NCBI GenBank assembly: GCA_948144175.1
Contig: CANXME010002105.1
Span: 248,001-312,000, forward strand
DNA: 64,000 nt
Reading direction: 5' to 3'
From: Closterium sp. NIES-65
Lineage: Eukaryota; Streptophyta; Zygnematophyceae; Desmidiales; Closteriaceae
Shown: in pieces, positions 1 to 64,000 of the stretch
How positions within the stretch are numbered: position 1 is the first letter of the stretch
How the letters are laid out: the number at the start of each line of letters is the position of its first letter
The notes under the pieces: model-generated
Databases searched by the model: none
Told to the model about the DNA's origin: nothing
What the model saw: only the letters and a program-made list of their open reading frames with translations
Made by a program: the position numbers and the translations under genes

Positions 1-724
1 TGGCTTGGGGACGGCCACTTTTGTCCGTCATCATGTCCGAGCCTATCGTCACGCCATCCCGCTTCCAGCTCGCAGTGATGGGAGCGAGCCCCCTCTCGAT
101 CTTTTCGCGGCAGCGCGCAAGGCCGGCGCCACCAACATACCGCCGCTTCGGGGGAACGTAGCCATGGCCCGCGTCCGTGATGCAGCGCACAGCGTTGCGC
201 TAGAGAGGGTGATCGGCGAGATGCTCCGGGAGGTGAAGTGCCGCCCACATGAGGCAGATGGCGTCGTCTGCCGATTCCTTTGCACACGACGCCCCTTCCC
301 CGTAGAAGTCTTCGATGCACTGCTTCTTCGCTCCACCCGCACACGACTCGATCGCCATCTCCTCCGCCTTCTTCTTCCCTTCCCTGCGGGCGTGTTTGCC
401 TTCGTACAATTCGCGGACGGCGCCGCGGTCAGCAGAAGGGATAGGCGCCTTGCAAAGACGGACGTCCTTCCGTTTCAGCCCTTTCCAGCGCGTGATGTGT
501 TGCGCGCAACGGAAGGCGCCCCCTACGAACTTAAGCTTGCAGTGCCGACATATGCGGAGAGTACGCTCAGGACCATTCGAGGTACCTTCGGTACAGGTAA
601 GGAAATGTTTAAAAATAACATGGGTGTTCACAGGAACATCCTCGTCGTCCGCCATGGTCGCGTCATTCGAAACACTAGGAGCCTCACTAGTGGCACTTGC
701 GGGAGTACCAGAAGGAGTCGACAT
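1..724 (-). pseudogene. hAT-family DNA transposase, N-terminal part, runs off left edge
   Basis: This is the N-terminal part of a hAT (Activator superfamily) transposase. The start is taken as the ATG at 724-722, giving a protein that begins MSTPSGTPAS, with a Ser/Thr/Ala-rich acidic leader. A BED-like zinc finger follows: a CxxC pair (ICRHC), then GGAFRC, a HITR histidine pair and a later Cys before APIP. After it come NAVRCITDAG, GYVPP, LAPITASW and IGSDMMTD, which match the segment of hAT transposases leading into the DUF659/catalytic core. One in-frame TAG lies at 202-200, between ADHPL and RNAVRC; the frame is otherwise open to the window edge. The copy is therefore either a recently dead element or has one nonsense change. 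The catalytic RNase H-like core and the dimerisation domain would lie to the left of the window. Family assignment is from motif recognition. Confidence 0.8.
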
Positions 725-959
725 CAAGTGCAGGTGAGCGGGAGTGTTGAGAGAGAATGAACGAGGAGAGAGATAATACAGATGACGGGACTGAGAGCTT
801 ACCTTATAGTCCAGGATGTGGTTGAGTTGAACCACCTACGCTGGTTGACGACATTCGTGTTTGTGTGTTGGAGTCGCGCGATAGCATAGGGTGCAGTGCG
901 GTTCAAATTTTCCCACGTCCCCACATTTTGACAGGTGTGGGTGACAATGTGGTTGGATT

Positions 960-996
960 GGGACGTGCGTACAAATTGGGGTGGGACGTGCGTACA
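960..996. repeat. Direct 14-bp repeats upstream of the hAT ORF
   Basis: GGGACGTGCGTACA occurs twice, at 960-973 and 983-996, about 240 bp upstream of the hAT start codon. Related GTACG words recur around 1089-1105. hAT elements often carry short subterminal repeats bound by the transposase, so this may be part of the element's 5' end. I could not find a convincing terminal inverted repeat or target duplication, so the element end is not fixed. Confidence 0.35.
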
Positions 997-1281
997 TTTT
1001 GAGTCGCGTCGCACATTCGCAATTCGTGCGCGACTTTTGAAATCTGTTTTTTTTTTCGGGTCAGCCCGAACTTTCGCCAACGAATATACGTACGACTTGC
1101 GTACACCGTATATTCGTAAACGACTATTCGGAGTGTGCTTATGGTTTCTGGCGACTTTTCCAACATAGCAGGGAGGGACATGGTGAGAGGGTTAAGGAGG
1201 GCAGATGCGGTTGTTGGATCTTTGTGACAAGCCAGTTCATTTATCATACGAAAATATAGTCATACCACGGGGTCATAGGTG

Positions 1282-1312
1282 GAATAGAGACCCCATCATG
1301 AGGTCTCTATTC
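1282..1312. repeat. Perfect 11-bp inverted repeat (hairpin)
   Basis: GAATAGAGACC at 1282-1292 and GGTCTCTATTC at 1302-1312 are perfect reverse complements around a 9-nt loop. The hairpin ends about 30 bp before the 16-bp minisatellite. Its function is unknown; it could be a transposon end or a cruciform that seeded repeat growth. Confidence 0.7.
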
Positions 1313-1344
1313 GAATTCCGCCCCGACCACATCAATACCGCGCG

Positions 1345-1669
1345 CATGCCATACCGCACCCATGCCATACCGCATCCATGCCATACCGCATCCATGCCAT
1401 ACCGCATCCATGCCATACCGCATCCATGCCATACAGCACCCATGCCATACCGCATCCATGCCATACCGCACCCATGCCATACCGCATCCATGCCATACCG
1501 CATCCATGTCATACCGCATCCATGCCATACCGCACCCATGCCATACTGCATCCATGTCATACCGCATCCATGCCATACCGCACCCATGCCATACCGCATC
1601 CATGCCATACCGCACCCATGCCATACCGCATCCATGCCATACCGCACCCATGCCATACCGCATCCATGC
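1345..1669. repeat. 16-bp minisatellite, about 20 copies
   Basis: The tandem unit is ATGCCATACCGCATCC, with CATCC/CACCC and a few ATGTC/TACTG variants. Because 16 is not a multiple of 3 and the unit lacks stops, it is open in several frames on both strands. The resulting repeat peptides are not evidence of a gene. There are no unique spacers, so it is not CRISPR-like. Confidence 0.95.
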
Positions 1670-2085
1670 TGGTTCTTCACGGGCCATGAAGCCTCATTTA
1701 GCATCCAAGAAACGAAAGGTGGAAGTTTCCAAGAAGGCTCCATGGTTGGGCTGTTCGCTTGAAAGGCAAGGCTGGCGTAATGGAAAGAGGACGGCACCCT
1801 GCTGCTTTCACTGCCTTCTGCCACCTCCTCTGCTGTTGCTACCTGCCCAAATATTTTGCCTGGTGGGTCATTATAGATTGCAAGGAAGGAAGGAGCTGGT
1901 TTCCATGGGATAAGCTAATCCTGGCGGAAAGCCGTGCGTTGCCCAACGCAAGTTTAACTCTTGGAATAGAATAACGATTGTGAACATGTGATGAAAAGCG
2001 CTGGGTAGCTATGCTTACCAGGGGCTTCATTCTGCCAGTCCGCAGCAGGAAGTATGCCTGCACATATGCGTACGCACATGAAGAT

Positions 2086-2277
<192 letters not shown>

Positions 2278-2444
2278 ACGCATGCATGCTCACACACACA
2301 CGCGGGCATGCACGCAAGCACACATTGAGCGCATCCAATCTCGGTCAGGCAACGACCATGCAGCATCAAGTGTGTTGTGGTGCATAGCTGATATGATGCA
2401 CATGTCTGATGATGCACATGATGCACTCACCATGATGCACTCAC

Positions 2445-3167
2445 CAGTGACAATCCTCCATGAGAGGATGTCGTGTCTCTGAGTGTTGTTCAAAGAGGAA
2501 GCCATAAAGCCGAAGAGAAAGGAGGCACCGCCAAAGGTGGGCTTGAGCGCGCTGCACAGAGACACTCTCGCCGTCACCACAGCCTTGGACGGCTGCTGCC
2601 TGGAGGCTGAGAGGAAGACTCGGAGGGTGCCGCCGCTGGTGGGGTCGTAGTGGATCCAGGCGTGCTTGGTGTGGGCGTCGTTGAGGATGAGAGGGGCCGT
2701 GGCAGAGGCGAGGGACACAGGTGAGCCGCCCACATTGACGCCCACGTGGTTGTCGTTGGGGTCGCTGTGCTTCACACTCAGCACCGAGTCAAACTCCACC
2801 GCCACACTCCGCTTCCCCACCCCTCCCAGCCCCACCCCCGCTGCAGCCCCCTGGGGTGCCGCCGCAGTGACCACAAACGCCAGGCCCTCGCCTGCTGTGC
2901 TGCTTCGTGCGCTGGCAGCAGCACTACCAGAATTAGCAGAGGTCATCCGAAAAGAAAACGAGACAGAGAAGGCAATGGGCTGCTCGCAGGGCTGCTTTTT
3001 GTTGGTGGAGAGGAAGAGGGTGATGGGTTGCGGTGTGAAGGCTGCTCCCCATGGTGCAGTGGATGGCGTTGAGGTGAGGAAGATGGAGCCATTGGGGGTA
3101 GAGGAGGCCGACTGGAAGAGAGTCATCGGGTCTTCGTAGGAAGTGACGAGGGAAGGGATGTATGGTC
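2445..3167 (-). other. Exon 20: L-type (legume) lectin domain
   Basis: After a TTTCAG acceptor the exon reads through the whole legume-lectin fold. Motifs are AFSVSFSFRM, GEGLAFVV, VAVEFDSVLS, then DPNDNHVGVNVGG, AWIHYD, LRVFLS and a final FLFGFMASS with HDILSW. The D of EFD and the D/N of DPNDNHVG are the positions that bind Mn/Ca in this family, and both are present. A pattern of exposed beta-strands is typical of LecRK ectodomains, but here it is C-terminal to LRRs rather than alone. Confidence 0.87.
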
Positions 3168-6100
3168 CTGAAAGTAAGGGTGATGTTCGGGTTGAAATGG
3201 CAGGAACAATCGTGGGGGACAGGAACGAATGTGTGCATGGGTAGAGAAGGGGGTGTAGAGGACGGTTCGGAAGGGTGAATAGGGGTAAGACAGAGAGTAA
3301 TGTGGCATGGTGCATGAGAAGAACGCACGAACCCTTAACTTACAGTTAGAGCGTCAACGGTGACCACGATAGGCTTTCAAGACTGAATCGCTACTCTAGG
3401 AGAAAAGGTGAAGCATCTATTGTCAGCGAGCAGGGCAGCATATTTTCCTTACCTTGCGGGGTGCAGGTGTTAGGAGTTGCACCAGTGTAACCGTAATCGC
3501 AAGCGCAGGTGGGATCAGACATAACCCCAGGCACGAAGAAGCAGACTCCATGGCCGCTACACGGTGGGCTCAAGGGCACGTTCCCACAGAACCACTTGCA
3601 CCACCCAGCTTCCCTCTGGCCTTGCTGTCTGCCACAGATGGTGAGGTTGCGTGCAAAGCAGTTCATATCTAGCAGCAGCTGGTATGAGGGGCATGCGGGA
3701 GGTGCCTCTGCTACAGACGTGATGAAGTTGCTGTATGCAGCTACAGCCTTGAGCGCTGGCATGTGCTTCAGAGAGGGCAGCTGCCCCACAAGCAGGTTGT
3801 TGTCCACGATGCTGCGTCAACCAACACAGAAGGCACGGGAGCGAGAAAATGAGGGGAGGAAAGGAGCATGGATGCACGAAGGGAAATGTGTGGTGGAGAG
3901 GAGGTTGAGGTCGACTGTGGTAGAGGGAGTGTGCGGCGCAGCGTGTTGACGATACTCCTTGAGGGGTTATGTGGGACGGGATTGATGCACGGGAGTAGAG
4001 TGCAAATGAGCATTGGAGTCTCCCTACCACTCCATGAGGGTGGCGTACAGAGATTCGAGCGGGGATGTAGCGTGCCCTCGTACCAGTCAGGCAGCCAACT
4101 CCAAGGGAAGGTGCCATGTGAAATGAAATTGTGGAGCTGCATGGATGGTGGGTGCGTGCTTACAGGTACACGAGGCGAGTGAGTGTGCTGAACGCGGCAG
4201 GGATCGTTCCCGCAAGGAGGTTATTTGACAAGAGTCTGAATTGTTTGCCAAAACAGGGAAAATCATGGGAATGGAGTGGGTAATGATGGGAATGTTCATG
4301 CTCTAGTATGTTATTTCCCAAAAATCATATGTACACGAGGCTGGCCCGACCACGAGGCTTGGAAGGCCTGACCACACTGGCAGAATCATATGTGTTTTCC
4401 CCCAGCTTCTCTAATCCTAAAACTCGGTTACTCGTTCTCTGTTTATGCGTAATCAAAAGCAGACACAGCATTGGAGGGCAAGCAAGAGCAAGCTTGGGCG
4501 CACAGGGTAGTGAGTTTGTTGAGGTTGACCAGGGAGGCAGGAATGGTGTCGTACAGCCAGTTTGAATCCAAATACCTGCCGTGTGGTAACACGAGATGGC
4601 ATGCATTGGCATGGGATGCAAAAGCAAAAGTGCGTCGTGAGAAGTGACTCCAGTGCCTGTGCTACCATGGTGCTTTCCTTCCTTTCCAACGATTGCAAGT
4701 GTCGTTCCAATTGACAGCCCAGGCTGGCCATGAGAGCTCACAGGTGCTCCTCTCACTTCGATGCGGCTGAAACGTAATACTTGGTGGTGATTCACAACCA
4801 TGCCAACCAACTATGCCGAGACTCTAAAATGCCGAGACTCTAAAATGCCGAGACTCTAAAATGCTGCCTTCTTACAGTGATACGAGGCCAGTCAAATCTC
4901 CGAGTGATTCGGGGATAGGTCCTGAAAACAAGTTGTAATCGAGGGCGCTGAGAGATGATGGGTAAGGGGCAGGGTAAGGAAAGTAAACAAGAGAGTGAGG
5001 TGGAGTGAAGCAAGGAGGATGCACGGAGCAGGGAATGTGATGTGGTAGAGGAAAGAAAGAAAGGAAACAGGTGTGTGCTGGGAGGGAAAAACGGGGAGGG
5101 GAATGGGAGGGTAGACATGTCAGGGTGAAAGAGCTGAGGCCGAAAAATATTGGCATCAAGCCCCCCCACCACCGCGCCAGCCTCTCCAGTCAATAGAGTT
5201 GCATTGCGTTCCTCCTATATGCTCTCACTCTCCCCTTCACTCCAAACGAAGTAGCAGTCTCTGTGACCCCTCCACTCTGCACTACCCTCCAACACACCAT
5301 GCGTCACTGCCCCCCCAGCTCACGCACAGGTGTGTCAACTTGTGTAGATTGCCCAGCGAGTCTGGGATGGAGCCATTGAAGCGGTTGTAACTGAGAACAC
5401 TGAGGTAAGGGTAAAATATGAATACAGAAAGGGGTTAGGAAGAAAGAGACGAAGAGGTGAGGGATAACAGCACTTTTAGGTAAGGGAACGTGTTTCGTTA
5501 TGTACGTGAACCTTGCTACAAGGGAATGTGTTTCGTCATGTTATTTAGCAAGGACCATTCAGGGAATGGCCTAATGAATGTGAAAGAGGTTCCAAACGAG
5601 TAGAGAAGTACACGAGTGGAGCACAACAGAGAGCGGTGCATGGATGGAGGCACGCACAGGTGGTTCAAGGTCGTTATGCTGCCAATCCAAGCAGGGAGCT
5701 CCATTCCCAGGTGGTTCTGAGTCATGTCCCTGACATTCAAACAAAGAGAGGAGGGCAATTAACAGTCTGGGCAATGAGGGAAAGCAGGAGTGGTAGTTAT
5801 GTAAACCTTGAGTCAATCAGTTTCTGCCATTTGACTGAGGGTCCTCTGGTCCTACCTTGCAGCAATGAGGATAAGGGAGCCCCCATTCCCAGGTCCATGT
5901 CAGTACACCTTGATGCACCCCACACATCATCAGAGGCACCATCACCAGTGGCTCATGTGGCTCGTGTCAGCTTATCTTTCAGGAGCGCCTCCTGTCGACC
6001 CCCGAACTAGACTTTCAACCATGAGAGCAGCGGATAAGCAGCAGCAGATAGGTGCGATCTACACAGGTGTGTGCAGACTGCTCAGCGCTGAGATCCAACG

Positions 6101-9100
6101 GTCGCCATGGCTAGGCATGGAAAGTACCCGGTTCAGGTCTACTCGTGTCAGTATTGGCATATGATGATGTAGGGGAAAAGAAAGTCAGAGAGCAGCAACT
6201 TGCAACAGCATGTCACAACGGCTAGGCTACCCACCATGCACTAGCCGAAACTTGGAACCCCACCTCACCAGACTTTCACACGACACGACCCTCACCAGTA
6301 CTCCAAGTGTTGCAGTGAAGACAGCTCTGAGGGCAGCGGACCACTCAACATGTTCTGAGGCAAGTTCCTGCATGCACGGGTGGTTATACAGGTCGAAGAT
6401 TTTCTCTGCTTTTGGGTTGCAATGTCATCTTCAAAAGCAAGCAAAGCACGTCAAAACACAGGGAACTTCTTAGAAGGGAGCAGTAGGGTAGTTGCGAAAG
6501 CGATTGTGAGACGATAGTGAGTGAGGTTTTCATGCCAAAGCGGTGACGAGGGCACAAGCAACCATGGATTCCGTCTGGAGGGCCCTCTTGGTAGCCAGAG
6601 ATCCACCAGCTACACTGGCCTGACCACCAGGCACAAAGCATGCGCCACACAATCCAAAACTCCCCAAAAACCAACCGCTTCAACCGTCCCCCATTCCCTG
6701 CCGCTTCTTTTCTTATCACTTTCATCACACGCGCAGCTCACCACCACGCCCAGCTCACCACCGCCCACCCCTCTTCACTCCCCTCCCAAGTAGCGCATTT
6801 GAGCTCACAAATAGCTCAGATCCCGCAGGTTGCCAAGGGTTTTAGGGATGCTTCCCGTGAGGTTGTTCCGACCTAAGTCCCTGTGTGGAAGTCACAGGTG
6901 TTGGGAACGGCAGCATCGGAGCAGGTAGAACAAAAGTTAGGGAAAGTGCTGCGAGGTAGGGGACTAAGGGAGCTTGTTCTCTCGTCGCGATACAGAAAGT
7001 GTGAGTAGAGCCATTCATATGCAAAACACCCAGCCAAACGGATTGGGAGTAGAGCGACGAGTGGAGAGGGGTAGAGAGGCGGGGAGAGGACCGCAACAAT
7101 GACCGAGGAAAACGAGCACAAGCAAGTGGGAAGGGCTCAGGGAGAGGGCATGGAAGATCTCAGGGGAGGGCTCGTGGAGGCCCATGGGTACATGAGGGCA
7201 GGGAATAACCCAGAAAAGGAGACGAGCAATGTGTAAATTCGTGCATGCAAGGTGCATACAGCACAAGGAGATGAGCACAGTCGCCCAGCAAGGATGGGAT
7301 TGTTCCAGTCAACTCGTTGCCCCTTGCAGACCTGATGCAGTCGGATGCGCAGGCGCGGGAGGGTCGAAATGGTGAGTGGGAGAATGGGAGAGATAGGTCA
7401 GGGAGGTGAGGGATGTTGTAGAGGGAGGGAGGGTGCAAGACGTGGGAGTGGGCAAGGTGAGTGTGATTGCAACAGGAGCATGGCGGAGGGCGTATGGCAA
7501 ATTGGGAGGAATCAGGATTTGCAGTCGCACACAGGGCGAATGGCAAATTGGGATTGGCGAGTGGCGAAGCATGGGCATGGCAATTCATTTTGCAGCCCCT
7601 CCCCTTCACCTACGTTTTCCTCTCTTTCCCCTTATTTCTATTCCCTACCCCCTTCTCCGTCCCCTGTCCCTGTCCTATCTCTACTCCTCCCCTGCCCTGC
7701 CTCCCCACCATTTGGCTTTACCCGCCCTGAGGTATCAATTCATACTCACAGTCCCTCTAAGTTGGTGAGTTCGCTGAGAGAGTCGGGTATCTGCCCTGTG
7801 AGCTCGTTGTAATCCAGCACGCTGAGAGCCAGGGCCGTGGCAGAATGGCGGGAAGGGCGCATAGACACTTGGGAGACATGGGGTTCGGCAGACGGGGTAG
7901 ACAGACAGGAGAGCTTGGATGGTGGAGATTGCAGCGGGGGGTGGGGAGGGGGGACAGGGGAGCTGGGGTTTGCAAGAGCACACAGCAAGAGAGGAAGACG
8001 CACAGATGCTTGAGGCTGCGGATGTTGCTCAGAAACGCAGGGATGGAGCCAGACAGTAAGTTGAGCGTCAAGTACCTGCGCACAGGCAGGCGGGCAGCAG
8101 AGGTGAGTGCGGGGAGTCGTACGTGGCTGCATGTGACCAAGCACTGGCTGGAGCGGCGAGGGAGCGATCAGATCAAGGGATTGGAAGACGACGGCCGCAG
8201 TGCATGTGCATGGCAGGAAAAGTTCAAGTAACAGAGTTAGCGCCTGAGATCACAACCACCACCGTGGCATGAAGCATCAGTGGCGTGATGTTGGCATGAC
8301 ACTGCTAGTAGCATCATGGCACTGCCAGTAACGCTATGGCACTGCCAGTAACGCTATGGCACTGCCAGTAACGCTATGGCACTGCCAGTAACGCTATGGC
8401 ACTGCCAGTAACGCTATGGCACTGCCAGTAGCGCCATGGCGCGGACCATGCCTCGCCATGCCACCTCCCACCCAATCATGCTCACATGTACTTCAGTGAC
8501 GTCAGCTGGCTGAGGGAATCCGGAATGGCGCCCCAAAAACCGTTTCTGGACAAGGATCTGCACGGGGGAGTGATGAGAGTTTGGGAGTGGTGTAAAGTTA
8601 GCAGGTAGCGACTGCACACTGTGCAGCTGACAAGCGTCGCTTCTCCCGCTATCTCGCCGCCCCTGACGCGAAGTGCAACAAAGTATGGGCGGCACATTAA
8701 TAGACGCTTGAGGTGCTAGCAAGTGAAGCAGCAGCGCAGGAAAGGAGACTCACAGGTTGACGAGCGCAACTAGGCTGCCCAGGGAGGAAGGCACAGTGCC
8801 GCTGATCAAGTTGCTGTCCAGACGGCTGCAGGGAGTGAAGGCGCACAGCACAGGCTTTAGCGATGCAGTGCAGGGCGAGGCAGGGATAGGTGAGAGCGAA
8901 GGAAAAGGGTGCAACGTGCAGCGAGATGTTGTATGGGCGACAGATGGTGGGAGGGAAGGGCAGCATCTAAGAGAATTGGAACAAGCTGCAGCAGTCAGAA
9001 ATGGCAGCACAAGTGGGAATGAGGCGGTGCAGGAAGGAGGGGAAACTGACAGGGATTGAAGTGCTGTTGCGCCTCCAATTGTGTCCGGTAGGGTGCCCGT

Positions 9101-10380
9101 GAGATGGTTCTGGGACAGGATTCTGCATGGGTGCAGCCGTAGAGCGCACAGGTCCACTTGAACTCGTACTATAACCATGCTGAGCGTGCTTTAGGCAAAC
9201 GATTGTTGCCAGAAACAGTAACGGATAGTGTACGGTTATCCGGGATGGAGGGAAGGGGGAGTTCCCGTGGGTGTGATTGCACCAGCGCAGAATGTAATCA
9301 TGCTGCAGCAGCACGTGGCAAGGGGCGTGAAGTGGCAGCAGTAGTGTGATGTACTATCAGCACGGTGCGGGATGCAAAAGTAGCAGGTGGGCACAGTGCG
9401 GCGAGAGTAAGTGAGGCTAGCAGGAGTGTCAGTCTCACAGGTGTTGGAGATTGGGCAGAGCGAAAAGAACAGCGGGCAGGGAGCCAAAGAGCTCACTGGA
9501 CCTGATGCAGCTGCGGGAAGGAGGGGGCGCGTGGAAGCGACAGGAGGACAGGGGCGAAAGAGATACATGGAAGCTGAGAGCTGGTAGAATCTGGTCTCCG
9601 TTAGCAACGCATAAGTGGATCAGAAAGGTCTTAAATCCTGTTGCTGCGGCACCATGATACAACCCGGGGCAGAAATGGAAACTATACAAGGTCAAGCCAT
9701 GGCATTCCAGTCATTGCAGCCCACCACATTCACGCCCACGTGTCACTCCGACCGATGACATCCCCCGATACCACTTACAGCCATGTGAGATGATCCAGGC
9801 CGCTGATGCTCTCCGGTATGGAGGCTCCTATCGTGCTGTCCTTCACATCACTGCGAGGGCGGCGACGGGTTAAGAGCGCCACAATAGAAACGAGGCCAAT
9901 ATAAGTGCGAAGCGAAATACACGGAACATCGCATCGACTTGATGGAAAGGGAAAAAGTGACATGCACTAACATAGAAGCATGATACTATCGGCAGATGAT
10001 GCTCACATGGCCACGACATGCCCTTCTTCATCGCAGAACACGGAATGCATGGTGTCACAGTCGCTGCCGCTACTCCATGTCTTCGTGCCGTTGAACTTGC
10101 TCCATGCGGATGCCAGGCTCTCCAACGCATCCACTGCCATGCCGCATCCGCACCACATGCCACATTACACCACTTAACTCGTATGCGAGTTAACGAGAAC
10201 AATCCCAGCCACTAACATACGTCAAATATTATTTGCACGACACGAGACACGAGACCCCATCTTCTTTGGTGGCTTACTTTCAGCGTCCAGCACGGGAACA
10301 GCCCGTGCGAGAGGCACGCAGCAGCGCGCCACTATCAGCGCCACCGCCGCCGCTCTCGTTAGTAGGTATCTGCGTCCCAT
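2445..10380 (-). CDS. LRR + EGF + L-type lectin secreted or receptor-like protein, 20 exons resolved, 3' end unresolved
   Basis: A host gene encoding a secretory-pathway ectodomain of about 820 residues. Exons (5' to 3', from splice sites and phase): 10380-10278, 10133-10007, 9850-9779, 9510-9439, 9122-9051, 8825-8754, 8557-8486, 8075-8004, 7821-7750, 7331-7260, 6880-6809, 6367-6296, 5729-5658, 5399-5328, 4947-4876, 4575-4504, 4235-4164, 4098-4028 (odd), 3811-3453, 3167-2445. All introns begin GT and end AG, and phases match except at exon 18. Domain order: signal peptide, LRR N-cap, about 16 LRRs, a Cys-rich EGF-like module, L-type lectin. In plants such ectodomains usually sit before a transmembrane helix and kinase. 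The lectin exon ends at a GTGAGT donor (phase 1), and I found no membrane segment or kinase in the 2.4 kb beyond it. The remainder may lie outside the window, may have been lost, or the protein may be secreted. The ligand is unknown; extracellular glycan or peptide perception is an inference from domains. Confidence 0.87.
3453..3811 (-). other. Exon 19: last LRR, Cys-rich cap and EGF-like module
   Basis: It opens with IVDNNLLVGQLPSL, the last LRR, then a Cys-containing cap (ACPSYQ, DMNCFARN, TICGRQQ, WCKWFCGN). An EGF-like module follows: PPCSGHGVCFF, DPTCACDYGYTG, TPNTC. The order CxGHGxC...CxCxxGYxG...C is the EGF consensus. It ends in phase 1 at CAAG|GTAAGG, which fits the first two bases of exon 20. 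Confidence 0.85.
4028..4098 (-). other. Exon 18: LRR exon of 71 nt, frame off by one
   Basis: The splice-bounded segment is 71 nt rather than 72. Its first half, read in the incoming frame, gives LPDWYEGTL. Its second half, read in the frame required by exon 19, gives ESLYATLME. One base therefore seems to be missing inside the repeat. This may be a real frameshift in the host gene, an assembly error, or non-standard splicing. Confidence 0.6.
5863..5907 (-). pseudogene. Relic of an LRR exon (partial copy of exon 13)
   Basis: The minus strand here shares GACATG, then ACCTGGGAATGG and GCTCCCT, with exon 13 (5729-5658) in the same order but lacks part of it. It lies in the intron just upstream of exon 13. 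It looks like a decayed duplicate of one LRR exon. Confidence 0.45.
8321..8440. repeat. 20-bp intronic minisatellite, 6 copies
   Basis: The unit ACTGCCAGTAACGCTATGGC is repeated six times (the last copy has two changes) within the intron between LRR exons 7 and 8. No further role is visible. Confidence 0.9.
10007..10380 (-). other. Exons 1-2: signal peptide and LRR N-terminal cap
   Basis: Exon 1 starts MGRRYLLTR, followed by an Ala/Val/Leu core and a likely cleavage after LARA (VPVLDAE follows). It ends at a GTAAGC donor after 10278 in phase 1. Exon 2 (10133-10007) reads MDALESLASAW, then FNGTKTWSS, then two cysteines in SDCDTMHSVFCDE and HVVAI. This is the plant LRRNT_2 pattern (ALxxxkxxW ... 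W ... C ... GC/FC). The start ATG is the only one that gives a signal peptide and a phase-matching splice. Confidence 0.87.
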
Positions 10381-10421
10381 CGCTCGTGAGCTGGGTTGCT
10401 TGCCGGCGCGAGCCCTCGCGA

Positions 10422-10429
10422 TTTATATA
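10422..10429 (-). promoter_or_regulatory. TATA-box candidate of the LRR-lectin gene
   Basis: On the minus strand TATATAAA lies 42-49 bp upstream of the ATG at 10380. If it is used, transcription would start within a few tens of bases of the start codon, so the 5' UTR would be very short. Confidence 0.4.
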
Positions 10430-10449
10430 CTAGTTCTAGTATCGCTAAA

Positions 10450-11704
10450 GTGTTCGGGCAATGGTGCGAAGATGTTCACTTAGATGTATTGCGAAGCCTC
10501 GTGTTCTTCCTCTCTTCAAACTAGCAAAATCGCGAGTTACTATCTCCGGGTGGCTATGAGAAATTGGGAAACGGATTCTTGCATTCTGCTTCTAGGGCGG
10601 GTCGTATTTGTTCTTTTACTATTGATTTTGAAAGGCTCATTCTGCTGCGCAGTGGTCTAAAGCGGTGAAAGTTGAAGATCATTCTCAGACGTGGTTGTAA
10701 TTGCCTACGTAGCATCTCTGGGCAGTGTTCCCCCCGCAGCAGCAATCTGGCGGAAACACACGACACCAATGCCCAACCAATTCCAGCACAAAAGTTCACT
10801 GGTTGGCGCGATGCCAGCGCTGCTTGGCAGAGCAACATTCACAAGCACGCGACACCCATCAACGGGTAAGAGCAGCCCAATTTACCATGCTGGATTCGCA
10901 GCACAAGTATATTGCGTTGTTGTTGACACCCCCCCAGCTCGGCTGGCAGGTCTTTGCTCACTGAAAACCGCTGACGACTTGAATGGACTTGCCTGTCACA
11001 TCTGTGATTGGGCATCGGTGGCTAGTACACGAGGAACTACTACATGAACAGAACTCAAAGAAATAAGGCTAGTAAGAAGATTCTGATTTTTTGGGTTAGG
11101 GTAGGAAAGCCTACGGTATATTGGACACTAAGCCCTTGACTTATTTCTTCATGTTAACGCCCACTATGACACCCACTAGTTCTACAGCCATCTTCTTCTT
11201 GAAACTGACTCATAAACAACGCAAAAATTACGGATACAAGTGTTGATATAACGAAGGACTCGCAGCGGACACGAGAATGCTTGCAATGTAGAGTTAAGAC
11301 AACAGAGGTCCAAATGACCTTGTTTATAATGATTAACAGAAACAAGAAGATAATTAAGATAGTAATGCATGAGGGTTTTGTAGCATTCCTACCTAGCCAT
11401 GTGCTCCGAGAAATACATTTCCATACTTAACTGTATTGCAAGCATCGTTACATTTAGAGTAATTATTGTTATTTTTTACAGTCACCATGGTGCAGGGCAT
11501 AACCTCCGGTTATGGATGCAAGGTGGTCGAGAGTCGTGGCCGTTAACTTCCTACGACTGTTGACCGTCTTTTTGCACGCTGTTGTAGTATGTGCTTAGTC
11601 GGTTACTTGTACAATGCGTTGCCCGGTGCGCTAAGGGAGAACCTTCGATAATGTTAAATAATTCTTGGTTATTCCAACACTCCCTTTCGTTCCTAAAAGT
11701 GGGC
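10450..11704. other. Intergenic stretch, no gene recognised
   Basis: This lies between the LRR-lectin promoter and the Copia-1 5' LTR. Open frames here are short and show no domain I recognise. The last 80 bp (11625-11676) resemble a segment at 56309-56362. Otherwise I see nothing I can support. Confidence 0.5.
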
Positions 11705-11898
11705 TGTTACGAATAGAAATGTATAAGAACATTACTGTGCACTCCCGACCGCAACTAAGGAAGCATGCAGTATCAAGAACGAATACAAGGACTTGAAGCG
11801 TCAGACGGTTGGCGTGCATCTAGACCGTCGGAGCAGACGGCATCGGCAAGCTGCAGGCAGGAGAATGTTGGCGGGAACAGGTCTGTAGCTGTACGCGC

Positions 11899-13395
11899 TG
11901 TCAGAATTTATATGTAACTGCCTGTAGCTGTAACTTAGTGTAGTTATTATAAATTGTTGGTGGTGCACCTTCTTTGCATGCTCTGTTTACTATATGTACC
12001 CTAGCACTATAGTGAACACTCACCTTTCCAATTCTCTCGACACTCTCACCTTGGCACAAACTCCTCGTCTTCCTCGTGGCCTAGGCTACTAAGCCTAGGC
12101 CCGCCTTAAATCTCAACTACCACTTATGCTAAGATTCTAACATTGCATTAGAGCGTGTTTTGTCCTGGCCTGTGGGCCCGCCTTATGCTTCCGCTGCTGT
12201 TTTTCCGGTCGCGCGCCTCGGGCGCGTGGCGATTTTCGTCCTGTCCCCCCCCGGCTGGCGAGTGACATCTTCTCTGCCCGTCGCGCGCCCCGTGGCACGC
12301 GACGGTGCCCTGCCCGTCGTGCGCCCCGTGGCACACGACGGTGCCCTAAACTTGCCCGTCGTGCGCCCCGTGGCACGCGACGGTGCCCTGCTCGTCGTGC
12401 GCCCCGAGGCACACGACGGTGCCCTAAACTTGCCCGTCGTGCGCCCCGTGGCATGCGCGATGGTGCCCTTGAGCCGCCGCGGAACCGCCCCTGGCGCCTG
12501 CGACGGTGTCCTGAACCGCCAAGTACCCGCCCCTGGCGCACTCGGCGGTGCCTCTGCCTCACCCCGCGCCTGCACTCCTAGCAGCCGCCCCTGACCTACC
12601 TGCGACGACCCTCTGTAGCCGCTCTGCGGCTTTCTCCCCGCCCACCCCCTCCTCCTTCGTCTCCCTGCAGCCGTGGGGGGGAGGGTATGGGGGTGGCGGG
12701 TGTTGGGGTGATGGGTGGTGTGCTTCCCTTCCCCTCCTCCTCCTTTCGTTCCCACTGCTGCAGCTGCTGCTGGGGGGGAGGGTGTGAGGGTGTGGGGGAG
12801 CCGGGGGAGTGGCATTGGGGTGGCGGGTGTGAGACCAACCAGCAGCCGTCCCTCCACCTCTCCTCTCTTCCCCCCTCTGCTGCTCCTGCAGCAGTGTGGG
12901 GGGGAGGGGGAGGGGGAGGGTGAGGAGATGGAGGGGGTGACCAGCCAGAGCCAGTCCGCCTCCTCACTCTCCATGCTGCCCCTCCTGTGGTTGGGGGGGG
13001 ACGAGAGTAAGGGGGTGGCAGATATTTCTTGCTGTCGCCTGTCCCTTTGCTGCTGTACCTGCTCTCTTACCGTACCTGCTGTTGCTGTTGCTTGTGTACC
13101 CCTGCAGGTTGTGTTCTGCACAAACTCCTGCTGCAGGCAGTTATGGGGGAGTGTCAGAATTTATATGTAACTGCCTGTAGCTGTAGTTTAGTGTAGTTAT
13201 TATAAACTGTTGGTGGTGCACCTTCTTTGCATGCTCTGTTTACTATATGTACCCTAGCACTATAGTGAACACTCACCTTTCCAATTCTCTCGACACTCTC
13301 ACCTTGGCACAAACTCCTCGTCTTCCTCGTGGCCTAGGCTACTAAGCCTAGGCCCGCCTTAAATCTCAACTACCACTTATGCTAAGATTCTAACA
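11899..13395 (+). mobile_element. NA-1: non-autonomous LTR element in the Copia-1 5' LTR
   Basis: LTRs 11899-12142 and 13152-13395 (244 bp each, about 3 differences by eye) start TGTCAGAATT and end ATTCTAACA. The flanking duplication is CGCGC (11894-11898 and 13396-13400). The uninterrupted site is seen in the LTR at about 34300. A PBS-like GCATTAGAGCG follows the first LTR, and ATGGGGGAG precedes the second. The 1-kb interior is GC-rich (CGCGCCCCGTGGCACGCGAC repeats, then G- and C-rich modules) with no gag or pol. It must rely on another element's proteins. It looks structurally whole and young. Confidence 0.9.
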
Positions 13396-13626
13396 CGCGC
13401 CGCACGGTTGGGAATGAATTTGAATAAGGGAATGTACCCCTTAGAGTACATGGCTAGCTAGGTGGATTCATATTCCCCTGTACTCTTATTTATATTGCTG
13501 TATTTGCATGTTTTAATTCATCTCAAGCATTTTACATTCACTCTGCTGTTGAGGCACCTAGTCTACCTATCTAAGTGCGAACCTTCCCGAGGAGATCCTG
13601 GCAGCGTTCATCTTCTGATCGCAGCA

Positions 13627-14188
13627 TGGTATGAGAGCGGCTCAGGAATCCTTCGCACTGCCACTCCCGAAAATTACGACATTCGGAAAGTGGCGTACGG
13701 CACACGCTCGCGTGTGAGAATGGCCGGAGGATCTGGTGGTCAGACTAATCTGACGGCTGAAGCGCAAACCAACCCGGCTGCGACAAGCGAGGAAACGACG
13801 ACTATCGGGACCTAAGTCCTCGCACAACTTCTTCAGCGACTCACTAGCTTGGAGCAAGGGCTCCAAACATTGCGGAACGACGACGCAGGAACATCATCGC
13901 AACCTTCTCAACCGGCCCCAAATGGCCAGAACGCCGCCCCGCACACTTTCTCCCTCGACACAAATGGTTCAACCCTCAAGAATCCCCGTCCCAGTGAAGA
14001 AGCAATTCTCTCTGCGCAATCAAGGTTTCTCAGCATATAAAAAATAAAGACAAGTGTGTGTTTTGACGACAGAGACTTCCATACATGGAGCTTTGAGTTG
14101 GAGCTCCTGCTGCAGAACGCTCAGATTTTTCACTACTTCGACGGGAGTTACGCGGAGCCCGCTGAGGATACCGACGACGCCAGGACAA
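13627..14188 (+). pseudogene. Copia-1 copy 1, PBS and gag N-terminal region
   Basis: After the PBS comes a gag start with MAGGSGGQTNL, then a coiled segment (LLQRLTSLEQGLQTLRN) and a Ser/Pro/Gln-rich linker. The same sequence recurs in copy 2 (34530-35100). The gag region is cut here by NA-2 and resumes at 19770-20052 and 28988-29300. Confidence 0.75.
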
Positions 14189-16360
14189 TGTGAAAACAGT
14201 AGGCAGAGTTAGGAGCCATAGCTAGGTAAGCCCTAGCTAGGCAAGAGAAGTTTAGGCAAAAGAGGAGGTTTCACTAGCAGCAATGAGGATACATATAGCA
14301 AACCCTAGATGGGTTGTACTCGCTATAGAGCACCCCACTACATGCTAGAGAATAACATTCTGACACACCCCCATAGCCAAAGTGGGGTGTAATCAGTACA
14401 ATGAGCAAGCAGGTATAGAGCAGGAGTTCACAAAGGTAAGCAAAGCAAGAGCTAATCACAGAGGGCAAGTGAGGAGGAGGAGAGACTGTGGAGAGAGAGA
14501 AGATGGGAGGCAACGACTGAAGCTGCAGAGGCACGGGCACAGGAGCGGCTGACTCAGTGGCTACCAAAGCAAGGGCGACGGACTATTGGAGTGACTGGCT
14601 CCGCAGCTATAGACGAGCGGCAGGAGCAACGGACCCACTGGCGACTGGTGCGACAGGCTCACTGGCTACCGAAGCAAGGGCGACGGACTACACGCGCTGC
14701 AGGCTACAAGACAGCTACCTTCACACAACCTCCTCCAACTGCCCCACACCCTCGACACACACCCACTGCTCAAACCCTAGCTCCACTCCCACGGCACCCC
14801 CTTTAAACCCTAAGCCCCAGGCTCCCACACATCCACCCCCCTCGGCGACAGCTGCAGCAGTGGGAGACGAAGGAGGAGGAGGAGGAGGGGACGGCGCACA
14901 CAACCGACACTCCCACAACCGCCACCCCCACACCCCGCACCCCCAAACCCTAAAACGGGTGGGACGGGGAAGGAGCGCAGGGGGACGGCGAGGGGAACGG
15001 CGCGCGGCCCCCAGGGCGCCACCACGGGGCAGCGAGGGTCCGCGCGCGGCTCCCCAGGGCGCCGCGAAGGGGCAGCGGGAGGGCGGCGACGGGACCGTAG
15101 AGGGCGGCGACGGGGCCGCTGCGGGAGGCGACGGGGCCGCTGCGGGCGGCGAAGGGGTCGCTACGGACGGCGACGGGGCCGCTGCGGGCGGCGACGGGGC
15201 CGCTGCGGACGGCGACGGGGCCGCTGCGGGCAGCGACGGGGCCGTTGCGGGCTGCGACGGGGCCGCTGCGGGCGGCGAAGGGGTCGCTGCGGGCGGTGAC
15301 GGGGCCGCTGCGGCGGCGACGGGGCCGTAGAGGGCGGCGACGGGGCCGCTGTGGGCGGCGACGGGGCCGCTAAGGGAGGCGACGGGGCCGCGAAGGGGGG
15401 GGGGGGAGGGGCCGAGTGGGGGCCGCGAAGGGCGGCGACGGGGCCGCAAAGAGCGGCAACGGGGCCGCGGCGGGATGAAAAATTCGTCGCACGCCACGGG
15501 GCGTGCGACAGATCGAGTAGCAGCGGAAGCAGGTGGGCCCACAGGCCAGGAGCGTACCCGCTCTGATAGCATGTGAAAACAGTAGGCAGAGTTAGGAGCC
15601 ATAGCTAGGTAAGCCCTAGCTAGGCAAGAGAAGTTTAGGCAAAAGAGGAGGTTTCACTAGCAGCAATGAGGATATATATAGCAAACCCTAGATGGGTTGT
15701 ACTCGCTATAGAGCACTGTTAAGATACTAGGCAGAGGTTGGCTTAGGAGCCATTGCTAGTTAGGTTCTTAGTAGTTGAGGTTTAGGGTTGAGGAGAATGT
15801 CGAGAAAGTTGAGAAGGGAGAAAGGGTCTTCACTATAGGTTTGCAAGAACATATAGCAAAGTAACAAAGAAGGTGCACCACCAAACAAAGTTTATAATAA
15901 CTACACTAGCTACAGCTACAGGCAGTTACAAATATATTCTGACACTCCCCCATAACTCCCTGCAGCAGAAGCTAATGCAGAGACACCCCCTGAAGGGGTA
16001 CACCAAGCACAGCAGGAGGAGAGGGCAAGTGAGGAGGAGGGACTATATGAGGAGAAGCTGCTGGCAGGTGAAGCTGCTGGCTCCAAGGTGGCTGCTTCCT
16101 GGAACCTTCCTCAGTCCTCCAACTCCCCCTTCCACACTCCTTGACTACCCTAGCACCTCTCCCCCAGCTCCCCCACACCCTCACACCCACCACCCCCCCA
16201 GCGGCAGCTGCAGCAGTGGGAGAGAAAGGAGGAGGAGGGGAAGGGGATCACACACACCCATCACCCCCATACCCGCCACCCCATAGACTCCGTTCCACGG
16301 CTGCACGCGCAGCAAGGAGGCGAAGAAGGGGGGGGGGGGGGGGGGGGTGACAGAGCAGAA

Positions 16361-16781
16361 CAGAGCGCACAAGGGCGCAGGCAGCAGCAGGGCGCACGAG
16401 GGCGCGGGCAGCAGCAGAGCGCACGAGGGCGCAGGCAGAGCAGAGCGCACAAGGGCGCGGGCAGCAGCAGGGCGCACGAGGGCGCGGGCAGCAGCAGAGC
16501 GCACGAGGGCGCAGGCAGAGCAGAGCGCACAAGGGCACGGGCAGCAGCAGGGCGCACGAGGGCGCAGGCAGCAGTAGAGCGCACGAGGGCGCAGGCAGAG
16601 CAGAGCGCACAAGGGCGCGGGCAGCAGCAAGGCGCACGAGGGCGCGGGCAGCAGCAGAGCGCACGAGGGCGCAGGCAGAGCAGAGCGCACAAGGGCGCGG
16701 GCAGCAGCAGGGCGCACGAGGGCGCGGGCAGCAGCAGAGCGCACGAGGGCGCAGGCAGAGCAGAGCGCACAAGGGCGCGAG
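16361..16781. repeat. 80-bp tandem repeat inside NA-3, about 5 copies
   Basis: CAGAGCGCACAAGGGCGC recurs at 16361, 16441, 16521, 16601, 16681 and 16761, exactly 80 bp apart. Sub-repeats of GCGCACGAGGGCGCGGGCAG lie between. A run of Gs at about 16328-16348 precedes it. Confidence 0.93.
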
Positions 16782-18436
16782 CAGCACAGGCACGGGCAGC
16801 AACGGGCGGCAACAGGCAGCAAAGGCACGGGCAGCAACGGGCGGCAACAGGCAGCACAGGCACGGGCAGCAACGGGCGGCAACGGGCAGCGCAGGCACGG
16901 GCACCAACGGGCGGCAACGGGCGGCACAGGCACGGGCAGCAACGGGCGGCAACAGGCAGCACAGGCACGGGCAGCAACAGGCAGCAACAGGAGGCAACGG
17001 GCAGCACAGGCACGGGCAGCAACGGGCGGCAACGGGCAGCACAGGCACGGGCAGCAACGGGAGGCAACGGGCAGCACAGGCACGGGCAGCAACGGGCGGC
17101 AACGGGCGGCACAGGCACGGGCAGCAACGGGCGGCAACAGGCAGCACAGGCACGGGCAGCAACGGGCAGCAACAGGCAGCACAGGCACGGGCAGCAACGA
17201 GCAGCACAGGCACGGGCAGCAACGGGCGGCAACGGGCAGCACAGGCACGGGCACCAACGGGCGGCAACGGGCAGCACAGGCACGGGCAGCAACGGGCGGC
17301 AACAGGCAGCACAGGCACGGGCAGCAACAGGCAGCACAGGCACGGGCAGCAACGGGCGGCAACAGGCAGCACAGGCACGGGCAGCAACGGGCGGCAACGG
17401 GCAGCACAGGCACGGGCAGCAACGGGCGGCAACGGGCAGCACATGCACGGGCAGCAACAGGCAGCAACGGGCAGCACAGGCACGGGCAGCAACGGGCGGC
17501 AACAGGCAGCACACGCACGGGCAGCAACGGGCAGCACAGGCTCGGGCAGCAACGAGCGGCAACAGGCAGCACAGGCACGGGCAGCAACAGGCAGCAACAG
17601 GCGGCAACGGGCAGCACAGGCACGGGCAGCAACGGGCAGCAACGGGCAGCACAGGCACGGGCAGCAACGGGAGGCAACGGGCAGCACAGGCACGGGCAGC
17701 AACGGGCGGCAACGGGCGGCACAGGCACGGGCAGCAACGGGCGGCAACAGGCAGCACAGGCACGGGCAGCAACGGGCAGCAACAGGCAGCACAGGCACGG
17801 GCAGCAACGAGCAGCACAGGCACGGGCAGCAACGGGCGGCAACGGCCAGCACAGGCACGGGCAGCAACGGGCGGCAACGGGCAGCACAGGCACGGGCAGC
17901 AACGGGCGGCAACAGGCAGCACACGCACGGGCAGCAACAGGCAGCACAGGCACGGGCAGCAACGGGCCGCAACAGGCAGCAAAGGCACGGGCAGCAACGG
18001 GCGGCAACGGGCAGCACAGGCACGGGCAGCAACGGGCGGCAACGGGCAGCATAGGCACGGGCAGCAACAGGCAGCAACGGGCAGCACAGGCACGGGCAGC
18101 AACGGGCGGCAACAGGCAGCACACGCACGGGCAGCAACGGGCAGCACAGGCTCGGGCAGCAACGAGCGGCAACAGGCAGCACAGGCACAGGCAGCAACAG
18201 GCAGCAACGGGCAGCACAGGCACAGGCAGCAACGGGCGGCAACACGCAGCACAAGCACGGGCAGCAACAGGCAGCACAGGCACGGGCAGCAACAGGCAGC
18301 AATGGGCAGCACAGGCACAGGCAGCAACGGGCGGCAACAGGCAGCACAGGCACGGGCAGCAACAGGCAGCACAGGCACGGGCAGCAACGGGCGGCAACAG
18401 GCAGAGACAGCAACAGGCAGCACAGGCACGGGCAGC
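16782..18436. repeat. 35-bp VNTR inside NA-3 (about 1.65 kb)
   Basis: The main unit is 35 bp (CACGGGCAGCAACGGGCGGC followed by AACAGGCAGCACAGG), with shortened 25-bp forms that lack one 10-bp block. It is built from 10-bp sub-units (GGCAACGGGC). Since 35 is not a multiple of 3 and the unit has no stops, all frames stay open, giving very long Cys/Pro/Leu/Ala or Gln/Ala frames that I do not accept as genes. Confidence 0.93.
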
Positions 18437-19769
18437 CATACCGAGTCCAGGAGCGGCGTTGCATACAGCTGTGGGGTCGGCGCCGTGGGCTGCTGCTGGG
18501 GCGGCTGCTCCAGGCGCTGCTGCTGCTGGGGCGGCCGCTGCAGTGGCGGCGGCTCCACGGGCTGCTGCTGCTGGGGCGGCTGCTCCAGGCGCTGCTGCTG
18601 CTGGGGCGGTTGCTCCAGAGGCTGCTGCTGTTTGGGCGGCGGCTCCAGGGGCTGCTGCGCCTGGGGCGGCTGCTCCAGGCGCTGCTGCTGCTGGGGCGGC
18701 GGCTCCAGAGGTTGCTGCTGCTGGGGCGGCTGCTCCAAGCGCTGCCGCTGATGGGGCGGCTGCTCCAGACGTTGCTGCTGCTGGGGCGGCCGCTGCAGTG
18801 GCGGCAGCTCCAGAGGCTGCTGCTGTTTGGGCGGCGGCTCCAGAGGCTGCTGCTGCTAGGGGGGCTGCTCCAGGCGCTGCTGCTGAGGTCCAGGGGCGGC
18901 GCTGGAGCAAGGTAGGCCCGCGCTTGGCTGCAACGCTGGCGCGGGCGCGGGTGAGGCAGAGGCGGTGGCCAGGGGGGAGGGCGCCGCGACGAGCAGGGAC
19001 GACGCCCAAGGAGTGCCGCTACGAGCACGGGCGACGCCCCAGGGGCGGCGCGACGAGTAGGGGCGGCGTCCAAGGGGCGCCGCGACGAGCAGTGGCGACG
19101 CCCCACGGGTCCCGCAATGGCGTCGCGACGAGCAAGGCGACGCCATGCGGGTCCTGCAGGGGCGTCGCGACGAGTAGGAGTGGCGACGCCCGGGTCCCGC
19201 AGGTGCGTCGCGACGAGCAAGAGCGGCGCCTCGCAGGGCGCCGCGAAGTGGAGGGTACGGGCGGGCAAATCAGGCCCGCCCGCGGACGTGAGGCAGGCGC
19301 GCAGGCGGCGTGAAGGCAGGCCACGCGCGGGGCAGGAAGACGCCGCGCGCCCAGGGCGCACGGCGGGCAGAAGCCCGCCGTGCGACCCGAGCACACGGCG
19401 GGCAGAAAATCGCCGTGCGCCAACGCCGCGCGCCCGAGGTGCACGGCAAGACGATAGGCAGCGGAAGCAGGAAGGTAGCAAGAACGTACCTGCTCTGAAT
19501 ACCATGTTAAGATACTAGGCAGAGGTTGGCTTAGGAGCCATTGCTAGTTAGGTTCTTAGTAGTTGAGGTTTAGGGTTGAGGAGAATGTCAAGAAAGTTGA
19601 GAAGGGAGAAAGGGTCTTCACTATAGGTTTGCAAGAACATATAGCAAAGTAACAAAGAAGGTGCACCACCAAACAAAGTTTATAATAACTACACTAGCTA
19701 CAGCTACAGGCAGTTACAAATATATTCTGACAAGCACCCCACTACAGGCTAGAGAATAACATTCTGACA

Positions 19770-20052
19770 AACAAGGTACTACAACGAGTCCTTGATGGCG
19801 TACGGCATCCTCCTTCGTAACATGTCGCCGGCGGAGCAGTTGAACATTCGTTCTACAAGACATTGGCTGCTCCAGCCCTCGACGCTTGGCGCCACCTGAA
19901 CGGCGTGTATCAGCCGAAGGACTGTGTCTCTTCGAGCGGGTTGCTCCAGCAGCTGCTGGAAACTAAAATGGCCCCGGGGGAGAAGGCCAACAGCTACATC
20001 AATCGCTATCGGAGCCTTCGCGACCAAATCGCGAAGCTGGGAAGCTCGATCT
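19770..20052 (+). pseudogene. Copia-1 copy 1, gag middle region
   Basis: Continuation of the Copia-1 gag between NA-2 and Copia-2. It contains HWLLQPSTLGAT-type sequence on one frame and the gag helix pattern PGEKANSYINRYRSLRDQI on another. This resembles the UBN2/Retrotran_gag helical region (WxxL...YxxxxxxLxxQ). Confidence 0.6.
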
Positions 20053-20375
20053 TGTGAAAGAACAAGGAATGAATGCACTAGGAAAGAGGTGGGTACAAGT
20101 AGGAAAACCTAAAAGTGTTGTACCCCATATTGTCTACCCCACTACAGCCTACACAGACTATAGCATATAAGTTTGACACACCCCCATAGGCAGAGTCGGG
20201 GAGAACAAGAGGTCACAAGACCAGTAAAGCAAGGTAAAGCAAGCTCAGGGTGGATCACAACGTCACCACACATTCTGAGCACAATTTCAAGGCCACAAGG
20301 CCAGTTCACCTGCAAGATCATATATAAAGGTAAACAAGCAAGTGCAGGTATAGAATAATCACAGTACAAGTAAGG

Positions 20376-21900
20376 TCAAGAAGTGAGCAAGTGAGGCCAA
20401 GTAGGCACAAGACCTAGCATCGTACAGCATCGCTGATGATCACAAGGCGGAAGTGCCTTGGTAAAGATATCAGCAGTGTTGGCCTCAGAGGCCACGTACG
20501 CAAGGCGCAGCTGACCACGCTGCTGCAGCTCACGAGCAAGGAAGTAGCGAAGAGCAATGTGCTTTGTTCTGTGCTCCAGTCTGTGCTCCCGACACAAGGC
20601 CAGCATGGCCTTGTTGTCTACGTGCAGAACCGGAGGAGAACGAGGCGGCTCTCCTAGATCTGTCAGCAAGTAGGTGAGCCAGCGTAGCTCCTGTGCAGCC
20701 ATGGCCCCCGCGTAGATCTCATCCTCACAGCTGGAGCCAAGAACAGAAGACGAGCGGGTAGACCGCCACGAAACAGAGCCGGAGCCAAGGCTGAAGGTGT
20801 AACCCTGTGACGACCGCTGCGTAGCCTGGTCGTCAGCACAAGAAGCGTCTTCGTGACGTCTGAGGACCACTGAACGCCGCCCTCCTAGCACTAGCCCCAT
20901 GCCCGACGAACTGCACAAGTAGCGGAACACCCTCTTTGCTGCAGCCATGTGCTTTGGTCGGTGTCTCCCAGGAGCAACATAGCGTGCCAAGATGCTAAGA
21001 GGGTATGCAAGGTCAGGTCGAGTGCAGGTCATCAGGTACATGAGGCAGCCAACAAGCTCTAGGTACGGGCCACTCGGCTCTACGGACTCATCCGAAGGCA
21101 GAGCTGAGAGCGAGTGGCGAGTAGACAGAGGAGTGGCCTGAGGCGAGGAGTACGTGAAGTCGAAACGCTGAAGGACCTGCTGCACCATGTGTGACTGAGT
21201 CAGGGTAATGGTGCGCTGTGCTCTGTCCCGGGGGATCTGCAAGCCAAGGTAGCTGCGCAGTTCACCCAGGTCTGTGCACGTGTGTCTCTTCTGCAGCTTG
21301 GACTTCACGTGGGCGAGTCCAACAGTGTCAGCAGTGGCAAAGACCAAGTCGTAGACGTACACGAGTATGTAGAACGGCAGCAGAGAGGTGTCGGTGCGCA
21401 GAAACACCGACGGGTCAGCAGTAGAAGGAGCAAACCCAAGAGCCGCAAGTGTAGTCCTCAGTGTGTCGTGCCACTCACGCGGCACCTGGCGGAGACCATA
21501 GACTGGCCGCCGGAGGCTCCACTGGGTACCAGGAGGAAACGACCCAGTGAAGCCAGGTGGGCGGCGAAGCCAGATCTCCTCGTGCAGGCTGCCCTGCAAG
21601 AAAGTTGTGCTGAAGTCAAGAGAGTGAAGCTCGTAGTCGCGCTGAGCGGCTATGTGCAGCAGCACCCGAAGAGTGGTCATCTTCGGGGTGGGAGAGAAGG
21701 TTTGAAAGTAGTCAACTCCCTGCCGCTAACTGAAGCCTTGAGCCACGTAACGCGCCTTGAAGACAGGCGGAGAACCCGGCGGCCGCTTCACCCTGAAAAT
21801 CCACATGCCACTGACGATGTTCGCCCCAGGTGGGGGAACCTCGTCGACGTAGGTGCCCGTGGACTTCCAGGAAGCCATCTCTGCGTCCATGGCTGACTGC
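20376..21900 (-). pseudogene. Copia-2 RT and RNase H region
   Basis: RT motifs include LDFSTTFLQG, EEIWLRRPPGF, YGLRQVPREWHDTL and a following FYILVYV block, with upstream VPPPGANIVSGMWIF. The RNase H part shows YLMTCTRPDLAYPLSILARY, HVDNKAMLALC, RTKHIALRYFLAREL and TADIFTKALP. This is the standard Copia RVT_2 plus RNase H pair at the 3' end of pol. Confidence 0.85.
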
Positions 21901-22559
21901 CACTGTGAGGAGTACGGACCCTCGATCGCCTCAGCGTACGATCGAGGAGTCGGGATGTCTGGTGCATCCGGGTCTCCCTAAGAGGCAATCAGCATGGACA
22001 CGAGATGAGGCAAAGCAGCAGCAAAACACTAGAACTCCTCCTGCCTGTCCTCAAGGACGTCCGTGCTAAGAGCACACTCACCCCCGACGGACGGAGGACA
22101 GACCGACTTAGACTCAGCAACAAGACTAGCAACGTAATCTAGACGACAGTGAGCAGCGAAGTCGACCAACTCAGCAACTAAGGCAGAAGCAACAGTGGAC
22201 TCAAAGGAAGGGTCAATACAACAGTAGCCAGGAGACGCATGACAGTAGGACTGGCAGCACGAAGAGAGTCCGACTTCGGGTCAGCAAGAGCAGGAAGAGA
22301 GGAATCCGGAGGAGACGGCAAAGGGACACGCTGCGGAGCAGTGGAAGGACGCAGTGCCATCTGGTGCGTGCCCGGGACCGCAGGAGGACGCTGACGCGGA
22401 ACACGACGATTAGTGCGAGCAGCACGAACAGGCGACCCAGGACAAGACGCAGGCGCACGACGCTCAGCAAGACCTCCAGTAGGACCAGTATAGGGAGAAG
22501 GAGCAGGTAGTGGGGAGGCGGGCTGTAACTGTAACTACGACTGGTCAGGCTGTGGACAC

Positions 22560-23340
22560 TCTAAGGGAGGAGCAGGACCAGTAGAAGGCGGGAGACCAAG
22601 AACTTGCTCAAGGAGCGGAACGAAGTACGGCCGCGGCCACGCAGCGCCTCTAGAAACAGCACGGACAGCACCAGCACCCCCAGCGGTAGCACCAGCGTCA
22701 GCAGCACCTCCGGCTCCAGCAGCGCCAACTCTAGCACCCTCAGAAGCACCAGCGCCAGCAGCACCGCCAGCTCCAACACCGGCAGCACCTCCAGCTCCAG
22801 CAGCGCCAACTCCAGCACCCTCTGAAGCACCAGCGCCAGCAGCACCTCCAGCGCCAACACCAGCAGGACCGCCAGCTCCAGCACTGCCAGCTGCTCCAGC
22901 ACCAGGAGCACCTCAAGGCCCAGCAGCTCTAGTACCCCCAGCAGCACCAGTAGCACCTCCAGTAGGACCAGCGCCAACAGCTCCAGCAGCACCCCGGAGG
23001 CTGCGACAGTACCGAGAGTACCACTCACGTAGCTGCTGGGAAGAGAGAGCTCCCCTAAGCGCAGCACCCCCAGGCTCAGGACCTCAAGACCCAGCACCCC
23101 CAGAGACAGCACCCCCAGGCTCAGCACGTGCAGTCTCTGCACCCCCAGGCTCAGCACCCATAGTCTTTGCACCCCTAGGCTCAGCACCCGTAGGCTCCGC
23201 ACCCCCAGGCTCAGCACCCGCAGGCTCCGCACCCTCAGGCTCAGCACCCCCAGGTGTAGTACCTCCAGACCCAGCACCACCAGGCTCAGCACGCTCAGTA
23301 CCTCGCGCAGGACCAGAGTCGACAGCTACCTCGACATGCT
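22560..23340 (-). repeat. Copia-2 low-complexity linker between integrase and RT
   Basis: A region of degenerate 12-18-bp repeats (GCACCCCCAGGCTCAGCACC on the plus strand) encodes GAEPGGAEP-like and Gly/Ala-rich stretches. It lies between the integrase C-terminus and RT. Copia-3 has a counterpart at 48,700-49,450. Copia linkers here are usually short and Ser/Pro-rich. Confidence 0.75.
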
Positions 23341-25341
23341 CGACCGGGACTACCTGGGAAACACCTGAGGGAGCAAGAACCTGGGGAGGCAAGGGATCTA
23401 CCAAGGCAGCACCTGGCGTGAGGAAGAGCGGCGGAGGGGGGAGCGGGGCAGTGTGGTAGGGGAAGAGACGGTAGTAAGGCACCGACTCGTCAAAGGTGAT
23501 GTCCTGGGAAGACAGAACACGGTGCGAGGTGGGGTGGTAAAACTGCCAGCTAGGCACGTCAGGGGGGAAGCCAAGGAAGACGCAGGGAATAGCACGGGGG
23601 GACAGCTTGTCCGCAGACAAGTCGCGGACAAAAGCCCGAGATCCCCTGACACGAAACGCAGACGCATCGCCAACCTTCCCCATCCACCTCAGAGTAGGGG
23701 AGGTCTCCGGCAAGGAGACCCGGGGCTGAAGGTTGATCTGATGCGCCGCGTACTGAACCGCGAACGGCCACAGAAAATGGGGAGCAGCCGCATGGATCAT
23801 GGACGTACGAGCGACGTCCATGACCATACCAATGCGGCGCTCAGCAATCCCATTTTTCTGTGTAGAGGCCGGAAGCGTGAACGTCTGGCGGATGCCCTGT
23901 GCACAACAGAAGGCTCGCAGAAGGGCAGAGGAAAACTCACCGCCTCTGTCGGAGTGCAGACGCAGGACACGAAAGTCCGAGCCGAAACTCTCTCTGAGCT
24001 GGAGACGAGCTGCGCGGATCCAGTCGATCAACACCTCAGTGACCTCACCCTTGCTGCGCAAGGGGAAGATTGCGGTGTAACGCGAGTAGTTGTCAACCAC
24101 CAGTAGGAAGTAACGCTCGTGACCCTGCCCACGGACGCGGGCTGGGCCCCACACGTCCTTGTGAAGCGTCTGCAGCGGAGCCTCTGTCGGAGGAAACTCG
24201 GAGAGTGAGGAGTGGCGCGCTGCCGCCCCTCGACGCAAGGAACGCAGGTGGGGCCAGGCCCCGGAGGAAGAGAAGGGAGGGACCGGGGGAGACCCGAGAC
24301 AAGGAAACGAGAGGCCATGCCTCGGAGACGAGGTAGGGAGGGTTGACCAAGGCGGTGGTGCCAGAGGAGAGTCTGGTGAGACAGGAGACGACACGAGCAG
24401 GGGGCAGACTCAGGACCAGACCTGGACGCTGCAGCAAACACCTGACTCGACGCAGCTACCTGAGGAGACTTAGTAGTAAGTGTGTACAGGCTCGACCCCG
24501 GCTGACGGGTAAACGTGGCCAAGTGTCGGCCCGTCCGAGCACACGTACAGTGGGTCACTCGCTGACGCGCAGGAGTGAATTGGTCAACCCCTGCGTCCTG
24601 TAGGTCAGCCCCACTCACCAAGTTCGTAGAGAACGAGGGGAGGTAAAGACCTGGCAGGGAGCTAGAAGGGGCCGCCAGACACGGTAAGACAGTGGAGAAG
24701 TGGGTAAGGACGGGACCCCCAGAGGGGTCTTCCAGGGAGACTGCAACCAGCCGACTAAGCGGCGTGAGTGTGGTGCGGTCTCGAAAGAAGGAGCGAGAAG
24801 CACCCGAGTCAAGGGTGAAGGTGTGTAACACCTGAGACGACGTGGTACCTGAGAGAGCAGACTCGCCAGCACATGGGGCAGTAGACTCACCAGCACCTGG
24901 AGGAGCAGACTCACCAGCACCTGGAGGAGCAGACGCACTAGCACCTAGAGCAGCAGCCTCACCGGCACCTAGAGCAGCAGCCTGAATGCCCGGGTTAGGC
25001 GGAACACACATGTAACAGTCACCCACATCACTAGTAGGTAATGCATACATGGCAGTGAGGATAGCATCATAGTCAAGAGCATAGATATCTACCTTCTGCC
25101 TAAGCTGCTCCACCCAGTCGGGGAGCTCAGCGGTGTCGCCAAACTCCATACGCCAGACGTCGCTCAGACGGGCAAAGCAGCGGGACTCGGCGTGACCAAG
25201 CGTCCCGCAGGGCTGACCAGTCCGAGCACCAGTGCGAATGACGTACGGACAGCGAGCAGTACTCCGCAAACCTCCACGCTGAGCGTACCAGTCACGAAGC
25301 TGCTGGGACGAAAGGACCACGCGTGGACTACGCCTGGCCAC
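23340..25341 (-). pseudogene. Copia-2 gag C-terminus, protease and integrase region
   Basis: The order on the minus strand is a QQLRDWYAQRG motif, a Cys/His cluster (CPYVIRTG ... PCGTLGHAESRC), the protease active-site region LDSGASRSFF, the pre-integrase motif LLWHHRLGQPSLPRL with CVPC, and the integrase core (VVDNYSRYTAIFPLR, LRLHSDRGGEF, NGIAERRI, FLWPFAVQYAAHQIN). These are the DDE integrase signatures of Copia pol. Confidence 0.85.
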
Positions 25342-25399
25342 TACAAGTAGCTCCCGAACTCCTCACGCCAGAACGACTCCCACTAAGGCCACCCCGACA

Positions 25400-26640
25400 A
25401 CCCTAAGTAGCGTACCACTCACGAAGCTGCTGGGGCGTGAGGGACTCACGCGGACGTCGCTGGAGCTGCATCTGGCCACAGCCAGGAGCAGGAGGAGCAG
25501 TGGTGGCTGCAGTAGCAGCAGTAGCAGCAGTAGAAGCAGTAGCAGTAGTCGCAGCGCAGCCACCCCTACAACCCCAACTAGCGTACCACTCACAAAGCTG
25601 TTGGGGGGCGAGGGACTCATGTGGATGGCACTGGAGCTGCATTTGGCCACGCCAGGAGCAGCAGTAGCAGTAGAAAGAGCAGTAGCAGCAAGAGCAGCAG
25701 TAACAGCAGTACGGGCAGGGCAGTGCTCACCAGTGGCGAGAAGGGCAGGCGTATGACTGCGGCAACGGCGAGGCGGCTAGCACTGCAGGGCGAGGGCTCC
25801 GCGGCTGCTGCAGGGGTGGCTGCTCCAGGGGCGGCTGTTGCAGGGGCGGCTGCTCCAGGGGCGGCTGCTGCAGTGGCAGCTGCTCCAGGGGCGACTGCTG
25901 TAGGGGCGGCTGCTCCAGGGGCGGCTGCTGTAGTGGCGGCTGCTCCAGGGGCGGCTGCTGCAGGGGCGGCTGCTGCAGTGGCGGCTTCTCCAGGGGCGGC
26001 TGCTGCAGTGGCGGCTGCTCCCGGGGCGGCTGCTGCAGGGGCGGCTGCTCTAGGGGCGGCTGCTGCAGTGGCGGCTGCTCAAGGGGCGGCTGCTACAGTG
26101 GCGGCTGCTCCAGGGGCGGCTGCTGCAGAGGCGGCTGCTCCAGGGGCGGCTGCTGCAGTGGCGGCTGCTCCAGGGCGCGGGTTAGGGCAGGGCGCCGTGG
26201 CGGGCAGGGGCGACGAGGGAGCTGCAACGAGGCCGCGAGGGAGCCGCGGAGGGGCCGCGACGAGCCACGAGGGGCCGCGAGGGGCCGCGACAGGGCCGCT
26301 AGGGGCCGTGAGAGGGGCCGCGAGGGGCCGGGAGAGGGGCCGCGAGGGGCTGCGAACGGCTGCGGAGGGGCCGCGAGAGGGGCCGCGAGGGGCTGCGAAC
26401 GGCCGCGGAGGGGCCGCGAGGGGCCGCGAGGGGCCGCGAACGGCCGCGGAGGGGCCACGAGAGGGGCCGCGAGGGGCCGCGAACGACCGTTGAGGGGCCG
26501 CGAGGGGCCGTGAGAGGGGCCGCTAGGGGCCGTGAGGGGGGCCGCGAGGGAGCGGCTAAGGGGCGGCGATAGAGGGGCCGTGAGGGGCCGTGAGTGGGGC
26601 CTCGAGGGAGCGGCTAAGGGGCAACTAAGGGCAGGCGGAC
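25400..26640 (-). repeat. Copia-2 leader and gag N-terminal repeats
   Basis: Two copies of a segment encoding ESLxPQQLxEWYA lie at about 25400-25480 and 25570-25650, separated by an Ala/Thr/Leu codon repeat. Beyond this are 15- and 30-bp repeats of GGGGCGGCTGCTGCAGTGGC (25790-26170) and GGGGCCGCGAGGGGC (26220-26620). No stable gag frame is evident in the last part, so much of it is probably untranslated leader. Confidence 0.75.
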
Positions 26641-26652
26641 GCGGGGCACGAC

Positions 26653-28743
26653 TATCAGAATATATCTGTAACTGCCTGTAGCTGTAGTTAGTGTAGTTAT
26701 GATAAACTTTGTTTGGTGGTGCACCTTCTTTGTTTCCTTTGCTATATGTTCTTGCAAACCTATAGTGAAGCCCCTCTATTCTCCTTTCAACTTTCTCGAC
26801 ACTCTCCTCAACCCTAAACCTAAGCTACTAAGAACCTAACTAGCAATGGCTCCTAAGTCAAGCTAGATTCTGAGATGGTATTCAGAGCAGGTATCGTCCT
26901 CCTGCTGCCTTCCTGCTTCCGCTGCCTATCGTCCTGCCGCGCGCCTCGGGCGCGCGGCGGCGCACGGCGATTTTCTGCCCGCCGTGCGCCCTGGGCGCGC
27001 GGCGTCTTCCTGCCCCGCGCGTGGCCTGCCCTCACGCTGCCTGCGCGCCTGCCTCACATCCACGCGCGGGCCTGTTTTGCCTGCCCGTACCCTCAACTTC
27101 GCGGCGCCCTGCGAGGCGCCACTCCTGCTCGTCGCGACGCACCTGCGGGACCCGGGCGTCGCCGCTCCTGCTCGTCGCGACGCCCCTGCAGGACCCGCAT
27201 GGCGTCGCCTTGCTCGTCGTGACGCCACTGCGGGACCCGCGGGGCGTCGCCACTGCTCGTCGCGGCGCCCCCTGGACGCCGCTCCTGCTCGTCGCGGCGC
27301 CCCTGGGGCGTCGTCCCTACTCGTAGCGGCACCCCTTGGGCGCCGTTCCTACTCGTCGCGGCGCCCTCCCCCCTGCCCACGGCGCCGACCCTACAGCTGT
27401 ATGCGCCGCCGCTCTTGGACTCGGTACGGCTGCCTGCCTGTGCTGCCCGTTGCTGCCTGTTGCTGCCCGTGCCTGTGCTGCTTGTTGCCGCCCGTTGCTG
27501 CCCATGCCTGTGTTGCCTGTTGCTGCCCGTGCCTGTGCTGCCTGTTGCCGCCCGTTGCTGCCTGTGCCTGTGCTGCCCGTTGCTGCCTGTTGCTGCCTGT
27601 GCCTGTGCTGCCCGTTGCCGCCCGTTGCTGCCCGTGCCTGTGCTGCCCGTTGCCGCCTGTTGCTGCCCGAGCCTGTGCTGCCTGTTGCTGCCTGTTGCTG
27701 CCTGTGCCTGTGCTGCCTGTTGCCGCCCGTTGCTGCCCGTGCCTGTGCTGCCTGTTGCTGCACGTGCCTGTGCTGCCTGTTGCCGCCCGTTGCTGCCTGT
27801 GCCTGTGCTGCCCGTTGCTGCCTATTGCTGCCTGTGCCTGTGCTGCCCGTTGCCGCCCGTTGCTGCCCGTGCCTGTGCTGCCCGTTGCCGCCTGTTGCTG
27901 CCCGAGCCTGTGCTGCCCGTTGCTGCCTGTGCCTGTGCTGCCCGTTGCCGCCTGTTGCTGCCCGTGCGTGTGCTGCCTGTTGCCGCCTGTTGCTGCCCGT
28001 GCCTGTGCTGCCCGTTGCCGCCCGTTGCTGCCCGTGCCTGTGCTGCCTGTTGCCGCCCGTTGCTGCCCGTGCCTGTGCTGCCTGTTGCTGCCCGTGGGTG
28101 TGCTGCCTGTTGCCGCCCGTTGCTGCCTGTGCCTGTGCTGCCCGTTGCTGCCTGTTGCTGCCCGTGCCTGTGCTGCCCGTCGCCGCCCGTTGCTGCCCGT
28201 GCCTGTGCTGCCCGTTGCCGCCCGTTGCTGCCCGTGCCTGTGCTGCCCGTCGTCGCCCGTTGCTGCCCGTGCCTATGCTGCCCCTGCTCTTCCCCCTCCC
28301 CCTTCTTTGTCTCCCTGCTGCGCGTGCAGCCGTGGAACGGAGGCTATGGGGGTGGCGGGTATGGGGGTGATGGGTGTGTGTGATCCCCTTCCCCTCCTCC
28401 TCCTTTCTCTCCCACTACTGCAGCTGTCGCTTGGGGGGGGGGGTGGTGGGTGTGAGGGTGTGGGGGAGCTGGGGGAGAGGTGCTAGGGTTGTCAAGGAGT
28501 GTGGAAGGGGGAGTTGGAGGACTGAGGAAGGTTCCAGGAAGCAGCCGCCTTGGAGCCAGCAGCTTCACCTGCCAGCAGCTTCTCCTCATATAGTCCCTCC
28601 TCCTCACTTTGCCCTCTCCATCTGCTGCGCTTGGTGTACCCCTTCAGGGGGTGTCTCTGCATTAGCTTCTGCTGCAGGTAGTTATGGGGGAGTGTTAGAA
28701 TATATCTGTAATTGCCTGTAGCTGTAGTTAGTGTAGTTATTAT
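26653..28743 (+). mobile_element. NA-4: non-autonomous LTR element in the Copia-2 leader
   Basis: Same family as NA-3. The 5' LTR is about 26653-26875 (TATCAGAATATAT...), followed by PBS TGGTATTCAGAGCAGG. The second LTR begins at 28693 after ATGGGGGAG and is only partly present. The interior carries the GCGCGC palindromic module, GTCGCGACGAG repeats and the same 35-bp VNTR, here only about 850 bp, then the AGCTGCCGC/GGAGGAGG module. Incomplete copy. Confidence 0.85.
27430..28285. repeat. 35-bp VNTR inside NA-4 (about 0.85 kb)
   Basis: This is the reverse complement of the NA-3 repeat unit (CCTGTGCTGCCCGTTGCCGC then CCGTTGCTGCCCGTG), about half the array length of NA-3. It is open in several frames and does not look like a gene. 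Confidence 0.92.
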
Positions 28744-28987
28744 ATCGTTTCAGTTTTCTCAGCGACTCGGGCAGGGGTGAAGCGCGCTCCGGGCAGGAAA
28801 AAAATTCGAATTTTCGGTGGGCCCTAGGAAATGTTCCCACTAGGGAACCTGCTCTATACCATGTGAAAGAACAAGGAATTAATGCACTAGGAAAGAGGTG
28901 GGTACAAGTAGGAAAACCTAAAAGTGTTGTACTCCATATTGTCTACCCCACTACAGCCTACACAGACTATAGCATATAAGTTTGACA

Positions 28988-30060
28988 GATCACGGCGGAA
29001 ATTTTCGTCAATATCGTGCTTCAAGGGCTCGGCCCAGAGTGGCGGCCCTGCAAGGCGCTTCTCCGACAGCAGGGGGTCATCTCGGAGGCCGCCCTTTGCG
29101 CCACCCTTCTCGTCGAACAACGGGATATGGATCAGCAGATACCAGCGCCACGACGAGAACGAGAATGGCTCGCCTTCTACGCCGACAACAATGAAGAGCG
29201 ACGGTCGTGGCGCCTTTACTGCAAAATGTGCAGAAGCTTCGGGCATTTGGCGGATCGATGCAAGTCCCGATCTCGCCCTCGCTAGACCAATCCGAGCAAC
29301 TGGTCCGGCCGACAAGACGCACGAGGCGACGTGCGTCCAGCCCAGGGGTATCAACCCCCACCCGTGCGCAACCTGAACCCAGTGGTTCAGCATCAGTAGC
29401 AGCAGCGTCATGAGCAACATGGCCATGACGGGCGAGTCGCGTCGTCGCCGCGTGCGCTCACCTTCACCTGAGCCAGCACCGCATCCCATTGGCGCGTTCT
29501 CCAACAACAATTCGTTCAGTCCGCGCCACGACTTCACCGACAACGACAACCAAGACTGGAATCTTCCATTCCCGCTACTTGAAAGTCCCCCGCACGTACC
29601 TGACATGCGGGTGGCGCCACTTGATTGGCTCTCGCGCGAGCAATTTTTGAAGTTCGACACTCCGCACATCGTCACGCCGCGACTGGCGCTGCTCGCACGT
29701 GATGACAACAAGCGCTACAACACCTGGTACCTGGACAGCTGCTGGAGGCAGCATATGGTGGGCTCCGAGCGTTACATATCCAACGCCGTCGCCACCCCCA
29801 CAGTCACCTATGTCATCGTGGCTAACAACGGACGCCTGCGCGCAAGTGCGCAATGCATCGTCGTGCTCAAGGCGCGCAGAAGCCGCATGCACATCACGCT
29901 CAACGATGTGCTGATCGTCCAGAGCCTGCGCTTCAACCTGCTTTCGGCCGCACAGCTCATGGAATGCGGTGTTGACCTCAACACGGATCGCGCGACGCAT
30001 GACATTTTGCTACACTACGAATCCAGGACTTTCTCCCGCAGGCAGATCGGATGAGCACAC
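28988..30060 (+). pseudogene. Copia-1 copy 1, gag C-terminus, zinc knuckle and protease region
   Basis: A gag tail is followed by a CCHC zinc knuckle (CKMCRSFGHLADRC, about 29220-29264), then Arg/Ser-rich linker sequence (MTGESRRRRVRSPSP) and the protease region. The latter has the WYLDSCWRQHMVGS block and its typical C-terminal LIVQSLRFNLLSAAQLMECG. The knuckle binds RNA and the protease matures the polyprotein. Confidence 0.8.
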
Positions 30061-31260
30061 TCCGAAAATGGAGTGTACGTCCTGGACTTTGACATTCCTG
30101 ACTGCAGCAGCGATTCACACGAGCTAATCGATCTCGTGCCTCTGCGTTTCGAGCATATCCACCGCAGGGACTGGAAGCATCCTGACGGCAGACCGTGGGT
30201 GCCGCATCATCCCCACCCACGCGAAACAGCGCTACACGATCCAGACCCAGACGGCATCTGCAGAGACTGCCACACGCCAACAGCGTCAACTAGTGCAATT
30301 GCCGGCCGCGCGACTCGCCGCCATCGACGAAGCCGAGCGCCACGCGCCGCCAGAAGAAGGAATGTCACAACTAGAGCTTGAAGTCACAACGCGCGGCGTG
30401 TTCGGCATGCCAGAATACCCTCTCATCGGACCCCCCTCCCAACATCTGCAAGGCATGCTGCGTGGCACTGGCGTCGGCACCTTTGATGCGCATGGCGTGC
30501 CGCGACCCTACACCGATGAGAAAATTTTGGAAATCTACTCTCATCGGCGCATCCCGCCGAAGAAACTTACCGTAGAACAGGAAGAAGAACCGCCGCGCCA
30601 TGAAGCTGTAGAGCTTTGCCAACAAAGTCTTGCTGAAGCACGCGGGACGTTCGCCTGCGGCGCGTGGGGAGCCGAAGCGGAAGAAAGTGCCTCCAAAGAA
30701 GGGGGGTGGGGAAGCGCTGGCGGATGGGGAACGAGCGATACCGGCGGATGGGGAACGAGCGATACCGGCGGTTGGGGAAACAGCGGCGGAACCTGGGCCA
30801 ACGCAAGCGGTGGATGGGGCGAAGCAACTAGCGCAGACAACAGCGGCTGGGAGACTTCCCACGAAGAACAAAAGGGGGGAGACGAAGAAGCAGATGCTCC
30901 TGAGGCAACACCTGCAGTTGTTCCCCTTGGTTGTCCACCACGCCATGTTCCACTTGCATTACCCCCTCCTGACAACCCACCGCGTCGCGATCCTTGGGAC
31001 ACCATCAACTTGGGCAACGAGTCGTCAACCCCGCGTTGCACCGTCTACGGACCCGCTCCTCAACCACGTGAACCCACCTTTGTCCCTGGAACCATCCCTG
31101 GGACTAATATTCCCCTCTCCGAAATCCGTGACAGAGAGTTTTTGGCGCTAATAATGACCACCGCCAACGACGAAGAAGAAGCAGCAGAAGAGGCAGCAGC
31201 AGAACCTGCCCCTGTATCTGACGAAGATCCCGAAGAAGCTCGCGCGCGCTACATGCGCAC
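30060..31260 (+). pseudogene. Copia-1 copy 1, accessory region with WG repeats between protease and integrase
   Basis: After YVLDFDIPDC, where Copia elements normally need only some tens of residues before the pre-integrase motif, there are about 390 extra residues. They include a Pro/His-rich part, MPEYPLIGPPSQHLQGM, an acidic Glu-rich helix, then WG repeats at about 30700-30855 (GGWGTSDTGGWGTSDTGGWG, GGTWANASGGWG, SGWETS). An acidic tail (EEEAAEEAAAEPAPVSDEDP) leads into NAFWHQRLGHPS. The Ser/Thr/Gly-spaced Trp-Gly pairs resemble Argonaute-binding AGO hooks of plant NRPE1 and SPT5L. That function is an inference. Confidence 0.7.
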
Positions 31261-32030
31261 CTCCGGCTTTCACGCTGACAATGCATTCTGGCACCAGCGC
31301 CTCGGACATCCTTCACGCGCGACGCTGAAAAATTGCATCGACGCAGGCGTCTTCGCTCCTGGAGCGCTCCTGCACCCAGATGGCACCGAAGCGAGAGGCG
31401 CGACACATCCGCGCAACTGCACCATCTGCCCCGAAGCCGCGCTAAGCCACCAGCCATTCCCGCTGCTTGAACCAAGAACGAACCGCTACCCCAAGCTGCA
31501 CAAGGTGTACAACGACTTCCTGAACGTGGGGCACTGCGGAGTTGACGACGAAATGTACACGCTTACCTTCATCGACGCTGGAACGCGCCACGTGCGGGTC
31601 GCAAACGTGGAGTCACGCAATAGAGCCTACGAGGTATTCCGCCAATGGCTAGCGCACGCGCAGCGGCAGTCCGGGGAGAAGCTGAAGATCTGTCAATCTG
31701 ACGGCGCTGCAGAATTCAGGAGTAAGCAGATGCAAGATTACCTGTCTCAAAAGGGGATTGAGCACTACATCTCTCTCCCCTACGCACATCAGCAGCAGGG
31801 CGTAGCCGAGCGGACGAACCGCACGCTCATGACAAAGGTGCGGGCGTTGATGAAGCAGTCGAAGGTGCCACCGACCTATTGGACCTCCGCGATGCACCAC
31901 GCTGTGCGGGTGCACAACATGGAGTCAACCACCGCCATCATTGGCAACTTGTCCCCGCATGTGAAATGGACCGGGACTAAGGGGGACACGTCCATGCTCC
32001 GCGTATAGGGGTGTATGGTGCAATACCGCC
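31260..32030 (+). pseudogene. Copia-1 copy 1, integrase region
   Basis: Pre-integrase motif FWHQRLGHPSRATLK with a Cys pair (NCTICPEA), then the DDE core: LTFIDAGTRHVRVANV, KICQSDGAAEFRSK, QQGVAERTNRTLM, and WTSAMHHAVRVHNM with the WTGTKGDTSMLRV tail. This is a clear Copia rve domain. Confidence 0.88.
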
Positions 32031-32579
32031 CGCCGACGTCGACCATCGGCAAATTCGCCCGTCGCGCGCGATGGGGCATTCACCTAGGTATCAGTCACGA
32101 GTACAAGGCGTGGATCATGCTGGATCTACTCAGTCGGAAGACTGCCCACGCTCGCGACGTAATCTTCTACGAGCGCCTCTTCCTCGACTAATTCCGCCAC
32201 AACGAGGAGACGAACGCAAACCGCGTTTACGCAAACGATGGGCACAGCTACGCAATGCCCGAGGACGAAGCCGCTGCAGCAATCCTCGAGCAGGACACCA
32301 GGGGTGAGTTCACGTGGGGAGATTGCCATAACAACGACAGCGACGACGATTCCTCTGGAGGAGGAATGGGCGGAAGCGGCAAAGGCGCAGCACCACCAGC
32401 GCCACCTGAACCAGATAGCGATGACGACGACGTGCAGGAAGTCGTCCCGCAACGTCGCCACGACAGCACTGTCTCATGATTACAGCTGCTCGGGCTTCAC
32501 ACTGCAACCTCTAAGGCGCCACGTGTCATCGAGCCACAAAACCCGCGCCAAGCTCTCACTAGACCACACAGCAAGGATT

Positions 32580-34100
32580 GGCGTGAGGCGATGGACGCGG
32601 AGATCAAGGCCCTCGAATCCAGAGATACCTGGGTGCTAGTCGACCGCGCAGCAATCAAGGGTGCAAGAGTTCTCTCGGGGAAGTGGGTCTTTGTGAAGAC
32701 CGCAGCGGACGGAACGATCGAGCGCTTTAAGGCGCGCTGGGTGGTGCGTGGCTATGACCAAAGGCATGGGATCGACTTCAACTAGACGTTTGCTCTGGTC
32801 AGTCGCCACACCTCCGTCCGAATCCTGCTCACCATCGGAGCCGCAAGGCACCCGCCGCTCCGCCAGATCGACGTTAAGAACGCGTTCCTGTATGCGTTAG
32901 AAGACGCTGTAATCTACGTGAGCAGCCGCATGCATACGGCGAAGGGGACTCGCGCGTGTGTCAGCTGCGCAAGTCCCTTTACGGGATCAAGCAGGCACCA
33001 AGACTGTGGCAGCAGTATCTGCACAACATTCAGCTTGAAATCGGGTTCAAGCAGATGCCGCATGATCCTGGGATGTACCGCCGTGATTTCCGCAGCGAAT
33101 ACATCCTCCTCACAGTCTACGTCGACGACTTGCTTTACAGAGAATCAAGCAAAGAACTACTGGAGCAGTTCGAGAAAAACCTGGCGGGGCGCGTCGACAT
33201 CACTTACAACTACGAGGTGAAGCAGTTCTTAGGCCTCAACATCTCCTACGCGCCTGAGGCCATTCACCTCTCAGCAGCCAAGTACGCAGAGGAGTTAGGA
33301 AAGCGATTCAACATCTCACCCGCTCCCCACTCCCTACCGAACTCCAAGACCGAGCCACAAACCTGACAACAAAGCCCTATCCCTTGCTGGAGTTCAGACT
33401 TACAAGCAGCAGCTGGGATGCCTGCTCTTTTCCTCTGTCACATGCAGGCCTGACCTCTCCTACATCGCAAGTCAGCTGGCCTAGTACTCACGCAAACCAA
33501 CGGCTGAGAATCTTCTGGACCTGCAGCGCGCCCTACAGTTCTTCGTTTCAACGCCCAAGATTGGGCTGTGCTACTCAACTGCACCAACCCCATCCTTCAA
33601 CCTCATTGGCTACGTGGACGCCGATCACGCAGCAGATCCCGACAATCGACGGTCCAGGACTGGCTTCTTGTTCCGACTCAAACCAACTGGACCAATCTCC
33701 TGGAACTCGCACAAGCAGGAGTTGGTTGCCCTGTCATCACCCGAAGCGGAATTCATCGAAGCAACCGCAGCAGTTCGCTAACGCCTCTACTTGCAGGAAC
33801 TCCTACAGGAGGCGAAAATTCCAGCTTCGCCCACCTTTCGTCTTCACTGCGACAACCAGAGCGCGACTTGCATCACGAACAAACCTGGTTTCGTCAACCG
33901 CACCAAGCACATTGCGCTGCAGTATTTCTTCGTGAAGAACGAAATGGACAAGGGCAAGGTTGACTTGACCTACTGCTCGACTATTAACATGGCATCAGAC
34001 TTTCTCACAAAGCGACTGCCACGCCAGCAGTATCAGCACTGCTCCGAACTCAACGGACTGGTCAAGCAGGTCAAGTCGAGTTGCGGCCAAGAGTGAAGGG
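32580..34100 (+). pseudogene. Copia-1 copy 1, RT and RNase H region
   Basis: RT starts with AMDAEIKALESRDTWVL and VFVKTAADGTIERFKARWV, then YGIKQAPRLWQQYLH, the ILLTVYVDDLLYR active-site block and VKQFLGLNISY. RNase H has HCDNQSATCITN, RTKHIALQYFFVK and ASDFLTKRLPRQQY, followed by a purine tract and the LTR. Broken, several breaks. Confidence 0.87.
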
Positions 34101-34623
34101 GGGTGTTACGAATAGCAATGGCTGAACATCACAAGTGCACTCCTCACCGCAGCTAAGGAAACACCCAGTAACAAGAACGAATGCGAGGAGTCAGAATTGA
34201 CTCGAAGCGTCAGACGGTTAGGGCGGATCTGGACCGTCGGAGGAGACGGCATCAGGCAGCTGCAGTCAGGAGGAATTAGGCGGGAACAGTTTCGTAATTG
34301 TACGTGCAGCACGGTTGGGAATGAACTTGAATAAGGGAATGTACCCCTTAGAGTACATGGCTAGCTAGGTCGATTCATATTCCCCTGTACTCTTATTCCC
34401 CATGTTTTAATTCATCTTAAGCATTTCACATTCACTTTGCTATTGAGGTCAAAGGCCCACCTAGTCTACCTATCTGCGTGCGAAACTTCCCGAGGAGATC
34501 CTGGCAGCGTTCATCTTCTGATCGCAGCATGGTATGAGAGCTGCTCGGGAATCCTTTGCACCGCCACTCCCGAAAATTACAACATTCGGAAAGTGGTGTC
34601 CGGCACACGCTCGCGTGTGAGAA

Positions 34624-35594
34624 TGGCTGGAGGATCTGGTGGTCAGACTAATCTGACGGCTGAAGCGCAAACCAACCCGGCTGCGACAAGCGAGGAAACG
34701 ACGACTATCAGGACCGAAGTCCTCGCACAACTTCTTCAGCGACTCACTAGCTTGGAGCAAGGGCTCCAAACATTGCGAAACGACGACGCGGGAACATCAT
34801 CCCAACCTTCTCAACCGGCCCCAAATGGCCAGAACGCCGCCCCGCACACTTTCTCCCTTGACACAAATGGTTCAACCCTCAAGACTCCCCGTCCCAGTGA
34901 AGAAGCAATTCTCTCTGCGTAATCAAGGTTTCTCAGCATATAAAAAATAAAGACAAGTGTGTGTTTTGACGGCAGAGACTTCCATACATGGAGCTTCGAG
35001 CTGGAGCTCCTGCTGCAGACGCTCAGATTTGTCACTACTTCGACGAGAGTTACGCGTACGCCCGCTGAAGATAGCGACGACGCCAGGACAAGGTACTACA
35101 ACGAGTCCTTGATCTTGCCCTCGCCAGACCAATCCGAGCGATTGGTCCGGCCGACAAGACGCACGAGGCAACGTGCGTCCAGCCCAGGGGTATCAACCTC
35201 CACCCGTGCGCAACCTGAACCCAGTGGTTCAGCATCAGCAGCAGCAGCCATCATCGTCTACCCCAGTACGCAACGTCGTGAGCAACATGGCCATGACGGG
35301 CGAGTCGCGTCGTCGCCGCGTGCGCTCACCTTCACCTGAGCCAGCACCGCATCCCATTGGCGCGTTCTCCAACAACAATTCGTTCAGTCCGCGCCACGAC
35401 TTCACCGACGACGACAACCAAGACTGGAATCTTCCAGTCCCGCTACTTGAAAGTCCTCCGCACGTACCTGACATGCGGGTGGCGCCACTTGATTGGCTCT
35501 CGCACGAGCAATTTTTGAAGTTCGACACTCCGCACATCGTCACGCCACGATTGGCGCTGCTCGCACGTGACGACAACAAGCACTACAACAATTG
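34624..35594 (+). pseudogene. Copia-1 copy 2, gag and linker region
   Basis: MAGGSGGQTNL start and coiled segment as in copy 1. It then jumps to the Arg/Ser-rich linker (MTGESRRRRVRSPSP) and the DWNLPVPLLESPPHVPDM block, so part of the gag seen in copy 1 is not present. It is interrupted by Gypsy-1. Confidence 0.75.
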
Positions 35595-35949
35595 TGTGAG
35601 GATCTAGGATTGAGCTCAGAAAAGAGAGTTTGATTTGAATGATCACCTGGGTACAACACGAGGCTATATATAGGCTCGACACAAGGCCCAGTAACCAGGT
35701 GTTACGGGAAGCGTCTCGAACAGATCCTTCCCGAATTCGGTAGAAGGCAATTCGGTGGCAACCGAAAAGCCCAGAATTCGGTGCACGCAACCTAGCTCGG
35801 TGCTATAACTATAATAAAATATAGGAAAGCACCTAGCCTAGGAAGTCAAGCAATTCATGCATGCATAAAATTATCCTATGCTAGAAATAGCATGATAAAG
35901 TAAAGGCAAGCAAGCATAGGTGGCACAAGTCGTCGTTCTCTCACACGTC

Positions 35950-36908
35950 CCCCCCTCAAAGCTGGGTGGAGTGAGATACACCCTGCTTGACAAGATAGTC
36001 CTTGAGAGCACGGCGTTGCCCATATCAACTTCTGCAACCCAACTGTCCTCAGTGGGGTCGTATCCCTTCCAGCGTATCATGAACTCGAGGGTCTTGCCAC
36101 CGCGGTGTCGATGAGTGAGAACGCGCTCCACTTCGTACTCGGGTTCATCCTGTACCAGAACTGGTGGTGGTGGCAGTAGCTGCCGTCCCTGGAACTGTTG
36201 GTTGGGGTCCTTGTAGGGCTTTAGTAGCTGGACATGGAAAGCGTTGTGAAACTTCCATGTATTTGGTAAGTGCAAGCGGAATGTAACTAGTGTCACCTGT
36301 GCCTCAACGAGAAAAGGACCACAGAAGCGAGGCCGGAGTTTGAATGGAAGGTGAGACAGGTTCAAGTTGTACGTGTCAAGAAGCACCTGATCTCCGACTG
36401 CTACTAAGTGATCACGTCGCTGGCGATCTGCATACTGCTTCTGGGAGGTCCGCATCGTGGTGAGTCGTCGCCGAGTCTTCTCCCATAGCTGCTGCATGGT
36501 GGTGACGAAGTCATGTGCGGCTTGGACGTGTGCCGGTGTGGTTGGTTGCTGTGGTGTGAGTGGTTCTCGTCCGTAGCACAGGAAGAAAGGAGTTGTCCCT
36601 GTGGCCACATGTGACGCGTTGTTGTAAGCGAACTCTAGGGTCGGTAACTGTGTGTTCCAGTGGCTGATATCGTCTTTGCAGGCTGTGCGCATTAGCTGTT
36701 CAACCACTTGATTGAGTCGCTCTGTCTGACCGTCAGTCTGGGGGTGGTATGCTGAGGACATCGCAAGTTTGGTCCCCAATAATCCCATGAGCTCCTTCTA
36801 GAACTTACTTGTGAATTTGGGTTCTCTGTCTGAGATAAGTGTAGCGGGGATGCCGTGGATGGTGATGATGCGATCGAAGAAGAGGCGGGCAGTTGCTTCA
36901 GCTGTAGC
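35950..36908 (-). pseudogene. Gypsy-1 integrase C-terminal part and chromodomain
   Basis: Integrase core end (AMSSAYHPQTDGQTERLNQVVEQ, split here only by its own sequence), GTTPFFLCYGREPLTP, then the HLPFKLRPRFCGPF module. A chromodomain follows (EYEVERVLTHR, MIRWKGYDPTEDSWV). The chromodomain places it among chromoviruses, which target chromatin marks for integration. Confidence 0.88.
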
Positions 36909-37439
36909 TGTGAGAGTACGTCGGCTTATGCTTGTTATTCATGCTTGCTAATATATCCTTACGCTATTCCTAGCTTAGGATTATTTTCTGCATGCATGAA
37001 TTGCTTGATTTCCTAGGTTCGTTGCTATACTATAGTTATTATAGTTATAGGCACCGAACTAGGTTACGTGCACCGAACTCAAGCTATTCGGTCGCCACCG
37101 AATTGCTTTCTACCGAGTTCGGGAAGGTTCTGTTCGGGACGCTTCGCGACCCTCAGAACATTCGCGTAACACCTGGGTTACCTGCCTTGTGTCGAGCCTA
37201 TATATAGCCTCATGTTGTACCCAGGTGATCATTCAATTCAAACTCTCTTTTCTGAGCTCGATCCTAGATCCTCACACTTGGTAATCAGAGCCCGTTTACA
37301 CGCGAAGTTCTTTCGACCGCTAAAACCCAGTCTTAAAAAAAAAAACCGCGGGGGCGACGCAGTTAAACATCGATTTCGGGTACGTAAAACCGGTTCCGTG
37401 TTTTTCCGCTCCTCCTCGATTTGGTTTTTCGGACGCGTA

Positions 37440-38405
37440 ATGTCAGGCATGGAAGGCCAGGGCGACAACTACGCGACCACGAGCGACGTCGCGAGCCTCC
37501 GCACCAACATGGAGCAGACGCAGGCGACGCTTCGTCGACTCGAGGCTTTTTTAACAAACCACCCGGCGCTTGCCACGACAGCAGCAGCGACTGCAACCGC
37601 TACAGCACCGACAATTCCAGCAGTAGTGGCGACACCGATATTTCACGGCCCAATGGCACCATCAACGCCGAACCTCGAAGCAGCACGACCGAGGCTCCCG
37701 GAAGCGTTCGATCCAAGCGCAAAGGGATCCGACGTCCGGCGTTTTGTGGCAATCCTCGAGATCTACTTCGAGGCCATTGGCTGTTCGACCCCGACATACG
37801 ACGCAACACGAATCCGGCTCGCAGCAACACTGTTACGCGGACCAGCACTCGAGTGGATCTACAACACTGACGTGGCCCGCGGGGAGAAAACGTGGCAGCA
37901 GTTTCGGGCAGAATTTATCGGGCGTTTCGAACCGGTTAATACTACCTATTTGGCGCGGCAACAAATTCATCGGCACAAGCAGTGTGGTAGTGTAGCGCAG
38001 TACACGCAGCAGATGGAGCTCTTGTTCACCCGCATCCCCGACCTGATCGAAGGCGAAAAAATCACGGCATACACAGAAGGGTTAAAATTGGGGGTTCAGC
38101 GGCAGGTGATCGCGTCAAATCACGAAAGCTACAAGGACATCGTGTGTGCAGCCGAGCGTTACGACGCGCTGACCCGAAGTCAACCCGAAACACGACGTTT
38201 CACGCCGAACCGTACATTCGGCACGGAGCGATCGGCACCCCCCACGTTCGCCGAACCGATGGATATCGACAAATTCGACGCGAAGCGGCAGCCGACCAAA
38301 TGCGAATTTTGCGGCGCAGCAGGGCATCAGATTTTGTCGTGCTACAAGTTGAAGAAAGAACGTGCGATCATGCAGGACGGTAACAGTGGAGCACCCCCAA
38401 AGTAA
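37440..38405 (+). CDS. Gypsy-2 gag
   Basis: About 321 residues starting MSGMEGQGDNY, with an N-terminal coiled segment (LRTNMEQTQATLRRLEAF) and an Ala/Thr-rich linker. The retrotransposon gag domain follows (RPRLPEAFDPSAKGSDVRRF, LLRGPALEWIYN, WQQFRAEFIGRFEPV, QYTQQMELLFTRIPDL). It ends with a CCHC zinc knuckle (CEFCGAAGHQILSC). This is the structural nucleocapsid-forming protein. Confidence 0.85.
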   Translation: MSGMEGQGDNYATTSDVASLRTNMEQTQATLRRLEAFLTNHPALATTAAATATATAPTIPAVVATPIFHGPMAPSTPNLEAARPRLPEAFDPSAKGSDVRRFVAILEIYFEAIGCSTPTYDATRIRLAATLLRGPALEWIYNTDVARGEKTWQQFRAEFIGRFEPVNTTYLARQQIHRHKQCGSVAQYTQQMELLFTRIPDLIEGEKITAYTEGLKLGVQRQVIASNHESYKDIVCAAERYDALTRSQPETRRFTPNRTFGTERSAPPTFAEPMDIDKFDAKRQPTKCEFCGAAGHQILSCYKLKKERAIMQDGNSGAPPK

Positions 38406-38482
38406 AAAAACGGGAATCGCCAGTAGCAGGGGATCGAACTGGCGATCGCGTAAAGATCCGAAAAGCGAAAAAGGGCGACGAC

Positions 38483-41400
38483 GTGGCGACTTCGGAGCGG
38501 GCGAAAAAAGGAGAAAGTGATGGCGCGAATATAAAACGTCACGACCTGCCGGCATCAGGGGAAATCGCTGAGGCAACTAGTGGCTCCGCGAAAAAAGACT
38601 CTGCACCGACCGGGAAACTCCAGCCGGACCCCCACGAAAGTAAGAAATCGTTAAAAGTATCCTATAAAGATACTCTAACGAAAAATATCGCTTCTCGTGG
38701 TTTTCAAGCCTTTGAAAAATTCAGGGAAGAACTAGAGGCCAAGAAAAAGCCTTTAGAAGTCATTCAGGTACCTGCAAATATGGGCAAAGTATTACGGAGC
38801 GTAGAGAAGGGTCGTGCGTTCCGTGGTGTTAATATTCTCTCCCCGCAGCAGAGTGTTAAGGCTCCCCGTTGCCCACAGGTGAAGCCTACACAGCCGCAAA
38901 GGCTTAGAGGAAAATTCCAGGCTCAAGAGAAGATATACAAGCCTCGGAAAAATCCTCCTACCCCCCAGGTGAAGTTGGAAAGTGCTGAGTCGGGTATAGG
39001 AAACAGGGAAGGTATCCATTTTACTGTACCCTATGATCCTATTAATGAGACCCTCTTTGGCTACTCACCGCAGCAGAAACCACTACTCCTCGAGGTGTTA
39101 TGCAATGGGCGACGCCTCCAGGCACTGGTGGACAGCGGTGCATCTCACTCGGTGTGTGACCGCGGAGCATTGGAGAAAATTGGAGAGAAGGCGGAGGAGA
39201 CCCAGTTTTCAGCAACCATGGTGGACGGTACGAAACTTCCCATCCACGGCGAAGCATCACTGCAGCTGCATATCGGTGCGTTAAGGTGGAAACCGAAGCT
39301 GCCAGTCACCAACATCAAAGGGTTAGATTTTATCTTGGGGCAAGATTTCCTGAAGCGGTTCAACCCCGAGATCGATTGGGTCAACAGCAAGGTGTGCATC
39401 TACAACAACGGGAAACGGATAGCACTGCGAAGCTGGACGGATACAGGGGACGTACCTGAAACGACACTGGCACGGTTCGAACAGACGGTGAACGTGAGTA
39501 ACACGGGTTACCTAGCACTGGTTATGGCAGCAGCAGAGGAGGAGAAGCCGAGTTCGGAGCTACCTGCAGCAGTGAAGGAGGTCTTGGAGCAGTACAAGGA
39601 TATAATGCCCGACGACCTACCTGCAGGCGTACCCCCTTCACGCACCCACAAACACAAGATCGTGGAGGAACCAGGTGCAAAACCCGTCTCACGTGCACCA
39701 TACCGACTAAGTCCGACCGAACTGACAGATATGAAGAAACAGATCGAGTATCTACTGGACAGACAACTGATCCGACCCTCCACCTCTCCCTACGGCGCAC
39801 CAGTTCTCTTCACACCAAAACCAGACGGCAGTTTACGGATGTGCATCGACTACCGCGCACTGAACAAATAGACGGTAAAAAACAAATACCCCATACCACG
39901 CATCGACGACTTACTGGACCAACTGCGTGGTGCAACAGTCTTCTCCAAGCTAGACCTACGGTCGGGTTATTGGCAGATCAAGATGGCAGACAACTCAGTC
40001 CACAAGATGGCGTTTCGTACTCGATACGGCTCCTACGAATACTTGGTGATGCCGTTCGGACTCTGTAACGCACCAGCAACGTTTCAGGCGGAGATGAATC
40101 ACATCTTACGGCCCCTGCTGGACGAGTGCGTGGTGGTGTACCTGGACGATATTCTCATCTACTCCAAGAACATGAAGGAGCACGTGGAGCATCTGCGGAA
40201 GGTGTTCGAGATCCTGCGGAAGAACAAGTTCTACGTGAAGCTGTCCAAGAGCGACTTCGCCCTGAAGAAGGTGCAGTTTCTTGGGCACATGGTGAGTGCC
40301 GAGGGCGTACACGTGGACCCGCGGAAGATCGAAGCCGTGAAAGAGTGGAAAGTTCCGGAAAACGTGAAAGAATTGGAGCAGTTCCTAGGCTTCGCCAACT
40401 ACTACAACAGGTTCGTGCCACAGTACGCTAAGATTGCAGCGCCACTGACCGACCTACTGAAAAAGGATACACCCTTCAAATGGGATACTCCTCATCAGCA
40501 AGCCATGGAGCAGCTACAGACCGCACTGACCACAGCCCCGGTACTCATCCTACCAGACCCTGAGAAGGACTACGTAGTTGAAGCTGACGCTAGTGACCAG
40601 GCAGTCGGAGCAGTACTGATGCAGGATCACGGGAACAGGTTACAGCCTATCGCCTACCTCAGTAAGAAACTACACGGAGCAGAACTGAACTACCCCATTC
40701 ACGACAAGGAAGCCTTAGCCATAGTCGTAGCCTTCAAAGCGTGGAGGTGCTATCTATAAGGAGCCAAGACTACAGTCTATACTGACCACTGCAGCCTCAA
40801 ATACTTGAAGTCTCAGCCAACACTCTCACGACGACAGGTGCGATGGATGGACTTCTTGGAGACCCACTTCCACTACGACATCATCTACAAACCCGGGCTA
40901 CACAACAAAGCAGACGCGTTGAGCTGCCCAGGACATGTAGCAGGCATCCTACTCGACGGGATGAACCCTCTGCTCAAGGGTCTATTCCAACATGGGTACT
41001 CCGTGGACGGCGAGATAGCAACGGCAGAGAAACAGAAGCTGTTACAGTGGGAGAAAGACTTAGCTCTAAGGAAGGGTTCAGGAAAGATTTGGGTACTGAA
41101 TTACGCCCCGCTACGGCAGATCCTATTGGAGGAGTTTCACGACGTACCTTACGCGGGACATTTCGGGAGCAACAAGACGTTAGCAAGGATAGAGAAGTAT
41201 TACTACTGGCCCGGGATAGCAGCAGACGTGCAGCAGTTTGTCACCTCTTGCGACACGTGCTAGCGGATGAACAGTAGCAAGCAGAAAAAAGCAGGGTTAC
41301 TTCAGCCTCTACCCGTACCGGAGCAGCCATGGCAAGTCGTTAGCCTCGACTTCATCACGGGACTTCCTTCGACCTCACGAGGGCATGATGCTATACTCGT

Positions 41401-42406
41401 GGTGATCGACAAGCTCTCTAAAATGGGTCACTTCATCCCGACCAACGCCATCGCTACTGCTGAAGCAACTGCTCGCCTCTTATTCGACCGCATCATCACC
41501 ATCCACGGCATCCCCGCTACACCTATCTCAGACAGAGACCCCAAATTCACTAGTAAGTTCTGGAAGGAGCTCATGGGATTATTGGGGACTAAACTGGCGA
41601 TGTCCTCAGCATACCACCCACTGACTGACGGACAGACAGAGCGACTCAATCAAGTGGTTGAACAGTTACTGCGCACAGCTTGCAAAGACGACGTCAGCCA
41701 CTGGGACACACAGTTATCGACCCAAGAGTTTGCTTACAACAACGCGTCTCATGCGGCCACAGGGAAAACTCCTTTTTTCCTGTGTTACGGACGGGAACCA
41801 CTTACACCACAGCAGCCAACCACACCGGCATACGTCCAGGCCGCACATGACTTTGTCACCACCATGCAGCAGCTATGGGAGAAGACTCAGCGACGTCTCA
41901 CCACGATGCAAAACTCCCAGCAGTATGCCGATCGCCAGCGACGAGATCACTCAGTAGCAGTCGAAGATCAGGTGCTTCTTGACACGCGCAACTTGAACTT
42001 GTCTCACCTTCCATCTAAACTCCGGCCTTGCTTCTGTGGTCCTTTTCTCGTTGAGACACAGGTGACACCACTTACATTCCGCTTGCGCTTACCAGATACA
42101 TGGAAGCTTCACAACGCTTTCCATGTCCAGCTACCAAAGCCCTACAAGGACCCGAACCAACAGTTCCAGGGACGGCAGCTTCCGCCACCTCCTCCTGTTC
42201 TCATCCAGAATGAACCTGAATATGAAGTGGAGCGCGTTCTTTCTCATCGACGCCGCGGCGGCAAGACCCTCGAGTTCCTGATACGCTGGAAGGGTTATGA
42301 CCCCACTGAGGACAGTTGGGTTGTAGAAGCTGATATGGGCAACGCACGCTGTGCTCTCAAGGATTATCTTGTCAAGCAGGGTGTATCTCACGCCACCCAG
42401 CCTTGA
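38483..42406 (+). pseudogene. Gypsy-2 pol (protease, RT, RNase H, integrase, chromodomain)
   Basis: Protease: LVDSGASHSVCD and [76 protein letters not shown] and [12 protein letters not shown]. RNase [18 protein letters not shown] and the TDH region. Integrase: the zinc-binding [11 protein letters not shown] ... CDTC block, [20 protein letters not shown] and SAYHPLTDGQTERLNQ. Chromodomain: EYEVERVLSHR and IRWKGYDPTEDSWV near 42220-42355. Order and motifs are those of Ty3/Gypsy chromoviruses. About three breaks. Confidence 0.9.
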
Positions 42407-42784
42407 GGGGGGGACGTGTGAGAGTACGTTGGCTTATGCTTGTTATTCATGCTTGCTATTATTTCCTTACGCTATTCCTAGCTTAGGATTATTTTCTGCA
42501 TGCATGAATTGCTTGATTTCCTAGGTTCGTTGCTGTACTATAGTTATTATAGTTATAGGCACCGAACCAGGTTACGTGCACCGAACTCAAGCTATTCGGT
42601 CGCCACCGAATTGCTTTCTACCGAGTTCGGGAAGGTTCTGTTCGGGACGCTTCGCGACCCTCAGAACATTCGCGTAACACCTGGGTTACTTGCCTTGTGT
42701 CGAGCTTATATATAGCCTCATGTTGTACCCCGGAGATCATTTAATTCAAACTCTATTTTCTGAGCTCGATCCTAGATCCTCACA

Positions 42785-45700
42785 GTAGCTGTGGCGTTGG
42801 TCGGGATGAAGTGACCCATTTTGGAGAACTTATTGATGACTACGAGGATGGAATCATGTCCCCGTGAGGTTGAGGGAAGTCCTGTGATGAAGTCGAGGCT
42901 AACGACCTGCCATGGCTGCTCCGGTACAGGTAGAGGCTGAAGTAACCCTGCTTTTTTTTCTGTTTGCTGCTCTTCATCCGCTGGCACATGTCGCATGAGG
43001 TGACAAACTGCTACACGTCTGCTGCCATCCCGGGCCAGTAGTAATACTTCGCTATCCCTGCTAACGTCTTGTTGCTCCCGAAATGTCCCGCGTAAGGTAC
43101 GTCGTGAAACTCTTCCAATAGGATCTGCCATAGCGGGGCGTAATTCGGTACCCAAATCTTTCATGAACTCCTCCTTAGAACTAAGTCTTTCTCCCACTGT
43201 AACAGCGGCTTGGTCTGTGCTTTAGCGATCTCTGCATCCACGGAGTACCCATGTTGGAATAGACCCTTGAGCAGAGGGTTCATCCCGTCGAGCTGGATTC
43301 CTGCTACATGACCGGGGTGGCTCAACGCGTCTGCTTTGTTGTGTAGCCCGGGCTTGTAGATGATGTCGTAGTGGAAGTGAGTTTACAGGAAGTCCACCCA
43401 CCGCACCTGTCGTCGTGAGAGCGGCGGCTGCGACTTCAGGTATTTGAGACTGCAGTGGTCAGTATAGACTGTAGTGTTGGCTCCCTCTAGATAACATATC
43501 CACGCCTTGAAGGCTACGACTATCGCTAAGGCTTCCTTGTCATGGATGGGGTAGTTCAGTCTGCTCCATGTAGCTTCTTACTGAGGTAGGCGATGGGCTG
43601 CGAACCGCGTCCATGATCTTGCATCAGTAATGCTCCAACTGCTTGGTCACTAGCGTCTGCTTCCACCATGGAGTCCTTGTCTGGATCCGGTAGGATAAGT
43701 ACTGGCGCCGTAGTCAGTGCTGTCTGTAGCTGCTCCATGGCTTGCTGGTGAGGAGTATCCCATTTGTAGGGCGCATCCTTTTTCAGTAGGTTGGTCAGTG
43801 GCGCTGCTATCTTAGCGTACTGCGGCACGAACCTGTTGTAGTAGTTGGCGAAGCCTAGGAAGTGCTGCAACTCCTTCACGTTCTTCGGTACTTTCCACTT
43901 CTTGACGGCTTCGATCTTCCGCGGGTCCACCTGTACGCCCTCGGCACTCACCATGTGCCCGAGAAAATGCACCTTCTTCAGGGCGAAGTCGCTCTTCGAC
44001 AGCTTCACGTAGAACTTGCTTTTCCGCAGGATCTCGAACACCTTCCGTAGATGCTCCACGTGCTCCTTCATGTTCTTAAAGTAGATAAGAATGTCGTCCA
44101 GGTACACCACCATGCATTCGTCCAATAGGGGCCGTAAGATGTGATTCATCTCCGCCTGGAACGTTGCAGGTGCGTTGCAGAGTCCGAACGGCATCACCAA
44201 GTATTCGTAGGAGCCGTATCTGGTACGGAACGCCGTCTTGTGGATCGAGTTGTCTGCCATTTTGATCTGCCAGTAACCCGACCGTAGGTCTAGCTTGAAA
44301 AAGACTGTTGCACCACCCAGTTGATCCAGAAGGTCGTCGATGTGTGGTATGGGGTATTTGTTTTTTACTATCTATTTGTTCAGTGCGCGGTAGTTGATGC
44401 ACATCCGTAAACTCCCGTCTGGTTTTGGAGTGAAGAGAACTGGTGCACCGTAGGGAGAGGTGGATGGGCGGATCAGTTGTCTGTCAAGTAGATACTCTAT
44501 CTGTTTCTTCATGTCTGTCAGTTCGGTCAGGCCCAGTCGGTATGGTGCACGTGAGACGGGTTTTGCACCTGGTTCCTCCACGATCTCGTGCTCGTGGGTG
44601 CGTGCTGGAGGTACGCCTGCGGGTAGGTCGTCGGGCATGATGTCTTTGTACTACTCCAACACCTCCTTCACTGCTGCAGATAGCTCTGCGTTCGGCTTCT
44701 CTTCCTCTGCTGCTGCCATGACCAGTGCTAAGTAACCCCTGTTACTCTCGTTCATCGTCTGTTCGAACCGTGCCAGTGTCATTTCAGGAACGTTCCCTGT
44801 ATCCGTCCAGCTTCACAGCTCCACTCGTTTCCCGTTGTTGTAGATGCACGCCTTCCTGTTGACCCAGTCGATCTCGGGGTTGAACCGCTTCAAGAAATCT
44901 TGCCCCAAGATGAAATCTGATCCATTGATGTTCGTGATCGGCAACGTCGGCTTCCACCTCAGCGCCCCTATGTGCAGCTGCAGTAATGCTTCACCGTGGA
45001 TGGGAAGTTTCGTACCGTCCACCATCGTTGCCGTGAACTTGGTCTCCTCCGAAGATTCTCCATTTTTCTCCAACGTCTCGCGGTCGCACACCGAGTGAGA
45101 CGCACCACTATCCACTAGTGACTGGAGGCGTCGCGCATTGCTAATCACCTCAAGTAGTAGTGGTTGTTGCTGCTCCGAGTAACCGTAGATGGTCTCGCTT
45201 TTAGGATCGTAGGGTATGCGAATAAATCATCTCTCGGTCCTGCGCTCGAAGCTGCTGACTCGATATCATTTCTCAACTGAGTTGGGTTAGAAGGATTTAT
45301 CCAAGGCCGATTCAGCTTCGTCTTGGCCTGGAACCTTCCCTTAAGCCTTTGCAGCTGTGTAGGCTTCTCCTGTGGGCAATGGGGAGCCTTAACACTATGC
45401 TGCGGGGAGAGAATATTAACTCCTTGGAACGCACGACCCTTTTCAACGCTCCGGAGTGGTTTGCCCAACTTCTCAGGTACCTGAATAATGTCTGAAGGCT
45501 TTTTCTTGGCCTCGAAATCTCCCCTGAATGTTTTAAAGGCTTGAAAAGATCGAGAGAAAATATACTTACTCTCGGGGGTGTTCGGCTGGAGTTTCCTGGT
45601 CGGTGCAGAGTCTTGTTTCGCGGAGCCTCCATTTGTCTCGGCGATTTCCCCTATTGCCGGCCGGTCGTGGCATTTTAAATTCGCGCCATTGTGTCCTCCA

Positions 45701-46140
45701 TTTTTCGCCATCGTGGATGTCGCACTGTTGTTGCCCTGCAGCTCCGCTCGTGCCTTCTTCATTTTCCAACACGCCAAGAGTTGATGTCCTGCTGCGCCGC
45801 AAAATTCGCACTTCTCATATTTTGTCGGCCGCTGCTTCGCGTCGATCTTGTCGATATCCATTGGGTCGGCGGTCGTGGGTGGTGCCGATCGCTTCATGCC
45901 AAATGATCGGTTCGGCATGTTGCGTCGTGTCTCGGGTTCACATCGCATCAGCGCATCGAATCTCTCTGCTGCACACACCATGTCGCGGTAGTTGTAGTTC
46001 GCGGCAATCACCTGTCCGCGAACTTCCATTTTTAGCCCCTCAGTATACGCTTGGATTTTTTCCCCTTCGGTCAGGTCGGTAATCTGGTTGAAGAGGCTCT
46101 CCATCTGTTGCGTGTACTGTGTTACACTGCCGAACTGTTT
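42785..46140 (-). pseudogene. Gypsy-1 gag C-terminus and pol (protease, RT, RNase H, start of integrase)
   Basis: On the minus strand this carries the zinc knuckle CEFCGAAGHQLLAC, protease LVDSGASHSVCD with DFILGQDFL, RT ([37 protein letters not shown]), RNase H and the integrase N-terminal zinc region. It is colinear with, and clearly homologous to, Gypsy-2 in the opposite orientation. Confidence 0.88.
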
Positions 46141-46789
46141 TGTGAGAATCACTGAACAAGGAACGACTGGACTAGCAAGGAGATGGGTACAAGTAAGAAA
46201 ACCTAGCAGTGTTGTACCCCATATAATCTACCCCACTACAGCCTACACAGACTATGTCATATATGTTTGACACACCCCCATAGGCAAATTGGGGGAGAAC
46301 AAGAGGTCACAAGACCAGTCAAGCAAAGCAAGGCAAGCTCAGGGTGGATCACAACGTCACCACAAAATCTGAGCACAAGCACAAGGCCACAAGGCCAGTT
46401 CACATGCAGAGTTATATGTCAAGGTGAACAAGCAAGGCAGTGATCTCAACCTAGCAAGGGTAAGCATGCAAGTGTAGGTATATATAGATCACAGTACAAG
46501 CAAAGTCAAGAAGTGAGCAAGTGAGGCCAAGTAGGCACAAGACCTAGCATCGTATAAAAGCGCTGATGATCACAAGGCTGAAGTGCCTTGGTAAAGATAT
46601 CAGTAGTGTTGGACCGAGAGGCCACGTAAGCAAGGCGCAGCTGACCACGCTGCTAGAGCTCACGAGCAAGGAAGTAGCGAAGAGCAATATGCTTCATTCT
46701 GTGCTCCCGTCTGTGCTCCCGACACAAGGCCAGCATGGCCTTGTTGTCTACATATAGAAATGGAGGAGAACGAGGCAGCTCTCCCAGGT

Positions 46790-48030
46790 CAGTCAGCAGG
46801 TACGTGAGCCAGCGTAACTCCTGTGCAGCCATGGCCCCTGCGTAGATCTCAGCCTCACAACTGGAGCCGAGAACCGAAGACGAGCGGGTAGACCGCCACG
46901 AGACAGAGCCGGAACCAAGGCTGAAGGTGTAACCCTATGACGACCGCTGCATAGCCAAGTCGTCAACCCAAGACGCGTCTGCGTGACTAGTGAGGACCAC
47001 TGGAATCCGCCCTCCAAGCACGAGCCCCATGCCCGACGTACTGCACAAGTAGCGCAACACCCTCTTTGCTGCAGCCATGTGCTCTGGTTGGTGTCTCCTA
47101 GGAGCAACATAGCGTGCCAAGATGCTAAGAGGGTATGCCAGGTCAGGTCGAGTACAGGTCATCAGGTACATGAGGCAGTCAACAAGCTCCGGGTATGGGC
47201 CACTCGGCTCTACGGACTCATCCGAAGGCAGAGCTGAGAGCGAGTTGCGAGTAGACAGTGGAGTGGCCTGAGGCGAGGAGTACGTGAAGTCGAAGCGCTG
47301 AAGGACCTGCTGCACCATGTGTGACTGAGTCAAGGTAATGGTGCGCCGTGCTCTGTCCCGGGTGATCTGCAAGCCAAGATAGCTTCGCAGTTCACCCAGG
47401 TCGGTGCACGTGTGTCTCTTCAGCAGCTCGGACTTCACGTGGGCGAGTCCAACAGTGTTAGTAGTAGCAAAAACCTAGTCGTCGACGTACACGAGGATGT
47501 AGAACGGCGGCAAAGCGGTGTCGGTGCGCAGACACAGCGACGGGTCAGCAGTAGAAGGAGCAAACCCAAGGGCCACAAGCGTAGTCCTCAGTGTGTCGTG
47601 CCACTCACGGGGCGCCTGGCGGAGACCGTAGACTGGCCGCTGGAGGCTCCACTGGGTACGAGGAGGAAACGAACCAGTGAAGCCAGGTGGGCGGCGCAGC
47701 CAAATCTCCTCGTGCTGGCTGCCTTGTAGGAAAGCAGTGCTGAAGTCAAGAGAGTGAAGCTCGTAGTCGCGCTGAGCGGCTATGTGTAGCAGCACCCGAA
47801 GAGTGGTCATCTTTGGGGTGGGAGAGAAGGTTTGGAAGTAGTCAACTCCCTGTCGCTGACTGAAGCCTCGAGCCACGTAACGCGCCTTGAAGACAGGTGG
47901 AGAACCCGACGGCCGCTTCACCCTGAAGATCCACATGCCACTGACGATGTTCGCCCCAGGTGGGGGAACCTCGTCGACGTAGGTGCTTGTGGACTTCCAC
48001 GAAGCCATCTCTGCGTCCATGGCTGTCTGC
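46790..48030 (-). pseudogene. Copia-3 RT and RNase H region
   Basis: RT: ANIVSGMWIFRVKRPSGSPP, FKARYVARGFSQRQGVDYF, LDFSTAFLQGSQHEEIWL, YGLRQAPREWHDTL, FYILVYVDD. Downstream are LRSYLGLQITRDRARRT and CLMYLMTCTRPDLAYPLSIL. This is the Copia RVT_2 and RNase H set. Confidence 0.85.
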
Positions 48031-48639
48031 CACTAAGAGGAGTAGGGACCCTCTATCGCCTCTGCGTAAGAGCGCGGGGTCGAGATCTCAGGTGCATCCG
48101 GATCTCCCTCAGGGGCAAGCAGCATGGACACGAGATGAGGTAAAGCAGCAGCAAAACACTGGAACTCCTCCTGCCTATCCTCAAGGACGTCCGTGCTAAG
48201 AGCACACTCACGCCCGACAGACGAAGGACAGGTAGACTCAGACTCAGCAACAAGACTAGCGGCATAGTCTAGACGGCAGTGAGCAGCGAAGTCGACAAGC
48301 TCAGCAATTAAGGCAGACGCAGCAGTGGACTCAAAGGTAGGGTCAGTCGCAACACTAGCCAGGAGATGCGTGACAGTAGGACTAGTAGCACGAAGGGAGT
48401 TAGACTACGGGTAAGCAAGGGCAGGAGGAGAGGACTCAGGAGGAGACGGCAAAGGGACACGCAGTGGAGCAGTGCCATCTAGTGCGTGCTTGGGACCGCA
48501 GGAGGACGCTGACTCGGAACACGACGAGCGGTGCGAGCAGCACGAACAGGCAACGCCGGAACTCCAGTAGGACCACCGTAGGGAGAAGGAGCAGGCAGTT
48601 GGGAGGCCAGCTATAACTGTGACTCAGACTGGACAGGCG

Positions 48640-49460
48640 GTGGACACACTAAAGACAGAGAAGGACCAGTAGAAGGTGGGAGACCAAGAACCTGCTCAAG
48701 GAGCGGAACGAAGTACGGCCACGGCCGCGCAGCACCTCTAGAACCAGCAAGGACAGCACTAGCACCCCCAGCGTCAGCTCCAGCTGCTCCAGCAGCACCA
48801 CCAGCTGCTCCAGTAGCGCCAACTCCCGCACCCACAGGAGCACCGGCTCGAGCAGCACCTCTAGCTCCAGCACCCTCAGTAGCTCCAGTTCCAGCAGGAC
48901 CACCGGAAGACGAAGCAGCTCGAGCTCCAGTACCGCCAGTAGCACCCACGCCAGCAGCACCGCCAGCTCCAGCACCGCCAGCTCCAGCACCGCCAGCTCC
49001 AGCACCGCTAGCTCCAGCATCGCCAGCAGCTCCAGCACCAGTAGCACCACCAGGCCCAGTACCTCTAGTACCTCTAGTACGAGCACCTCCGGGACCCGCG
49101 GCTCCAGAACTCCCAGCAGCCCCAGCAGCAAAACGAACTCTAGTAGCAGCAGAACCTCCAGCACCGGAAGCACCACCAGCTCCAGCATTACGGCTCCAGC
49201 GTCGAGCAAACCACTCGCGCAGCTCTTGCATCAAACCACCCGAAGGACCTCCAGGCCCAGCACCTCCAGACTCCACACGAGCACGCCCAGCACCCTCACG
49301 CTCCGCACCCCCAGACTCAGCAACCCCAGGCTCAGCACCCCCAGACTCAGCACCCCCAGGCTCAGCACCCCCAGACCAGCACCCCCAGGCTCCGCACGCT
49401 CGGGCTCAGCACCAACAGACCCGGCAACCGCAGGCTCAACACCCCTAGCAGCACCAGAGT
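48640..49460 (-). repeat. Copia-3 Gly/Ala-rich linker between integrase and RT
   Basis: Degenerate 12-15-bp repeats (GCCAGCTCCAGCACC on the plus strand) encode GAGGAGAGGAG-like stretches over some 200 residues, with an RSEWF/LREWFARRW motif in the middle. It corresponds to the Copia-2 linker at 22,560-23,340. Confidence 0.75.
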
Positions 49461-51274
49461 CAACAGCTACCTTGACAAGCTCGACTGTGTCTACCTGGGA
49501 CACACCTGAGGGGGCAGGACCCTGAGGGGGGAGGGGGTCTACCGAGTGGGGGACCTGGCGCGAGGAAGAGCGGCGGGGGGGGAAGGGGAGCAGTGCGGTA
49601 GGGGAAGAGACGGTAGTAGGGAACCGACTCATCAAACGTGACGTCATGAGAGGACAGAACACGGCGCGAGGTGGGGTGGTAAAACTGCCAACCAGGCGCG
49701 TCAGGGGGGAAGCCAAGGAAGACGCAGGGAATAGCATGGGGGGACAGCTTGTCCGCAGACAAGTCGCGGACAAAAGACCGAGATCCCCAGACACAGAACG
49801 TAGACGCATTGCCAAGCTTCCCCGTCCACCGCAGAGTAGGGGAGGTCTCCGGCAAGGAGACCCAGGGCTGAAGGTTGATCTGATGCGCAGCGTACTGAAC
49901 CGCGAACGGCTACAGAATATGAGTAGCAGCCGCATGGATCATGGACGTACGAGTGACGTCCATGACCATGCCAATGCGGCGCTAAGCAATCCCATTTTGC
50001 TGCGGAGAGGCCGGAAGCGTGAACTTCTGGCGGATGCCCTCCGCACGATAGAAGGCTCGCAAAAGGTCGGAGGAAAACTATCCACCTCTATCGGAGTGCA
50101 GACGCAGAACAGGAAAGTCCGAGTCGAACCTCTATCTGAGGTGGAGACTGGCAGCGTCGATCCAGTCGATCAACACCTCCGTAACCTCACCCTTACAGCG
50201 CAAGGGGAAGACTGTGGTGTAACGCGAGTAGTCGTCAACCACCAGCAGGAAGTAGCGCTCGTGACCCTGTCCACGGACGCGGGCCCGGCCCCACACATCC
50301 ATGTGGAGAGTCTGCAGTGGAGCCTCTGTGGGAGGAAACTCAGAGGAGTGAGGAGCGACGCGCTGCCTCCCCTCGACGCAGGGAACGCAGGTAGGGACAG
50401 GCCCCGGGGGAAGGAGAGGGAGGGACCGGGGGAGACCAGAGACAAGGACACGGGAGGCCATGCCTCGAAGACAAGGCAAGGAGGGGTGACCAAGGCGGTG
50501 GTGCCAGAGGAGAGTCTGGTGAGACAGGAGACGACACGAGCAGGGGGCAGACTCAGGACCAGACCTGGATGCTGCAGCAAACACCTGACCCAACACAGCT
50601 ACCTGACCAGACGCAGGAATCGGAGGAGACTCAGTAGTCAGTGTGTAGAGGCTTGACCCCGGCTGACGGGTGAACGAGGCCAAGTGTCGGCCCGTCCGAG
50701 CACACGTGGAGTGGGTCACTCGCTGACTCGCAGGTGTGAATTGGTCAAACCCCCCATCCTGCAGGTCAGCACCACTCACCAAGTTCGTGGAGAACGAGGG
50801 GAGGTAAAGACCTGACAGGGAGCCAGACGGTGCCGCCGGACACGGTAAGCCAGTGGAGTAGTGGGCAAGGACAGGACCCCCAGAGGGGTCTGCCTGGGAG
50901 ACTGCAATCGGCCGACTAAGCGGCATGAGTGTGGTGCGGTCTCGAAAGAAGGAGCGGGAAGCACCGGAGTCAAGGGTGAAGGTGTGCAAGACCGCAGCAG
51001 GCGTAGCACCAGAGAGAGCAGACTCACCAGCACCTGGAGCAGGAGACTCACCAGCGCCTGGAGCAGCAGCCTCACCAACATCTGGAGCAGAAGACGCACG
51101 AGCACCTAGAGCAGCAGCCTCACCGGCACCTAGAGCAGCAGACTGGATACCGGGGTCAGGCGGCACACACAGGTGACAGGCACCCTTAGCACTAGTAGGC
51201 AATGCATACATGGCAGTGAGGATAGCATCATAGTCAAGAGCAAAGATATATACCCTCTGCCTAAGCAGCTCCAT
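49460..51274 (-). pseudogene. Copia-3 gag C-terminus, protease and integrase region
   Basis: Protease LDSGASRSFFRDRTTL, pre-integrase LLWHHRLGHPSLPCLRGMA with CVPC, integrase FLLVVDDYSRYTTVFPLR and the downstream PETSPTLRWTGKLG ... FVRDLSADKLSPHA block typical of Copia integrase C-termini. It is colinear with Copia-2. Confidence 0.85.
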
Positions 51275-51399
51275 CCAGACGGGGAGCTCAGCGTCGTCGC
51301 CAGACTCTGTACGCCAAGCGTCGCTCAGACGGGCAAAGCAGCAGGACTCTGTGTGACTAGGTGTCCCGCAAGGCTGACCAGTCCGGACACCCGTGCAAA

Positions 51400-52650
51400 T
51401 GACGTACGGGCAGCGAGCAGCACTCCGCGACCCTCTACTCTGAGCGTACCACTCACAAAGCTGTTGGGGCGAACGCTGCAGCTGGACCTAGCCACTACCA
51501 GAAGCTCCCGAACTACCCACTCCAGGGGGACTCCCACTACGGCCACCCCAACAACCCCAACTAGCGTACCACTCACGAAGCTGCTGGGGCGTGAGGGACT
51601 CACGCGGACGGCCCTGGAGCTGCATCTGGCCACGCCAGACGCAACAGTAGCAGTAGTAACAGTAGTAACAGCACAGGCAGGGTAGTGATCACCAGGGGAG
51701 GGAAGGGCAGGCGCACGACGGCGGCTACGGGCGGGGCCGCTACAGCGGCAAGGCGGGGCCGCGACCGCGGCAGGGAACTCCGCGGTAGTTGGTGCAGGGC
51801 GGGGCCGAGCCGCGACGGCTGCTGGTGCAGGGCGGGGACAGGGCCGCAACGGCAGCTGCTACAGGGCGGGGCAGTCCGCGACGGCAGCTACTGCAGGGCG
51901 GGGCAGGCCGTGACGACAGCTGCTGCAGGGCGGTGCAGAAGCGGCCGTGTAAAGGGCGGGCGCGGGATAGGGCAGGGCGCCGTGACGGGCAGGGGCGACG
52001 CTGCGCGGGTCCCGCAGGGGCGTCGCGACGAGCTGGGGCGACGCCCAGGTCCCGTTGGGACGGCGCGACGCGCAGTAGCCGCGCCTTGCGGGTCCCGCAG
52101 GGGCATCGCGACGAGGCGGTGGCGACGCGCGGGTCCGGCAGGGGCGTCGCGACGAAGCGGGGGGCGACGTGCGGGTCCCGCAGGGGCGTCGCGACGAAGC
52201 AGGGGGCGACGTACTGGTCCTGCAGGGGCGTCGCGACGAGGCAGGGGCGACGCGTCGAGACGAGGCCGAGGCAGGGCGACGCGTCGCGGGGTCCAGGGGC
52301 CGCGCCGCGGAGTCCAGGGGTGGCTGCGCGGGTGCAGGGCAGGGACGCCTGCTCAAGGGGCCAGGGGCGGCTGCTGCAGGGGCAGCTGGTCCAGGGGCCA
52401 GGGGCGGCTGTACGAGCGGCTGCTCCAGGGGCCAGGGGCGGCTGCTGCAGTGGCGGCTGCTCCAGGGGCCAGGGGCGCGGGTAGGCAGGCGCTCAAGGGC
52501 GCGGGTAGGCAGGCGCTCGAGGGCGCGGGTAGGCAGGCGCTCGAGGGCGCGGGTAGGCAGGGGCTCGAGGGCGCGGGTAGTCAGGCGCAAGGCACGTGAC
52601 AGGGCAGGCAGGCACGACAGTGCAATTAGGGCAGGGTAGAAAAAAAGTTT
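51400..52650 (-). repeat. Copia-3 gag N-terminus and leader repeats
   Basis: Two copies of the PQQLREWYA-coding segment occur at about 51430-51480 and 51560-51640. They are followed by GGGGCGGCTGCTGCAG repeats and a stretch (51990-52280) of repeated GGTCCCGCAGGGGCGTCGC-GACGAG blocks that also occur in NA-3 and NA-4. The part nearest the PBS has 27-bp GGGCGCGGGTAGGCAGGCGC repeats (52480-52580). Confidence 0.75.
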
Positions 52651-52835
52651 GTGGTGGGCCCTTAAAAAAAAACGGTCCCACTAGGGAACCTGCTCTGAAA
52701 CCATGTGAGAATCACTGAACAAGGAATGACTGAACTAGCAAGGAGATGGGTACAAGTAAGAAAACCTAGCAGTGTTGTACCCCATATAGTCTACCCCACT
52801 ACAGCCTACACAGACTATGTCATATATGTTTGACA

Positions 52836-53365
52836 TGTTTATGCCGATGAATCTGCTGCCGCGCCATGTAGCTGGAGTTGATTGGTTCGAAACGTTGAAT
52901 TAAAGCTTCCCGAAACTGCGTCCATGACCCCTCGCCTCGGACCTCGTTGCTATTGTAAATCCACTCGAGCGCTGAGCCTCGCAAAAGTGTCGCTGCGAGC
53001 CGAATCCACATTGCATCGTGTGTCGGGGTCGTACAACCAACGGCCTCGAAGTAAATTTCAAGGGTCGCAATGAATCGACAAATGTCGGTGTCTCTCGCAT
53101 TCGGATTGAACGTCTCCGGTAGCCTCGGACATGCCGCCTCAAGATTCACTGTAGCGGCTGCCGCTGCTACTAGGTGAAGTGTCGGTGTCGCCGCTGCTGC
53201 TGCTGCCGTCGCTGCTGCATTTGCTGCTGCGTTCGCTGCTGCTGTGGCGGCTACCGACTGGTTCGTGAGAAGCTCCTCTATTCGCTCGAATGCCGCTCGC
53301 GTCTGGTCCAGGCCGGTGTGTAACTCCGTAATTTTTCGTACGGAATTATCACGATTTTCCTCCAT
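52836..53365 (-). pseudogene. Gypsy-1 gag N-terminal part
   Basis: It starts MEENRDNSVRKITEL, with a coiled segment and an Ala-rich run, then CPRLPETFNPNARDTDICRF and LLRGSALEWIYN. These match the Gypsy-2 gag domain. Copia-3 cuts it immediately downstream. Confidence 0.82.
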
Positions 53366-53796
53366 TTGGTGATTTACAGGAAGATTTGCGACAAAAATAT
53401 ATGAATTCTAGGCGTTGGTCATCTCACTGAGAGTCGAGTTGACTGCAAAAATGACGAGGGCTGATTCTGTAGGTCGTGTAATTCTCTCTTAGTCGAAATT
53501 TGCGTCCAATCTCGGCCATTTAGAAGAAACTCGATCCGACGCTCCAAATTCCAACTTTTTGGGGCAAAATTCTCAGGGCCGTTGAGATTCGAATCGATCC
53601 GACGGTCGAAATTCCAATTTTTTCGCCACTGGACCTGAGGAGTGTTCGAGAACCGGTTCGAGGGGGGCGTTAGAAAATAGCGCGGAACTGGTTTACGTAC
53701 CCGAAATCGGCACTTTCCGTCGTTGCCCCCGTGGTTTTAAAAGCTAGGTTTTAGCGGTCGAAAAACTTCGCTTGCAAACAGTCTCTGATTACCAGG
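53366..53796 (-). other. Gypsy-1 5' leader and PBS
   Basis: Between gag and the right LTR lies about 430 bp of leader with no ORF of note. It ends at a PBS of TGGTAATCAGAG type adjacent to the LTR at 53796. Short words such as GATCCGACG(C/G)TC recur twice. Confidence 0.6.
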
Positions 53797-54169
53797 TGTG
53801 AGGATCTAGGATCGAGCTCAGGAAATAGAGTTTGAATTGAATGATCACCTGGGTACAACACAGGGCTATATATATATAGGCTCGACACAAGGCCTAGTAA
53901 CCAGGTGTTACGCGAAGGTTCCGCGAGTCGCGAAGCGTCCCGAACAGATCCTTCCCGAATTCGATAGAAGGCAATTCGGTTGCAACCGAAAAGCCCAGAA
54001 TTCGGTGCACGCAACCTAACTCGGTGCTATAACTATAATAAAATATAGGAAAGCACCTAGCCTAGGAAATCAAACAATTCATGCATGCATATAATTATCA
54101 TATGCTAGAAATAGCATAATAAAGTAAAGGCAAGCAAGCATAGCTGGCACAAGCCGTCGTACTCTCACA

Positions 54170-54540
54170 ACCTGGTACCTGGACAGCTGCTGCGGCCAGC
54201 ATATGGTGGGCTCCGAGCGTTACATATCCAACGTCGTCGCCACCCCTACAGTCACCTACATCACCGTGGCTAATAACACACGCCTGCGCGCAAGTGCGCA
54301 ATGCATCGTCATGCTCAAGCTGCGCGGAAGCCGCACGCACATCATGCTCAACGATGCGCTGATCATCCAGAACCTGCGCTTCAAACTGCTTTCGGCCGCA
54401 CAACTCATGGACTGCGGCGTTGACCTCAACACGGATCGCACAACGCACGACATTTTGCTGCACTACGAATCCAGGACTTTCCCCCTCAGGCAGATCGGAC
54501 GAGCACACTCCGAAAATGGAGTGTATGTCATGGACTTTGA
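54170..54540 (+). pseudogene. Copia-1 copy 2, protease C-terminal region
   Basis: Resumes with the CGQHMVGSERYISN block and runs to LIIQNLRFKLLSAAQLMDCG, as in copy 1. Confidence 0.8.
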
Positions 54541-55745
54541 CATTCCCGACTGCAACGGCGATTCACACGAGCTAATCGATCTCTTGCCTCTGCGTTTCGA
54601 GCATATCCACCGTAGGGACTGGAAGCACCCTGACGGCAGACCGTGGGTGCCGCATCATCCCCACCCACGCGAAACAGCGCTACACGATCCTGACCCAGAC
54701 GGCATCTGCAGAGACTGCCACACGCCAACGGCGTCAACTAGTGCAATTGCCGGCCGCGCGACTCGCCGCCATCGACGAAGCCGAGCGCCACGCGCCGCCA
54801 GAAGAAGGAATGTCACAACTAGAGTTTGAAGTCACCACGCGCGGCGTGTTCGGCACGCCAGAATACCCTCTCATCGGACCCCCCTCCCAATATCTGCAAG
54901 GCATGCTGCGTGGCACTGGCGTCGGCACCTTCGATGCGCATGGCGTGCCGCGACCCTAGACCGATGAGAAATTTTTGGAAATCTACTCTCATCGGCGCGT
55001 CCCGTCGAAGAAACTTACCGTGGAACAGGAAGAAGAACTCGCGCGCCGCGAAGCTGAAGAGCTTCGCCAGCAAAGTCTCACCGAAGCGCGCGGGACGTTC
55101 GCCTGCGGCGCGTGGGGAGCCGAAGCAGAAGAAAGTGCCTCCAATAAAGGGGGGTGGGGAAGTGCTGGCGGATGGGGAATGAGCGATACCGGCGGATGGG
55201 GAACGAGCGATACCGGCGGATGGGGAACGAGCGATACCGGCGGTTGGGGAAACAGCGGCGGAACCTGGGCCAACGCAAGCGGTGGATGGGGCGCAGCAAC
55301 TAGCGCTGACAACAACGGCTGGGGGACTTCCCGCAAAGAACAAAAGGGGGGAGACAAAGAAGCAGATGCTCCTGAGGCAACACCTGCAGTTGTTCCCCTT
55401 GGTTGTCCACCACGCCATGTTCCACTTGCATTACCCCCTCCCGACAACCCACCGCGTCGCGATCCCTGGGACACCATCGACTGGGGAAACGAGCCGTCAA
55501 CCCCGCGTCGCACCGTCTACGGACCCGCTCCTGAACCACGTGAACCCACCTTTGTCACTGGAACCATCCCTGGGACCAATATTCCCCTCTCCAAAATCCG
55601 CGACAATGAGTTTTTAGCGCTAATAATGACCACCGCCAACGACGAAGAAGAAGCAGCAGAAGAGGCAGCAGCAGAACCTGCCCCTGTATCTGACGAAGAT
55701 CCCGGAGAAGCTCGCATGCGCTACATGCGCACCTCCGGCTTTTGC
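54541..55745 (+). pseudogene. Copia-1 copy 2, accessory region with WG repeats
   Basis: Same layout as copy 1: YVMDFDIPDC, Pro/His-rich part, TPEYPLIGPPSQYLQGM, a Glu-rich helix, then WG repeats at about 55147-55325, and the acidic tail before DAFWHQRLGHPS. This copy has one more GGWGTSDT unit than copy 1, so the repeat number varies. An AGO-hook role is inferred only from the spacing and composition. Confidence 0.7.
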
Positions 55746-56315
55746 GCCGACGATGCATTCTGGCACCAGCGCCTCGGACATCCTTCACGCGCGACGCTGA
55801 AAAATTGCATCGACGCAGGCGTCTTCGCTCTTGGAGCGCTCCTGCGCCCAGATGGCACCGAAGTGAGAGGCGCGACACATCTGCGCAACTGCACCGTCTG
55901 CCCCGAAGCCGCACAGCCACCAGCCGTTCCCGCTGCTCGAACCAGGAACGAACCGCTACCCCAAGCTGCACAAGGTGTATAACGACTTCCTGAACGTGGG
56001 GCACTGCGGAGTTGACGACGAAATGTACACGCTTACCTTCGTCAACGCTGGAACGCGCCACGTGCGGGTTGCAAACGTGGAGTCATGCAACAGAGCCCAC
56101 GAGGTATTCCGCCTCTGGCTAGCGCACGCGCAGCGGCACTCCGGGGAGAAGCTGAAGATCTGGCAATCTGACGGCGCTGCAGAATTCAGGAGCAAGCAGA
56201 TGCAAGATTACCTGTCGCAAAAGGGGATTGAGCACCACATCTCTCTCCCCTACGCACATCAGCAGCAGGGCGTAGCCGAGCGGACGAACCGCACGCTCAT
56301 GACGCAGGTGCGGGC
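55746..56315 (+). pseudogene. Copia-1 copy 2, integrase region (incomplete)
   Basis: FWHQRLGHPSRATLK, NCTVCPEA, LTFVNAGTRHVRVANV, WQSDGAAEFRSK and QQGVAERTNRTLM, after which the sequence changes to unrelated AT-rich DNA. Confidence 0.85.
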
Positions 56316-57064
56316 TAAGGGAGAACTTTTGGGAATGTTAAACAACCCTTGGTTCTTCCAACAACAAGAACCATTGGTGTTCGTAGAATCGATTTCACAC
56401 TGCACCTTCTACAACCTTAACTTTCACAAAGCACGAGCTCTCATGTTCAAAGGCTACCTCGCATCCTTTCCGGACTTTGTGAGCCCCAACGTATGCGGAG
56501 CCTCGTTTTTTGATGGCCCCCAGCTAGCTTCATTCCCCCACCTTTTTATGCATCTTCAGTTCTTGGAAGTTTAATTGCATAGCGTGTTATTCAATGTATT
56601 CTTTGTTATAACCCGACTATTATTCTACCAATTTTACCCTTTTTACGCTATATGAGGTCATATTCCATGCTCATATTAGGTTTGGTTTTTGTCAAGCGCA
56701 AACCACGGAAGACTAGGAGAGGACATGTCTTCTTGGTGTCGGTTGGGCCGATTGCGGGAATCTAGAAAGTTTATGTCGCAACACAATTGTATGACCTCAT
56801 TCAAATTGTGGGCCAATTAACAATGTCCAAGTTAGCTGATCGCTCAAACAAGAAGATTGCGCACGCGCCAACCAAATGTTACATAATCGTCAAAATTTTT
56901 GGCAGAACGTATCTCGTCAAGCGTGTCTCCACAACAATCTGACACAACCAGCCCAAGTCGAAATCTTCTCAACAATAAACAAATTTGTTCACCTTACGAA
57001 GTCGGATTCCCCTTTTCCACACCCCCTTCTGCATCCCTAGCACCAGATTACTCACACCCGCTAC
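56316..57064. other. AT-rich unassigned segment after Copia-1 copy 2
   Basis: It begins CTAAGGGAGAAC and has an inverted repeat GGTTCTT...AAGAACC near 56350-56373. The first 50 bp resemble 11631-11676. The base composition is much lower in GC than its surroundings. No ORF with a recognisable domain. The last 60 bp may already be NA-5 interior. Confidence 0.4.
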
Positions 57065-57069
57065 CCCCA

Positions 57070-57443
57070 TGTCAGTAGATCTGCACTGTGGATGTCCGAT
57101 TGATCCTGGAGAGGGTTACAGGCGTGTTCGCCTGGGGGGTTATGGGCGCACTGATCCGCTACTGAAACAAGCCCTTTTATCCCAATGGTCTAGTGGTTGG
57201 GATTCTGACATGGTATCAGAGCGGTCTCGGGTTCGATTCTCGGTGTATGCACATGTAGGCTGTTGCCGCTGTGCTTAGTCCTGGGCCTCCCAGTTGGGGG
57301 GGTGTCAGTAGATCTGCACTGTGGATGCCCGATTGATCCTGGAGAGGGTTATAGGCGCGTTCGCCTGGGGGGTTATGGGCGCACTGACCCGCTACTGAAA
57401 CAAGCCCTTTTATCCCAATGGTCTAGTGGTTGGGATTCTGACA
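57070..57443 (+). mobile_element. TRIM-1: complete 374-bp terminal-repeat retrotransposon in miniature
   Basis: LTRs 57070-57210 and 57303-57443 (141 bp each, about 4 differences) start TGTCAGTAGATC and end GATTCTGACA. They enclose a 92-bp interior that has a perfect PBS (TGGTATCAGAGC) at its start and TTGGGGGGG at its end. The flanking duplication CCCCA (57065-57069 and 57444-57448) is exact. It has no coding capacity. It sits in the GC-rich interior of NA-5. Confidence 0.93.
57180..57251 (+). other. tRNA-Glu-like sequence across the TRIM LTR/PBS junction
   Basis: An A-box-like TGGTCTAGTGG (57186-57196), continuing TTGGGATTC, and a B-box-like GGTTCGATTCT (57230-57240) are spaced as in a tRNA gene. 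The 5' half matches eukaryotic tRNA-Glu (TGGTCTAGTGGTTAGGATTC in the family). The T-arm can pair, but the acceptor ends cannot, so it is not a functional tRNA. Also, ATCCCAA and TTGGGAT form a 7-bp stem around the A box. Confidence 0.6.
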
Positions 57444-57448
57444 CCCCA

Positions 57449-58080
57449 TACCCTCCCCCCACGGCTGCACGCGCAGTAGGGAGAGGAAGGAGAAGGGGGG
57501 GTGGGGGTGGGGGGGGGGGAAGAAGCTGCGCGGGCGATAGCAGGGGCAGTGCAGGTGTGCACGCGGCAGGGCAGGTGCGCGAGAGCCTGGCGCGGGCTGC
57601 GCGCGGGCCTGGCGCAGGCTGTACGGGCCGCGCGCAGGCCTGGCGCGGGCTGCACAGGCAGCGCGCGGGTCATACGGGCTACGCGCGGCAGGGCAGAAAC
57701 CGTCGCGCGCCTCGGGGCGCACGACGGGCAGGAAACCGTCGCGCACCTTGGGGCGCACGACGGGCAGGGCGCGCGACGGGCAGCAGAGTGCATTTGGCGG
57801 AAGCTAACGGTGGGCCCATGGGGTATTAAAAAATAACAGGTCATGATCTTACTCGCTCTGGTACCATGTCAAAATAGCTTCATAAGTTTGGACTAGGAGC
57901 CTAGGGTTTAGTCTAGGCAAGAGAGTTACGAGAGAGTTTGCCAAAGCAAAGAGTGGTTTCACTAATAAAAGAGTTATAGCAACCCAAAGGGTGCACCACC
58001 AAGCAGAACATCTATATAACTACACTACAATTAGAACTAGTTGCAATTATACAGAGATATATATAAAATATATTCTCACA
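57449..58080 (-). mobile_element. NA-5: LTR element, right LTR plus GC-rich interior, left end not found
   Basis: The LTR at 57867-58080 starts TGTCAAAATAGC and ends ATTCTCACA. Beside it on the minus strand is a PBS-like TGGTACCAGAGCGAG. The interior (57449-57866) has the same modules as other NA elements: CACGGCTGCACGCGCAG, poly-G, GCGCGGGC repeats and a CGCGCCTCGGGGCGCACGAC palindromic block. No gag or pol. I could not identify the left LTR. Confidence 0.65.
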
Positions 58081-58139
58081 AAATCTTCTCGAGAGAAAGG
58101 AAAGTAGGAGGTTGATGACGATGACCCTTGAGAGGATCC

Positions 58140-59558
58140 TGTGAGAATAGTGAGCACTGTGAGGAGCCATAGCTAGGGTTTAGCTAGCTAGGCAAGAGAG
58201 AAATGAACAAAGGAGGGTTTTCACTAGCAGCAGTTGGGATACATATAGCAAACTCTAACAAGGTTGTACTCGCTATAGAGCACCCCACTACAGGCTAGAT
58301 GATAACATTCTGACACACCCCCATAGCCAAAGTGGGGTGTAATCAGCAGAACACACAGTCATAGAGCAGGTGCACAATTGCAAGCAAAGCTAGAGGCTAT
58401 CACAGAGGGCAAGTGAGGAGGAGGAGGAACTGTGGAAGGAGAGAAGATGGGAGGCAACGACTGAAGCTGCAGAGGCACGGGCACAGGAGCGGCTGACTCA
58501 GTGGCTACCGAAGCAAGGGCGACAGACTACTGGAGTGACAGGCTCCGCGGCTAAGACGACCGGCAGGAGCAACGGACCCACTGGCGACTGGTGCAACAGG
58601 CTCACTGGCTACCGAAGCAAGGGCGACGGACTACAGGCGCTGCAGGCGACACGACAGCTACCTCCACACAACCTCCTCCAACTGACCCACACCCTTGACA
58701 CACACCCCCTGCTGAACCCCTAACTCCACTTCCACGTCACCCCCCTAGCACCACTTCTTCGGCTCCCACACACCCACCCCCCTGAGCGGCAGCTGCAGCA
58801 ACGGGAGATGGAGGAGGAGGAGGAGCAGGGGACGGCGCACACAACCGGCACCCCCACAACCGTCACCCCCACACTCCCCACCCCCAAACCCTAAAACGGG
58901 TGGCACGGGGTAGGAGCGCGGGGGACGGTGAGGGGGACGGCGCGAGGCCCCCAGGGCGCCACCACGGAGCAGCGGGGGGGGGGGGGGGCGCGCGCGGCGC
59001 CAGGGGTGGCGTGCGGCTCCAGGGGTGACGCGCGGCCCCCAGGGCGCCACCGTGGGGCAGCGAGGGGCCGCGCGCGGCTCCCCAGGGCGCCGCGACGTGA
59101 CGGGCGGGGGCCGCGCGTGCTCCCCAGGGCGCCGAGACGAGTAGGGCGGGGGCCGCGCGCGGGTCCCCAAGGTAGGAAACCGCCGCGCGCCTCGGGGCGC
59201 ACGGCGGGCAGAAAATCGCCGCGCGCCCCGAGCGCACGGCGCAAAGAAAACCCGAAAAAAACAAAATTCGCACGCCACGTCAGGAAGAAGGAGTCGCACG
59301 CCACGGGGCGTGCAACAGACAGAGTAGCAGCAGAAGCAGTTAGGTGGGCCCACAGGCCAGGAGCGTAGATGCTCTAATAGCATGTGAGAATAGTGAGCAC
59401 AGTGAGGAGCCATAGCTAGGGTTTAGCTAGCTAGGCAAGAGAGAAATGAACAAAGGAGGGTTTTCACTAGCAACAGTTGGGATACATATAGCAAACCCTA
59501 ACAGGGTTGTACTCGCTATAGAGCACTCCACTACATGCTAGATGATAACATTCTGACA
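58140..59558 (-). mobile_element. NA-6: complete non-autonomous LTR element, NA-2 family
   Basis: LTRs 58140-58315 and 59383-59558 (176 bp) start TGTGAGAATAGTG and end ACATTCTGACA. Flanking duplication GATCC (58135-58139 and 59559-59563). The PBS lies beside the right LTR (minus strand TGCTATTAGAGC), the purine tract beside the left. The interior parallels NA-2, with CGGCAGGAGCAACGGACCC, CCTCCTCCAACTG, AGCTGCAGCA, a poly-G run near 58975-58988 and the GCGCGC palindromic block. No gag or pol. Confidence 0.92.
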
Positions 59559-59563
59559 GATCC

Positions 59564-60220
59564 TCCATACGTTGCATGAATGAAACTGCAGCAAACAAAG
59601 AAATCGAACTATCTCACAATTGTGCCCGAGGCGTTCGTAAAGCCTGGAACGACAGCATATACTTATGCACAGGACAATGGCGACCACCAGGACATCATTG
59701 ACGGAGACTCGTACCTCTTCCGCGAGTGAGGCTGATTCAAACATCCAAATAATAATGAGAGTGTCAACGACGACGACCAAGGCCCGAGACGGATCCAAAC
59801 TTTAACTCGTTGGGTCGAAAGGGACGCAAGGGACGTGGGACATAAGGGAAGCGCCAGAAAAGGAATGGTTGTCACATATATAATTTCTTATACATCCCTT
59901 GATTGCGTGACGGACATAATGAGGGATAGAAGCTCAAACGCCGACACACTGCGCTCTACTGCTGCGTGCTAAAGGCGAGCGCTTCTAGCTGGTTGGTTGG
60001 CTGGCTGGTCTTACTTTAAATGCACACTAATCTGACAGCCAATAGCCTTAGCTACTACTTTAACTCTCTCCTCTGGGTCACCTCCGAGGTGTCGGAAACC
60101 TCCTCTCTCCCTTCTTGTCCCTTCTCTCGTATGGTTTTTATGCTGGCCCTCTCTCCCCTCCGATGCTCTCACCCTTCTCTGGTTATCCTTCCTCTCTCCG
60201 CAGTATCTCTCTTGCCCTCT
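59564..60220. other. Unassigned segment between NA-6 and the Gypsy-3 relic
   Basis: It contains a GCTGGTTGGTTGGCTGGCTGG tetranucleotide-like run near 59990. Short frames on both strands have no recognised domain. It may be the 3' untranslated part or LTR of the adjacent Gypsy relic. I cannot show this. Confidence 0.35.
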
Positions 60221-61130
60221 CTACCCCACTTTCTCGTTGCCTTTGCCTTGGATCTGCCTCTGCTCTGACCCTTCTTGCCCCCTCCAATGACGCAATGCCG
60301 CCGTCCTCGTACGTGTCATGGGACCCGAGGGTCCTGCCTTCTCTTTCTCAGCGCGAATCCGTGCCAAGTTGGTCACATGGTCTGCCACGCGTTTACCCTT
60401 CCCATCCTCGAGCACTATGACCCCTGATGGTTTTACTTCTTTCACGGTCCACCGCTGCTGAGAGAGACCCACGTCCAGCACATGCCTTTGCTGCTGCCTC
60501 AAGTACACTTCCTCTCCCTCCTGCACTCATGCTCCTATTCCCTTGCTGCCCGCCTGCTGCCGCTGCTTGTACCTCTCATTATCTCTGAGCTGTGCCACAT
60601 GCAAGTTTTCCATCGCTGCTGGCAGCACCCGCCGCAGGTAGAGAGCCCGTGCATCTGCTACTGCTACCCACTTCTCCACCGATCCTGAGGTCACCACACC
60701 CACCAGGAGTTTCGGTGCCTCCACCGGCATCACTGGCTCCTTGCCAAATAGCAGGTAGTATGGTGACACATCCCTAAGCGTGACCTGCTTGCTGAAACAA
60801 TACCCCGCCATGACCCAGCATAGCTTCCTGTCCTAGTCCGTCTTGTGCTCCTCCCCGTAGGCTCTTAACCCCCTTTTTACTGTCTGCACCAATCTCTAAG
60901 TCAGACCGTCACTCTGCGGGTACGTGACGTGTAGGGGTGTCTAATGCTTGTGGCTTTCAGCAGCCCTCGAATGATCCTTGGAACTCCGTCCCCTGGTTCG
61001 TCAGAACCTCCCAACATGCCCCTAGTCGCGTGATCACCATCTCTTTGAATGCCTCTGCCACCGCCTCTACCGTTTTTTGTTGCAACGGCCTTGCCTCCGC
61101 CCACTTGCTAACATGTTGTACCATCAGCAG
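60221..61130 (-). pseudogene. Gypsy-3 relic: integrase C-terminal region
   Basis: On the minus strand, reading leftwards, there are an integrase-core-like segment (NGRGGGRGIQRD frame, GLLKATSIRHPY), then VTLRDVSPYYLLFGKEPVMP, the family's TPYxLLFGxxPxxP motif, and a C-terminal part (EGEEVYLRQQQRH, QRWTVKEVKPSGVIVLED). No chromodomain was seen. Broken, several breaks, and older in appearance than Gypsy-1 and Gypsy-2. Confidence 0.7.
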
Positions 61131-62164
61131 GATGTACCTTCAAGTGGTGACCGGGAGCTCTCCTGCTATGTAGCGACCATTGGTACCCCATACTGACTAT
61201 GGGGAGCGGCTGCATCAGGTTACCCAGGCAACTGGTTTCTGCGAAGGTATGCGACAGTCGCCAAGGTGTTAGTGGCGAGGCCGACCTCGGTGTGGTATCC
61301 CGAGGTGGACGTGGCTGATCAGGAGAAGTCATCAGCACGAGGACGATTTTAGTGTGTACGCTGTGGAGGTGACAAGACACAGCCCACCAATCATCTGCGA
61401 GCACGTGCGAAGTAGGTGCATTGCTGTCATGTGGGTGCAACGCTGTGCAACCAACTTGCTGCAGAGTCGGCACGCTGTCGACTTGCCGTATTGACGGGCC
61501 GCGAATTTGCACTACTAGAGCACGGTCAACCAAGTCGTGCTGGAACGCGGTCGACCGTATTGCGCTGGCAATCGTCCTGCTTGAATGGTAGCTCTGATGT
61601 AGTCAGTCTTGCTTACTTTGTTGCTATCATTCTGAATCATTGTTGTCATGTATTCCTAGTGAAACTTTACAAATCCTACCCGTGAACTAGCAAGTAGTGT
61701 GCACACAAGGAAAAGACTAAGGAACGAAGGCAGTAATCAATCTAGCCTCGTGCCTAGCCCGTGATCTTGCTCCCGTTGATCAAGTTAGCTCTGCATGGTG
61801 CGGTGAGCGTGGACGGCACCGCAACGATACCTTTGGTATAGCCGACTTTTGCCTTACCTATCATGTTCGTAGGCCGTTACCTGTGTGGTATCACCATGGT
61901 AGGCGCCGTAGGTGACGCAGAGGTGGTGGACACCCTGGAGGCACGGCTGGAGGATGCGAGGAGATGCCATGAAGGTCGCGAATACGGGGAGACACTCCCC
62001 TGGGCGGTTGTCGAGGCTGGCATCCGCGCTGTGTGGGCGACGGAGCACCCTTCTTGACCTAGTTCTCCTCGACCAGTGAACACTGCGGGCGGCGTCACCA
62101 TGGGCATCAACGCCGGTGGTGACCAGGTTGGCAGCAGTGCGGGAGGCACGTCGAGCAGCGAGGT
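61131..62164. other. Segment upstream of the Copia-4 gag, LTR not resolved
   Basis: No domain is recognised in the open frames. A 5' LTR for Copia-4 is expected here. A possible PBS-like TGGTATCACCATGG lies at about 61880, but without the partner LTR in the window I cannot define the boundaries. Confidence 0.3.
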
Positions 62165-64000
62165 ATGATTCACGCCGATGAAGTAGGCGGGGTTCAGTCG
62201 CAAGTGATGTGGTCGTCGGCGGCTGCACGTTCCTCGCAAGGCAACGTCGGAGGTCGACAAAGCGGATTAACACCGTCGTCGGCGACTCAAGTGACAGCGG
62301 GAGGGATAGCGCCAAGCTACGGCTATTTCAAGTTTATGCCAGACAGAATCTCGGTAACCCCCCTACTGGTCGATCGACCTGGCCATCTCACGTGGAAGGA
62401 GGCAATTGAGCCTCAGCTGGAGATGGCCGGGCTGATGGGCTTCGCCGCTCGCACCGTGGCCGCGCTGTCAAAGAACTTCCCCAACCTACGTGAAGAGTTT
62501 CGTGTTGTGCAGGTGCTCACCTTCACGGTCATCTCGCGGAGCTGCTCGCTGGGCGTGCAGATCGCCTTGAAGCTATGCAGGAACTACCTAGACGCTAGCC
62601 ACCAGGCGTGGCACTTCATCAAGTCGACGTACCAGGTCACTGACGACTTGTACATCGGCCAGCTCGAGGAGCAGATGACGCATCTATGGATGGGCGACCA
62701 GGAGACGGCGACTGACTACTCCAACCGGGCTCGGCGACTTCTCGCCACCATGAGGATGTCCGGCGTGCAGTACTCCGCAGCGTTGTACGTTACGCATGTC
62801 CTGAAGGGGCTCCCGAGCAGCTACAACCTGCTGAAGCGGCTGTTAGTGGTGCCGAGCACGAGGGCGACGCTTAATGAGGACTCTCTACCTCGTACATCAT
62901 GTGGGACGAGGCAATGCAGGAAGCCAAGCGGTCCTCGGAGCTCCTGTAGTAGGCAAACTATATCGCCCTGGCAAAGCAAGGCAGTTGACCGGGTCAACGG
63001 GGACAGCTTGGCGACATTGGAAGCAGTGACGGGAAGCTGGCCAAGGACGCCGACAAGAGGATGTCGGCCACAGATAGCGGTCGTGGAGGAGGAAGTCAGC
63101 GTCGGGAGTGCTGGATGTGCCACACCCCCGACCACCCCTCCTTCGAGTGCCCCGACCGCAGTAATTCCGACAACGATGACGCCAAGGGAGGCCGCAGAAG
63201 GTCGGCCAGCCGTCGTCCACGCCGAGGAAACCAGCCGTGCACGAAGAAGCAGGCGAACAAGTCGACCTCGGCGAAGGACGCCAACTCCTCTACTGGCGAC
63301 AAGGGGCGAGACGCCAAAGAGGCGTCGTGCTCGCTGGTCGACGTCGTCGAATCGACCATCTCGCTGGCGCCAGAGGCCGGCGAGGATTTCCAGGTGGTGG
63401 CGGCAGCTGCGCAGGCAAACCCAGCGGCGGTCCTGATCGACAGCGGCTGCTCGCACCACCTGATGGGGATAAAAGATGCCTTCGTCGACTTGGGGCCGAG
63501 CGGCGACGTCAAGCACATGCGCGGCTTCAATGGGGCGCTGCAAGACTTCAATGGCCGAGGCACAGTCACCTTGCGAGGGGAGGCCGGGAAGCAGGTGCTG
63601 ATCCCCAACGTCCTCTACGTCCCGAGCGTGCGGGCTAACCTGTTGTCCGCCGGCCAGCTGAAGGAGAACGGCGTGAAGTTGTAGGAGGACGAGGACAGGA
63701 TGCTCTTTGTTTCGGCAGCGGGGGATGTATACCAGCTGGGTCCTCTGCACCGACTTGCGTCCCTGCTCGGCGACTTCCTTGACAGAGGTGGTGACCGTGC
63801 AGGCAATCGTCTCGGTAACAAAGTCCACGCCGGACCGGCTGCATGCGAGGCTCGCGCACGTCGGCATGGACACCATCCGGAGCTCCGTGAAGCACGAGGT
63901 CGCCACTGGGCTGGACCTCAAGTCGGCGTCTGGCGCCGACTCATCTTGTGTTTCCGAGTGGCTGCCAAGGATAGAAGCATGTACTTCTTGCTGCTGAAGG
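62165..64000 (+). mobile_element. Copia-4: 5' half (gag to pre-integrase), runs off right edge
   Basis: Gag has the Copia N-terminal pattern (YFKFMPDRISV, HLTWKEAIEPQLEMAGLMGF, DASHQAWHFIKSTYQ, HLWMGDQETATDYSNRARRLL, HVLKGLPSSYN). A zinc knuckle (CWMCHTPDHPSFEC), Lys/Arg-rich linker and protease (VLIDSGCSHHLMG, VLYVPSVRANLLSAGQLKENG) follow, then the pre-integrase motif (DRLHARLAHVGMDTI). Different family from Copia-1, -2 and -3. A few breaks are apparent; the 3' part is beyond the window. Confidence 0.83.

What the first reader, a model, noticed from the sequence alone, without database searches (positions are those of the whole stretch)
30700..30855. WG/GW repeats (AGO-hook-like) in a Copia polyprotein between protease and integrase, copy 1
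Seen: GGWGTSDT-type repeats plus TWAN, GGWG and SGWETS, in a Ser/Thr/Gly-rich context with acidic flanks, inside roughly 390 extra residues that ordinary Copia elements lack at this point. Known: in plants, WG/GW repeats with little other conservation form AGO hooks in NRPE1, SPT5L/KTF1 and SDE3, and several plant-virus silencing suppressors use GW motifs. Inference: the element may have carried a decoy or recruiter for host Argonaute. I know of no standard Copia family with this module.
Basis: partly seen in the sequence, partly recalled or inferred. Interest (0 to 1): 0.78.

Follow-up and report, generated by a model that had tools for sequence, protein, structure and literature searches.

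The report
Argonaute-hook-like repeat inside a retrotransposon
A jumping gene of the Copia kind, in what looks like a green-plant-lineage genome, carries an extra stretch of regularly spaced tryptophans that many of its copies share and that selection has kept; it looks like the host's own docking sites for the gene-silencing protein Argonaute, although binding has not been tested.

Summary
Window 30659-30850 (+) encodes a 66-residue array with 8 Trp between protease and integrase of a decayed Copia element; a second copy (55107-55322) has 9. Protease to integrase spans 518 residues, against 149 and 155 in another Copia family here. In the 874-Mb genome, 20 of 20 copies fetched with the WG segment carry the array in recognisable form, 4 with a stop in it. 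Of 40 integrase-selected places, 25 have it, 3 part of it, 5 not at that place; 7 unread. Array dN/dS between clades is 0.25 (bootstrap 0.15-0.43); its Trp codons diverge 0.026 per site, off-frame TGG 0.118. So it is a maintained coding module; only the extra 24-bp units are confined to the window pair among copies aligned. The host has plant-like Argonautes and an SPT6 homologue with its own WG tail, whose Trp contexts 7 of 8 array Trp resemble, without BLASTP homology. AGO-hook-like function is the best reading; binding, and suppressor versus recruiter, are untested.

The parts
30659..30850 (+). WG/GW array, copy 1 (8 Trp)
30719..30779 (+). 24-bp tandem unit, 2.5 copies; the extra unit is absent from the 20 other copies aligned
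29725..29970 (+). Pol_BBD / protease-type domain, copy 1 (motif D-S-C instead of D-[S/T]-G)
29971..30640 (+). accessory region N-terminal to the array, with a conserved C-x2-C-H at 30256-30279; copy 1 changes frame within it
30869..31270 (+). accessory region C-terminal to the array: Pro-rich, then acidic
31274..31342 (+). GAG-pre-integrase match (below the Pfam cut-off); the HHCC-type motif begins in it
31532..31783 (+). integrase core (rve)
32947..33318 (+). reverse transcriptase (RVT_2) piece
34104..34529 (+). LTR (TG...CA by eye), read as 3' LTR of copy 1 and 5' LTR of copy 2; primer-binding-site-like TGGTATGAGAGC follows at 34530
   Evidence: primer-site reading from recall
11705..11880 (+). 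first part of the 5' LTR of copy 1 (79% to 34104-34529)
13395..13626 (+). second part of the 5' LTR of copy 1, separated by a nested element 11899-13395 with a 5-bp target-site duplication
29263..29722 (+). C-terminal gag region of copy 1 (also present at 35104-35590); gag by position and reading, no Pfam match
34530..35590 (+). leader and gag region of copy 2, cut from its pol by a nested Ty3 chromovirus at about 35594-54169
54173..54418 (+). Pol_BBD / protease-type domain, copy 2
55107..55322 (+). WG/GW array, copy 2 (9 Trp, one more 24-bp unit)
56002..56253 (+). integrase core (rve), copy 2

Best explanation
The segment is a widely shared, selected module of a high-copy Copia retrotransposon: a Trp-Gly array inside an accessory region of roughly 365 extra residues between protease and integrase. 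Shown: it is real, coding, kept by purifying selection, and its tryptophans are the most constrained residues of the array. Inferred: it is disordered and works like an Argonaute hook, binding the tryptophan pockets of host AGO proteins. The likeliest use is defensive: the polyprotein, or a fragment cut from it, occupies or sequesters AGO and weakens silencing of the element, as plant-virus WG/GW suppressors do. About 40% likely as a whole; the module itself is near certain.
For: Array in 20 of 20 WG-selected copies and in 25 of 40 integrase-selected places, 7 of them unread. dN/dS of the array 0.30 pooled over 20 copies, wrong frames 0.97 and 1.28; between clades 0.25 and 0.23, codon bootstrap 0.15-0.43. 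Trp codons: 138 TGG of 145 readable, 4 TAG, 3 missense; divergence 0.026 per site at Trp, 0.068 at Gly positions 1-2, 0.098 at other positions 1-2, 0.178 at 4-fold sites, 0.118 at off-frame TGG nearby (14 copies). Host AGO genes, plant-like by PDB match. A host SPT6 homologue has a C-terminal WG array, as expected of SPT6L (PMC10991848, passages). A matrix from that host array puts 7 of 8 array Trp above the 95th percentile of 587 control Trp, 3 of 8 above the control maximum, and 6 of 8 above the 95th percentile of the 86 controls that have GW or WG. Precedent: SPMMV P1 needs three WG/GW motifs to bind and inhibit AGO1 (PMC2904775, abstract and section 16).
Against: No binding evidence. BLASTP of the array against the host SPT6 tail shows no homology (E 82); the matrix rests on 9 contexts of a glycine-rich tail, so composition drives much of it, and one array Trp scores -6.2. 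No Pfam match at E up to 10 and no meaningful PDB match (best E 1.3 and 2.8, the latter a prion octarepeat peptide). Within clades dN/dS of the array is higher, 0.50 and 0.38, as expected of decaying copies. Three of 20 copies have lost one Trp, 4 have a stop in the array and 1 a frameshift. Five of 40 integrase-selected places have no array where expected. WG arrays also arise in minisatellites of this genome (L046).
Confidence: 0.4

Rival explanations
1. The Trp-Gly array is a generic disordered sticker-and-spacer region (capsid assembly, RNA chaperoning, condensate formation) that has nothing to do with Argonaute.
For: Composition is that of a low-complexity aromatic-glycine region; the model of this stretch has very low confidence, as disordered regions do; no homology to the host hook by BLASTP.
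Against: Trp is the only aromatic residue of the array in copy 1 and is singled out by selection; the contexts resemble the host's own WG array.
Confidence: 0.33
2. The array does bind AGO, but as a recruiter: it stays attached to integrase and brings AGO (or AGO-bearing chromatin complexes) to the pre-integration complex or particle, steering integration or packaging.
For: It lies upstream of integrase in the same frame; the window shows the family in tandem and in heavily nested context; potyviral HCPro is reported to recruit AGO1 for pro-viral functions (PMC7575100, start of abstract in a search listing).
Against: No insertion-site preference was measured; nothing shows that the array remains joined to integrase after processing.
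Confidence: 0.15
3. The array is a low-complexity in-frame minisatellite without function.
For: A 24-bp unit has expanded to 2.5 and 3.5 copies in the window pair.
Against: dN/dS 0.25 between clades and no bootstrap of 2000 at or above 1; Trp codons the least variable of the array; array retained in three clades that differ by up to about 20%; the unit expansion is absent from the 20 other copies aligned.
Confidence: 0.05
4. The accessory region, array included, was captured from a host gene (transduction) and keeps that gene's activity.
For: About 365 extra residues with a conserved C-x2-C-H motif.
Against: No Pfam or PDB relative; the one host candidate compared, the SPT6 tail, is not homologous by BLASTP. 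A genome search with the accessory protein did not complete, so this is weakly tested.
Confidence: 0.07

Closest known systems
Plant AGO-hook proteins (NRPE1, SPT5L/KTF1, SPT6L, NERD, SDE3)
   Same: Disordered region with repeated Trp, mostly in GW/WG context, variable repeats, conserved Trp (description from PMC10991848, passages)
   Different: Those are host proteins; here the array lies inside a retrotransposon pol polyprotein, has about 5-9 Trp rather than tens, and AGO binding is unknown
Plant-virus WG/GW silencing suppressors (SPMMV P1 and others)
   Same: A parasite protein with at least three WG/GW motifs in a host with AGO (PMC2904775, abstract and section 16)
   Different: Three motifs in a viral serine protease, with binding and suppression shown by mutagenesis; here none shown
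Ordinary Ty1/Copia elements
   Same: LTR, gag, protease-type domain, integrase, RVT_2 order
   Different: About 365 extra residues between protease and integrase compared with the other Copia family of the window; protease motif D-S-C in 14 of 15 copies
Plant LTR-retrotransposons with additional ORFs
   Same: Extra coding sequence present in many copies (PMC7264820, abstract and passages)
   Different: The review says additional ORFs are most often between pol and 3' LTR; here the extra region is internal to pol

Membership tests
AGO-hook domain | at least 3 Trp motifs scoring 6 or more with the plant Wsearch matrix (criterion in PMC10991848) | not testable with these tools
   Wsearch matrix not held; 7 Trp with GW or WG counted in copy 1; substitute matrix from the host SPT6 tail, 7 of 8 Trp above control 95%
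AGO-hook domain | intrinsic disorder | tested here: inconclusive
   AlphaFold2 with 2 sequences: mean pLDDT 45, 10-residue blocks of the array 34-39; too shallow an alignment to separate disorder from lack of data
AGO-hook domain | conserved Trp with variable linkers | tested here: met
   0.026 per site at Trp against 0.098 at positions 1-2 of codons other than Trp and Gly
AGO-hook domain | binds Argonaute through Trp | not testable with these tools
   needs a binding assay
AGO-hook domain | host has Argonaute | tested here: met
   22 PIWI matches on six contigs; two exons of one gene closest to Arabidopsis AGO10 among PDB chains
Ty1/Copia LTR retrotransposon | integrase before reverse transcriptase, RVT_2-type RT, LTRs, Met-tRNA-like primer site | tested here: met
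   Pfam; LTR and primer-site-like sequence; primer-site identity from recall
Ty1/Copia LTR retrotransposon | canonical D-[S/T]-G aspartic protease motif | tested here: not met
   D-S-C in 14 of 15 copies covering it, 1 Tyr; the D itself in 13 of 15; the Pol_BBD profile still matches. I do not treat this feature as decisive for Copia membership

The most novel reading that the evidence does not exclude
A Copia retrotransposon family carries its own Argonaute hook inside pol, convergent with the host's SPT6L-type hook, as a transposon-encoded weapon against (or handle on) RNA silencing.
Probability: 0.4. Interest if true: 0.87.

Novelty: new variant of a known kind. Interest (0 to 1): 0.68.

Why it matters
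Plant viruses use WG/GW motifs to disarm Argonaute. Whether transposable elements do so from within their own polyprotein I found in none of the papers listed by my searches (each shows at most 20 papers of up to 1,866 that match, and subscription papers are mostly not held). A maintained Trp array in a multi-copy element of a host with plant-type AGO makes the question testable with one peptide and a pull-down.

Tried and rejected
Rejected: a programmed frameshift or overlapping second ORF between protease and array. The two window copies have the two parts in different frames, with an overlap of low divergence (6 of 251 sites), but the 19 other copies aligned over that stretch lack the change, and the window pair are sister copies, so it is a shared defect.

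Rejected: 29263-29722 / 35104-35590 as LTRs (my first reading); they read as gag sequence, and the LTR is 34104-34529.

Rejected as evidence: 'present in 20 of 20 copies' alone, because those copies were found with the WG segment itself; hence the integrase-selected list. Of its 40 places, 13 have a WG match upstream in the list, 9 more in the list (matched by eye). Of the other 18, 11 were read: 3 with the array (two shortened, one with a stop), 3 with only its 3' part joined to other sequence, 5 with unrelated sequence at that place; 7 were not read. Only 40 of 1306 candidates were scored, 40 of 463 and 40 of 618.

Led nowhere: relatives in viral contigs; PDB and Pfam for the accessory region; structure of the accessory region (too poor for a fold search; none was run). 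An SPT5-type gene: 16 kb around one of its two places held only two clusters of 4 GW/WG Trp, in frames of 45 and 77 residues. Unanswered: families PF11523 and PF04998 in the own genome, the accessory protein search, and a WG query from L027, so no NRPE1-type hook was examined.

Rows dropped: dN/dS used L009-L028 without the two window copies, skipping codons with gaps or stops and pairs with under 20 codons; one search used 14 of these 20 for divergences, leaving out near-identical ones (L015, L019, L020, L021, L025, L026), and 21 copies for codon tallies; one search used the same 14.

Full report
What is there. Positions 30659-30850 encode a 66-residue stretch with 8 Trp, rich in Gly, Ser, Ala and Thr and without Phe, Tyr, Leu, Ile, Val, Met, Pro, Arg, Gln, Cys or His. 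A second copy at 55107-55322 has 9 Trp. A six-frame scan of the window for clustered GW/WG Trp lists 12 clusters of three or more; these two are the only ones with four or more that hold no stop.

Element anatomy. Pfam finds Pol_BBD (29725-29970), a weak GAG-pre-integrase match (31274-31342), rve (31532-31783) and RVT_2 (32947-33318) around it: a Copia order. The LTR lies at 34104-34529 and is followed by a primer-site-like TGGTATGAGAGC (reading of the primer site from recall). The 5' LTR pieces of copy 1 lie at 11705-11880 and 13395-13626. I read seven LTR-type insertions in and around the two copies: 11899-13395, 14188-15716, 15717-19732 and 20053-28987 in copy 1; a Ty3 chromovirus at about 35594-54169 in copy 2, itself holding a second chromovirus (36909-42784) and another Copia (46141-52835). 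Direct repeats of 4-5 bases flank five of the seven; none clean was found for 14188-15716 and 35594-54169. The gag part at 34530-35590 and the pol part from 54170 then read as one copy (copy 2), so that copies 1 and 2 stand in tandem with one LTR between them; this layout is inferred from the matches. Both are decayed.

An extra module. From the protease motif to the integrase WHxRLGHP motif there are 518 residues here, and 149 and 155 in the two copies of another Copia family in the window, so about 365 are extra. A Pfam scan with E up to 10 and a PDB search gave nothing for this region.

Presence across the family. The own genome (874 Mb, 2400 contigs) answered a search with the 156-base WG segment with 47 rows at 40 places, 40 of 463 candidates being scored. 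The 20 further loci fetched all carry the array in recognisable form; 4 of them have a stop in it, 1 a frameshift, and 3 have lost one Trp. But they were chosen by the array itself. An integrase query gave 40 scored places of 1306 candidates. The array lies upstream in 13 by the first list, in 9 more by a second list (matched by eye), and in 3 more by reading the place; 3 hold only its 3' part, 5 hold unrelated sequence at that place, and 7 were not read. The 5 could be insertions or a lineage without the array; this was not resolved. One subfamily looks young: the 40 scored places are 96-100% identical to the 281-base query, which includes the array. Partial LTR pairs are 97.0% (168 sites), 96.1% (127), 94.8% (173) and 100% (only 38 sites) identical in L013, L015, L024 and L027.

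Selection. Laid on copy 1, the 20 fetched copies give dN/dS 0.29 for the protease, 0.27 for the region before the array, 0.30 for the array, 0.33 after it, 0.17 for integrase and 0.23 for RT; wrong frames give 0.75-2.13. A tree shows three clades, with the window copies as sisters. For the array dN/dS is 0.50 and 0.38 within two clades, 0.25 between them and 0.23 against the third; the codon bootstrap between clades is 0.15-0.43, with none of 2000 at or above 1. The fall with distance is what decay of single copies on top of past selection would give. The 20 copies are about 14 independent ones, because six are near-duplicates.

The Trp themselves. Of 145 readable Trp codons in 21 copies (168 possible, the rest gaps), 138 are TGG, 4 TAG, 2 TGC and 1 TCG. 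Divergence per site is 0.026 at Trp codons, 0.068 at Gly positions 1-2, 0.098 at other positions 1-2, 0.178 at four-fold sites. TGG triplets in the wrong frames nearby diverge at 0.118, and 40 of 286 of them read CGG, a change not seen at the Trp codons. Trp codons of integrase diverge at 0.008, so the array is less constrained than that domain.

What varies. The 24-bp unit expansion belongs to the window pair: the 20 other copies aligned there are at least 24 bases shorter than copy 1. The window pair also share a frameshift that the 19 other copies covering that stretch lack.

The host. 22 PIWI-domain matches lie on six contigs; two exons of one gene match Arabidopsis AGO10 best among PDB chains. 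An SPT6 homologue (SH2_2 matches on three contigs; tail read on one) ends in a glycine-rich tail with 9 Trp. According to PMC10991848 (passages) SPT6L with an AGO-hook is a synapomorphy of Streptophyta; with the AGO match this suggests a streptophyte host, which I did not name. A position matrix from the 9 host contexts scores 7 of the 8 array Trp above the 95th percentile of 587 control Trp, 3 above the control maximum, and 6 above the 95th percentile of 86 GW/WG controls; the eighth scores -6.2; host contexts left out one at a time score 0.85-12.4. BLASTP of the array against the tail finds no homology, so resemblance would be convergence in composition.

Mechanism. PMC10991848 states that two or three Trp suffice to bind one AGO, and a viral protein with three WG/GW motifs binds and inhibits AGO1 (PMC2904775, abstract and section 16). 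I infer that the array works like an AGO hook, most likely dampening silencing of the element. Steps shown: presence, coding, constraint, Trp-specific constraint, AGO-bearing host. Steps inferred: disorder, AGO binding, suppression. The main rival is a generic Trp-Gly sticker region.

Novelty. My searches of the open library listed no paper on a WG/GW array in a Copia polyprotein; I saw the listed titles and abstract starts, at most 20 per search, and subscription papers are mostly not held. I rate it a new variant of a known kind: a Copia element with an AGO-hook-like accessory region.

Noticed in passing
window 29731-29757 and family copies: The protease-type motif reads L-D-S-C-C-G-Q-H-M in most copies; the residue normally Gly in D-[S/T]-G is Cys in 14 of 15 copies, with the domain under purifying selection.
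   Followed up: partly
window 30256-30279: A C-x2-C-H motif (ICRDCHTP) in the accessory region is kept in nearly all 20 covering copies (first Cys and His 20 of 20, second Cys 19 of 20); possible metal-binding site.
   Followed up: no
window 11697-56315: Two copies of one Copia family read as a tandem sharing a single LTR, with seven LTR-type insertions in and around them, one of these holding two of the others.
   Followed up: partly
window 2290-3339 (-): Open frame with a legume-lectin domain, E 5.1e-30.
   Followed up: no
L046 (own genome, C59) 435-2188: A long minisatellite reads as GW/WG arrays in all three + frames: such arrays can arise without coding, so they need a frame test.
   Followed up: no
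L055, L065; L062, L064, L066: At the place of the array, some integrase-selected copies hold unrelated repeats; L062, L064 and L066 read identically in the frame printed.
   Followed up: no
window 62123-63684 (+) and L049: Another Copia family begins here, with gag, a CCHC-type stretch and a protease motif D-S-G-C (L049).
   Followed up: partly
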